Below are positions 1 through 64,000 of a stretch of 64,000 nucleotides of DNA, piece after piece (the stretch's first letter is position 1; every line of letters starts with the position of its first letter). The position numbers and the translations under genes were made by a program. The stretch covers positions 23,162,391 to 23,226,390 of the forward strand of contig CM032126.1 of NCBI GenBank assembly GCA_018894105.1, written 5' to 3'. The notes below the pieces were generated by a model. That model saw only the letters and a program-made list of their open reading frames with translations, was not told where the DNA came from and made no database searches. This DNA is from Jacaranda mimosifolia (taxonomy: Eukaryota; Streptophyta; Magnoliopsida; Lamiales; Bignoniaceae).

Positions 1-1570
1 TTCATCGTTGTGAAGGGCGAGTACATCTCCTATATATTCTATAATGATCGATTCCATGAAATTCTTGTACAAGGTAGTATGACAATTTTGAAAATGAGTT
101 TTTCAAAGATAAGGTCATAAAGGGAATCGAACATTGAGAATCGAGACATAGTATCGAGGCTATGAAGCAGCCGACAAATATCTTGCCCTAAGTCTCTTTC
201 GAGAGATAGGAGATGGAAGGACCATATTTGCATGGCACGCATAGAGCTAGAATGATTCTTTGAAAGCATTCATTTTGCCCAACTAGTTGGATTCCATGGG
301 CTTGAGGTTGGACATCGACTATGGGGATTGAGTACTCTTCAATTAATGAAGATTAATTGAATTGACTTGATTAGTTTAAATGAGTTTAAACTAAAGTGAA
401 TGATTGGTATTCTATAGTCACAAATAATTGTGAGCCCATGTCCAATGAATGGTAAAACCTAACAGGTCACTCATAAAATCCAATTGCGTATCCTAGGCGA
501 TGAAGGAGAATTTTCTAAGAGTTAGAAAAATTCCTACATGAATGATTCGGAGGTGACTTGTTGACATAATTGTTGTGGTCATTTTTGGCTTGATCAATTT
601 AATTGCTAAATCAATCTAATTAATTTAAGGAGTTAAATTAAGATCAATAATTAAGGAGTTAATTATTTGGTGTCACATGACTATCAATTGGTCAAGTTAA
701 TTTAAGGGGCTAAGTTAACTATTGCTAGCTTAAAGTGTTAAGCTGCCAATATAATTGATTAAATTAAAGGAGTTTAATTTAATTAAAATGGAGAATTAAT
801 TTTAGAGAAAAAATTCAAATGAAATGTTCAATTGGTGTGAATTAGAATTTATTTGGATGACATTTCATGAGATGGAAGCGCCTCTCCTTAAGGAAGGTGT
901 GATGCTAACTTACTTGGCATCACTCTATTTTTCCTCTATATATAGATATAAAGAGGGGTGGCCAAGCATATGCTTACATTACATTCTATGTGAATTAAGA
1001 TCTAAGAAGGAAGAATTAAATTCTCTCCATATTTTCCCTCCAATCTTCAAGTGCTGCATCATGTGTTGAAGCTTCACTTTCCTTTCTCGTCCTACATCCG
1101 AATCAAGCCTTCACCATTGTGTATCTTCTCTATATTCTCTATCTAATATAGAAGAAGATAGATGATTGCATTGGTGTGTGGATCTTAATGTTAGAGGCAA
1201 GACGATTGGATTGCTCGCCTTTGGAGATCCCGTTTTTGGTAGCAACTTGGAGGCAGTTCTGGGTAAACTTTTCGAGTTCTAATTGAGCTGATTTTTGGAT
1301 AGTAGATCCATCATGGTGTTATGAAGTTCCTATAAATTTTCAGGTCAAACAAAAGTTTTTTGGTTGGGAAAATCTAGTCGTTACTCTACTGCACCGCTAG
1401 AAGATAGTTTTTGAGAGCCAAAGGCTTTCTTTTGCTTCCTTGATTTTTGAGCAAAACAAGGTAATTCTGCATCTAAATCTGAATCAATGGCATGTTTAGA
1501 TTCTTGTTATCATGTGTAGCCTAGCTAATTTTCATTTTTGATGTTTTGACTATGGTTACATGTGATTTCA
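1..1570 (+). repeat. Copia-A 5' LTR, truncated by the window start
   Basis: Position 1 onward matches position 12823 onward nearly base for base for over 1 kb, for example the shared stretches GAGTACATCTCCTAT and AATAATTGTGAGCCCATGTC. The 3' limit is placed at the CA at 1569-1570, two bases before a primer-binding-site-like sequence. From the other copy, about 620 bases of the LTR lie outside the window. Small ORFs on either strand here are unconvincing. Confidence 0.82.
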
Positions 1571-1572
1571 AG

Positions 1573-1585
1573 TGGTATTGAAGCC
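1573..1585 (+). other. Primer-binding site of Copia-A
   Basis: TGGTATTGAAGCC resembles TGGTATCAGAGCC, the initiator-methionine tRNA primer site of plant copia elements. It lies two bases after an LTR end in CA, as expected. Confidence 0.65.
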
Positions 1586-3560
1586 TAATTCATGCTATGA
1601 TTTGGATTTTTGATTGATTGATTCATGTGCTAAATTGATCAAAATCACCAAATACTTGATCCTTGCTATGGATTGGAGTGTTTTGATGATGTTTTATGTG
1701 GATCCTTGATTGATGAATTGAAATTATGCTAATATGTGTTTTAATGTATTAATTCGTATGTTGAGCATGTTTTAATTTATAGATTCTAATGTTGAATATT
1801 GATTTGGCATTAGTTTTTTTATATGTTAATATAGCATGTTGTTAATGGCCTTAAGGTGTTTTGGTCATTTTTAGAGGTCATTTTTAGATCCAATATGATT
1901 GGAGTTTGTTGGAGATTTTTGAAGGAATATGATTCTTACTGAAACTTGTTTTTGAAAGCATGATTGAGCACTTGAAATTCCATTTTTAAAGGTGTTTTGA
2001 ATCTAGAATTTCATCTATATTGTGTGATTTAATGTTTAGAATGAGTTCTAAATTTTTTAATGCACAAAAGTTGAGCCAAAATCCACTTGATCCATGCAAA
2101 ATCAAGAAACAGGGCAGCTGCCGCCCATGGTCGGGCGCTGGTCAGGCAATGGGCACGCCAGGTGCACGCCTACTGTGTGGCTGTGCGCCTAGGCTAGGCA
2201 GTAGCTTGGCAATTTCAGTTTTGAGTGTTGACTTTTGGTTCCTTAAGTGACCAAAAGTGTTTTGCATCACACATAATAGATGCACAAATGCTGTGTATGC
2301 TCTCAAAATTATGTTTGACATTTTTGATTGCTTTTAAAAATTTGTTAAAGTTAATCTTCAACAATGTGGCATAATTGCTATGCTTCATCTTGCTTGGCTA
2401 GTTAAATGTTTATGAGATAAGCATTTAATTGCTAGAATTGAATGTCAATTCTTGATTTATTTATTATTCATTTAAGTGTTGAATGGATGATGAATGAATG
2501 GGGATGATTATGAGCATTTAATATTGATTTTATTTGTTTCAAGTTGTTGAAATGGGTCGTATTAAATTAGGGCTTGCATGCCTCTTTATTTCTATTTTGT
2601 AAATGTTATGAGAGTAAAATCACCAGGAGTGAAGATTTTTTTCTCATGTAAATGTTACAAGGAGAAAAGAAGACCATTGGAGGCATGCAGACCCATGAAT
2701 GTATGGGGATACACTCATGTAATTGCTAGATTTAATCAACCCACTTAAAATCAATTAGGTGATGCACCGCTTGGTTAAGCTCATGGTCATCCCACATTTG
2801 GAGCATGCTAGGGGCATTTACTTATTTATGATTTCCATATCTTATTGATGTATGTGATGTATGGATTAGGATGTAGAAAACTTAAACAAAAGGATAAAAA
2901 TGATGAGACCTTTGCAAATAAGAAAAACCCTCCACTTAGAATGTCTAAGTGCTTTCAACATTAAGTCAAAATGGATATAAATTAAAAAGTGTTTTAATTA
3001 ATCAATGCCTTTTACCAATAGTATATGTCATGATGACGCTACCGATTTTGTGTGATGGCACTTGGTCATAGGGGTCACACTTAGGAGGAAAGCTGTAGGC
3101 ATATACTTAGTATACAGTACACCTTTGATTGGAGAACGCTCACGCATTGGCACTCGATCAGGGGGTATGTCGTGATGCTATTTCAAGTTAAAGTTTGATT
3201 GGTAGGTTCGACTTAACACCTAGTAATGTAGATGGCACACAGTCACATGGGTCTACACAAAAAGTGGGACAAAATATATCAACCATTGCCTAGAGATGCA
3301 ATTAGCAAAGGTTGCTTACCCTTCGATTGGGTGTGGATGGCAGTCAGACATGGGGGTCCGCTTCCAAGTCCTTGGGATCTTGATTCTCACTGGAAAATAT
3401 GATTTTTTGAATTTTTCTAGGGGGTGAAGGATTTGATAAAATAGTGAGAGGAAAACATATTTGAAAGATCATGAAAATGTTTTTTCAAATATGAATATTT
3501 AATCATATGCTTATACTCTTATTTTTGCCTCTTGTAGATTTTTGAAATCTTCAAAACAAA
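1586..3560 (+). other. Long untranslated leader of Copia-A
   Basis: About 2 kb between the primer site and gag with no convincing coding sequence. It includes a locally GC-richer patch at 2110-2210. Some plant copia lineages have long leaders, so this may be native sequence, but an unrecognised insertion cannot be excluded. Confidence 0.5.
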
Positions 3561-4245
3561 ATGGCTAAGAATCCACTATACACTACTTTAGAAAATAATA
3601 AACTTATTGGGCTTCCATGATTGGTTGAGAAATCTCAAAATCATTCTTGACTCTGAAAAGAGGACCTATGTACTTGATCAAAGACTATTAGACACAATCG
3701 GTGATGAAGCCACAAAAGAAGAGCGTGAATTGTTCACTAAGTTTGTAGATGATGATCTATAAGCAAGATACCTTATGATGGCTTCCATGACCAATGAGCT
3801 TTAAAAGACTCATGAGCATATGAAGCATGCAAGTGAGATCTTTGTGCACCTACAAGAGTTGTATGGTGTACAATCTAGGCATGAAATGTTCGCTTTATCT
3901 AGAGAGCTCTTTAGGTCAAGGATGGTTGAGGTTTCAAGATTCCATGATCACTGGCTTAAGATAATAGGACTCATCGAAAAGCTTAGGCAACTTAATGTTG
4001 CAATGGACAATGACCTCTACATAGATTTGATTCTACAATCATTATTCTTTTCGTTCAATGAATTCATTATGAACTTTAATATGTCCATGCAAGAGGTAGC
4101 AATCAAAAAATTGGTGAACATGCTTGTGACCACCGAGGCGATTATGAAAAACGAAAAACCTGTTAGGCTTGCTCCTCCTCAAAGTCGAAGGGCCTTAGGG
4201 GTCATAAGAAAAGAGGCAAGAGGAAGAAAGGTTCTTCCTCCATAG
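3561..4245 (+). pseudogene. gag: Copia-A gag (capsid domain), broken
   Basis: Starts at ATG 3561 (MAKNPLYTTL...). The capsid region shows the usual copia gag landmarks: a W-L-R-N-L-K segment near 3627, LFRSRMVEVSRFHDHW near 3908, and an IDLILQSL segment near 4023. Gag forms the cytoplasmic particle that packages element RNA. A frameshift near 3615 and stops near 3760 and 3802 break the frame. The longest open piece is 3820-4245. It is followed at once by the zinc-knuckle segment in another frame, which suggests one ancestral gag-pol reading frame. Confidence 0.82.
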
Positions 4246-4256
4246 GGAAGCAACCC

Positions 4257-4559
4257 TTGAAAAGTTCAAAGGGAGTAAAGAAGAAAAAAAAGAATAAAAC
4301 TGATACGAGTTGTTTCCATTATGGTGAAAAGGGGCATTGGAGAAGGAATTGCAAAACTTACCTTGTAACCCTTGAGGGTATGTACTTTATTGAAGTGCAC
4401 TTAACGACTAATTCTTCTTCATGGGTATTTGATACTGTATGTGGTTTTCACCTATGTAATTCATTACAAGGTGTGGAAAGAAGAAAGAGTCTTCATGAAG
4501 GGGATATGATCCTCCACCTCAAAAATGGAGGAAAGTTGCCGCCATGGTCCAAAGTGTAA
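4257..4559 (+). pseudogene. Copia-A zinc knuckle and start of protease
   Basis: A lysine-rich stretch precedes a CCHC-type knuckle, CFHYGEKGHWRRNC at about 4312-4353, in which the second Cys is Tyr (CX2Y). The nucleocapsid knuckle binds RNA. About 75 bases later comes WVFDTVCGFHLCNS, the position of the aspartic protease active site, where the usual D-S/T-G reads D-T-V. The protease would therefore be inactive. The frame ends at 4557 inside the protease, and the remaining part is only recognisable piecemeal. Confidence 0.8.
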
Positions 4560-4649
4560 TCAAGTTAGACCCCACCTTGTGAAAAATATTATTTCTATTC
4601 CTATTCTTGATAATGAAGGATATGATTTTTCTATATTGAATGTGATGTT

Positions 4650-5689
4650 AAAGGCATTAAAGAATGATTCTTTAATTGCACAAGGTACATTATATAACTG
4701 ATTATACATACTTGATTCTCAACCTTCACTTATGCACATTCAATCAAGTAAAAGAAATTAGATAATCAAGAAGATGCCATAATTTAGCATGCCTGGCTTA
4801 GACATATTTCTAAAAAAAGGATGAACAGACACTCTCAAAGCACTAAATGTTAGTGGCATTGAGGACCTTCCTACTTGTGAATCTTATTTAAAGGGAAAAA
4901 TAACCAATGCTCATTTTGTAGGACAAACGGAGTGCACCACAAGTCCTTTGGATTTGATCCATACAAATGTTTGTCACTCACTAAGAGTTTGTGCGAGAGG
5001 AGGCTATTTATACTACATCACCTTTACCGATGATTATAGCCAGTTCGAACATGTGTATCTTATGAAGTACAAGTCCAAATCCTTTGAAAAGTCAAAGAGT
5101 ATATTAATGAAGTAGAAAAGAAAAACGGACTTAGTATTAAAGCTTTTCAATTAGATCGAGGGGGAGAATACTTAAGTACCAAGTTCTTGGGTTATTTAAA
5201 GGAGAATGGGATTCTCTCCCAATAGACTCCACCGAGCATACCCCAACATAATGGAGTAGCCAAGAGGAGAACTATACCTTGTTGGATACGGTATATTCTA
5301 TGATGAACTTTTTCGATGTGCCTATATTCTTTTGGGGATATACCTTCGAAATGGCGGTGAGACTACTAAACATAATACTTTCAAAGTTAGTGCCAAAAAC
5401 ACCGCATGAGATGTGGTATGGCAAAGCACCCTCTTACCATTATCTTAAGGTTTGGGGGTCTCCCACTTACGTGAAGCAGTTAGTGGGAGACAAGTTGGAT
5501 AGTAGATCTACATTGTGCAAGTTTGTGGGATACCCAAGAGAGTCTTTAGGTTATTACTTTTGTGAGCCTTCGGAACAAAAGGTGTTTGTCTCGAGGAACG
5601 CCCACTTTTTGAAAAAGGAATTTATATTAAATAGAAATGGCGTTACTACTGAACTCGATGAAGTTCAAGATGATCAACAAATCCCATAA
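4650..5689 (+). pseudogene. Copia-A integrase, catalytic residues lost
   Basis: Order seen: a pre-integrase segment, an integrase core from about 4920, and the C-terminal part in the open piece 5279-5689 (landmarks TPHEMWYGKAPSYHYLKVWG and KFVGYPRESLGYYF). Integrase inserts the cDNA into the host genome with a D-D-E triad. The first position reads LIHTNVC, with Asn where Asp is expected. The second, LDRGGEY, is intact. The third reads NGVAKRR, with Lys where Glu is expected. Both losses fit G-to-A changes. Several stops and shifts separate the pieces. Confidence 0.82.
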
Positions 5690-5828
5690 ATGGTGGAAAT
5701 AAAGGAGCAACAAGAACTTAACACACAACCTCTGAGAAGGTCAGACTGAATCAAGAAGCAACTCAAAAGGTTTGAATTTTTTCATGAGACGGGCTAATCG
5801 GATAGTGATTCGAAGACCTATGAGGAAG

Positions 5829-7372
5829 CTATGTTGGACATAGACTCAGGACATTGGCTTGATGCCACGAAATTCGAAATGAACTCCATGTACTCCAATA
5901 AAGTATGGACTTTGGTAGATCCATCAGAGGGAATTGTTTTCGTTGGTTGTAAGTGGATTTATAAGTGAAAGCTAGGAGTCGACGGAGAGGTTATGACCTT
6001 TAAGGTGCGACTAGTGGCAAAAGCTTACACTCAAAGACTCGGTATCGATTTCAAGAAAGCCTTTTCAGCTGTTGTAATGCCTAAGCTTATTCGGATTTTA
6101 CTTGCCACAGTCGTATACTATAACTATGGGGTATGGCAAATGGATGTGAAAAGCTTCTTTCCTCAATGAAAACAGTGAAGAAGAAATCTATATGGAAAAA
6201 CCACAAGGTTTTACATCCAAGAAGAGTGAGCAAAAGGTTTGCAAACTCTAGAGATCTATTTATGGACTCAAACAGACGTCCCAAAGTTGGAACTTACATT
6301 TTAATAAGACAGTCAAATTGTTTGGCTTTGTCAAAAATGTGTATGAACCTTGTGTGTATAAAAGGCTGGTGGGAGTAGCATACAATTTATGTGCTTTACA
6401 TCAATGACATTCTTCTTATTGGAAATGAGATAGAAATGTCAGAGTGTACTAAAGCGTGGTTATCTACTCAATTCTCCATGAAGGATTTGGGAGAAACATC
6501 CTATGTATTAGAAATACGTATCTATAGAGATAGATTGATGAGGATGCTAGGGCTTTTCCAAACCCCGCACATTGACAAGATACTAAAGAGGTTTAATTTG
6601 GAAGAATCTAAGAGGGGATTCCTCCCTTTAGGATATGACATTCGTCTCTCCAAGTCTATGGCTCCTAAGACTGTTGAAGAGAGGCAAAGAATATCCCACA
6701 TCCCTTATGCATCCGCTATAAGGAGCATAATATATGATGTTCAAAGTACGAGATTGGATGTGGCATATGCTCTAAGTGTTATGAGTTGTTTCCAATCCAA
6801 CCCTGGTGAATATCACTTGATGGTTGTAAAAATGATCTTTAAGTACTTGAGAAAGACTAAGAAGTTGTTCTTGGTATATGAAAAACAAGAATTGAAACTT
6901 GATGGGTTTTTGAATTCCAGTTTCCAATTCGATGTAGACCTAAAATCTACTTCTGGATTTATATTTTGCCTTAATGGCGGCACGGTGAGTTGCAAAAGTT
7001 CCAAACAAGACACCACAGTTGATTCAACCATTGAGACAGAATATATTACGACTTCAGAAGCTGCAAGGAAAGGTGTTTGGATGAAAAACTTCATCCAAGA
7101 GTTAGATGTAGTGCCTAGCATTCTTGAGCTAGTCATTGTTTTTGTAACAACAATGGGGCGATAGTGCAAGCTAAAGAGCCAAGATCTCATCAACAGTCTA
7201 AGCACATTTTGAGGCGATATCATTTGATTTGGGAGATCATTGATAGAAGCGACATCTGAGTGGAAAAAGTTACCTCGGAAGAGAATATAGCAGATCCACT
7301 AACAAAATCCCTACCGCAAAAGGTCTTTCAAGGGCATCTTGAGAAGATAGGTTGTAAGACTATGGAGAATTA
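5829..7372 (+). pseudogene. Copia-A reverse transcriptase and RNase H
   Basis: RT landmarks run from 5829: VGCKWIYK, then VRLVAKAYTQ with FKKAFSAVV, then VWQMDVKSFF. The open piece 6391-7164 begins at the catalytic motif, LYINDILLIGN (YIND in place of YVDD, 6397-6408), and continues through LDVAYALSVMS into RNase H (TIETEYITTSEAARKGVWMK, with the conserved Glu). The C-terminal ENIADPLTKSLP motif sits near 7290 in another frame. The region between 6165 and 6390 is scrambled by frameshifts. The pol region ends about 20 bases before the 3' LTR. Confidence 0.88.
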
Positions 7373-7394
7373 GCTTTTAGGGCAAGTAGGAAAT

Positions 7395-7485
7395 TGTTGG
7401 AATAGTGCCCCGCAAGCCAATTAGATTGGCGTTGTAAACTATTTCACTTGTGCAATTTTGATTGAATGATATTCTTTAAATGACC
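7395..7485 (+). repeat. Copia-A 3' LTR, left piece
   Basis: Begins TGTTGGAATAGTGCC just after a weak polypurine tract (GGGCAAGTAGGAAAT, 7380-7394). It is cut after about 90 bases by the hAT insertion and resumes at 12296. Confidence 0.78.
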
Positions 7486-7493
7486 ATTTTCAT
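7486..7493. repeat. Left target-site duplication of the hAT element
   Basis: ATTTTCAT, repeated exactly at 12288-12295. Eight bases is the standard duplication length for the hAT superfamily. Confidence 0.93.
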
Positions 7494-7505
7494 TAGGGGT
7501 GTCAA

Positions 7506-7690
7506 TTCGAGCGGGTTGCGTTGAGGTAGGGGTATAACATAAAAATACCAAACCCAAATCCAAGCCAACCCGATGTTAAACCTAAAATGCTCAACCCTAA
7601 CCTGACCCACAAAATTTCGTGTCAGCTTCGGGTTGACCTAATTTTTAGTCAGGTCACCCAATAATTTGATAAACCTGACCCGACCCAACC
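7506..7690. promoter_or_regulatory. Left subterminal repeat region of the hAT element
   Basis: Clustered short words such as GCGGGTT, AACCCGA, GACCCGACCC and GGTTGACC in both orientations. hAT transposases bind short repeated motifs just inside the ends; that these are such sites is inference. Confidence 0.55.
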
Positions 7691-8360
7691 TAATCTATTT
7701 ATTTTATTTTTCATATTTATAAATTCTGACATCATAATTGAGTAAAAATTTAATCTACAATAAAATCTAAAACTTGGCATAATAATTGAGGTCTAAGAAA
7801 CATAATAACTTGTCTTGTCCAAATACGAAAAAATAACAAACCATTGTTTAATTAACAACTTTTATTACAAGAATCAAATGATCAAAATGCATAATTAACT
7901 ATAAAATAGTGGAAATTAAAGCTAAAAGACAAAAGCATATCGAATTCTTCATGAAAATTCGAAATCTTCTTTGCACTGGTAGCTAGTTTCCTCCATAATT
8001 CAAATCTCAAAACTCCACAAACTAACGAAAGAAACCTTGAAACAACATTAAGAAAGAAAATAAATTAGTAACAAACTAAATAATCATAGGGCTAAAAATT
8101 AGAAAACTTTTTAAACGTTTGGTGTGACCTGTGACGAACAACAAATGACTTACTTTTCATTTCAATGTCAAATATTGATAATGTTAGTAGAAGCATCAGT
8201 TGTAGTGTTGGAATGGTCATCATTGACACTTCCTAACATATCTATTACATTCTCAGTCAAGTCATCCAATCTCACATCATTTGTTCCTACAAAAAAGAAT
8301 ACAAAGGTTAAAAATAACTAAATATTAGTAAAATAAATCATAAACAATGAAATCAATAAA

Positions 8361-10503
8361 TCATTTACCTTTTTGCCCAAATAACCAATCTCTACAACAT
8401 ATCAATGCCTCAACAACATCAGGCTTCATTGCACTACGATATTGGTCAGGTATCCTACCATCTATGCCAAAAGCTGACTCAGAGCTAACTGTAGAAATCG
8501 AAACAACCAAGATATCTCTTGCCATTTGTGCAAGCTCAGGATACCTAAACTGATGAGTCTTCCAATATGCAAGAATGTCAAATTTAGCCAACCTATCAAG
8601 CTTTGGTTATTCCAAATAGAGCTCTAATTGATTCTTTTGCGGAACAAACTCTGAACTTGAAAAGAAGTCAAACTCCTAAATCATAAATAAAATGTACGGG
8701 TGAACTTCTAAAAGCTAATAACAAATATTATGTTAAATCTAAAAAATAAGCTAAAAAGAACTTAAATATATTAAAAAATATATAATTTGAATATAAAAAT
8801 AATAAAATAATGTATTTACCTTCAAAACATTCATAGAAAGTGTACCTCCAGTAGAACAAGCATTATCATCAAATGTATAATGAGAACTTGAAGATGCACA
8901 TGCACTACTAGTACCCATCTTGCAAGCATTGCGCATGTATTCCTCAAACAAATAATTCAATTTGCTCTTTACCTCCCTTAACTCATTATTGTTAGGCCCG
9001 TAGAGTTTATTGTAACTCCCTCAACAAACTGCATCTTATTCCTCGGATCAAATATCACGGCAATAGCAAATAAAGTATTATAATCCTTCCAATATTTGTC
9101 AAATTTCTCAAACATTTGAGTCACCATTGATCTCATGAAAACATCATCACTTCTCAACTCTTGACTTAATGTAAACTCAACTATAAAGACTGCTAGAAAG
9201 TATAAGTTTGTAGTGGGATATTTCACTCCAGAAAATAGATTAGTGGTCTCATAGAAAACCTCAAAGAATTTGCAAATTTTCTCAACTTTTCCCCACTCTT
9301 CAGTAGATGGACAATGCGTGAAATTGGAACCAGTCAATCTCAAATGATTAAAAGCACGACGGTAGTACATAGCACTTGAAAGCATTAAATAGGTAGAATT
9401 CCATTTGGTAGGAACATCTTGCCGTAAACCTTTTTTAGGATCAAGTGAAGTGCTGGCAACAAATTCTAGGAACTTTTGCTTTCTTACTTGACGACCTTTA
9501 ACATATTTCACACATTCACGAACTTTCTCAACAAAGCTATCAATATTTTTCAAACCTTCTTGCACAATTAAATTAAGAACATGTGCACAACAACGAACAT
9601 GTAAAAATTGACCTCCACCCACCAATGAACATTTTATAGCAAGTTGATCTCTCAAATAATCAACAAATACATCATTTGTAGCAGCATTGTCTGAAGTGAT
9701 TGTGAAAACCTTTTGTCAATGCCCCAACTAGCTAACAAACCACTAATTTTATCCTACAATGCAATCCCATAGTGAGGTAGGGGCATATAAGAAAAATTAA
9801 TTATCCTATTTTGCAGCAACCAATCAGAATCAATAAAGTGTGTAGTCAAACAAACATAACCATCAGTCATAATAGATGTCTGTAAATTTGAAGTGAAACA
9901 AATTTTTCCTGGGCATGAACGCAACTCATGAGCAAACCTATTTATTTAATTTTTATGCATCTTAAGAATATCTGCTCTAGTTGTATTCCTAGTGAAGTGG
10001 CACACTTGTGGTTCCAAATAAGTGAAGATAGATCTGATAGCCTCATATTCCACAAATTGAAACGGCAATTCATGCTTCACAATAGCTAAGACTAGTAACT
10101 CCCTAAATTTTTCTTGGTTAAACTTTTGTGATCGGATAGTAAGGGCTTTATCATTTTATTCTATTAAGCACTGAGCAACATCACGGGTTTTTTGCCTAGG
10201 GCATTGTTTTTGTATGTGATGTTGCAAGTTACATGTACCCATTCTACTATCAGCACAATAAGTTGTTCCACATGCTTTACACTTACAACGTTGTACCTCA
10301 TCATTTTTACGAGGAAGCAAATCAAAATATTGCCACCACTTTGATTTGAGTTGCCTTTTACGCTTGCCATGTCCCAAGGGCTCATCATGAGAAAAAACAA
10401 CTAAATTAGCTCTTACAACTGAGGGTAACTCATCACCATCCCCTTTGTGTTCTTCATCTTCAATATCAATATCAATAGGTTCCGAACTCATCCTACTAAG
10501 CAA
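8361..10503 (-). pseudogene. hAT transposase with BED zinc finger (sleeper-like), broken
   Basis: Reading leftward from ATG 10503: an acidic N-terminus, then a BED-type finger (WWQYFDLL, C-K-A-C, HIQKQCP; about 10350-10190). The catalytic RNase H-like domain follows at about 10100-9000, with landmarks LTTHFIDSDWLLQNRI, ITSDNAATNDVF and KCSLVGGGQFLHVRCCAHVL. The C-terminal dimerisation domain is at 8591-8361 (YPELAQMARDILVVSIS, SSESAF, ALICCRDWL). A stop at about 10153, another near 9950, a frameshift near 9700 and a gap at 8600-8970 break it. The first catalytic position reads TSNLQTS where T-S-D is usual. DAYSLEEPER/RICESLEEPER proteins share this domain order, but the TIRs and duplication show a mobile origin. 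Confidence 0.9.
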
Positions 10504-12065
10504 AATTAAATAAACATAAAAGAAAATTAGTTTAGATCAATAATGCAACCATAAGCAGTCTTCGGACAAGAAAAAGTCATTAGTAAGAAGCTTAAAGTTG
10601 CAACAAATCTTTGCACATACCAAAGGAATCAATGGTGGCTACCATGACAGTTAATTAAGCAGAAGGCTTAATTTTTGTCTGTTTGACAAAATCTTCATAT
10701 TCCAATTGCATACTTAGGAGATACAACTTCTGAATCTTGATTTGAAAATACTAAAAAGAATTAATTCTTTGTGCCTACACATCATTATTTATAAACATGT
10801 TGGATGTTGCTCTTTTTTACCATTTAATCTAATATATAGTAAGAAGAGTTGTTTTTTCTTATCAATCTTACTTAGAGAAACCAAAATTACCCATTCATGC
10901 TATAACTTAGCATGTCATATTAACGATGTCAAAAGAAAATCACAAGAAGAAGTTGGGATTCTGATTGACCACATAATACAAATTAAGAGTTGAACTGAAG
11001 AAAATAATGATCAAACCGGCTGCAAAGGGTACCCTATTTCGTAATTACTTAAAAAGTCATGTGGGATGCACATGTTTTGTTTGCCAACTAATGTATGAAA
11101 AGCATTAGCCCATTTCGTCAAGTAATTTACATGCAAATCAACACAAGATCATGCATAACTTTCTGCTTAAGTCTAATTTCAATGTTTTATTTTTTAAATT
11201 GAAAGAAATTCTAAATGGAAAAGACTTTCTTCTTCATTTGGTGAACAAATTAAAAAGATGAAAGGAAAATAAGAGGTTCATATAAAAATAGAGAAAAGTC
11301 AAGGGAAAAAGGAAAGGAATAAATGCTACTAGGCTAAGATAATAAGGCCATAAAAAGCACATGTATGCAACAATAACTTTACATACACATGAATGTTATA
11401 TATAAATAAATTTTCCTTATCTTTTTCCTTCAAAAAGTTTAACTAAAATAATAATTCGATGCTTATTAATGAAAAGTAGAAAACAATAACAACAAGAGGG
11501 CCTTCATACAAGAGCAACCAACGGTAATAGCAGAACTCCACGATCTGAATGTCTCTCCTAATTATTTGGGTATCTTATTTAGTGGTAAATGGTAATTATA
11601 ACCAAATAGATTCTTTTGAATGTGGGGATGGCTGCTGAAATTGACAAATGGTTTTTTAAGTTTTCATTAAGTATAAGTTAAAATGCTATAGGCCCTTGGA
11701 GTTTACCTCAACAGACAACAAGGTGTTGTGCGGCACGGCAGTGGCGCGATGGGAACTAGGACGCACGACGATGGTGCAAGGGGGACGCACGGCGGTGGGG
11801 TGACTGGGATGCATGGTAGTGGCACAAGGGGAACGCATGGCGGCGATGAGGCCAGCATACAAGGGTTTTCACTTTCTCTTTGTTTTTTGGAGCAAGGGTG
11901 AAGAGAGTTATGTTTGGAGATTTGGTCAATGTCTTTGGAAGAGTGGAAGTGATGTTAATAATGTTATTGTAAATGTAAAATGTAAATTTAAAATTTGTAA
12001 TTGAATTTCTAAAATTTAGATTTTTGTATTATTTATATTTTATTTTATTTTAATTAGTTAATTTT
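10504..12065. other. Non-coding 5' region of the hAT element
   Basis: About 1.5 kb between the transposase start and the right subterminal repeats, where a promoter, leader and possible introns would lie on the minus strand. AT-rich apart from the GC-rich minisatellite at 11737-11850. Plus-strand ORFs here (10742-10993 and 11813-12004) match nothing I recognise. Confidence 0.5.
11737..11850. repeat. GC-rich 24-bp minisatellite within the hAT element
   Basis: Units start at 11761, 11785, 11809 and 11833 with exact 24-bp spacing, approximately ACGCAYGGCGGTGGYGCAAG plus GGGG. A less regular copy lies at 11737-11760. It stands out against AT-rich surroundings and is rich in CpG and CpHpG sites. 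Confidence 0.8.
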
Positions 12066-12275
12066 TCATGTGGGTCGGGTTAGATTTATTGGGCTGTTGG
12101 GTCACCTACTTATTTTTTTTCAGGTTACGCGGGTTGACCCGAAAATAACTCGACCTTTTTTTTTTCTCAGGTCATTTTCGGGCCTGACCCGATTTGATCC
12201 GAACCAAAAAATATCAAACCCAAACCCAAATTTTTTCAGGTGGGTCATTGTCGGGTCATCGGGTTGGGTTTGATT
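12066..12275. promoter_or_regulatory. Right subterminal repeat region of the hAT element
   Basis: Words GTGGGTCGGGTT, CGGGTTGACCCG, GGCCTGACCCGA and GGTCATCGGGTTGGG mirror those at the left end. Likely transposase-binding region; inference from position and composition. Confidence 0.55.
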
Positions 12276-12287
12276 TTGACACCCCTA

Positions 12288-14150
12288 ATTTTCATCTTAT
12301 GCATATATTTACTTCATTGCCATTTGGTTGAAGCCCTTAGATCACATAAGACTACGAGACTTGGTCACGCACTGGGTGGTGATTATGAAACAAGTCATAC
12401 ACGGTCGAGATCTTCAACACTTCCAAGTTGTAAGATCTTATGAGACCAATGGCATCTAAGGTCCGGATAGACTTGCACTAATGATGCATTAATCTAAGGA
12501 GTTGGATATTGCTTCGTTTCATGAGCAATGCCATATAAGATATGGGTACATGTTGTTGGGTGCTTATTAGAGAACAAGGTATTGAAGACCATCCTAGAGA
12601 ATCCACTAGATAGGCGTAGTGGTAAGTCGGCAGTGGCAAGTTCTCCAACTTACGCTAGTGCATATAATTAGTCATTTAACTTGAGGATCCATTGTAACCT
12701 TGTGTTTAGATCCTCATGCTTTGACTATTTCTTGGCCACGTAGCGTCATTTGGGTAGAGATTTGGTATGGGTTACTTAGACATAGAGGTTTATGAGATCT
12801 AAGATGAGATCTGACTCCTCGTTCTTATGAATGGCGAGTACATCTCCTATGTATTCTATAATGATCGATTCCATAAAATTCTTGTAAAAGGTAGTATGAC
12901 AATTTGGAAAAAGAGTTTTCCAAAGATGAGGTCGTAAAGGGAATCAAACACTAAGTATCGAGACATAGTATGGAGGCTATTAGAGAGCCGACAAATATCT
13001 TGCCCTAGGCCTCTCTCTCGAGATAGGAGACGGAAGCACCATATTTGCATGGCACGCATAGAGCTAGAATGGTTCTCCAAAAGCGTTCATTTTGGCCAAC
13101 TAGTTGGGCTCAATGGGCTTGAGGTTGGACATCGACCATGGGGATTGGGTACTCTTCAATTAATAAAGATTAATTGAATTGAGTCAATTAGTTTAAATGA
13201 GTTTAAACTAAAGTGAATGTTTGATATTCTATAGTCACAAATAATTGTGAGCCCATGTCTAATGAATGGTAGAACCTAACGGGTCACACACAAAAGCCAA
13301 TTGCTATCCTAGGCGATGAAGGAGAATTTTCTAAGAGTTAGAAAAATTCCTACATGACCGATTCGGAGGTGACCTATTGACACAATTATTGTGGTCATTT
13401 TTATCTTGATCAATTTAATTATTAAATCAATCTAATTAATTTAAGGAGTTAAATTAAGATCAATAATTAAGGAGTTAATTATTTCGTGCCACATGACTAT
13501 CAATTGGTTAAGTTAACTTAAGGGGTTAAGTTAACTATTGCCCGCTTAAAGTGTTAAAGCTAATTGACTGAAAAAGCTAAGTCAATATAAGTAATTAAAT
13601 TAAAGGAGTTTAATTTAATTAAAATAAAAAACTAATTTTGGAGGAAAATTCAAATGAAATGTTCATTTGGTGTGAATTAAAATTTATTTGGATGACATTA
13701 CAAGAAATGAAATGAAGATTCCAAATGAAATGCAAATTCACACAAAATTCAAATTCACATGCCAACTTACATGCTAGTTGGCACCACCCCTTGAAGAAGG
13801 TGTGATGCCAACTTGGCATCACACCATCATCCCACTGTATATTGATGTAGAGAGGGGTGGCCGAGCATATATGCTTGCATTATATTCCATTTGAATTAAG
13901 AGCTAAGAAGGAAGAATTAAATTCTCTCCATATTTTCCTTTCAATCTTTAAGTGTTGCATCATGTGTTGAAACTTCACTTTCCTTTCTCCTCTTACCTCC
14001 AAATCAAGCCTTCATCATTGTGTATCTTCTCTATATTCTCCAGCTAATATAGAAGAAGATAGGTTATTGCATTTGTGTGTGGATCTTAATGTTTGAGGCA
14101 AGATGATTGGATTGCTCGCCTTTGGAGATCCAGTTTGTGGCTGTAAATTG
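12288..14150 (+). repeat. Copia-A 3' LTR, right piece (including the right hAT duplication)
   Basis: Starts with the second ATTTTCAT copy (12288-12295). From 12823 it parallels position 1 onward: both copies carry GAGTACATCTCCTAT, AGCCGACAAATATCTTGCCC and AATTGAATTGA. This copy has roughly 90 extra bases near 13700-13800. Matching fades after about 14130 (shared GGATTGCTCGCCTTTGGAGA). Beyond that the sequence is divergent or belongs to something else. Confidence 0.82.
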
Positions 14151-14460
14151 AAGGCAAGACGATTGGATTGCACGCCTTCAGAAAATTATTTCTAATGAGA
14201 AGGCTCGCCAATTTTTTTTTCAAATTTAGATTGATTGTTTTATCGAAACTTCCATAAGCTTTTAATGGACTTCTAGCGACTATTCTGTGAAAAATTTTCT
14301 AAAACGGTTCACCATAATATATATATTTTTTATATTTTTTCATTTGAGGCTATTATTGAGGAAATTCTATTAGTAATTGATAGAGTTTTGAAACTACTAT
14401 GATTGGCTCTAAGACAATTAGTGAATTAACTAAAAATGGCTCAATAACTTAAAATTAATT
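14151..14460. other. Unassigned junction between Copia-A and Tat-1
   Basis: AT-rich, no coding signal. It may contain a diverged end of the Copia-A LTR and the start of the Tat-1 LTR. I cannot place either boundary. Confidence 0.4.
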
Positions 14461-14733
14461 AACCAAGTAAAAGGGTCGGAGAGCCCAAAAGGCAAGTTAA
14501 GCCCATAAAGAAAAGCAGAAAAATCCTAATATGTCTAAGCTCATCAAAGCTAAAATCTCTTAATACTAAGTTCTAGAAATAATTTGGGTGTAAGAAATCA
14601 TTCGCAGAAAACCACTAACTCAAAAAACATTTGAGAAGAAAAAAATTTCCTGCACGCGTTCCAAAGGAAAAGAACCAACAACAATTGCCATTTACCGAAA
14701 AGAACCCTGTTCCATTTTCATGCAGTATCATTA

Positions 14734-14750
14734 TGGTGCCGTTTGCGGAA
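14734..14750 (+). other. Primer-binding site of Tat-1
   Basis: TGGTGCCGTTTGCGGAA resembles the TGGCGCCGTCTGTGGGAA-like sequence found after Tat-type LTRs. The LTR probably ends at the TTTTCA at 14715-14720. Confidence 0.6.
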
Positions 14751-15179
14751 ACTTAAGAAAGAAGTAGGAGTGTTGAGAATGCAAATGAGGTCCATAGCAA
14801 AAGTCCCTAGTGATCACACAACATTCTAACATGAAAAAGAGAGTAATAGCTGCCAAGACCCGACTCGTCCCTAATAATGAAAAAAGACGCCAGCATCAAT
14901 AACCTCGCATCCATTGAACTTCAAAGTAGGAAGAAAAAGGCTGTGAATTGGAATTTTGGGCATAAGATGAGCTTAAGAGCGTGGAGATACCCCATCGTTC
15001 CCTTGAGGACCTTATATCTAAATAATCTTGTTTTTTTGAATATGAAGAAAATCAAGAAGTCATTGCAATTTCCAAAAATACTAGGCCTACTAAAGGCACA
15101 AAAATAGAGGAAAAACTGAAACTAAGAGTGGAGCCCTCTTAGACCCAAATTTCAGATGGTGCTGGTACGCTTTTTGAGA

Positions 15180-15974
15180 AATAACCACAGCGTGTTTGCT
15201 TGGAGCGTGATGGATCTACAGGGGATTTCTCTCGATATCATTGTGCACCATTTCAAAATGAACACGACACACAATCGGTACATCAAAAGAGAAGGAAATT
15301 AATAAGTGAAACACAATCAAATAATCAAGGAGGAGGTGGATAAGATGTTGCAAGTGAAGTACATTCAACTAGTCCAATAATCAAAGTGACTGGCTAATGT
15401 AGTACTAGTGCCCAAGTCCAAGGGGAAGTGGAGAATGTGCATTAACTTCACCACCCTCAACAAGGCATATGCAAAGAACCTAGTCCTACTTCCATGTACC
15501 TATGGATTGGTAGACTCCAATATAGAATCCGCGATGCTGAGTTTCTTTGATGCTTATGAAGGATACAACTAGATCTACTGGGTCGTGGAACATCTGGAGA
15601 AAATGAGGTTCATAACCACCTATGGAATCTATGGCTACATCGTGATGTCATTCGAATTTATGAATAAAGGTGCTCCATACCACAAATTGGTTAACCATGT
15701 GTTTGAACGTATGATTAGAAGAAAGATGGAAGTTTACATGAACGACATGTTAGTTGAAAGCCGCAAGAAAGGTAATCACTTTCCCAACCTTGGAGAATGC
15801 TTCGACATATTGAGGAGATTCAACTTGGTACTCAACCCAACGAAATGCATTTTTAGGGTGCTTGGAGGCAAATTTCTAGGATACATGGTGTCCAAGCATG
15901 GGATTGAAGTTAATTCCAACAAGATCAAAGTAGTATTAAAGATGCCACCCCTACACAAAATGAAAAAGGAATAG
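15180..15974 (+). pseudogene. Tat-1 reverse transcriptase, broken
   Basis: Landmarks in order: FAWSVMDLQGI near 15200, VLVPKSKGKWRMCINFTTLN near 15406-15465, FFDAYEGYN near 15545, then the open piece 15585-15974. That piece contains the fingers-palm segment FEFMNKGAPYHKLVN and the catalytic motif VYMNDMLVES (YMND for YVDD). It ends with the gypsy segment FLGYMVSKHGIEVN. RT copies element RNA to cDNA. Stops near 15305, 15380 and 15570 separate the pieces, so no full protein is possible. Confidence 0.85.
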
Positions 15975-16059
15975 ATGTTAGTAGGATGCTTAGTCGTATT
16001 GAACTATTTCATCTCTTAGTTTGTTGAGAAAGGACTGGCCTTTTTTAAGATCCTAAGGG

Positions 16060-16870
16060 CAGCCAAAGCCTTTGAATGGATTACTAAATGTGATAAGAGC
16101 CTTCTTGCAGTTAAAGAAGTACCTAATATCGCCAATATTGGTGAGAAAGCCTAGAATGGAAAAAACCTTATACTTATATCTAGCCACCACAAATGTCACA
16201 GATAATGCTGTCTTAGTGCGTGAGCAAGAAAGAGCACAACCAATGTATTACGTAAGACACCTTCTACAAGGTTCTGAAACACATAATGCCCCCATCAAGA
16301 AACTGGCTTTAGGAGTGGTGATGGTCTCTCGAAAGCTCCATCTGTACTTTCAAGCACACTCAATTGTTGTACTTACCAATTGCTTTTTAAGATCAGTAAT
16401 CCAAATAGATTAGGGAAGCTTGTTAAGTGGGCAGTAAAGTTAAGTCAGTATGAGATCGAGTACGACACTTGACCGTATCAAAGCACAAGTCTTAGCATAT
16501 TTCCTAGTAGATATAATTAGAGAAGATGTAAAGAGCTCCCTCCCTACTTGGGTCCTTTGCATAGAGGGATCGACCACAGGAGTTGGCAGTAGAGCAGGAA
16601 TAGTCTTGGAGAGCCCCCATAGCGAGAGAGTGGTGTATGCAGTAAGACTTACTTTTTCTACCTCTAATAATGAACTTAAATACGAAACACTAATGATAGG
16701 GATAAAAATGGCTCATGCAGCCGCAGTGCAAAACTTAGCCATTTATAGTGACTCCCAACTGCTGATAAATCAAGTCACTAGAAGCTATGAAGTTAAAGAA
16801 AACAACTTGACTGATTACCTCAATTGAGTGAAAACTATACAATAGATGTTTGAAGACTTCGCCCTCACTC
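16060..16870 (+). pseudogene. Tat-1 double RNase H region
   Basis: 16072-16413 is the gypsy-type RNase H (LYLYLATTNVTDNAVL, PMYYVRHLLQGSETHN, RKLHLYFQAHSIVVLT). After a broken linker, 16450-16827 is a second, archaeal-like RNase H (LCIEGSTTGVGSRAG, NNELKYETLMIGIKMA, YSDSQLLINQV). At the second domain's first catalytic position Glu replaces Asp. RNase H removes the RNA template. The two-domain arrangement is what places this element in the Tat lineage. Stops at 16411 and 16827 break it. Confidence 0.83.
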
Positions 16871-16899
16871 GAATCTCGTGCGAAGGAAATAAGGATGTT

Positions 16900-18215
16900 G
16901 ATTAATTAGCTAAAATTACAAGTTACTGACCATTGTAAAAAGCCGATGAATCAAGTTCTTAACTGTAAGTGCCTTGGACCAATAGCTTCTTGAAGACGGG
17001 ACTGGCCTTGCCACTGAGATAATGGATATAGATATTAGTGTTAATACTTGGATAACTTATATTATGGGGGATAACCATCTCCCAATGACCCAAAGGAGAC
17101 ATGTCAAATAAACCTAGGAGTATTCTAAATTTTTCTATTTTTTTTTTATAGGGACTTGTGCAAAAGAGGCTTCTTGGGGCCTTAGTTGAAATAGCTACAG
17201 CCTAGAAGGACAACGTATGTGCTAAGGGAGATTTACGAAGGGTTATGCAAAAATTACTCTGTTGCTAGATCACCATCCATAAAGACCATTCTGTAAGGGT
17301 ACTTCTAACTAGATCATGCTGAAGGATGTCTAAGTATTAGTGAGGAGCCGTAAACTTTGCAAAGATCACACTATTCAGAGTCACCAACCTATCACCTTTC
17401 TATACCCATAAGCAATCCTTGCCACATCACTCAATAAGGAATGGACATCATGGGACCTTCTCTGAAGCCCTAGGCCAAAGGAAGTTCCACATCATGGTAT
17501 GGAACACTTTTCAAAGTAGGTGGAAATAGAGTTTTTAGTGTGAATATTCTAAAAAACTGTGATACAGTTCCTCTAGAGGATTATTATTTGAGAATTTGGA
17601 ATACCGCAAGCACTAGTTTCCAACAAAGGGACCCAATTTACTGGAGCAAAACTCAGGGAGTGGTGCCAAGGGTTTTCTATCGAATAATTTTTGCATCAGT
17701 TGCTAATCCTGAGCTAATGGGCAGGTAGAGGTCACAAATAGGACTATCTTGCAACACCTCATGAAAGGGTACGGGTAGATGAACTACCCTCAATACTATA
17801 GGCATATTAGACTACTCCACGAGCATCCACCAGAGAATCCCCATTGAACTTCATATATGAAATAAAATTGGTGAGTAGCACAAGTAAGAGAAGTTAGCTA
17901 GAGGGTTAAAATTTACGTTGTCTCCATAAATTCTAAGAAATTGAGAGCCAACCTAAACCTATTACCCAAAAGGAGAGAAGCAACACATGTCCATGCTAAA
18001 AGATACAAAACCAAGATGGCCAAGATAATACCAAAGTACATCCTAAAAGCTTCCAAATCAGTGACTTAGTGATGAGAAGAGCATAGGCATCTGGACCTAT
18101 TGGTGAACTAGACGCCAAATGGAAAGGCCCCTATAAAGTAACTGATATTGTTAACCTGTGACCATACAAAATGCAGACAATGGAAGGTAAAGAAGTGCCT
18201 AGGACTTGGGATTTC
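16900..18215 (+). pseudogene. Tat-1 integrase, broken
   Basis: Readable in pieces: LREIYEGLCKN-like zinc-binding N-terminus near 17225, GMDIMGP with the first catalytic Asp near 17442, then ASVANPEL near 17690, which is the (S/A)VAHPQSNGQ region before the catalytic Glu. The C-terminal part ELDAKWKGPYKVTDIVN is near 18100, and the terminal EVPRTWD near 18192. No chromodomain is visible, consistent with Tat. Many stops and shifts. Confidence 0.78.
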
Positions 18216-18499
18216 TCTTCCTGACCTATTACGGCCACTACTAATGCTACCTAAACACGCCACATTTGCACTGCTTGAGTATCACTCATTTTTTTGTAAT
18301 TTATGCTTTAAATTTACTTATTTGCCTTGAATATTATCTTTTGTCAAATATGAAGTCAATTCTAATAGCACTTCTCTTTGCTATTAATATTCACTTGAAT
18401 AAATACACATTCTTCATATTATAATGTTTTATCTTATAACTTTGATCTTTTCACTGACTGCACGCCATCATCAGAAATGCTCTGTGAAGATCTTTTTGC

Positions 18500-18810
18500 A
18501 TAAACCTACCATAGGCCCCTTGGGAGGCACATGGTAGCACCTAGTGTAATCCACTATATGACCCTATGAAGGCATATGTTTGTAGGTGCAATCCTACTAT
18601 AGACCTTCCGAAACGTACGTGGTAGACACTTTGAAAAAGCCCACCAAAGGCCCCCTAAAGGCACGTGGCAACTCTTATCAAAAAGCGCCCTAAAGGACCC
18701 CTGGGAGGCACGTATCAACTCCTCTTATAAAACCCACTAAAGGCCTTTTTTGAGCCAAATGGTATTTTTTTTTAAAAAAGATCCATTACACTACCCTTCG
18801 AAAGGCACCT
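18500..18810. repeat. Degenerate tandem repeats (about 45-50 bp) 3' of Tat-1 integrase
   Basis: Recurrent core AAGGCCCCYTRRGAGGCACGTGG with variants near 18512, 18600, 18646, 18692 and 18731, separated by less conserved filler. Tat elements often carry tandem repeats between integrase and the 3' LTR. Confidence 0.6.
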
Positions 18811-19319
18811 ATACAATTAAGCAAAAATTCCATCTTAGGTCCTTGCAAAGAGGAAGGTGGCAATATCTCGATACTTAGAAAAATAAAAAATTCTTTAAGT
18901 GAAATGACTCTAAATTATCACACGCTCATTATGAAACATCGCAGGGGCCTATGAATATGCCCTCGTCACCTCAGCACTTCAACTTCAATATGATCGACCG
19001 CTCGACTTAGGCCCAATATCAACTCTTCACCTACCCTTGCAAGAGCAATAAGGCCCCTCTTAAAAGGCAACCAACAAAGTTTGATTAATAAAGGCTTCCC
19101 GCTTCCTCAGAATAATTTTGTCGTGCATCATGTTTGCACTGACAACAATTGATTGAAACTTACTAAGTGCATAAACGATCCCATTGTAAATTTTACCAAG
19201 TCCGCAAGCAAGTGCTAAAAACTTAGCACCCCCAATAAATATGGGAAAGTCCTAGGCATTTTGAAAAAGAAGAAAAAAAATAAAGAGGAAGAAATTTTTT
19301 TTCGATAATAGATATCTTA
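18811..19319. other. Non-coding sequence, probably Tat-1 3' region
   Basis: No ORF or motif recognised. Likely continuation of the untranslated Tat-1 3' region. Confidence 0.4.
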
Positions 19320-19570
19320 GCAAGCACTCAAGAAGAAGAGCACCTGAGTCAGGCACCCAAGTTGGTGATAAGATAGGCGCCCAACACAAGAATCTAAAAA
19401 TGGTGCCTAGTGTGGGAGCCCAAGAAGAAGGGCACCTAATGCATGTATTCTAGATGGGCATCCCCATGTGCACCCAAGAAAATGATAGAAAGGCACCCCG
19501 TACAGGTGCTTCAGATAGGTGCTCAAAGCAAGCACCCAAGAATGATGCCCTCCCATAGGTGTTAGCACCC
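19320..19570. repeat. Irregular GCACCCAAGAA-type repeat cluster
   Basis: The words GCACCCAAG, GGCACC and AGGTGC recur about a dozen times in 250 bases with variable spacing. The minus-strand ORF over it (19407-19736) looks like a by-product of the repeats. Confidence 0.5.
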
Positions 19571-20334
19571 CAAATTCCATGAATAGGCAATCAATCACAG
19601 ACACCCTCTCGAAAATTTTTCCTTTCTCCCTTTCTACCTCCCTTCCTTGACCGCATGACCAAAGGACAGACAATATGTGACCAAGTGTTTCATGCAAACA
19701 AATTCTAGGAAAGAGCTCAAAAGTTCTAAAACACATTAATTAAAAATAATAAACTTCAGACGAAGTAAATTTAGAATGTAATAAAAAATGCACAATTTTT
19801 GAAAACTAATTGATACATATTTTCATAATTACTATTTTTTAAAGAAATAAATGAGTGAAATCAAATCTCAACCTTGAATGTGTCTTCAATCATATATACA
19901 AGTATGGAATGCTAATTTTTATATGTATTAGATATCACAATTTTTTTCTTATTTATAATTGATCAATAATTTCCCAAATGTATAGCTATGAAAATTACTC
20001 CTGATGAAAAACAAAAAAGTTAGTTGATATTTATTCTCATTATGCATAAATAATAAAAAATAATTAAAAGATTAAAAACAAGTTTATGAAATCTTTACCA
20101 AAATAAGAAATATAAATCCACTACAACAATAGAGGTAAATTGTGGCGAAAAAACTATTGCAGTTAGCTTTAAACCGCCAATAACTTGATAATAAAAATAA
20201 GCAAGATATATTTTTAAAATTCAAAATTCTAAATAATATGTTAGAACAAATTATGAGGTCTTGTTCAAAACGTTGGAAAATTGATTTAAAAGGTTGAGTA
20301 GATTAAGTTTCACCAATTAATTAAGTGATTTTTA
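19571..20334. other. AT-rich sequence with nothing recognised
   Basis: No coding, RNA or element signal that I can support. Confidence 0.4.
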
Positions 20335-20339
20335 CTTAT

Positions 20340-20690
20340 TGCAATGGAAGTAATTCAAATTATTGTAATCTAAATCATTGGTAGATGTCAATCATGTTTA
20401 TAATTACTCAAAATTAAGTTTGGATTAATGAGAAATTAATTTTAAAAGTTGATTAGTTAAATGATTAAATTATAAAATGAAAGTTGGAAGACAAAAGCCA
20501 TCAATCCCAAGTGAAATTAGAAATGAAATATTTGACTGTACGGAAAGTTGTAAAAGGATATAATTGTTTGTCAGCATATCTTTATATGTAGTGATGCAGC
20601 TAGTGCAAATTTATCTCAAAGACAAAGAGCACGGTTCTTGCCCATGCTGAATTTTGAAGGACATAATCTATTACCAGCAACAAGTTAAGA
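20340..20690 (+). repeat. Copia-B 5' LTR-like repeat
   Basis: Parallels 30671-31359: both have CAATGGAAGTA, then GAAAGTTGTAAAA, then GACAAAGAGC/GATAAAGAGC and CTGAATTTGAAGGA. Relative to the right copy it lacks about 340 bases between 20580 and 20605. Confidence 0.6.
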
Positions 20691-20899
20691 TGAATTTATT
20701 ATAAAGTGTGATCCATGGTGTCAACAGTAGCATGAGCATTAGCCTCTGTCCATGAATATAAATTGGTGAAATTATGTGAGTGATTTTGTCTCACAGCATT
20801 GAACATACGAAGGTTCCTAATAGAAGCTACTCCAACTCTGCCAGAAAGAGGACCAATGTTTGGAAAAGAGATCTGCACGATACATGGAGCCATAACGAT

Positions 20900-21540
20900 T
20901 CACGTTCAAAAACTACATATTGAATAGGGTATCCAAAACATTGTACAAGGTACATATTTGATGAAGATAGCTAAAGAGTTATGGAAGTCATTAGAGAAGA
21001 AATGCCAACTTGAAGAAGTTTGTAGTTATAATTTCTTAGACTTTAAAGGGCTTGACCTAAAATATGTAATGAGTAAAGTCCAAAAGTTAAAAATTTTACA
21101 AAATATACATTTAGAGAAAATGAATCTCTGTAAATCCCTCCGAATAGCTCCATTGTTTGAAGTTAGGGTTGTCGCTAAAAGACTTCAAGAACTATCTAAA
21201 GCATAAGTAAAAGAAAATGGGACTTGAAGACTTGATCTTCAAACTAAGTATTGGAAAGTATAGTCAAAAGTCTGAGGTTAAATTTGAAATGGTTCGAATG
21301 GAAGCTAAGGCCAGCTTTATGGAGTCAAGCTCATGCAGTAGCAAAAAGAAAAGCTCCTAAGGAATGGTCAAAGTAGTGAAGCTAAGAAGGCTAAAAGTTC
21401 AAAAGGAAATGCCACAACTTTGGAAAGCCAAAACACCTTTCACTCAATTGAAAGGATGATGATAACTCTAGAATTAATTCATTGTGACGTCTATGATTTG
21501 AAGTTTATGCAAGCTAGAGGTGAGAAAAAGTATATTTACA
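20900..21540 (+). pseudogene. gag: Copia-B gag fused to the start of integrase by deletion
   Basis: Gag landmarks: KNYILNRVSK near 20900, AKELWKSLEKKCQLEE near 20966, YNFLDFKGLDLKYVMSKVQ (21030-21086), then a frameshift and a MGLEDLIFKL-like segment near 21220. Next comes LIHCDVYDLKFMQARGEKKY (about 21478-21537), which resembles the first catalytic block of copia integrase. Protease and pre-integrase are missing, so an internal deletion joined gag to integrase. The copia sequence stops where the Tat-2 LTR begins. Confidence 0.7.
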
Positions 21541-21544
21541 AATC

Positions 21545-21754
21545 CAACAAATTAAGTCCACCAAGATGGAACCCCAAATCTAAGTAGGCTAAAGCCCATC
21601 AAATACCTAATCAATACAAATACGAACTCCCAAAGTTAAAAGGTATCTAAGCAATCATTTGCAAACTTGAACTCTAGCTTTACACAAGTGCATTCTAGGA
21701 GCAGAACCTCAACTCAACTTATTGATTTTCGAAAATAACCCCATTCCAATTTCA
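21545..21754 (+). repeat. Tat-2 5' LTR, visible part
   Basis: Matches 29160-29373. The upstream limit is lost or too diverged. The probable end is TTTCA at 21750-21754, thirteen bases before the primer site. Confidence 0.65.
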
Positions 21755-21766
21755 TATAGCATTATT

Positions 21767-21783
21767 TGGTGCTGTCTATGAGA
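21767..21783 (+). other. Primer-binding site of Tat-2
   Basis: TGGTGCTGTCTATGAGA, a variant of the Tat-type TGGCGCCGTCTGTGGGAA signal and of the Tat-1 site at 14734. Confidence 0.58.
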
Positions 21784-21959
21784 GCTCTTTTTTGAAGTAA
21801 GGAATATTCAGGATGCGAACAAGTCTAGAGCTGCTTGAGATTCGAATTCCCAGTTAGCACCACAATGTGAGAATGAATAGAACAATCTTCCATAAGCTTA
21901 ATCTCTATTAGTAATGGTGTCAGCACTTCATGCGCACCCCCCATCTGAGGCATGCCAAC

Positions 21960-23180
21960 TAAGCAAACTCCATTCCCTAAAGGACCAACACTACAAATAA
22001 CTCAAGAAGCCTTGCTGGCAACAGTAGAGAAAAACTTTTCACAACTTGCAACTAAAGTGGTAGACTAGTACGCTTATGAATACTATTCTCAAGAGCAAAC
22101 TTAATTCTCTCGCTAGCGCTAGGAAGCATCATCATCCTAAGAGAGGACATAAGAAGGGATGAATGAAAAATAGGGCACTACCCTTCTACCACCTCAGCAA
22201 AAGTTGATGTCTTCCTTTGAGCTAACCAATCATGTCGATTACCTACCACAACTAGAGTCTAACTTACTTGGCCATTCCTTGACGCTCAATAGGAGTAGAA
22301 AGTAAATGCTTTTTGTTGGATGTCGTTCTCCCTCTAGATGCAACCTTTCCTACCCAGCAATCTTGGTGGAGTAACTATCCCTAGCACAAAGATTACCAAC
22401 CTTCCAGAGTTTGATGGCATAATTGACCCAACACCTTGAGAACTTTCTGGATCAAATAGAGCTCTACAAAGCCGTTTATTACAAGATATTCCAAACTACT
22501 CTTGCCAAATACACTCTGACATGGTTTAATTAGATACTGGTTGGATCTATTATTGGTTAGGAGCAATAGGTGCAACACTTCCCTATAACTTCTCCATCAA
22601 TCAGAAGTACCAACCTATTCATATTCAATCAAAATGATGGAGAGACTTTAAGAGACTACATCAACCGGTTCATTTAAATAGTGCATGAAATCCTGTATAT
22701 CACTCAAGAGCTCCTACCTAGCATTATCCAACAAAACCTGAAGTACTAGAGGTTCCAAGAGCTTATAATAGAGATGTCGCCCGCCATTTTAGAGGAACTC
22801 CTTATCCAGGTAAAGAAATGCATTTGAATCGATGAGGGAAAGGCCCCTCTGGATGCCAACAAGTGCAGAGTACAAGAAGGAGGCAATACTAATAAGAAAC
22901 CAAAAGTTTGCCAATGCAGTCTCCCAACCATCAAGATACATTCTCCTAACTGTATTAATGATGGACATACTGATCATTGCTGAATGGCAAGGCTTAATCC
23001 AGCACCCCTAAAGGATGGTAGAAAATCTTAAGAGGTAAAAGTCTAAAAACTAGTATCATTTCCACTATGACCGATGACATATTATGAAAAGTTTCAGAAT
23101 TCAAAAAATGAGATTGAAAAATTGATCCAATGTAGATATTTGAAGGAATATATAGCTAAAAGGCAGAACAATCTAAAGAA
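21960..23180 (+). pseudogene. gag: Tat-2 gag, broken
   Basis: Landmarks in order: TPFPKGPTLQITQEALLATV near 21960-22020, FDGIIDPT near 22408, an LYKAVYYKIFQTTLAKYTLT segment with W-F near 22465-22530, and GETLRDYINRF near 22640. ILEELLIQVKKCI follows near 22790. A zinc-finger-like FHYDR-H segment and a YIAKRQ-like end lie near 23060-23170. These match the gypsy capsid family with its F-D-G...P and R-F motifs. Frequent stops and frameshifts are present throughout. Confidence 0.78.
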
Positions 23181-23264
23181 GCAATCTGGCTAGGAATAAT
23201 GGAGACCGCCAATGCTTATTCGATGAATGATTGGAGTCAATAGAGAGGTAGCATTAGCATAAAA

Positions 23265-24180
23265 TAGAAAACTTGCCCATTGTAGCTATTATTACAGTAA
23301 TCTTAGGAGGACTCACAAAAGGTGACTCCTTTAATGTAAGGAAGGTGCTCACAGAAGTAGCTAAATATAATCATGCTCACATTCTGGAGCCAACACTATG
23401 TATATACATTCCTTTGCTTCCCAACATCATCTTTAGGGGAAAAAGAAATAGGGATCAAGTGAGGCAAGCATAATGACTCTTTAGTGATCTCAGCCTCTAT
23501 TCCTGACTTCTGGGTGAAGAAAATAATGGTGGATGGCAAAATGCTCAGCGAACATCATCTTTCATGGCACCTTTCACTAGCTTGGCATAGACAATGGCCA
23601 ATTGCAAAAAATTAACACCTCTTTAGTAGGATTCCCTAGTGAGACTATAGAAGCTCTTTGAGAGATCTCTTTTCCCTTTTTCTTAAGCACTCATTTCCAA
23701 AAGGTCACAAAGATGGTGAAATTTCTAGTAGTCAAAACCCCGTTAACTTATAATGTTATATTATGGAGATCTACTTGGAACTTTTTTCAAGCAACAATGA
23801 TAACCTACAACATAAAGATGAAGTTCCCTACTCTCAATAGAATTGGAAAACTGTTGGTGACTAGTGCACTATCAGGAAATGCTATGTTAATATCCTAAGA
23901 GCAGAGGAACTCCCTATTGTAAACCCTAACTACTCCAAGGGCACTACAAAGGTAGCTTAGGAGACATGGGCAAAAGCTTGACCCTAGAAACGAACATTTT
24001 TACAATAGTCCTATAGGAGATTGCTCCCTAATAGGAGAAATTAGAGCAACACAAGATCGCACTTGAAGATGACCTTAAGAAAGAGGATATAATTGTCAAC
24101 AACTAAGCCAACACAATAGAGATAGAGAAAGCCCCCAACCTCAATAAATGCACCCCTTGAGTTGCAGTAAATGTACTTTC
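23265..24180 (+). pseudogene. Tat-2 protease region, broken
   Basis: Begins with the linker LPIVAIITVILGG...GDS (23270-23320), which resembles the G-x-I-N-x-I-x-G-G-x-x-G-G-D-S segment before Tat protease. Further on, FLVVKTPLTYNVIL and KMKFPT (23716-23850) are the C-terminal landmarks of the aspartic protease. The D-S/T-G active site itself is not readable. After 24180 no RT follows. Confidence 0.7.
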
Positions 24181-24364
24181 AAAATAAGTTATCTATTTTA
24201 GTAAACTAGATTTCTCTTTTTATGATTGAATCTCAATTTAGTAACATAAGTTTTTGCTTGTCATGAACAAAAGACAATAAAAATTTGGGAGACGACAACT
24301 TTTTTTTTAACTGCTTCAATAAAATATTCTATTGTTCCTATACATTCTTGTTATTTCACTACAC

Positions 24365-25080
24365 GATCAATACTTATAGGAACAATACATTTGCAGTAAG
24401 ACCCAAGGTGCATCATGCAAATAAAAAGAAGAAAACAACAACACCTCTATAGGAGTCCCTAAGTGGCTTCCTCTACAAAACATCTCCCCTAGGGACTCCA
24501 AGCGGGTCCCTGCATGGAACTTTATTTCATGTGGAAGACCCCAAGTGGCTCTCTCCACGAAACATCTCTATAGGAGACACCAAATGGCACCGTCTACAAA
24601 ACACCTCCATGAACCCTAAGTGACTTGTTCTATGGAAAAATAAAGTCCTATAATACTCCCGAAAGGGTGCAACATCAAGGATTGTTATAAGGCCTATAAG
24701 AGATGAGCAGTTACGACAACTGCATCAACACTCCACTAAGACCCTAATGGGGGTACAAATCAACAACATCATGCTAAGGTCCCTATGGGGCGCATAGTTA
24801 TGATGGCTAGATCAACACTCCTAAGAGGAATGCACAGTAATAACACAACACTAAGACCTCAATTAAGGGAGCAAATCAACAGATCCCCAAGGGGGCTTAT
24901 TGTAGGAGTGCTACTTAAAGAAGCCCAACAATGAACATAAAAAACAAACACTAAAGTAAAACCCCCAAAGGGGCTTATCAATGGTAACAACATTACAATG
25001 AACCCTTTCAAGAGAGGCTCCAAAAAAGGAAAAAACTTCTCTACATCTTTTGTGAAACCTCTAAGGGGACTCACAACCAT
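24365..25080. repeat. Degenerate tandem repeats (about 40 bp) in the Tat-2 3' region
   Basis: The core AAGTGGCTYYCTCTACRAAACA recurs at 24461, 24500, 24543, 24582 and 24618 with spacings of 36-43 bases. Looser CCCTAAGGGG-type words follow to about 25080. Position matches the tandem repeats 3' of Tat-1. Confidence 0.6.
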
Positions 25081-25356
25081 TTTCATTGCAACAAGCCCAA
25101 CAATGTGCAAACAATATGAAAAGGCCTAAAAACAAATGGAGTATAAAATCATCCAAATGGTCAAGTATGAAAAGGAGAGTAAATTGCTCAAATCTCAATA
25201 ACAAAGGCACAAAGTCTAACATTATTGGAGTGTGCAAATATCAATTGACGTTCGACCAACACTTGACTATGAAAAAAGAAACTAACTAGCATGCTACTGA
25301 AAGAAAATGGAAATATTGTAGTTCTAAATAAGTAGGAAAAGAAAAAGACTTAACTC
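25081..25356. other. Tat-2 3' region before the MITE
   Basis: No convincing coding sequence. Confidence 0.35.
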
Positions 25357-25359
25357 TTA

Positions 25360-26503
25360 TGGTATGATTAGTATACAGGAATGAGGTGAGAATGAAATGG
25401 GCATTCCCAAATCCATTCTTAAACCAATGATTGGTATAATTTAGAGATGAAAATGTCTATTCTTGTCGGAATTCCCATTCCTAAAAGGATGGGTTTAGCC
25501 ATTCCCTCCCTTCCCCACAGGTTTAGCCATTTTCAATCCATCGGGAATAAACTTATATTTAAAAAAAAAATAAAATTACACTCCAAAATTCAACAAAATA
25601 ATTTATATTTAAGAAAAGAAATCTCCACTTTATAACATTTGATATTATATTCCAACTTATTTGATTGCTACATGTTTCTATTCAATTATATATTTATTCA
25701 TATATTTTTTAGTAATATTATAAAAATTATTAAATTATTATAAAAATAAAAAAATAAATAATAAAAAAAGAATATTTATGTGCATCTCAATTTTTATCAT
25801 AAAAAAGTAGAAGTATCATCGACTTGGTCCATGCTAATAAAATATATATATAGTTTAAAATATTATTTATCTCCGCTTTTCTTCAAATTATTAAAAGATG
25901 TTACTAATAAATGAAGAGTTGTCCATTCTATCAACAAGTCTTCAAATTAAACTTATAAAAAAGGAAGATAAATCATTCTAACATTATCACAAAAAAATTA
26001 AGCATTCTAGATATAAAGTATTTTATAATTTTTTTATTTATCAAAAAATTCAAAAGAGCTTGCGAAATTATAGTTTTAAAAATAATAATTTTAAAGGAAT
26101 TATGTTTATACTTTTTTGCGTAAAAGTATATAACTTGTTGATAACATATAAACTGCATATATTTATTGATGTAGTTTGAATAACATCAAAAGTAATAATA
26201 AAACTGCATAATTATAGACTTGCTCAAAATTTTTTTTTACTAATAATTACTTTTATTTTAATAATTTCTTACAAAAGGATAATTTGGTCATATAAAAAAT
26301 TCATTCCATTTCTACCGGTCATTCCTATTTACAAATCATTAGAATGAAATCAAGAAGGGAATGTCAATTCCATTCCTTTCTCATTCTTTGTACGTACTAA
26401 TCATAAGATAAAATATGCCAACACTATTTCTTTCCCAACTTCATTCCATTCCTAAAGTCATTCCATTCTCACCTAATTCCATTCTTACATACCAATCACC
26501 ACC
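25360..26503. mobile_element. PIF/Harbinger-like non-autonomous element (1,144 bp) in Tat-2
   Basis: TTA at 25357-25359 and 26504-26506 flank the element, as expected for Harbinger insertions. The left end TGGTATGATTAGTATACAGG resembles, after reverse-complementing, the right end GGTGGTGATTGGTATGTAAG, and both continue into GGTGAGAATGRAATG. The interior is extremely AT-rich and has no transposase. A second copy of the terminal sequence lies inside the right end (about 26340-26416). Confidence 0.7.
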
Positions 26504-26506
26504 TTA

Positions 26507-28860
26507 GTCTATACCCTACTCTATTAACTACAGAGCCACGATAGTTGGATCCTCCACGATGGCCTCATCAACAACCTCCAATGATTCGCCAATCGCCCAA
26601 TAGGGAAGTTAATGGGAATAGTGGGGTCAAGTGGCAGTAAGTACTCTGTAGGGTTTCACTAAGCACGTGGCATTAATCCCGAATAATTTGCTTGTATATG
26701 AGGGTAACCTTCGTGTTGACTACTTCAAAGAACTCATTGGATCTATTGAACTCCTTCAACGCCTCCTTAGGCCTACTAAACACAAGTGCCTTCCCAATAG
26801 AAGACTACAAGAACTTTTTTCTAGTCTTCAACTCTCTAATGTATCACTCATTCAATTGTTTATGCTCCTTCAATAGCTTTCTAAACTATTCACTCTTCTG
26901 AACATTCTATTAAGCAAGTTCCGCTGCTTCTTCCTTAAGTTTGGCTATTGTGGCCATAGTCCCATCCCAATGGGACATATATCTGCGCTACTAAGTTCTA
27001 GACATGTTTCAAAAACAATAAACAAATCGCTAACCAACTATACACAACAATAAATACAATATGCAAGTGAAAAAAGCTAAATAAAAGAGAAAAGTGCTTA
27101 CCTAGTGCTAAGTCCCCAACATCCAACCCCATCAACTATCAAGATGAGAATATATCTAATTTTCCTTGATTGTACCCTCTAACTCTAGTCTATAGATTGT
27201 CAACCCTAAAAGTAGTCTCATCAACATTCTAGTGAGAGTCAATATCGCAACTTCTGTGCAATCTATAGTGGAACAACTCTTTGCCTTTACCAATGTGAAA
27301 GGGACAAGAGGATTGCGAGCAAGTAGCCTGAGCAGCAGACTCCTAAACGCGTTTCTTAGTTGGTCTTAAAACACTAGCTCAGAATTGTTGCCTACGTCAC
27401 CATAGGAGGAGTTGGAATTTAAGGCTATCTAGATTACCTCTGCAAGGGTCTCAAATGTTATCTCACCACAGACGATTCCCCACGACACTTCTCTATTGCA
27501 TGCCTCTTGCAAGAATCTCCATTCGCCTTCTTAGCACGAATCTTTGCCAAATCTATCTTCTTTCTTCCAAGGAGTAAACTGATTGAGTTAAGTCCAACAT
27601 TGCAAGAAACAATCAAGAAAGATAATACAAGTGTTAATGAGAAGGCATAAATGAAGTAACACACACAAAAACAGATAACAAGCCAGAAAAACAACTAAAT
27701 ATCGACAGAAACATATATGTGACATCAAAAGGAGATACTAAACCTCCACTAAACACTTGCCAAGGTCACGATAAACTCTTTATAAACACATCAACAAAGG
27801 CAAACTACTCTAAGAAAGGAGCCTCTAAATCTCATCTCTCACAAAGAAAAATGAAACTTTAAAGGCCCTCTAGAGGATGGCAACATCCACTTAAAAATTT
27901 GCAATTTCACCTTGAAAAAAAAAGTGAAAAAGGCCTCATTCAGAACTTCCATACCATAAAAGATAGTGAAAATATTTAAGGAAAGGGAAATTCAAATCCC
28001 TAAAAATGTTGAAACCCCATAAAATACACAAAGGAGTTTAGAGTGAAATGGCTCAAACACATCCTATAACTCCTAACTGTCTTTAACAACAAAAAATTAG
28101 GAGGAACGGAGAAACCATTGCTAAAGTACCCACAAAATGGTAAAGTACCCTAGAGGAGGCAACACAATGCGATCCTCCAATGAAGAAAGAACAACAAACT
28201 CAAACTCATCGGAGCTACAAACCTTACATCTCAATATCTCTTACTCCTAAAGAAAAGGGAATAAGATAAATTAGTAATGCCAGTATTACTAACAATATGA
28301 TCATCCTTAAACTCCTTCTTAGAGGAGTCCTACTCTCCAAACTTAGAATCAGAATGAAACCCTAACTCTAATGAAAAAGATGACTTAACAACTAAAGATT
28401 GACAAATGTGCTCTTGACATGCAACTCTATGATCCAAGACTAGACTAGACGATGTGTCCAAGAAGGGCCTCATGAACTTAGAAAACACAACAACTTTGCA
28501 TGGAGGACAACCCCACAAATATGAATCAACTTAGCATAACCATGGCCCCCTAAAGCTACTGCCCTTTACATCATAGAGACAGGTAACCCCTACTGCTAGC
28601 TGTCATCGGCTCTTACCAAAATTTCAAGCTCTAACTCAAACTAGTCCTACTACCAAATATTTCACTTTCAAAGCTTGACATATCTTACTCTTAAGCTAGA
28701 ACTCCCCACCAAAATTACTGACTCAAAAGAGCTAGAAAACAAAAGGAGGAAAAGCAAAAGGAAAGGTAAAAAAAATTACCTTATGAGCTCATCTTGGTCT
28801 AAAATGGTTACTTTCGAAGTTAAGGAATTATCAAATTTGCTAAGTTCATTAGAAGACGCA
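26507..28860. other. Unassigned Tat-2 3' interior
   Basis: About 2.3 kb without a convincing gene. Some Tat elements carry an antisense ORF here. The minus strand has short open pieces (27694-27458, 28518-28330) that could be its remains, but I recognise no domain. Plus-strand pieces at 26667-26901 and 28675-28869 are equally unsupported. Confidence 0.35.
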
Positions 28861-29159
28861 AATCACTAAACAACACATTAGTTCGTGAAGGCAACAAGTA
28901 AAAAATAATTAAGAGTCTCCAAGTTGTTAAACTATTAAACTATTTGAATTATTCCAAAAGTAAATTAATATGAAAGATAAATATAATTATTAAGGTAAAA
29001 TAAGGTTAACTTTTATGGTATACTTTTAATATGAAAATAAATTTACAAGTTGAAAGTAAAGGAACTTGATGACATGGAGAAGTAAAGCCCTAGGAGTAAG
29101 AAAGTCAAAAGCAAATAAGAGGTTTAATTAAATAAATAAATAAAGGGGCTAATGAGTCT

Positions 29160-29373
29160 AATAAATTGATCCCACCAAGATGAACATCCCAAATCCAAGT
29201 GTGACGAGCCCACCAAGGATCTAATAAATATAACTACCAACTATTAAAGCCAAAAAGGCTTCTAAGCAACTATTAGCAAATTGAGCTCCAGTCTTATGCA
29301 AGCACATTCCAGAAGCAGAAATCCAACTTAATTTGCTGATTTTTGGAAATGACACTTACTCTATTTTCGTCCA
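29160..29373 (+). repeat. Tat-2 3' LTR, part matching the 5' copy
   Basis: Pairs with 21545-21754 through CCACCAAGATGAACATCCC, TTCTAAGCAAC, GAGCTCCAGTC and GCACATTCCAGAAGCAGAA. It probably begins further left, where the other copy is truncated. Confidence 0.62.
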
Positions 29374-29854
29374 CCAAATATAACTGGCTAAAGTTTAGAC
29401 ACAAGCCAAATATGGTCTAAGATTGTTGATTGTGTATTTATTTAAATGCCACCAACAATAGTATTTATTAGTTCTTATCGAACAAATCATTTTTCCTAAA
29501 GTATACGAAGGAATGTTGTATTTTCTTTTATAAAAAAAAAGAAATGAACTTAGTTCTTTTGATAGAATTGGTGAATTTGTAAGTAGTTTCATCAAGATGA
29601 TGAAGAACCAAGATGCTGTAAAAGGATTAAAGTAGCTAAAATATTTGCTTGAGATTTTCTAACTGATGTGTTAGAAAAGATATTGTACGAATTCACAAGT
29701 AATTCTAGTAATGATCAAAGCATTGATGAGGGTTCGTAGATGCCTGAAGTATGTTAAAATATTTAGCTTTACTGAAATGATACAATATGCAAGTTTGATA
29801 TCAAATACAAAAGACACCAAGTAGACAAATAGTTAAATGTTTAGCTTAAGTGAA
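29374..29854 (+). other. Copia-B interior, too decayed to read
   Basis: Lies between the Tat-2 LTR and recognisable copia RNase H, so RT is expected. No RT motif can be identified. Confidence 0.35.
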
Positions 29855-30370
29855 GCTGCTATGTTTCTGAAGTCCTCAAGATAAACTTGTATAGCTTGAC
29901 CCACAATGGAGACAAAGTTTATAGTTTTAGATAAAGCTGGAGAAGAAGTAAAATGGCTTTGTAATTTTTGGACCTTTCTTCTCAACCTAAGCTAATGCTT
30001 ACTGTTATGCTATATGATGATAGTCAATTAGCTATTAGAAAGGCACAAAATAAAGTACACAATGGCAAGTCTCAAATCTAGGACAAAGCGATAATACTGC
30101 AAGGTAATTGATCTCTACTGGTGAATTTAGTGGACTCCAAAGGCTTACCTAGAGATCAAATAAATGTAAAACCCATGAATTATGAACCTTCATGGAAGAC
30201 ACCCAACCATGATGAATCAAGATACCAAGAACTTAGTCCAATAGGGCAACCAAGTTATGAGGGTTTATACAAGCGCTTACACGTTCGCTCCTATTTCTTC
30301 ATAGGATAAAGAAAAGTGTTGCCTGCTGAAGAGTATAAGATCAAGTATTAACTTTTAGTAATTTAAGCAA
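29855..30370 (+). pseudogene. Copia-B RNase H and C-terminus, broken
   Basis: Starts with EAAMFLKSS and CIA, then METKFIVLDKAGEEVKWL (about 29910-29965), which is the copia RNase H block with the conserved Glu. Later pieces correspond to the NGKSRHI and VKSKD...DPLTKGL regions but are frame-shifted. The piece 30121-30309 (VDSKGLPRDQIN) is the decayed C-terminus. Confidence 0.68.
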
Positions 30371-30670
30371 CTGTAAAAGTAGAGTAAGGTAGGATGTTAT
30401 TGATGAGAGTCACCTATATAAATGTGAACATGGGTTGCTTCCATCGTAAACACTTATGAATCTGGAGTTGTGTCCATGGCAAACAGATACAACTGTGAGA
30501 ATCCAAAAGCTCAAGGAAAGTTGTGTGGATATTATTATTTTGGTTTACACAAAACTTGATTAGCTCAAGATATCATATTCGTTGAGTGGGCACCTCAGCG
30601 ACCTATCCTGATGCAACAGCTTTTCGTTTGAATTCTCTCTTGCATTTATATAGCCACATGCATTACTTAT

Positions 30671-31359
30671 TGTCAATGGAAGTATTCCAATCAACACTAT
30701 AGATAGATGTTGATAATAGGTTTAATTACTCCAAATTATTTTTGTGTGAATGAAAAATTAATGCTAAAAGTAAACCATTTAAATAATTAAATTGTGAGAT
30801 GCAAATGGGAAGATAAAAGGTTATCAATCACAAGTAAAATTAGAAAGGATGTATATGATTGTATGGAAAGTTGTAAAAAGATAAACTTGTTTCTTAGCTT
30901 ACCTCTATGAGTTGTGAATGCCAATACAATCGTGCTAAGTGCTGACTGACATATCTATTCAACTTGTATTATTCTAAAAAGACATGTCAACTTGACGTGG
31001 AAATGTTAATTGTCATATCCATTCAAGAGCAACATTCCAATAGCTACAAGTATAGCCCTTTAATTAGTTTGTTCAATTCATTTAGTCATTCAAATTTTCA
31101 TAAAAAACGTATAGTATTCTTAGCATTATAACATTCTTAGCTCTAGTATATTTTGAGAAGAAAGAGTCCCTTAGTTCAATAGTTTGAAATATTTGAAATA
31201 CTTTTATCTTCCAAATGTTGGTCATTATATTTTAGGAGATGAAATTGCCATCAAATGTGAGCATCGGTGTAGGGAAAATTTATCTTACAGATAAAGAGCA
31301 AAACTCTTGCACCAACTATACTGAATTTGAAGGATCACAATCCATTACTGCCAATAAGA
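30671..31359 (+). repeat. Copia-B 3' LTR-like repeat
   Basis: Second copy of 20340-20690, with about 340 additional bases at 30900-31260. Begins TGTCAATGGAAG. The end is uncertain. Confidence 0.58.
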
Positions 31360-31364
31360 CTTAT

Positions 31365-32133
31365 AATATGTAATTATGTATGGGAAATGATAAATTTGAA
31401 AATGGTTCCCATTTAATTTTTTTAAGAAATTACAATCCTGTTGACTATATTACATAAGATGGCGTTTGGCAATGAACTTAGTTTGCTCACCGCATTTTGA
31501 AGAAAATTATGATCCATTTATAACTATGCAAGTTATGATTATTTTCATATGTAGAAATTTAGTGTATTTCGAATACTTTTTGTATCATAAAAGAGATCTG
31601 ACAACTTAAAATTTGGTCTCAAAAACTTCTTTTAATAATAAAAAAATAAATCTGTAGTATGAAAAATAACTATAAATTAATCTTTGAAAGCCATCTCTAG
31701 TTTTATATGTACTATAGGGATGTAATATTTTGGTAGCATCTTTAATCAAGTACTATTAGAAGAGCGCTAGTCAAGAGAGGTAAATGGAAGAAGTTCATGA
31801 AAAAAAAAATTATTTTCTTAATAACAAGATGTTAAATATTGATTTAAATATTGACAATGTTGTATATATTAAATGAAATTTTTTTTATTGGTACATATCT
31901 ATTAGTTGTGGCCATCTTACTGGTAGCAAATATTGTTCTTTATGTTGTCTATAAATACATTTCTTGGTATATTGGGTTTGAGTTCTATAGAAAATAATAG
32001 GGGAACCAACAAAATTCTCTTTGTTAGAAGAAAAATAAAACATTAACATATACATACGCATAATAGTCAATTCTAATTCCGGCTTCGGACTCTGACTTTG
32101 TTTAAGGCCTTCTACTATGGTTGTTACTTCATA
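31365..32133. other. AT-rich spacer with nothing recognised
   Basis: No coding or repeat signal beyond AT-rich tracts. The last five bases, TCATA (32129-32133), are the left target duplication of Copia-C. A minus-strand 87-codon ORF at 31885-32148 overlaps the LTR start and is not supported. Confidence 0.5.
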
Positions 32134-32402
32134 TATTAAAGTTCTCATATTAGCTTGCTTTCATTCTCCTTCTAATCTTATGCACAAATGTAATCCAGTT
32201 AGTTAGGGTTAGTTTGTGATTAATTAGTTTGTCATTTTGTGAGTTGGCTAGCAAATTAATTAGCTTTCTTTTTGGCCAGCCAGTCATGTATATAAATAGG
32301 CATACATTAATGCCTTGCAAAGTATGTTATAGAAATCAATACTCACTTTCTCTCATTTTCCTAGCTAAAGCACAATTTTTATGGCAAGTTTGTTCTCTAA
32401 TA
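32134..32402 (+). repeat. Copia-C 5' LTR (269 bp)
   Basis: Ends form a short inverted repeat, TATTAAAG...CTCTAATA. It aligns with 50698-50959 over its whole length, with a few indels. Confidence 0.93.
32289..32298 (+). promoter_or_regulatory. TATA box of the Copia-C LTR promoter
   Basis: TATATAAATA, preserved at 50846-50855 in the other LTR. It lies about 110 bases before the LTR end, a usual place for the element's RNA polymerase II promoter. Confidence 0.55.
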
Positions 32403-32414
32403 TAGTATCAGCAG
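32403..32414 (+). other. Primer-binding site of Copia-C
   Basis: TAGTATCAGCAG directly after the LTR, close to TGGTATCAGAGC, the initiator-methionine tRNA site used by copia elements. Confidence 0.75.
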
Positions 32415-32506
32415 TTATCTTCCCAATTGGTTCTACCAACATATAACTTCTTTTCCTTCTGATCATTCTCCCCTTCTCCGATCAAATTTCGATTTGATTT
32501 TCTCCC

Positions 32507-33480
32507 ATGGATTTTCCTCAATCCTCAAACTTCAACTCTTTTAATGGCCAATCCACCATTGATGACTCCTCTAATCCTTTCTTCCTCCACCACAAAGACA
32601 ATCCCAGTCTGGTACTAGTTTCTCAACTGCTTACATGTGATAATTAGTTTCCGTGGAGCAAATCTATTGAAATTGCCTTATCCATGAGGAATAAACTTGA
32701 ATTTGTGGATGACACAATCTGGAAGTTGAATTCAAATGATGAATAACTTTTAAGCGCATGGACTCAAAATTCTGGAAGTTGAATTTTGATGATGAATCAC
32801 TTTTGAGCGCATGGACTCAAAATAACAACATTGTTATTTCATAGCTTCTCAAGAAATCTCGACTAGCATCATCTTTTCTGATTTTGCAAAGGATATTTCG
32901 GATGATTTGAAAGAGCGATTCCAATAGAGCAATGGACAGTGGATTTTCTAGCTTCACTATGCACTAATCACTCTCACACAAGGATTGACTTCTGTTGTAG
33001 TATATTTTACAAAAATTGAAAGCTGTATGGGAAGAGCTAAGCAACTACAGGCTGAATAGCAATTGCAGGCAATGTTCATGTGGAGGTTTAAAGGAAATAC
33101 AAGAATACTATCATCGTGAATATGTACTGATATTTCTCATAGGCCCCAATGAATCCTTCCCTCAAATTCGAGGTCTAATACTACTTCAGGATCCTCTGTC
33201 ATCTATCACTGAGGTATTCTCTCTAATTTCACAAGATGAAAGACAATGCTCCATTACTGTTCTACCTTCCGGTGATCTCAACAATTATACAGCCTTTATT
33301 GTGAAAAGTGATCATGCAAAACCAGCAGCTAAGGTGTCTGAAAAACCCATACATGGAAATTCTCCTACATATAAAGATCCTTGCCATGATCGGCTGTTTT
33401 GTACTCAATATAATTACATTGGACATATAGTTCATACTTGTTACAAAATCCACGGTTATCCGCCAAGATTCAAGTTCTAG
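32507..33480 (+). pseudogene. gag: Copia-C gag with zinc knuckle, broken
   Basis: ATG 32507 opens MDFPQSSNFN. PFFLHHKDNPSLVLVSQLLT (about 32577-32636) is the copia gag N-terminal motif. A damaged middle carries a 53-bp duplication. The open piece 33016-33480 has the gag C-terminal half (KAVWEELSNYRLNSNCRQCS, IQEYYHREYVLIFLIG) and the knuckle CTQYNYIGHIVHTC. In the knuckle, Tyr replaces the second Cys of CX2CX4HX4C. From 33376 the sequence is also the first unit of the array. Stops near 32642 and 32745 and shifts near 32890-32930 break it. Confidence 0.85.
32719..32824 (+). repeat. 53-bp tandem duplication within gag
   Basis: Copies 32719-32771 and 32772-32824, both starting CTGGAAGTTGAATT and including GCGCATGGACTCAAAAT. 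53 is not a multiple of three, so it shifts the gag frame. Confidence 0.85.
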
Positions 33481-36400
33481 TCGCGAAACAGTCCCGCACC
33501 TCAGTCTTCTTAGTCAATCTTGTTCTGTTAACCAAGTATTTGATCAAGTTTCGCATTCCAACATTGATAACTTCATTTAGACACTCAATCCATCTCAATG
33601 TGCTCAATTGGTAAATAAGCTTTCCTTACATGTTAATCCTGCTATCAAATCCAGAGAATCAGATCCTCAATCTATATCACACTTCCCAAGTATATGCTTC
33701 AATGTCAAATCTATCTCTTAACCTTTCTAATAATGGATTATTGATTCCAGTGCATCTTCACATAGATGCTCCAACATCAATCTATTTTCTCGTCATGATC
33801 TTATACATAACTCTACTGTCTCTCTGCCCAATAGTACTCAAATTTATATCTTCTATGTCGGCTCTATTAGATTAAGCCCTAGCTTAATCATTCGCAATGT
33901 CCTATAAATGCCTCAATTTAAATAATATTTGTTTTCTGTTAGTACCTTGATTAAAGACCTAGTTCTCACTATCATCTTCTCTCCTGGTCATGGTACGGTG
34001 CAAGATCCTAAGAATTCGACCCTAATTCGCAAGGGTGAGCACAATGGTAGTCAAATTTATATCCTCTATATCCACTCTATTAGATTAACCCTTAGGCCTC
34101 ACAGTCATCTTCTCTCCTAGCCATGTTACGATGCAGGACCCCAAGAATTTAACTCTGGTTGGCAAGTGTGAACATAATGGTACTCAAATTTATATCCTCT
34201 ATATCAGCTCTATTACATTAATCCATAGCTTAATCATTCGCAATATCCTATTTACCACAATTTAAATACCATTTTTCGTCTGTTAGTGGCTTGATTAAAG
34301 ATCTTCGCCATGATTAGCTATTTTGTACTCAATATAAATACTATGGCCATACAGTTCATACTTGTTACAAAATTCGTAGCCATCCGCTAGGATTCAAGTT
34401 TTGGTCTCGAAACAGTCTTGCACCTCAGTCTTCTTAGTCAATCTGGTTCTATTAACCAAGTATCTGATCAAGTTTTGCACTCCAACATTGATAACTTCAT
34501 TTAGACACTAAATCCATCTCAATGTGCTTAGTTGCTAAATAAGCTTTCCTCACACGTTCTTCCTTCTATCAAATCCAGTGAATCAGATCCTCCATCTATA
34601 TGACACTTCCCGAGTATATACTTAAATGTCAAATCTATCTCTTAACCTTTCTAGTCATGGATTACTGACACCAGTGCATCTTCACATATATGCTCCAACA
34701 TCAATCTATTCTCTCGTCATGATCTTATACACAACTCTACTGTCTCTTTGCCCAATAGTACTCAAATTTATATCTTCTGTGTCGGCTCTATTAGATTATA
34801 CCCTAGCATAATCATTCGCAATGTCCAATATATGCCTCAATTTAAGTAATATTTGTTCTCTGTTAGTACCTTGATTAAAGACCTAGGTCTCACTCTCAAC
34901 ATCTCTCCTGGTCATGGTACGGTGCAGGACCCCAAGAATTCGACTCTAATTCGCAAGGGTGAGCACAATGGTAGTCAAATTTATATCCTTTATATCGGCT
35001 CTATTAGATTAACCCCAAGCTTAATCATTTCCAATGTCCTATATATGCCACAATTAAAATACCATTTGCTGTCTGTTAGTGCATTGATAAAAGACCTAGG
35101 TCTCGCTGTCTCTTTTCTCCTAGCTATGTTACGATGCAGGACCCCAAGAATTTGACTCTGGTTGGCAAGTGCGAGCACAACGGTACTCAAATTTATATCC
35201 TCTATATCGGCTTTACTAGATTAACCCCTGGCTTAATTTTTCACAATGTCCTATATATGCCGCAATTTAAATATCATTTGCCATCTGTTAGTGCCTTGAT
35301 TAAAGATCCTCGCCATGATCGACTATTTTGTAATCAATATAATTACTATGGCCATATAGTTCATACTTGTTACAAAATCCATGGCTATCTTCCAAGATTC
35401 AAGTTCTGGCCGCGTAACAGTCCTACACCTTAGTCTTCTCAGTCAGTCTGATCCTGTTAACCAAGTATCTGATCAAGTTTCCCATTCCACCGTTGATAAC
35501 TTCATTTAGACACTCAATCTATCTCAATGTGCTTAGTTGCTAAATATGGTTTCCTCACACGTTCCTCCTACTATCAAATCAAATGAATCAGATCCTCTAT
35601 CTATATCTCACTTCCCAAGTTCATGCTTCAATGTCAACTATATCTCTTAACCTATCTAGTCATGGATTATTGACTCCAGTGCATCTTCACATATATGCTC
35701 CAACATCAATCTATTCTCTCGTCAGGATTTTATACACAACTCTATTATCTCTTGGCCCAATAGTACTCAAATGTATATCCTCTATGTCGGCTCTATTAGA
35801 TTTACCCCTAGCTTGATCATTCGCAATGTCCTATATATGCCTCAATTTAAATATTATATGTTTTCTGTTAGTACCTTGATTAAAGACCTAGGCCTCACTA
35901 TCATCTTCTCTTCTATCCATAGTACGATGTAGGACCCCAAGAATTTGACTCCAATTGGCAATGGTGAGCACAATGGTACTCAAATTTATATCCTCTATAT
36001 CGGCTCTATTAGATTAACCCCTAGCTTAATCATTCGCAATGTCCCATATATGCCACAATTCAATTACCATTTGCTGTCTGTTAGTGCATTGATAAAAGAC
36101 CTAGGTCTCACTGTCTCTTTTCTCCTAGCCATGTTACGATGCAGGACCCCAAGAATTTGACTCTGGTTGGCAAGTGCGAGCACAACGGTACTCAAATTTA
36201 TATCCTCTATATCGGCTCTATTTGATTAACCCCTAGCTTAATCTTTCGCAATATCCTATATATGCCGCAATTTAAATACCATTTGTCATCTGTTAGTGCC
36301 TTGATTAAAGATCCTCGCCATGATCGACTGTTTTGTACTCAATATAATTACTATGGCCATATAGTTAATACTTGTTACAAAATCCAAAGCTATCCGCCAA

Positions 36401-39400
36401 GATTCAAGTTCTGGCCGTGAAATAGTCATGCAGCTCAGTCTTCTCAGTCAATTTGGTCCTGTTAACCAAGTATCTGATCAAGTTTCCCTTTCCAGCGTTG
36501 ATAACTTCATTTAGACACTCAATCCATCCCAATGTGCTCAGTTGCTAAATGAGCTTTTCGCACACGTTCCTCCTTCTATCAAATCCAGTGAATCAGATTC
36601 TCCATCAATATGACACTTCCCGAGTGTATACTTCAATGTCAAATCTATCTCTTAACCTTTATAGTCAAGGATTATTGGCACCAGTGCATCTTCACATATA
36701 TGCTCCAACATCAACCTATTATCTCGTCATGATCTTATACACAACTCTACTATCTCTTTGCCCAATAGTACTCAAATTTATATCTTCTATGCCGGCTCTA
36801 TTAGATTAAGCTTTAGCCCAATCATTCGCAATGTCCTATATATGCCTCAATTTAAGTAATATTTTGTTGTCTATTAGTACCTTGATTAAAGACCTAGGTC
36901 TCACTCTCATCTTCTCTCATGTTCATGGTACGGAGCACGACCCCAAGAATTCGACTCTAATTCGCAAGGGTGAGCACAATGGTAGTAAAATTTATATCCT
37001 CTGTATCGGCTCTATTAGATTAACCCCAAGCTTAATCATTTGCAATGTCCTCTATATGCCACAATTAAAATACCATTTGCTGTCTGTTAGTGCATTGATA
37101 AAAGACCTAGGTCTCGCTGTCTCTTTTCTCCTAGCTATGTTACGATGCAGGACCCCGAGAATTTGACTCTGGTTGGCAAGTGCGAGCATAAAGGTACTCA
37201 AATTTATATCCACTATATCGGTTCTATTAGATTAACCCTTAGCTTAATCTTTCACAATGTCCTACAGATGCCGCAATTTTAATATCATTTGCCGTCTGTT
37301 AATGCCTTGATTAAAGATCCTCGCCATGATCAACTGTTTTCTACTCAATATAATTACTATTGCCATATATTTCATACTTGTTACAAAATCCATGGCTATC
37401 CACCAAGATTCAAGTTCTGGCCGAGAAAACAGTCCTGCACCTCAGTCTTCTCAGTCAGTGTGGTCCTGTTAACCAAGTATCTGATCAAGTTTTCCTTTCC
37501 ACCGTTAATAACTTCATTTCGACACCCAATCTATCTCAATGTGGTTAGTTGCTAAATATGCTTTCCTCATACGTTCCTCCTGCTATCAAATCCAGTGAAT
37601 CAGATCATCCATCTATATCTCATTTCCCAAGTATATGCTTCAATGTCAACTATATCTCTTAACCTTTCTAGTCATGGATTATTGAATCCAGTGCATCTTC
37701 ACATATATGCTCCAACATCAATCTATTATCTCGTCAAGATTTTATACACAACTCTACTATCTCGTTGCCCAATATTACTCAAATTTATATCCTCTATGTC
37801 GGCTCTATTAGATTAACCCCTAGCTCGATCATTCGCAATGCCTATATATGCCTCAATTTAAATATAATTTGTTTTCTGTTAGTACCTTTATTAAAGACCT
37901 AGGTCTCACTATCATCCTCTCTTCTGTCCATAGTACGATGTAGGACCCCAAGAATTTGACTCCAATTGGCAATGGTGAGCAGAACGGTACTCAAATTTAT
38001 ATCCTCTATATCGGCTCTATTAGATTAACCCCTAGCTTAATCATTCACAATGTCCCGTATATGCCACAATTCAAATACCATTTGCTGTCTGTTAGTACAT
38101 TGATAAAAGACCTAGGTCTCGCTATCTCTTTTCTCCTATCCATGTTACGATGCAGGACCCCAAGAATTTGACTCTGGTTGGCAAGTGCGAGCACAACGGT
38201 ACTCAAATTTATATACTCTATATCGGCTCTATAAGATTAACCCCTAGCTTAATCTTTTGCAATGTCCTATATATGCCGCAATTTAAATACCATTTGTCAT
38301 CTGTTAGTGCCTTGATTAAAGATCCTCGCCATGATCGACTGTTTTGTACTCAATATAAATACTTTCGCCATATGGTTCATACTTGTTACAAAATCCATAG
38401 CTATCCGCCAAGATTCAAGTTCTGGCCGCGAAACAGTCCTGCACCTCAGTCTTCTCAGTCAATCTGGTCCTGTTAACCATGTATCTGATCAAGTTTCCCA
38501 TTCTAGCGTTGATAACTTCATTTAGACACTCAATCCATCTCAATGTGCTCAGTTTCTAAATAAGCTTTTCGCACACGTTCCTCCTTCTATCAAATCTAGT
38601 GAATCAGATCCTCCACCTATATGACACTTCCCGAGTATATGCTTCAATGTCAAATCTATCTCTTAACCTTTCTAGGCATGGATTATTGACACCAGCGCAT
38701 CTTCACATATTTGCTCAAACATCAATCTATTATCTCGTCATGATCCTATACACAACTCTACTGTCTCTTGGCCCAATAGTACTCAAATGTATATCCTCTA
38801 TGTCGGCTCTATTAGATTAACCGCTAGCTTGATCATTCGCAATGTCCTATATATGCCTCAATTTAAATATTATTTGTTTTCTGTTAGTACCTTGATTAAA
38901 GACCTAGGTCTCACTATCATCTTCTCTTCTGTCCATAGTACGATGCAGGACCCCAAGAATTTGACTCCAATTGGCAATGGTGAGCGCAATGGTACTCAAA
39001 TTTATATCCTCTACATCGGCTCTATTAGATTAACCCCTAGCTTAATCATTCGCATTGTCTTATATATGCCACAATTCAAATACCATTTGCTGTCTGTTAG
39101 TGCATTGATAAAAGACCGTGGTCTCGCTGTCACTTTTCTCCTAGCCATGTTACGATGCAGGACCCCAAGAATTTGACTTTAGTTGGCAAGTGCGAGCACA
39201 ATGGTACTCAAATTTATATCCTCTATATCGGTTCTATTAGATTAACCCATAGCTTAATCTTTCGGAATGTCCTACAGAGGCCGCAATTTTAATATCATTT
39301 GTCGTCTGTTAATACCTTGATTAAAGATCCTCGCCATGATCAACTGTTTTCTATTCAATATAATTACTATAGCCATATAGTTCATACTTGTTACAAAATC

Positions 39401-42400
39401 CATGGCTATCTGCCAAGATTCAAGTTCTGGCCGCGAAAACAGTCCTCACCTCAGTGTTCTCAGTCAGTCTGGTCCTGTTAACCAAGTATCTGATCAAGTT
39501 TTCCATTCCACCGTTAATAACTTCATTTCGACACTCAATCTATCTCAATGTGCTTAGTTGCTAAATATGCTTTCCTCACACATTCCTCCTGCTATCAAAT
39601 CCAGTGAATCAGATCCTCCATCTATATCTCATTTCCCAAGTATATGCTTCAATGTCAACTATCTCTTAACCTTTCTAGTCATAGATTATTAACTCCAGTG
39701 AATCTTCACATATATGCTCCAACATCAATCTATTATCTCATCAGGATTTTATACACAACTCTACTATCTCTTTGCCCAATGGTACTCAAATTTATATCCT
39801 CTATGTCGGCTCTATTAGATTAACCCCTAGCTCGATCATTCGCAATGTCCTATATATGCCTCAATTTAAATATTATTTGTTTTCTGTTAGTACCTTGATT
39901 GAAGACCTAGGTCTCACTATCATCTTTTCTTCTGTCCATAGTATGATGCAGGACCCCAAGAATATGACTCCAATTGGCAATGGTGAGCACAACGGTACTC
40001 AAATTTATATCCTCTATATCGGTTCTATTAGATTAACCCATAGCTTAATCATTCGCAATGTCCCATATATGCCACAATTCAAATACCATTTGCTGTCTGT
40101 TAATGCATTGATAAAAGACCTAGGTCTCCCTGTCTCTTTTCTCCTAGCCATGTTACGATGCAGGACCCCAAGAATTTGACTCTGCTTGACAAGTACGAGC
40201 ACAACGGTACTCAAATTTATATACTCTATATCGGCTCTATAAGATTAACCCCAAACTTAATCTTTCGCAATGTCCTATATATGCCGCAATTTAAATACCA
40301 TTTGTCGTCTGTTAGTGCCTTGATTAAAGATCCTCGCCATGATCGACTGTTTTGTACTCAATATAATTACTTTGGCCATATAGTTCATACTTGTTACAAA
40401 ATCCATGGCTATCCGCCAAGATTCAAGTTCTGGCCGCGAAACAGTCCTGCACCTCAGTCTTCTCAGTCAATCGGGTCCTGTTAACCAAGTATCTGATCAA
40501 ATTTCCCATTCCAGCGTTGATAACTTCATTTAGACACTCAATCCATCTCAATGTGCTCAGTTGCTAAATAAGCTTTTCGCACACGTTCCTCCTTCTATCA
40601 AATGTAGTGAATCAGATCCTCCATCTATATGACACTTCCCGAGTATATACTTCAATGTCAAATCTATCTCTTAACCTTTCTAGGCATAGATTATTGACAC
40701 CAGTGCATCTTCACATATATGCTCGAACATCAATCTGTTATCTCATCATGATCTTATACACAACTCTACAATCCTATTGCCCAATAGTGCTCAAATGTAT
40801 ATCCTCTGTGTCGGCTCTATTAGATTAACCATTAGCTTGATCATTTGCAATATGCCTATATATGCCTCAATTTAAATATAAATTGTTTTCTGTTAGTACC
40901 TTTATTAAAGACCTAGGTCTCAATATCATTTCCTCTTCTGTCCGCAGTACGATGCAGGACCGCAGGAATTTGACTCCAATTGGCAATGGTGAGCACAACG
41001 GTACTCAAATTTATATACTCTATATCGGCTCTATTAGATTAACCCCTAGCTTAATCATTCGCAATGTCCCATATATGCCGCAATTCAAATACCATTTTCT
41101 GTCTGTTAGTGCATTGATAAAAGGCATAGGTCTCGCTGTCTTTTTTCTCCTAGCCATGTTACGATGCAGGACCCCAAGAATTTGACTCTAGTTGGCAAGT
41201 GCGAGCACAACGGTACTCAAATTTATATCCTCTATATCGGTTCTATAAGATTAACCGCTAGCTTAATCTTTCGCAATGTCCTATATATGTCGCAATTTAA
41301 ATACCATTTGCCGTCTGTTAGTACCTTGATTAAAGATCCTCGCCATGATCGACTGTTTTGTACTCAATATAATTACATTGGCCATATAGTTCGTACTTGT
41401 TACAAAATCCATGGCTATCCGCCAAGATTCAAGTTCTGGCCGCGAAATAGTCCTACAGCTCAGTCTTCTCAGTCAATCTGGTCCTGTTAACCAAGTATCT
41501 GATCAAATTTCCCATTCCAGCGTTGATAACTTAATTTAGACACTCAATCTATCTCAATGTGCTTAGTTGCTAAATATGCTTTCCTCACACGTTCCTCCTG
41601 CTATCAAATCCAGTGAATCAGATCCTCCATCTATATCTCATTTCCCAAGTATTTGCTTCATTGTTAACTATATCTCTTAACCTTTCCAGTCATAGATTAT
41701 TAACTCCAGTGCATCTTTACATATATGCTCCAACATGAATCTATTATCTCGTCAGGATTTTATACACAAATCTACTATCTCTTTGCCCAATAGTACTCAA
41801 ATTTATATCCTCTATGTCGGCTCTATTAGATTAACACCAAGTTCAATCATTCGCAAAGTCCTATATATGCCTCAATTTAAATATTATTTGTTTTTTGTTA
41901 GTACCTTTATTAAGGACCTAGGTCTCACTATCATCTTCTCTTCTGTCCATAGTATGATGCAGGACCCCAAGAATTTGACTCCAATTGGCAATGGTGAGCA
42001 CAACAGTACTCAAATTTATATCCTCTATATCGGCTCTATTAGATTAACTCCTAGCTTAATCATTCGCAATGTCCCATATATGCCGCAATTCAAATACCAT
42101 TTGCTGTCTGTTAGTGCATTGATAAAAGACCTAGGTCTCGCTATCTCTTTTCTCCTAGCCATGTTACGATGCAGGACCCCAAGAATTTGACTCTGGTTAG
42201 CAAGTGCGAGCACAACGGTACTCAAATTTATATCCTCTATATCGGTTCTATAAGATTAACCCCTAGCTTAATCTTTCGCAATGTCCTATATATGTCGCAA
42301 TTTAAATACCATTTGCCGTCTGTTAGTACCTTGATTAAAGATCCTCGCCATGATCGACTGTTTTGTACTCAATATAATTACTTTGGCCATATAGTTCGTA

Positions 42401-44724
42401 GTTGTTACAAAATCCATGGCTATCCGCCAAGATTCAAGTTCTGGCCGCGAAACAGTCCTGCAGCTCAGTCTTCTCAGTCAATTTGGTCCTGTTAACCAAG
42501 TATCTGATCAAATTTCCTATTCCAGTGTTGATAACTTAATTTAGACACTCAATCTATCTCAATGTGCTTAGTTGCTAAATATGCTTTCCTCACACGTTTC
42601 TCCTGCTATCAAATCCAGTGAATCAGATCCTCCATCTATATCTCATTTCCCAAGTATTTGCTTCAATGTCAACTATATCTCTTAACCTTTCTAGTCAGGG
42701 ATTATTGACTCTAGTGCATCTTCACATATATGCTCCAACATCAATCTATTATCTCGTCAGGATTTTATACACAAATCTACTATCTCTTTGCCCAATAGTA
42801 CTCAAATTTATATCCTCTATGTCGGCTCTATTAGATTAACCCCTAGCTCGATCATTCGCAATGTCCTATATATGCCTCAATTTAAATATTATTTGTTTTC
42901 TGTTAGTACCTTGATTAAAGACCTAGGTCTCACTATCATCTTCTCTTCTGTCCATAGTACGATGCAGGACCCCAAGAATTTGACTCCAATTGGCAATGGT
43001 GAGCACAATAGTACTCAAATTTATATCCTCCATATCGGCTCTATTAGATTAACCCTTAGCTTAATCATTCGCAATGTCCTATATATGCCACAATTGAAAT
43101 ACCATTTGTTGTCTGTTAGTGCATTGATTAAAGACCTAGGCCTCATTGTTATCTTCTCTCCTAGCCATGTTGCGATGCATGATCCCAAGAATTTGACTTT
43201 GGTTGGCAAGTGTGAGCACAATGGTACTCAAATTTGTATCCTCTATATCGGCTCTATTAGATTAACCAGTAGCTTAATCATTCGCAATGTCCTATTTATG
43301 CCACAATTTAAATACCATTTGCTGTCTGTTAGTGCATTGATTAAAGACCTAGGCCTCATTGTCATATTCTCTCCTAGCCATGTTGCGATGCAGGATCCCA
43401 AGAATTTGACTCTGGTTGGCAAGTGTGAGCACAATGGTACTTAAATTTGTATCCTCTATATCGACTCTATTAGATTAACCCCTACCTTAATCATTCTCAA
43501 TGTCCTATACATGCCACAATTTAAATACCATTTGTCGTCTGTTAGTGCTTCGATTAAAGATCCTCGCCATGATCAGCTATTTTGTACTCAATATAATTAC
43601 TATGGCCATACAGTTCATACTTGTTACAAAATCCATGGCTATCCACAAAGATTAAAGTTATGGCCGCGAAATAGTCCTGCACCTTAGTCTTCTTAGTCAA
43701 TCTGGTCCTGTTAACCAATTATCTGAACAAGTTTCCCGTTCCAGCATTGATAACTTAATTTAGATACTTAATCCATCTCAATGTGCTCAGTTGCTAAATA
43801 TGCTTCCCTCACACGTTCCTCCTGCTATCAAATCCAGTGAATCAGATCCTCTATCTGTATCTCACTTCCCAAGTATATGCTTCATTGTCAATTTGATCTC
43901 TTAACCTTTCTAATCATGGATTATTGACTCCAGTGCATCTTCACATATATGCTCCAACATCAATCTATTCTCTCGCCATGATCTTATACACAACTCTACT
44001 ATGTCTTTGCCCAATAGTACTCAAATTTATATCTTCTATGTCGGCTCTATTAGATTAACCCCTAGCTTAATCATTCGCAATGTCCTATATATGCCACAAT
44101 TTAAATACCATTTGCTGTCTGTTAGTGCCTTGTTAAAGACCTAGGCCTCACTGTCATCTTCTCTTTTAGCCATGTTACGATGCAAGACCCCAAGAATTCG
44201 ACTCTAATTCGCAAGGGTGAGCACAATGGTACTCAAATTTATATCATCTATATCGGCTCTATTAGATTAACCCCTAGCTTAATCATTCGCAATGTCCTAT
44301 ATGTGCCGCAATTTAAATACAATTTGTCGTCTATTAGTGCCTTGATTAAAGATCCTCACCATGGTTGGCTGTTTTGTACTCAATATAATTACTATGGCCA
44401 TACAGTTCATACTTGTTACAAAATCCATGGCTATCTGCCAGGATTCAAGTCTGGCTGCAAAATAGTCCTAAACCTCAGTCGTCTCAGGCAATCTGGTCCT
44501 GTTAACCAAGTATCTAATTAAGTTTTGCATTCCAACATTGATAACTTCATTTAGACACTTAATCCATCTCAATGTGCTCAGTGCTAAATATGCTTTCCTT
44601 ACACGTTTCTTCTGCTATCAAATCCAGTGAATCAGATCCTCCATTTATATCTCACTTCCCAAGTATATGCTTCAATGTTAATTCTATCTCTTAACTTTTG
44701 TAATCATGGATTATTGACTCCAGT
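33376..44724 (+). repeat. Satellite-like array: 12 units of a zinc-knuckle plus protease segment
   Basis: The knuckle start GATCCTCGCCATGATCG recurs at 33376, 34300, 35305, 36310, 37316, 38321, 39326, 40329, 41335, 42340, 43559 and 44351. Most spacings are 1003-1006 bases; the others are 924, 1219 and 792. A standard unit is about 460 bases of knuckle, linker and protease head (WIIDSSAS-type), then sub-repeat A (213), B (212), and 120 bases of a third sub-repeat that runs straight into the next knuckle. The 1219 and 792 units have one sub-repeat more or fewer. Units 2-9 alternate between two sequence types. ORFs of 60-218 codons throughout are fragments of these repeats, not genes. Confidence 0.96.
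42788..43444 (+). pseudogene. Longest open stretch in the array: three in-frame protease sub-repeats
   Basis: 218 codons covering three complete 71-codon repeats, each with TQIYILYVGSIRLTPS, IIRNVLYMPQFKYHLLSV and ALIKDLGL. This is the part of copia protease downstream of the active site. It stays open only because this unit (the 1219-base one) has three sub-repeats of exactly 213 bases. No active-site Asp, start context or partner domain is present. It is more likely a chance survivor than a gene. Confidence 0.75.
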
Positions 44725-47125
44725 TGTAATGCCCCACAATTTTATTTCGTATTTAAGCGATTACTTTACCTTATTTTATTTTATTTATTATTTAAATTAA
44801 AAAAATTGTAATGCCTTAGAATATTTTTTAAATTAATTAATTATTTTATCCTATGTTGTTTTATTTTCGCTTAGTCTTGGTTTCTTATTATATCAGTTCG
44901 TAAAATAATATATATATATATATTTCTCTTGCATTAGATTTACCTCTAGATTTAATAGTAAGACTTAGTATTTAAGACCACAAATATATATACATATATA
45001 TGATATCGCAATTCTTGAGAAAAAGTTATAATTTTCAGAAACTAGTATTATATTATTACTAGAAATTAGTAATTGAGACCTTATGAATTTATAATAGAGT
45101 GGTCAGATTTATTAAAGGGTTATCCTATTCCTAGGTGATTAATAATTAGAGTTCTAGTTGAGGCAAATCACTTACTCTTTACGAAATATTAGACCTACAC
45201 CCTAAAACCCTAGATACACATTTAGTTTTAAGAAAAATAAAAGAAAAGAAAAGAAGAGAGAAAAAAAAAGAGAAAAGAAAAACAACGGAGAGCAACGGGA
45301 AAAGGGGAAAGAAAGGAGAAGTCGGAGAACAAAGGTGTCCAGAAACATCAGACGGTAGCAGGGAGTAGGAAAGGTAATTCAAGATTGCACTTACTTCAAT
45401 TGATTCTCCTATTTCATATATGCATGAAGAAAACCGAGGGTACAAGATAGAAATTATAAAGGAAATTAATTTGTGTGTTCTTTGTAGCTATCAATTTTGA
45501 CCAAAAATAGGCTAATTTTGAATTTGAATTCACCTTTTTTCAGCTACAAGTGTTGGTTTATGATTTACAAAGCCACAATTGTTTACTTGTTATATAAGTA
45601 GAAGAAAAAAAAATAAAAGAAGAAAAATAGAGAGAACCGTGAGGGCCGAGGGGGAAGCAACCTTTGGGCATGTGGGTTTTTATTTCTGATGGGTTAAATT
45701 AGCAGCTGTATAATTTGATGTATGCATGTACACATACATGTGTGGGATATGACAGATTAGTAAATCGATTTTGGTAAATTGATTGAAGGTAATGACTTTT
45801 ATAAATTGGAATTTTGGGTTTTTGAAGACGAAACTTAACTTGATTGTTGGTTTTTGGTTATGTTAGTTGATTGTATTGGGTTGAAGTTCCATAGAGTAAA
45901 ATTATCTAGTATCAAATAAGGTTGTTAGGTCTTAAGACACTACAGGCTTTTAGTACCCATAAGGTTAGTCTTAGTGAGTTTTGTCTTATTAATCAGTTAA
46001 ATTGATGATTGAAGTGTTTAATAAATAAATCAGGTGACTCAGCGATTGATTCTGAGATAAGAGATTGACGTATAGGATTAATCTCAAAGGTGAGTGTCTA
46101 AACCTATAAATACTATATATTGTATGTTTCAAAACCCAGAAGGATATATGCTATTATAAAATTGTTCGTGACTTGTTTTCAACTTACACTACACTATATA
46201 CGTACTCCACTGTGCACAAAAAAGAAATATTTTTTCTCGCTTTATTTCTGATGCTTCTAGACTAGCAAATTAAACTTGATGATCAACTGATTACTGTTAC
46301 TATTACTGCTATTGTTACTGTTAGTTGGATCTAACTTGGTCTGGGGTGTGAGGGACTTCACTGGGCAGTAACGGGCTAGCCAGTTGAATACCAAGCCCCC
46401 ATGGCCTAATCCCCCTAGCGCACAACAGAAGCTATTTGTGGCTGAGATGCGTCGTAGGAATTCCCGCAGAAGCTCGAACACTGTTTTGCTAAGGTCACAC
46501 CTTGCTCGGAGCGATAAGGGACTGTTATGATAGGAGTCATAAGGTTGACTGGCTACAACAAAACTGACTGATCATCGTATTTAAGTTGATAGTCTAGGAA
46601 ATCGTTTAATGAAATTTTGATTGGTTACTGCTTGATCGTTCATAAATTTCTCGATTGTTACTGTTAGACTATTTTATGAATCCCACTTATATTACTCAAA
46701 AATTCCGATTGTACAAAATAATTTTAATTCAAGAATTCACTTTACACACACTTGGCACTCACTGAGTCTTTTACTCACACTCATTTCTTTTTTTTAACTT
46801 CCTTATCACATACATCAATTCTAGTCCTAGTGAGGAGGTAGATCCTGCATATGATGAGAATAAAGGGTGAAGACGTAGTTTTTGGAATTTTCTGTAGACT
46901 AGTATATTTTCTATTAAGTTCGTTAGTTTTGTTTTATTTGTTATGGATTTTATTGTGTTTAGTTTCAGAAACATTTTGATACTTTGAGTTTTATGTTGTG
47001 AGTTTGCTAGGAATTGGATGAGTTCTTATTTAACCTTATGTTTTTTGATTGTTAGTTTCATTTATTTGAGATTAAATTTCACGCTCAATTCTAGTATAAA
47101 TATGGTTTAATTTTAGGGCGTGACA
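44725..47125. mobile_element. Solo LTR (2,401 bp), probably Ty3/gypsy, inserted in array unit 12
   Basis: Starts TGTAATGCCCC and ends GGGCGTGACA, with TG...CA ends. CCAGT precedes it (44720-44724) and GCAGT follows (47126-47130): a five-base duplication with one mismatch. All other array units read uninterrupted across this point, which fixes the ends. There is no coding region and no second LTR, so it is the product of LTR-LTR recombination. TGTAA...TTACA-like ends and this size recall Del/Tekay-type gypsy LTRs; the lineage is a guess. It contains an AT microsatellite at about 44908-44924. Confidence 0.88.
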
Positions 47126-47130
47126 GCAGT

Positions 47131-47853
47131 GCATCTTCACATATATGCTCCAACATCAATCTATTCTCTCGTCATGATCTTATACACAACTAAACTATCT
47201 CTTTGCCTAATAGTACTTAAATTTATATCCTCTATATCAGCTCTATTAGATTAACCCCTAGCTTAATCATTCGTAATGTCCTATATATGCCACAATTTAA
47301 ATACCATTTGTTGTCTGTTAGTACCTTGATTAAAGACCTAGGCCTCACTGTCATCTTCTCTCCTAGCCATGTTACGATGCAGAACCCCAAGAATTTGACT
47401 CTGGTTGGCAAGTGTGAGCACAATGGTACTCAAATTTATATCCTCTATATCGACTCTATTAGATTAACCCCTAGCTTAATCATTCGCAATGTTCTATATG
47501 TGCCACAATTTAAATACCATTTGTCGTCTATTAGTGCCTTGATTAAAGACCTAGGTCTCACTGTCTCTTCTCTCCTAGCCATGTTACGATGTAGGACCCC
47601 AAGAATTTGACTCTGATTGGCAAGTGTGAGCACAATGGTACTCAAATTTATATCCTCTATATTGGCTCTATTAGATTAACCCCTAGCTTAATCATTCGCA
47701 ATGTCCTATATATGCCACAATTTAAATACCGTTTGTTGTCTATTAGAGCCTTGATTAAAGACCTAGGACTCACTATCATCTTCTCTCCTGACCATGTTAT
47801 GATGCAGAACCCCAAGAATTTGACTCTAATTGGCAAGGGTGAGCAAGTAGCTG
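47131..47853 (+). repeat. Array tail: protease head and three sub-repeats after the solo LTR
   Basis: Continues unit 12 after the insertion. ACTYAAATTT marks occur at 47215, 47428 and 47640 (spacings 213 and 212). The last repeat leads into the normal protease end, LTLIGKGEQVAGLYIL, so this is the 3' edge of the amplified region. Confidence 0.9.
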
Positions 47854-48897
47854 GCCTATATATCCTTAACCTGCTTTCTATCAAACAACATGTAAGCATT
47901 TATCATGCCAACACCTATCACCACACACACGACACTTTAATGCACCTTTGGTACAGTAGCTTAGGACACCCATCTCATAAGGTCCTTAACAGCTTGAAAC
48001 ACCTTTTTAACATAAATAAGTCTACTATACTTTCCTATTGTAACATCTGTCCTCTTGCAAAACAAAGAAATTTGCCTTTTATATCTCACAATAACTTTGC
48101 AAAAGCTCATTTTGATCTTCTACATGGGGACATTTGGGGACCTTTTCACTACACTTCATACAATGGTTACAAACATTTCTTATCTTTAGTTGATGATAAT
48201 ACATGGTTCACTTGGATATTTTTATTAAAACAAAAGTTTGACATAAGCTCAATTCTTTATAAGTTTTTCAAAATGATTTCCACCCAGTGCAACTGTTCCA
48301 TAAAACAATTCCTATCCGATAATGGCAAAGAATTTGCTTTAACCGAACTATTTCACAAATATAGCACTCTCCACCAACTTACATGTGTTGAGACCCCCCA
48401 ACAAAACTATGTGTAGAGCGTAAGCACCAACATCTATTAAACATCACTACAACATTATTCTTTCAAACTAAAATTCCTATCTATTTTTTATCCGAATGTG
48501 TTCTTACTGTTGCTTATCTAATCAATAGGACTCATTCACAGCTGTTACCACAAAAATCACCATATGAAATTCTCTACAAAACACCTCCAGACTACTCCAC
48601 TTAAGAAACTTGGGTTGCTTAGCTTACGCGTCTACATTATCCACTCATAAGACAAAGTTCAAACCTAGAGCTACATTATGTGTCTTTCCTGGTTACGCTA
48701 CTGGTACCAAGGGATATAAGCTCCTTAATCTTTACTCTAAGAACATACTCATATCTAAAAATGTCAAATTCTGTGACACTATCTTTCCATTCCAAAATAA
48801 ACCAACTCTTGACAGCAATATTAATTCATTCCCGGATGTTGGTCTTCATAATCTTCTTAATATTTGTTTAGCTGACATTCCAAATTCTCCTTTATAG
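47840..48897 (+). pseudogene. Copia-C pre-integrase and integrase
   Basis: Open to 48416. The pre-integrase motif (LWYSSLGHPSHKVLN, then CNICPLAKQRNLPF) is followed by the core. The first catalytic Asp is in LLHGDIWGPF (48129-48131), the second in FLSDNGKEF. The Glu-bearing V-E-R-K-H segment lies just past a small frameshift near 48405. The piece 48610-48897 is the C-terminal part ([32 protein letters not shown]). Integrase inserts cDNA into chromosomes. It is the best preserved enzyme of this element, but still broken. Confidence 0.88.
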
Positions 48898-49159
48898 CAT
48901 GATCATCTCCCTACCCAGGATCACCGACTCCTCCACCACAGCCTTTTATTCAACTCAGACGATCTTCCCGTATAAGCAAACCCCCATCTTATCTCACTGA
49001 CTATTACTATTGTCTCCTCCAAAAGTTTGCCTAGTAAAGTCACTCTACTTACCTTATTTCCATATACATCTCCTAGTCATCATTATATCTCCATCACAAA
49101 CACTTTCTCCTCTGCATCTCATCCCATATTGAACCCCAAACATTTAAACAAGTTACAAA

Positions 49160-50640
49160 ATACCCTGAGTGACAACTATGAAGAGTGAACTCAATGTTAT
49201 GGAAAATAACCACACATGGTCTGTCATCCCTCTCTTGTATGGAAAACAACCCATTGGCTATAAATGGTATATAAATTAAAGTTCAAAAATAATGGTAGCA
49301 TAGATAGATACAAGGCCCACCTTGTAGCTAAGGGATATACCCAACAAGAGGGTGTTGACTTCATTGATATTTTTTCCCTAGTAGCTAAACTAACCACCAT
49401 CAAATTGCTCTTTACTACTGTTGTAATCAAGAGATGGCATTTACATCAACTGGATGTTAGTAACGCTTTTCTGAATGGGGACTTGTTTATGGAAATCTAC
49501 ATAGAATTTCCCCATGATGACACTCTTCCTGTCACACATTGCACACCACCACAAAAATTTACTTGTAGGTTACATAAGTCCATTTATGAATTGAAGTAGG
49601 CTTCCCGTCAATTACATTCTAAAGTCACTAAGGTGCTCTTTCACTTAGAATTTACATAGTTGAAATCTTAGTACAGTTTGTTCATCTATGGTTCTAGCTC
49701 ATCCTTGGTTGTGGTACTTGTATATGTTGATGATATAATTTTGGTCAGTCCCTCCGAAGCTTCCGTAAATAACTTCAAATTGGCTCTTCAACAAAAATTT
49801 AAGTTGCAAGCCTTGGAATATTAAAATATTTTCTCAACCTCGAGATCAATCGTTCTTCCACAGATATCACTATGACCCTACACCTATATGCTCTTCCGTT
49901 GCTCAAAGATACAAGTTTCCTTGCCGCTAAACCTAACACCACCCCTATAGATCTGAAGTCTCTACTAAGTGCTGATAATGGTGATATCTTGAGAAATCTA
50001 TCACAATATAATAGTCTAATTGGTCAACTGTTATACCTCACTGTATCCCGTCCGGACATCACATTCACCATTCGTATACCCAGCCAGTTTGTGTCTCAAC
50101 CTCGCCAACCATGTCTACAAGTAGTGCACCACCTTTTTTGCTAAATCAATAGTATTCCAAGTCAGGGGCTATTTTTCTCGTCTACATCATCTATCCAACT
50201 TAATGCCTTTTCATACGCCGACTGGGCCTCTTGTATGGATGGACTCCCACAAATCGACAACCAATTTCTGTGTATTTCTCAATCACTCATTTATATCTTG
50301 AAAATTGAAGAAGCAATCCACCATAGCCCGATCATCTACTAAAGCAGAATATCAAGCCCTCGCCATGGCTTCCTATGAAATTCTTTAGCTTCAACAACTC
50401 CTTGGTGATCTCCATCTCTTTTCTACAGTTCCCGCCCTCATTTCCTATAATAATGATGTTGCTCTTCACATCGCATCCAACCCGATTTCTACTAAAGGAC
50501 AAAACGCATAGAGGTTAACTGTTATTTTATATGTGACAAGGTGTCTGTTGGTCGGATCAAGTTCACGCCTGTTCGATCCTCAAGACAACTCATTGACATC
50601 TTTACCAAGCCTCTACCGGTAGCTAGCTATCACCTCTACT
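49160..50640 (+). pseudogene. Copia-C reverse transcriptase and RNase H, broken
   Basis: RT landmarks: NNHTWSVIPL, KAHLVAKGYTQQEGVDFIDI and LHQLDVSNAFLNGDLFMEIY in 49200-49599, then the intact catalytic VYVDDIILVS (YVDD at 49723-49734). RNase H shows SRPDITF near 50050 and ARSSTKAEYQALA near 50330. Stops include TAG at 49597 where copia proteins have Gln. Frameshifts near 49640 and 49840 separate the pieces. The coding region ends about 60 bases before the 3' LTR. Confidence 0.87.
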
Positions 50641-50679
50641 CTTCAAGTTGGCAGTCAAAGATCTCCATTGTCCACCTTG

Positions 50680-50697
50680 ACCTAGGGGGTAGAGAGG
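50680..50697 (+). other. Polypurine tract of Copia-C
   Basis: CCTAGGGGGTAGAGAGG-type purine run directly before the 3' LTR, the primer for plus-strand DNA synthesis. Confidence 0.75.
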
Positions 50698-50959
50698 TAT
50701 TAGAGTTCTCATATTAGCTTGTTGTCATTCTCCTTTATAATCTCAAGCACAAATGTAATCCATTAAGTTAGGGATAGTTTGTAATTAATTAGTTCGTTAG
50801 TTGGTTAGCAGATTAATTAGCTTTCTTTTCGGCCAACTGGTCATGTATATAAATACGCATACATTAATGCCTTGTAAAGTGTATTATAGAAATCAATACT
50901 CACTTTCTCTCATTTTCCTGGCCTAAGCACACTTTTCATGGCAAGTTTGCTCTCTAATA
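50698..50959 (+). repeat. Copia-C 3' LTR (262 bp)
   Basis: TATTAGAG...CTCTAATA, aligned with 32134-32402, followed by the target duplication TCATA at 50960-50964. Confidence 0.93.
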
Positions 50960-52214
50960 TCATATCTCACTCTGGAGCTTAGACATCTCTGTTGAGTGGG
51001 ATAACTCTTCTGAAAGGATAATTTCTCAAATGTGACTTCTCCCAAAGTGTTGGTCAACTTGAGAAAAACCTAAATACTTGAGCAATAAATCATTACCAAG
51101 ATTCACGAAGAGTGCAAATTGCTAATTAAGCTCAACCTCCTGAAATAATGAGTAGACAAAATTACAACTTCATCAATTATTTTATTAATTAATTATTAAA
51201 ATTCAATTAAATGTAAGCTAGAACAAAATAATAATGAAATTAAATACGGTGGTAAGATAAAGTCAAATTAATCATTAAATTATACTTTCATTCGGAAGGG
51301 TATATTTCTTATTGAAAGTATGTGATCTAATGATATGATAAATTAACACCCTAAGGAAAAAAAAAAATTAAACAAATTAATTAAATAAAAAAGGGTCAAT
51401 ACTCCATTTCTGTATACATCAATTAGGATTCAGTTAGAGAATATTATTAGATACATCTATATTTATACATCAAACTCTTTACACAATTGAGCACTCTATA
51501 CGTAGACTAATTAGAGATTGTTATGGTCTCCTCTCTTACTCATTCTCGCCTTTATGTTGCATTATTTCAAGAAGCATTTTAATTGCAATCTTCATACATA
51601 TTCTCCCTTTCTCTCCTTTTCTTTTGTTTGCATACTCTATAGGTATGTTTCTAATGTGACAATAGGGACACACCTTGTGTGGGCTTGAGTATGTAGACTT
51701 TGTAGAGGAAAAGTATTTGATTTCTAGTGTGTAATTTGTAATATTCATCCTTGGAGCAAGAGAGAAAGTATTGCATCATCATTTTGATGTAGTCCTAGTT
51801 GATGACCGCTTTGGAGAGGAAATCATCAAGAACTTAATAGCTGGTTTTGGAACCCACTTAATCTTCATCAGCTAGAACTGAGAAGGTAAAAATAGCCCTT
51901 CTAAAATCTAAATTAAAAGGCAGGAAGATACCTTGGTTGACATTGGGAGAATTGGGGTTATTTATTGAAAGTTTTCTATGTAAATACCAAGTTAATTGGA
52001 ATTAGTTTTGCATTCCGCTGCATTTTTGTTTGTTCCTCCCTTTCTCAACGTGACCAACAAAAAGGCCACTAAGAATAATAGCGTAAGGGGGAACTAACTG
52101 CCAAATCCCAGCTCTAGAAATAGACTCAATAAGTCAAGTAGAAGCATCGAATGAAACCATACACTTGTTAGTCACTTACTTCGATTTGATTTTCTCCTTT
52201 TACGTTTCTAGACA

Positions 52215-52240
52215 TTATATATATATATATATATATATAT
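52215..52240. repeat. (AT)n microsatellite
   Basis: Uninterrupted alternating A and T over about 25 bases. Confidence 0.95.
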
Positions 52241-53422
52241 TGATTTTCAGTTTCCTTTAATGCAAATTTCATAAGATTTACCTTCTTTTATAAGCTTTCT
52301 TGAAGGAGCTTTCTTTACTTCTCCTCAGTGTTGCGTACATATTGCATTAGATTTCATAAGTATAGTTAAAACTCCTCATAACCAGCAGCATTCTTACGTG
52401 AGTTTGGGAACACATTTGTTAAAGAGAAAAATCTTCTTTTTAGAGTAATCGTTTGATATTCATGAGGAATTAATTGAGTAAAATGACTAATTCCATTAGT
52501 TCATATAATTAAGTTGTAGTTCAAACAAATTTTCTCGTCAACCCTAACTCACTCATTTTTAGTTAATTAATATATATAGCTTTAAACTTTTTCTTTTTCC
52601 TCCTTTTTTTTTTTTTTGGTAGAGAGAGAAGGTGGAACCGATGTGGATTAGGTGAAGATGACTTTTTGTCTAAAGTTTTAATCAGTCCAAATCAATGCAA
52701 ACCGGTTCGAATTAACATCAATGTCCGAACATCATATAACTGCGGAAATAAATAAATAAATAAAAGGAGCAAATTAAGTATGTAGAAAAACAGTGAGAAG
52801 GAAACATTAAATATCAAAGGTAAATGGTATGTTGGGTGGAGAAGGTTGTTATTGGAAGGGACAGAGCTGTTAATCTTAAGTCGTTTTCCTTGTCTGCTGC
52901 AATAAATTTTCATACAACGGATGCATCTATAACTCATGGACCTCCTCAATCCACTGTCCACACACACACACAAGTTGATCAAATTCATGAGCCGCTAGCT
53001 GCATCCATCGTCCATGTAATAAGTCGTCCAGATGGTATTATTAATAACTGTCAATTGTATAATTCCTATTGAAATATATATTTTGACATAAGAATCTGTA
53101 TATATGTTTCAAAATATGTAAACCTAAATTCCCATTTTGAAAATTAGTACGAGAATTGATGGGAATGATATGGAATTCAATTGAAATAAAGTTATTACAA
53201 AATTACGTACTTCCTTTGGAGAAAACTTGACACCATGTGTAATTTTAGATGAGATCAGAAAAATCATAAATTTTATGCAATAATTTTATCCATATTATCT
53301 TTAAAAGCGCGTAATTGAGAATTTATTAAAAAAACAAAATAATAATAAATTTGTAATAGAATGAAGATTTTATTTGATAAACAGAATAGTAATAGATATT
53401 TTCGTTGAACATTGATTCGGAA

Positions 53423-53447
53423 TTTTCTTTTCTTTTCTTTTCTTTTT
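53423..53447. repeat. (TTTTC)n microsatellite
   Basis: Four to five consecutive TTTTC units. Confidence 0.9.
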
Positions 53448-55595
53448 TCTGAGTTCGATAATTAAGTCTTTTTAATTTATTTGGTAAAGCAACTATCGTT
53501 AGACCAACTTTATGATGAATTTGATGAAATGAAAATATTGCTGATATTTTCTTAATGGAGTGATCTTTTTTGGTCTTTTGCATTTTGTTTTATTAATTTT
53601 TTTCTATAACTTTCTTTGTCCGGAATAATACAAGTGCATACCATGAATCAAATAGGTTAGATATTTATTCATTTCAAAAGAATAATTACTTTTAGAAGAA
53701 TGTATGTTGGCAATAAGTGAGGAGAGAGATTGTACCAAGGGGGGAAGGAAAGAGCAAAAGTACATATATACTACATATGAAGCTGCCTCTTTGTAATGCA
53801 TTTTGAATTTTTTATTCTAATTTATATTTTAACTTTTTATGGATAAATACTAAGTATATGTGACGATTCATGGTCAACTATTTTTTTTGGAAAAAAGAAA
53901 TATTTTATTATACACTAGATATGTAATTATGATGCAAAATAGAGAATGATACATTGAGCGAAATACATGCACTAAACTATTTATAGTACACTAGGGTATA
54001 AATTTATTTAAATTTCATGTGTTTTCTTAAGGCTTTGCAACAATTATTATTGGTTAGTGATTGAATTTTTGGACACATATGCTAGTAAATAATTTAAAAG
54101 AGAGAAAGCTATTGCATATTTATGTTATTAGATAATCATGATTCAAATTTAATTTACTCATGGTTGAGACGATATGCGGGAGGTTTAGAATTTAAATTTT
54201 AATGAAGTCTTGATATACATGCGTGTATAAATATAAAAAGAAAAGTGAATTTACTCATGAAACATAAATCAATTATAAAGACATAGATTTATAGTTTTTT
54301 TAACATATAAATTTATAGTCTTTTTTATTTATACACACGCACATAAAAAATTGACTAAATTTGAATTTTAAAATTTATACTTTATATATGAGGTATATGT
54401 CACGCTAAATACCAGTAGGCACATATAGATTTATAGTTTAAACGCAATTGTTGCGCCCCTAAAGGATATTGATGAATTAAAAGGCGAATGCAATTATGCT
54501 TTTGATATATTGGTTGGAATAAGACTATCTGGGTGCGGCTGGCATATGAATTAAAATTTTCTTACATGTTAATTGCAACACAAGTCCGCGCGCCCTATAG
54601 ATACCATCCAAAATCGATCGATCGAGTCATCGGCTATTAGATATTCCAAAGGCAGCTCGGGGGCATATAGCACTAATTCACACACTTTTTTCACTCATCA
54701 TTTAAGTTTTGGTGCTCTGTGTCCCTCCAAAGTTATATTCCGCTCCACTATAAAAGATAAGTACAAGTTATAATTAACTCACACTCTCGATGCCAATTGT
54801 GTTTTTTGCCAGTCTTTTGACCAAGTATATATATTTGAAAGGGAGAATTTCTTAGGTGCCAAATAATTAATTATAACGTCGGCTAAAACTAAAATCCTAC
54901 AAAAATGTATTTACTTGTAAAGATTTCTACATCTCATAAGATATATATTTTTAAAATTTATAAGATATTGAAATGGTAATTGCTTAAACTAGCTTCTTTA
55001 ATAGATTTTATAAGTTTATATATTTTATAAGATTCAAATATTTTATTTTGTGAGCTTGTCTTTTAAAAATTTTATGAAACACTTCACAACACTTTATAAA
55101 ATATTTTAATAAATTTACAAACTCACCCAAACATTCTCTTAAAGTAACTAGCTAAGCATTTTAGATCAATGATATTCTTTTTCTAGTGAAGTGATCAAAA
55201 CATCGTAGATTAAGATTTTAATCAACAACTAATTTATTTGGATATACTGTAATAAAGGGTGAAATATTTTTGCGACAAAGGGACAATAAATTTCACATTA
55301 AAGTTAAAAAAAAAAATTGAAGAAAAAAGTTCATAGAGAACCATATAAAGAACCGCATAACCACACTACTTAGTGGGACTTGAGATAATATATAGCTTTG
55401 CTTGGCAGAAAATGTGTGACACCTAAGATTTTATTCCTTAAAGAGCTCTATGAACTTCGTTAAAACTGTCTTTCGATATTCCTAGCATGTGAGTGGGACT
55501 CATTTGGGCGGACAGAATATTACTAATAGAAAACAATGGAATAGAAAAGGTAACAAATGGGAATCCAGGAAAACGAATAAGCTTGACTAGCAAAG

Positions 55596-55737
55596 CCTCT
55601 TAATTTGTTTGCATTAATATCGAGGAATTAAACACGGTTTGTGCCGTACAAGGAAGTATACTTATGAATTTTCAAGACATAACCTCTTAATTTGTTTGCA
55701 TTAATATTGAGGGTAAACATGGTTTCTGCCATACATT
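55596..55737. repeat. 87-bp tandem duplication
   Basis: CCTCTTAATTTGTTTGCATT starts at 55596 and again at 55683. Both copies continue through AATATYGAGG and AAACAYGGTTT to GCCRTACA. The second copy ends at the MITE insertion point. Confidence 0.8.
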
Positions 55738-55739
55738 AA

Positions 55740-56210
55740 CGGTTTGTTTGCTTCATTGGATAAGTTTGATAGATCCATTTTCAAGCTTTATCTCTTGTTT
55801 GCTTCATATTTTTATGGCTCATGATACATTTGCAACCCGACATAGTATCATGGGCCAGGCTGGTTTATGGATCAAGCCATCTTGGCCTAATCCATTTTTC
55901 ATCCTTTCAAATTTGACATGATAAAAAATAAAAATGACATTCTTACCCTCATAAAAATCCTATCCTCAACGCCTTCTGCCAAATTTTGAAAATTTACCTT
56001 CTTAGAAGTTAGGACATTTTGGACATCATAAAGTGTAATTATATTGAGCAATCTTGCCAACCAAACAATATATAGTGTCAAGTGTGGGATATCACCAATT
56101 TCTAAAATCACAGCAAACAATAAATTACATAGTATTGGATACCTTTTCTAGCTTATGTGTCATTAGTATATGAATCTCGCCTAATCCTATATGCCCAAGC
56201 AAATAGGCCC
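55740..56210. mobile_element. PIF/Harbinger-like MITE (471 bp)
   Basis: TAA at 55737-55739 and 56211-56213. Left end CGGTTTGTTTGCTTCATTGG; reverse complement of the right end GGGCCTATTTGCTTGGGCAT. Length, three-base TAA duplication and GGTTTGTTTG-like ends fit the Tourist/Harbinger group. The minus-strand ORF inside (55899-56120) is not a transposase. Confidence 0.68.
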
Positions 56211-56213
56211 TAA

Positions 56214-56394
56214 GTATACTTTTCAACTTTCAAGATCATCATTTATAATGGAATCCTATTGCTTACAATTATTGGAAATTTTCATGGAAAACTCTCTTAA
56301 CATTCAAATTAAATATTGAAATAAAATGGGAATAAAACAAAGGTACTACAAAGGAAGTAAGCAGAGAGTTCTAGTGTTGATTATAAGCGGGTAT
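56214..56394. other. Short spacer before Copia-D
   Basis: No feature recognised. The last five bases, GGTAT (56390-56394), are the Copia-D left target duplication. Confidence 0.5.
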
Positions 56395-57050
56395 TGTTGA
56401 TTTTGCCTTAAAATTTGGGTTGAATTGACAAGAATTGGAAGAAGAACGGAGCGAAACAGGGCAAAGTGGTCGAAATGGGCTTGAGAACACACCCGGCGCG
56501 TGTTGGCAAGATGCCGAGCACCAGGGCACGAGGCAAGGTGCACCAAAGCATGGACATGGGCGGAAAAGGCATGAAAACACGCATCGTGTGCCCCAGCGTG
56601 CAATGAATAGTAAGTTTGCACCTGGGCGCAAGTTTTTTGCGCCCCAGCGCAAAGTTTCTGCCATACTACATGAAAAGCGAGCTAAGGCGCAAAAACAAAT
56701 TGCGCCCCAGCTCACGACGCAAGCCCACGGGCCTTGGCCTCGATTTTTGGGTATAAATATCAGTTTTTTCTTTCGAAAAAAGGATCACGAACATAACACA
56801 AGAGCTTCTTTATTGCTTTTGAGTAATTCTCTCAAGACGGAGTTTAGAACAAGGGTGTTATGTGTTTTTATGAGATTTGTGGGATTCAAATTTGTACTTA
56901 CACTTTGATTTGAGATTAATAAAATTCCTTTTCTTTGTTGGGTGGATTAGGCACATCGCCGAACTACGTTAAATCTTGTTGTCATATTCCATCGAATTAC
57001 TTTACTGTTACTTCATTATTTCCGCAATAAATCCTCCTAGGTTCCAACCA
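56395..57050 (+). repeat. Copia-D 5' LTR (656 bp)
   Basis: TGTTGATTTTGCC...CCAACCA. TATAAATA near 56752 is a plausible TATA box. It contains repeated TTGCGCCCCAGC words and a hairpin at 56681-56711. Cys-rich ORFs on the minus strand (56346-56715) and the plus-strand ORF 56435-56908 are LTR sequence, not genes. Confidence 0.92.
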
Positions 57051-57052
57051 AT

Positions 57053-57064
57053 TAGTATCGGAGC
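57053..57064 (+). other. Primer-binding site of Copia-D
   Basis: TAGTATCGGAGC, two changes from TGGTATCAGAGC, two bases after the LTR. Confidence 0.75.
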
Positions 57065-57076
57065 AAGTTGGATCAG

Positions 57077-57800
57077 ATGTCAGGCATGAAGTATGAGGAA
57101 GAGAAGTTTGATGGGAAGAACGACTTTGGGCTGTGAAAGATGAAGGTTCATTCCCTCATGTGTCAACAAGGTTTACAAAAAGCGTTAAAGGGTAGAGATT
57201 CCTTACCGGAGATGCTGAAAGATGAGGAGAAAGACGAGTTCATGGCAAAGGCTTACGGTACTCTGGTGTTATCATTGGCGGATAACGTACTAAGAGAGGT
57301 CGCCACGAAAAGTACGCTAGCGAATTTATGTAAGAAGCTAGAGAGTCCATATATGACAAAGTCCTTGACAAATTGGTTGTATTTGAAACAACGATTATAC
57401 ATATTAAGGATAAAGAAAGGTGCATCTATTACTCAGCATATTGATTTTTTCAATAAGGTGATTCTGGATCTCGCTAGTATAGATGTCAAAATTGATGATG
57501 AGGATCAAGCTTTAATTCTCTTGTGTTCTCTCCCAGAATCTTTTGAGCACTTGGTTACTACTTTGTTGTACATGAGAGATACAATTTCAATGGAGGATGT
57601 GAAGGCCTCATTGAATTCAACGAGTTGAGAAAATATGTTATGGGCAGCAATATGGTGAAAGTGGGGAATGATTGGTGGAAAAAGAGAGACCAAGAGAAAG
57701 GGGAAGGAGTAGAGGCCGATCGAAGTCCCAGACCAAGCCTAGAAACGGTGAGAAGTATTTTAAGTGCGGTGGAAAGGGGCATTGGAAATGAAATTATCGG
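57077..57800 (+). pseudogene. gag: Copia-D gag
   Basis: ATG 57077 begins MSGMKYEEEKFDGKNDFGL, then stop TGA at 57134 where Trp is usual (FDG...F-x-x-W). The rest of the capsid is open at 57140-57628: landmarks ADNVLREVATKSTLANLCKK, LYLKQRLYILRIKKGASITQ, LLCSLPESFEHLV. After a frameshift the zinc knuckle region at about 57741-57797 reads FKCGGKGHWK, with its first and last Cys lost. Gag packages the RNA. Confidence 0.88.
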
Positions 57801-57927
57801 GAACGAAGAAAGGCGAAGGATGCAGGTGAAACTTCTGAAATGGGATGATGTCACAGAAATTGTTGAGGATGAGTCTAATGGTGGGCTTGTTCTTAATGTT
57901 GTTGAAACTTTACTAAGCTCTGAATAG

Positions 57928-58194
57928 ATTTTGGATAGTAGTTGTTCCTTCCACATGTGCCCACGAGAAGATTGGTTTACAACATACCAGAAATATGACG
58001 GTGGTAAAGTGCTTATGGGAAATGATGGTTCTTACATGGTTGTAGGAATTGGCTCAGTTTGTATCAGAATGCATAATGGGATAGTAAGGACCTTAATAGA
58101 TGTACATGTTTCAGATTTAAAGAAAAATCTGATATCACTGGGTACTCTGGACAAGAATAGTTGTAAGTACAGAGCTCGAGATAGAGTTCTATAG
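57928..58194 (+). pseudogene. Copia-D protease
   Basis: ILDSSCSFHMCPREDWF is the aspartic protease active-site region. The catalytic D-S-G reads D-S-S, the same Gly-to-Ser (G-to-A) change as in the Copia-C array. Then MGNDGSYMVVGIGSVCIRMH and DLKKNLISLGTLD, as in Tnt1-like proteins. A stop at 58192 ends the piece. Confidence 0.87.
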
Positions 58195-59311
58195 TTCCCA
58201 AAGGCGCATTACTTATCATGAAGGGAGACAAGCGGAACAGCCTTTACATATTGCAGGGAAACATGGTTTCTGGCACTGCCGCGGTTTCTTCATCAGTTAA
58301 TGATACTACGAGATTATAGCATATGCAACTTGGGCATATGAGTGAGAGAGGGATGTCAAAACTAAGCAAACGAGGATCGCTTGGTGGAGAGAAGATTGGA
58401 GAGCTAGATTTCTGCAAAAAGTGTGTGCTGGGCAAGCAACATAAGGTGAAATCCGGCACTGCAGTTCACAGGACCAAATGTATCTTTGATTATATTCACT
58501 CAGATCTTTGGGGGCCTTCTCAGGTTCCTTCAAAGGAAGGCGCTAGGTACATGCTAACATTCATAGATGATTTCTCACGGAGAGTATAGGTGTATATGCT
58601 GAAGCATACGATGAGGTGTCTGTCAACTTCAAGCAATGGAAGACCTTAATTGCGAAGCAGATAGGAAAGGAGATTAAGCGCTCGAGGATTAACAACAGAT
58701 TGGAGTTCTGCAATAAGGAATTTTAGGAATTCTGCGATAAGGAAGGAATTGTGAGGCATCGCACAGTTGTACATACACCACAGTAGAATGGAGTTGCAGA
58801 ACGGATGAACATGACTATCTTGGAAAAAGCTAGATACATGCTCTTTAATGCCGGATTATCCAAGGATTTTTAGGCAGAAGCGATTAACACTGTGTGTTAT
58901 TTGGTGAATAGGTCACCATCAACTACTTTGGACTGCAAGACACCAATGGAAGTTTGGTCCGGGTCTCCTGCTGATTACTCAAATCTTAAAGTATTTGGGT
59001 GTCCAGTCTATGCTCATGTCCGGGATGGAAAGCTTAAGCCAAAGGCAAGGAAGTGCATATTTCTAGGCTATGCAGATGGAGTCAAACGTTATCGTTTGTG
59101 GTGTAATGATGATAAGTGCTCCAAGATGATTATCAGTAAGGACGTGACATTTGATGAGTCTGTAATGATAAAGAAGGTGGAGCAGCAGGAAAGCAGTCAA
59201 CAGGGCATTAAAGAGAATGTGGAGATTCATATTGATCCTCCACAAGTTTCAAAAGGGAAACAAAAGGTGGTAGATGAAGCTGACGAGAACACATCATCAT
59301 CTAATCAATAG
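58195..59311 (+). pseudogene. Copia-D pre-integrase and integrase
   Basis: The pre-integrase motif (LGHMSERGMSKLSKRG, FCKKCVLGKQH) is followed by the core. The first Asp is in YIHSDLWGPS (about 58490). The second block reads RINNRLEF where R-T-D-N-G-L-E-F is usual, so Asp is replaced by Asn. The Glu block NGVAERMN (about 58790) is intact. The C-terminal part is open at 58892-59311 (KTPMEVWSGSPADYSNLKVF). Stops at 58317, 58587, 58724, 58784 and 58871 interrupt it. Confidence 0.88.
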
Positions 59312-60466
59312 TAGGAAAATGAACTACTATAAAATTATCGCTCAGCTCGCGATAGGGAAAAGAGGCAGATCAAATCACCACAGCGGTTTAATTACTCAGA
59401 TCTGGTAGCTTATGCTTTGAGTTTAGCCAAGGAGTTTGTAGGAGATGATCCAGTTTCATACAAAAAGGCAATTTCCAGGCTAGATTCTAATAGATAGGTT
59501 GCTGCTATGAGTGAAGAGATGGAGTCTCTAGACAAGAATAGCACATGGGAGCTGGTTGATGTAACCAAAAGGCAAAAGATTGTAGGTTACAAATGGATCT
59601 ACAAGAAGAAGAAAGGGATTTCGGTGTTGAAGATGCTAGATACAAGGCACGATTGGATACTAAGGGTTTTACTCAGAGAGAATGAGTTAACTTTTATGAA
59701 GTGTTCTCCCCAATTGTAAAACATACTTCCATTCGTGTTTTACTTACCATGGTTGCTCTGTTTGATATGGAGCTAGACTAGATGGATGTGAAAACAGTGT
59801 TTCTGCATGGTGAGTTGGAGGAACAAATCTACATGAAGTTAACCAGAAGGATTCGTTGTTCCCGGGAAACAAAATCAATCTTATCTTTTGAAGAGGTCAT
59901 TATATGGCTTGAAACAGTCTCCCAGACAGTGGTATAAAAGGTTTGATGCTTTTGTTACCAAGATAGGATATACTAGAAGTAAATTTGATTGTTGTGTATA
60001 TTACAAAATTTGTAGTGATACCCTTCTCGTATATTTGTTGTTGTACATTGATGATATGTTGATTGCCTCTAGAAATATATCTAAGATCAACCAATTAAAA
60101 GTTCAATTAAGTGAAGAATTTGAGATGAAGGATTTGGATAGTGTAAAGAAGATTTTGGGCATGGAGATCATTTGGGACAGACACACAGGATTGTTGTACT
60201 TATCTCAACAGCATTACATTGAGAAAGTATTTGAGCAATTTGGGATGGATAAGTCCAAGCTAGTTAGTACGCCACTTGCAGCTCATTTCAGACTCTCATC
60301 AGATCTATCACCGAGTACTGAGGAGGAGGTGGAGCACATGTCAAATGTGCCATATGCTAGTGCAGTGGGTAGCTTGATGTACGCCATGGTGTGCACTAGG
60401 CTAGACATTTCACATGCAATCAGTGTTGTGAGCAAGTATATGCACAAGCCAGGAAAGAGTCATTAG
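59312..60466 (+). pseudogene. Copia-D reverse transcriptase
   Basis: Begins near MSEEMESLDKNSTWELVDV (59507) after a stop at 59495. GYKWIYKKK, then a frameshift near 59640. The MDVKT...FLHGELEEQIYM block is near 59780, the catalytic YIDDMLIAS at 60044-60070, and RLDISHAISVVSKYMHKPGK at the end. The piece 59888-60466 is open. Stops at 59779 and 60464 fall at conserved Gln and Trp positions. Confidence 0.9.
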
Positions 60467-60979
60467 TAGGCTGTGAAATGGATCATAAGGTATCTGAGAG
60501 GCTCTGCAGACAGATGTTTGAGGTATAGTCAATTGAATTCTACTACTAGAATAACTGGCTATGTAGATGCGGATTATGCAGGAGATTTGGACAACAGAAG
60601 GTCCATGACGGGCTATGTGTTTTGTGTATCAAGTTGTACGGTTAGCTGGAAGACAACTTTGTAGTCATCAGTTGCATTATCTACAATAGAAACTGAGTAT
60701 ATGGCTTTGGCTAAAGGCATCAAGGAAGGTATTTGGCTAAAGGGGCTGATTGATGATATGGGTATGACTTCCGAGATCACTAAGGCATTTTGTGACAGTC
60801 AGAGTGTCATACACTTGTCAAAGAATCAAGCATTTCATGAGAGAATAAAGCACATAGATGTGAGGTATCACTTTGTCCAGGATATGGTGTCTCAAGGTGT
60901 CATGTTGGTTAACAAGGTTAGGACTAAGGATAATTCGGCAGATATGTTGACTAAGGCTATTCCAGGAATCAAACTCTAA
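60467..60979 (+). pseudogene. Copia-D RNase H
   Basis: Same frame as RT. Landmarks: KWIIRYLRGSADRCLRYS, YVDADYAGDLDNRRSMTGYV (catalytic Asp region), stop TAG 60662 where Gln precedes SSVALST, IETEYMALAKGIKEGIWLKG (catalytic Glu), FCDSQSVIHLSKNQAFHER and DNSADMLTKAIPG. Ends 60979 with a natural stop. Apart from two stops the domain is well preserved. Confidence 0.9.
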
Positions 60980-61070
60980 CATTGCTTTGATTTGGTTAAT
61001 GTTTGCAGACTCAGATAACAGGCCCTTTTGGGGGCAGGGACAAAGAAGAAGGATGGTGAATTTCTAGCCA

Positions 61071-61080
61071 AGGTGGAGAA
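61071..61080 (+). other. Polypurine tract of Copia-D
   Basis: AGGTGGAGAA directly before the 3' LTR. Confidence 0.75.
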
Positions 61081-61689
61081 TAGTTGATTTTACCTTGAAA
61101 ATTGGGCTAAATTGACAAGAACTGGAAGAAGAACGAAGCTAAACAAAGCAAAGTGGTCGGAATGGGCTCGAGAACACACCCCGGCACATGTTGGCAGAAC
61201 GCTACGCGCTGGGGTGCGAGGCAAGGTTCACTAAGGCATGGACATGGACGAAAAAGGCATGAAAACATGCATCGTACGCCCCGGCGCGTAGTGAACATTA
61301 ACTAAATGAAAGGCGCGCTGGGGTGCAAAAAAAACTTGCGCCCCAGCAAACAGCGTAGGCCCCCACGAGCCTTGGGCTTTAGTTTTTGGGTATAAATATC
61401 CATTTTTTCTTCCAGGAAAAGGATCACGAACATAACACAATGGCTTCTTTACTGCTTTTGAGTAATTATCTCAAGACGGAGTTTAGAATGAAGGTGTTAG
61501 GTGTTTTCATGAGATTTGTGGGATTCAAGTTTGTACTTACACTTTGATTTGAGATTAATAAAATTCTTTTTCTTTGTTGGGTAGATTAGGCACATTGCCG
61601 AACCACGTTAAATCTTGTTGTCATAATTCCATCGAATTACTTTACTGTTATTTCATTATTTCTACAATAGATCCTCCTGGGTTACAACA
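61081..61689 (+). repeat. Copia-D 3' LTR (609 bp)
   Basis: Aligns with 56395-57050 but is about 47 bases shorter, mainly because one GCGCCCCAGC repeat interval is missing. It has a hairpin at 61317-61347 and TATAAATA near 61390. Confidence 0.92.
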
Positions 61690-61694
61690 GGTAT

Positions 61695-63300
61695 AGTGAT
61701 TATGCCATTTATAGTGTGCTATATCCATGTAATTTATCTGCTCTAATTCGTATTCCCTATATTGGTATGGTATGTTATTTGGTTCTATCTTGAACTTCGA
61801 GGCCATAAACAATAGGAAGTGTGGCCCTTTCAGTTATTAAGGGTTCAATAGATATTTTATAGATTTTCATATGTCAAGCTTAGACCATGAAAGCATGATA
61901 TATACTCTCATCTGTTATCTTCAAAACATTAAAAAAAAGGAAAAAAAATAAATTTAAGATAACAAATGTAAAAAAGCAAATTTGAACCAGAATATATTTA
62001 TAGGAATAGTAGCTAGAAAAGTTCATATCGAACACAGAGAGTAAATTTCTAGTAATCAAATGAAGTGAAATAAAAAGTAAGAAAAAATAATAAAATTTTC
62101 GATAAATTTTGTTAATTTCCTAAGAAAAGGATGATTCTTATAAGTATCTATTATAAGTTTATTATAATAATATGATAAAGTATTTGGCATTATGTGTTAT
62201 AGTTGGCACTAAATCAACTGGAGTTTTAAGTTAATTTACATTTAAAGAGATGCTTTTGTTCTTTAGATTAGTATCAATTTTGATTGGAATCCATAGACAT
62301 ATAGAGTGTGAAATGGGGGCAAAAGATCAGCACGGATTATGTAAATGGTAGTTATCCCAAATTAGACTAGAGACAAAGATGTGGGGAGATGTAGAAGTAT
62401 AAAAGGTTATGTCCGAAATACTAATCCCACTTGTCCCACATTGGTAGTTATTCCAGTGGTGACACATTATATGTTATTCAAGGGTTGGTATTTGTTAAAG
62501 TATCAACTAAGGGATTAATTAGGTATGCTCACATGATTGGGCTGCTGCTCGGCCCTACTCGACTCTGGTGTTTGAACGAATTATCTTGAGCTAATTTTTT
62601 TGTTGAAAATTAAATTATAAAATTAAAGTTGTCTTTATCTGAATTTTTAAATTTTCGTAACTAAAATGTTACAAAACATGTTTGCTCCCCCTCTTGCACT
62701 TATAAATAGTCTGTTGAATTGTAGGCTAAATATACACAACTTAGAATCTAATTGTGAAAGCTCTCTCTACTCTCTTCACTCTCACTCTCACTCTCTGTAT
62801 ACAGTGTTGAGCATGATCGAGTAATATTTCAAAGTAAAGTTGGTCTTAAGTTCATCAACCAACTTCTAGACTGTATTTCCTAGAAGAAGAGTTGTGCACC
62901 TAGTGCATCAGTGAGTGGGGCAATATTTTCTTCAAGGTTAACTAATCCTGCTAGTGACTTAGTCGATCATTCTATGTACAATAAAAAATGTAACTAAGTA
63001 CTTTACTTGCTTTCTATTATTCCTGTTGCTTAAATAATTTAATTTAATTTCCATTCCAAGCTGGTTTTTGCTTTTGGTTTTTGTAAATTGAATTGAATCT
63101 ACTATTGTTTTGCATATCTTGAAACTTTATATTGAAATTGTTTATTGGGCTGCCCCATGATTATCTGCATGTTTGGATAATCTGAAAGTCTGATTTCCAG
63201 CAATCTTGAAGAGAACATTAGCATTATAAACTATTTTTATATAAAATACGGCATCAAAGAGCGGTTTCAATATTAGCTCTATGTTATCTACAAAAGTTGA
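61695..63300. other. Non-coding sequence, possibly an LTR of the following copia element
   Basis: No gene recognised. TATAAATAG near 62700 followed by a CT-rich leader (62755-62800) resembles the promoter part of a copia LTR. No second copy and no clear primer site can be found within the window. Confidence 0.35.
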
Positions 63301-63326
63301 ACTACCTGGCTTGCTAGAAAAGCATT

Positions 63327-64000
63327 TTGGCCAATTTTTCAAATATTGGAAACAAAAAAGGAAAATGGCTCAAGATAAAAGGACTTTTATCAACGATTCC
63401 GGTGACTAGGCATGAACTAACTAATAGTGATCCCAAAATAGCTAAAATAGTTGAGTGGACTAAGCGGGATCAGTTAGGTGGGGGGATTAATTTGCTGTCA
63501 CTATCAAATTCCCTCTCAACATTTATTACTCCAACTCATATATTGTAAATCATTGTGTGATGAGTTAGATTAGAAATATAATACTTAAGAGTAAGGGCTC
63601 AAAAAGTATTTTGTTTCCAAGTTCATGAAATATCAGATGGTTGAAGGAAATTTTGTAACTGAAGAGATGCATTAGCTGATTAACCTCGAACATGTCCTTG
63701 TTGATGCTGAGATGAAACTTCCAAAAAAGTTTCTATTCATATCCATAGTGGATAAATTTCCTAAATCTTTGAAAAGTTTTAGCATGACACTCAAGCATCA
63801 AAAAGGCAAGTTGTCCATAGATGATCTAACGATTGCTATTAGCATCAAAGAGAAAAACTAGAATGAAGTTCATAGGGTTCTTATTTAGTACCATCCAAAG
63901 GCGAATATGGTAACAATAGAGAAGATGAAAAATTCTATGATGAAAGTGAACCCAAACTCAAACACCATAAATAAAGGCAAAACTAATTCCAACAAGAAAC
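63327..64000 (+). pseudogene. gag: Copia-E gag fragment, runs off the right edge
   Basis: Readable in shifting frames. EWTKRDQLGGGINLLSLSNS is at about 63452-63511. A KYQMVEGNFVTEE segment (near 63630) and VDKFPKSLKSFSMTLKHQKG with KLSIDDLTIAISIKEKN (about 63750-63858) are copia gag landmarks (M-V-E-G, I-x-K-L-P...W, L-R-H-K, D-L). A stop at 63859 and others precede a Lys/Asn-rich tail that would lead to the zinc knuckle beyond 64000. Confidence 0.7.

Follow-up and report, generated by a model that had tools for sequence, protein, structure and literature searches.

Satellites derived from retrotransposons are well known, and the comparison below draws on the accessible parts of the papers cited (see also PMC5615363, PMC6947457). 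In maize, CRM1TR and CRM4TR are tandem repeats from the LTR-UTR region of Ty3/gypsy centromeric elements (Sharma et al. 2013, PMC3648361), and in Lathyrus sativus satellites derive from arrays in the 3' untranslated region (3'UTR) of Ogre elements (Vondrak et al. 2019, PMC7004042). Gag-like sequence has also been found in satellites, in E3900 of rye and in a Cereba-related repeat of wheat and rye (PMC9659126, PMC3648361). A review lists such gag-containing satellites and states that whichever part of an element is involved, it may give rise to them (PMC9659126).

The locus described here, a tandem array inside a Ty1/copia element, resembles each of these systems in part. Like CRM1TR and CRM4TR, which are locally homogenised, it is wholly retrotransposon-derived, and alternating composite units are seen within CRM4TR monomers. 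However, the maize loci are about 170 and 210 kb long, and the accessible text mentions no enclosing element (PMC3648361), while here a copia gag-protease segment is repeated inside its own element. The Ogre arrays are likewise short tandem arrays inside LTR retrotransposons and are proposed as seeds of satellites; in the text available, however, they are untranslated, lie downstream of gag-pol and occur in dispersed elements (PMC7004042). The present array does not belong to this Ogre/Tat 3'UTR type, as it lies between gag and integrase, in one copy, and 0 of 16 informative relatives carry it. E3900 and the Cereba-related repeat contain, as here, former retrotransposon coding sequence in tandem, but they come from Ty3/gypsy or other sources, and no array within the source element is described in the accessible parts of these papers (PMC9659126, PMC3648361).

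For a copia gag-protease array we found no report in the literature, in which our coverage of subscription papers is limited. Higher-order satellite repeats, for example human alpha satellite, have nested periods and alternating unit types, which are explained by unequal exchange. Nesting and alternation are common to these repeats and to the present array, which differs in having only 12 units at one locus. What sets this locus apart is a combination: a copia gag-protease segment amplified in the element that still surrounds it, a single join, three levels of repetition, and siblings elsewhere in the genome that are not amplified.

The beginnings of satellites are mostly inferred from finished arrays without a surviving source. 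Here the source edges, the founding join, two nested growth steps and the unamplified siblings survive together, so that a single locus allows the sequence of steps to be tested. The array has clear bounds, is old and is local in origin; it is a dissectable array of an early type and no surprise in kind. It indicates that dead copia coding sequence can act as the seed of an array, and that a higher-order pattern is possible with about a dozen units, far below the size of a mature satellite.

The enclosing element and the units of the array

The window, by which we mean the whole stretch of DNA analysed (64,000 nucleotides, C10:23162391-23226390 of G000, a 707-Mb genome in 65 contigs), contains a Ty1/copia element of 18.8 kb at 32134-50959. 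Outside the array, the element and its flanks consist of the following features.

32129-32133, + strand: 5' target-site duplication TCATA, read directly, the same as 50960-50964
32134-32403, + strand: 5' LTR with the ends TATTA...CTAATA, pairing with 50698-50959/60 at 86.7% with gaps
32404-33375, + strand: primer-site region and gag remnant, single copy, the same part being matched in the siblings L009 and L010
47846-50684, + strand: pol remnant with pre-integrase, integrase, SH3-like and reverse transcriptase pieces (Pfam PF13976, PF00665, PF25597, PF07727; the PF00665 (rve) match is below its curated cut-off)
50685-50697, + strand: polypurine tract, read directly, by eye
50698-50959, + strand: 3' LTR, from the comparison of the LTR pair
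50960-50964, + strand: 3' target-site duplication TCATA, read directly

The paired LTRs with their target-site duplication and the order protease - integrase - reverse transcriptase are those of Ty1/copia. The Pfam domains follow each other as Pol_BBD in the array, then gag_pre-integrs, rve, SH3_retrovirus and RVT_2; no Pfam match was found for RNase H in the piece searched, nor for the gag open frame. The coding capacity of the element is not intact, with the array segment and pol in short frames. A 53-bp tandem duplication is also present in its gag part, near the array, at 32718-32823, and its copies differ at 5 of 53 positions.

Twelve head-to-tail units of about 1005 bp fill 33376-47845, except for a nested insertion. 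The array is made up of three modules: Z (458 bp, from the knuckle to the protease site), A (122 bp) and B (91 bp). A regular unit has the layout Z-A-B-A-B-A, in which A and B together form an inner repeat, a protease piece of about 213 bp, and between 2 and 4 A pieces are found in each unit. In total there are 12 Z, 36 A (one truncated) and 25 B modules. The units are 924, 1003-1006 (nine units), 1219 and 792 bp long, where the length of unit 12 is taken without its insertion and its last B.

33376-34299, + strand: unit 1, 924 bp, a deletion cuts one A piece
34300-35304, + strand: unit 2, even type
35305-36309, + strand: unit 3, odd type
36310-37315, + strand: unit 4, even type
37316-38320, + strand: unit 5, odd type
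38321-39325, + strand: unit 6, even type
39326-40328, + strand: unit 7, odd type
40329-41334, + strand: unit 8, even type
41335-42339, + strand: unit 9, odd type
42340-43558, + strand: unit 10, odd type, 1219 bp, one 213-bp AB piece extra
43559-44350, + strand: unit 11, 792 bp, without one AB piece
44351-44724, + strand: unit 12, first part, Z module as far as the insertion
44725-47125, no strand assigned: nested insertion, probable solo LTR, 2401 bp, with the ends TGTAATGCCC...GGGCGTGACA, read directly
47131-47845, + strand: unit 12, second part, end of Z, then A-B-A-B-A-B, stopping at the native edge to pol

The edge to pol at 47845 is the same in the siblings, where it is single-copy. The insertion is flanked by a 5-bp target duplication with one mismatch (44720-44724 and 47126-47130, CCAGT/GCAGT), and from its ends and this duplication it is probably the solo LTR of another element.

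The first-pass annotation had reported twelve tandem copies of about 1005 bp starting at 33376, in agreement with the 12 Z modules counted, and had them bracketed by LTRs, primer site, polypurine tract and target duplication. All of these were found, the primer site after the 5' LTR and the purine tract before the 3' LTR by eye. The end of the array had been placed at 44724 because the edge of the insertion was mistaken for it; the repeats resume at 47131 and run past the insertion to 47845. The head-to-tail repetition of one segment is confirmed; the internal 213-bp repeat and the alternation of two types had been missed.

In the unit alignment, a C-to-T (or G-to-A) change in one unit is found at 15 of 42 CG, 20 of 55 CHG and 58 of 293 CHH sites. 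The decay of methylated DNA would give such a pattern of single-unit changes.

Relatives, founding join and amplified segment

When the genome is searched for the 23-base junction between units with up to 3 mismatches, 12 matches are found in 707 Mb, 11 in the array and one on C4. The latter has 3 mismatches and no detectable similarity to the element within 6 kb around it, and was rejected as a chance match. Searching with pol gave 41 rows, with 40 of 100 candidates scored: the array copy, two siblings at 75% (on C5 and C7) and the rest at 64-74% over parts. Searching with the unit gave 14 rows in the genome, 3 of them inside the window; this query skips common words and misses most of the array, and the absence of the array elsewhere rests on the junction pattern search.

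Together the pol and unit searches list about 44 distinct places outside the window, of which 18 were read. In all 16 informative relatives A and/or B is present once, and no second Z, A or B was found by blastn with 7-base words, where at the 65-80% identity of the distant relatives a strongly diverged second copy could escape. L017 and L027 are uninformative and stand outside the 16. The sibling L010 (G000:C5:27021500-27030500, positions 3039-7978) is a complete element of about 4.9 kb with LTRs that are 83.8% identical. Among the matches listed, L010 and L009 (C7) are the only siblings at 75%; they are about 15-16% apart, and both are without the array. At the protein level, 3 matches were obtained for pol, 0 for the AB open frame and 1 for gag, and no relative turned up among viral and prokaryote contigs; neither result has a bearing on plants.

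As the junction is found only in the array and the relatives are single-copy, the array is private to one copy as far as the searches reach, the junction search being one that would miss strongly decayed copies, copies in withheld stretches and any array whose junctions carry more than 3 changes. This supports what the first-pass annotation had proposed, that a segment of one copia element was amplified locally and that both of its source edges can still be seen. It had also asked whether every copy of the family has the array, and the answer from the 16 informative relatives is that none does (18 read of about 44 listed). The word satellite is, strictly, too strong, since the junction search of the 707 Mb gave no further locus. 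Head-to-tail related units are present, but high copy number, long arrays and several loci are not, and with 12 units at a single locus the array does not qualify as a satellite family.

All 11 unit junctions share one position and the reading GATTAAAGATC; over 23 bases 9 of the 11 are identical, and the remaining two have 2 and 3 mismatches. The 23-base junction occurs 11 times in the window and 0 times in each of 100 shuffles, so chance is excluded. The native source edges read ATATAAAGATCC on the left and GATTAAAGACCT on the right, and a 6-bp match, TAAAGA, is common to both. In both siblings the left edge is ATATAGAGGTCC and the TAAAGA match is absent; therefore, among the three copies, the match exists in the amplified one only. 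As a single case, this shows an association between match and amplification and does not imply a cause. The reading frame is preserved by both founder joins, which would happen in 1 of 9 cases by chance alone. Such frame-keeping is unexpected in purely dead DNA and counts against it.

The amplified segment has the same defects in nearly every unit. What we take, from its motif, to be the zinc knuckle has its second cysteine replaced by tyrosine in all 12 units, and the residue that we presume to be the catalytic glycine is absent in 12 of 12. A TAA stands just upstream of the protease active site in every unit, the next stop is found in 11 of 12, and the spacer has a TAG in 10 of 12. A deletion of about 32 bp is present in all 12 units and in neither sibling, and both siblings have the glycine and no stop at any of the three places. 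Since the units have deletion, stops and glycine loss in common, the segment was most likely already non-coding at amplification, and the "coding segment" of the earlier description was most likely broken beforehand. It is possible that gene conversion spread the common defects instead; this fits less well, because the outer units are mostly 10-13% apart. In unit 10 an open frame of 218 residues (42788-43441) crosses three AB pieces and matches Pol_BBD twice (PF22936, E 1.9e-18).

Nesting, alternation and age

The array is nested on three levels: the 213-bp AB piece, the unit of about 1005 bp and a dimer of about 2010 bp. Comparing the AB copies across 10 of the 12 units (units 1 and 11 excluded), copies in the a-slot are 10.1% apart and those in the b-slot 7.5%, while a and b differ by 15.9%. 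Same-slot copies are thus closer to each other, and therefore the 213-bp duplication is older than the unit. The slot history is not clean, however, because a and b inside unit 12 are only 6.1% apart.

Units 2-9 alternate between two types. Units two apart are more alike than neighbours (lag-2 distance 7.0% vs lag-1 9.6%), as in a higher-order repeat, and even/odd is the best-separating of the 35 possible 4:4 splits. Shuffling the order of units 2-9 gave 1152 of 40320 orders, all equivalent to even/odd, where 1/35 is the smallest attainable value. Perfect alternation is seen in 8 of the 78 informative two-letter columns, or 8 of the 13 that split 4:4, and 18 columns mark out units 2 and 4. The alternation is strongest in alignment columns 201-400, and elsewhere the distances within and between types are close; from this confinement we take it that exchange among units blurred the signal. 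When two relatives are used to root the tree, units 12 (support 0.65) and 11 (0.99) stand next to the root, and the inner units nest later, some nodes having low support. The position of the root speaks for an inward growth of the array, with the younger units inside. The closest inner units are 5.5-8% apart.

The LTRs differ at 28 of 261 positions, 10.7% (7.3-14.6; K2P 0.117). The outer units differ from the rest by 11.65% (10.4-13.0), which is indistinguishable from the LTR divergence, and therefore the first join took place near the time of insertion, before or after it. The lag-2 pairs, at 7.0% (6.2-7.9), lie below the LTR divergence (bootstrap fraction at or above the LTRs 0.024), as does the odd clade at 6.3% (0.0105). 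For four close pairs, chosen after the distances were seen, the divergence is 6.2% and the bootstrap 0.5%. A Fisher test of the LTRs against the average lag-2 pair is borderline (p = 0.051), with only 261 aligned bases offered by the LTRs. As the lag-2 pairs are below the LTR divergence, the growth of dimers most likely followed the insertion; gene conversion can also reduce the distances between units without growth of the array. The divergence of 15.9% between a and b exceeds that of the LTRs (bootstrap 0.96-0.98), and the first AB duplication could predate the insertion, with which unit 12 at 6.1% disagrees.

With a substitution rate of 1.3e-8 per site and year, which may not be that of the host, the insertion would be about 4-5 million years old. 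The labels "young" and "early stage", given in the first-pass annotation, do not suit LTRs and outer units with such divergences, and only the inner dimers look younger than the insertion.

Origin of the array

We suggest, with a probability of roughly 0.74, that one microhomology join started the gag-protease array of this copia element and that unequal recombination then enlarged it in place. From the units, their nesting, the one junction type and the single-copy relatives, all directly observed, we infer the order and mechanism of growth as follows. In the lineage of the element, 213 bp (71 codons) of the protease region, A+B, would have been duplicated. Z-A-B-A-B-A would then have been duplicated, the edge after A being joined to the start of Z at TAAAGA. 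Unequal crossing-over or slippage by one unit, and later by two, could have produced the 12 units, with alternating dimers and the younger ones inside. A later element would finally have entered unit 12, where it is now probably a solo LTR.

The founding join could also have been made by template switching at TAAAGA during reverse transcription, so that several units were already present when the element inserted and only the dimers that came later are chromosomal. This is an unlikely course, although the short match at the join suits it and the outer units have the divergence of the LTRs, as if both clocks began at insertion; a chromosomal join soon after insertion predicts the same divergence, and the data do not separate the two. 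Still further from the evidence is an array inherited by a non-autonomous subfamily that moved with it, the sister copies being lost or missed. The founder was most likely broken before amplification, and a and b in AB diverge more than the LTRs, both as expected from such a history. But the junction is at one locus only in 707 Mb, a missed copy must have more than 3 changed bases in each of its junctions, and of the 18 relatives read, out of about 44 listed, all 16 informative ones, the two siblings among them, have the segment once. As a family trait the array was therefore rejected, and we regard this history as very unlikely.

It is highly improbable that the assembly stretched one or a few units into an array. 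An artefact of this kind should repeat near-identical sequence, but pairwise unit distances range from 5.5% to 13.2%, and the longest exact match between two units is 155 bp. Single units also have private indels, and the insertion that interrupts unit 12 has a mismatch in its target duplication; the artefact was rejected because the units are too different. That a function of the protein, as an in-frame multiplied protease domain, preserved the repeats is scarcely credible. The 213 bp are 71 codons, the frame is kept at both joins and the open frame of unit 10 matches Pol_BBD, but the units share their stops, the length of the deletion is not divisible by three and none of the 12 units retains the catalytic glycine. 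Of 233 singleton changes, 63, 86 and 84 fall in the three column phases, where the columns track codons roughly. Selection on the protein was thus rejected because of the common stops and the lost catalytic residue.

Returning to a microhomology join followed by growth in place, a fuller and more doubtful version can be put forward tentatively. Copy-specific base changes might have created the 6-bp match, the first join might have occurred at or around insertion, and the chromosome might then have built the dimeric array in place, so that an accident of retrotransposition seeded a satellite. If true, single-copy coding DNA would have become a higher-order repeat with every step at one locus, and the unamplified siblings would represent the state before.

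Other mobile elements are found in the same window. An LTR-like direct repeat pair at 8-1255 and 12825-14156 (87-89% identical) encloses pieces of copia gag and reverse transcriptase, and within it, on the minus strand at 8978-9655, lies part of a hAT-like transposase. A reverse transcriptase fragment at 15585-15974 (PF00078) probably belongs to a gypsy-type element. The direct repeat pair at 56393-57048 and 61080-61688 (83-88% identical) marks a third copia element, with gag at 57140-57628 and reverse transcriptase at 59888-60466.
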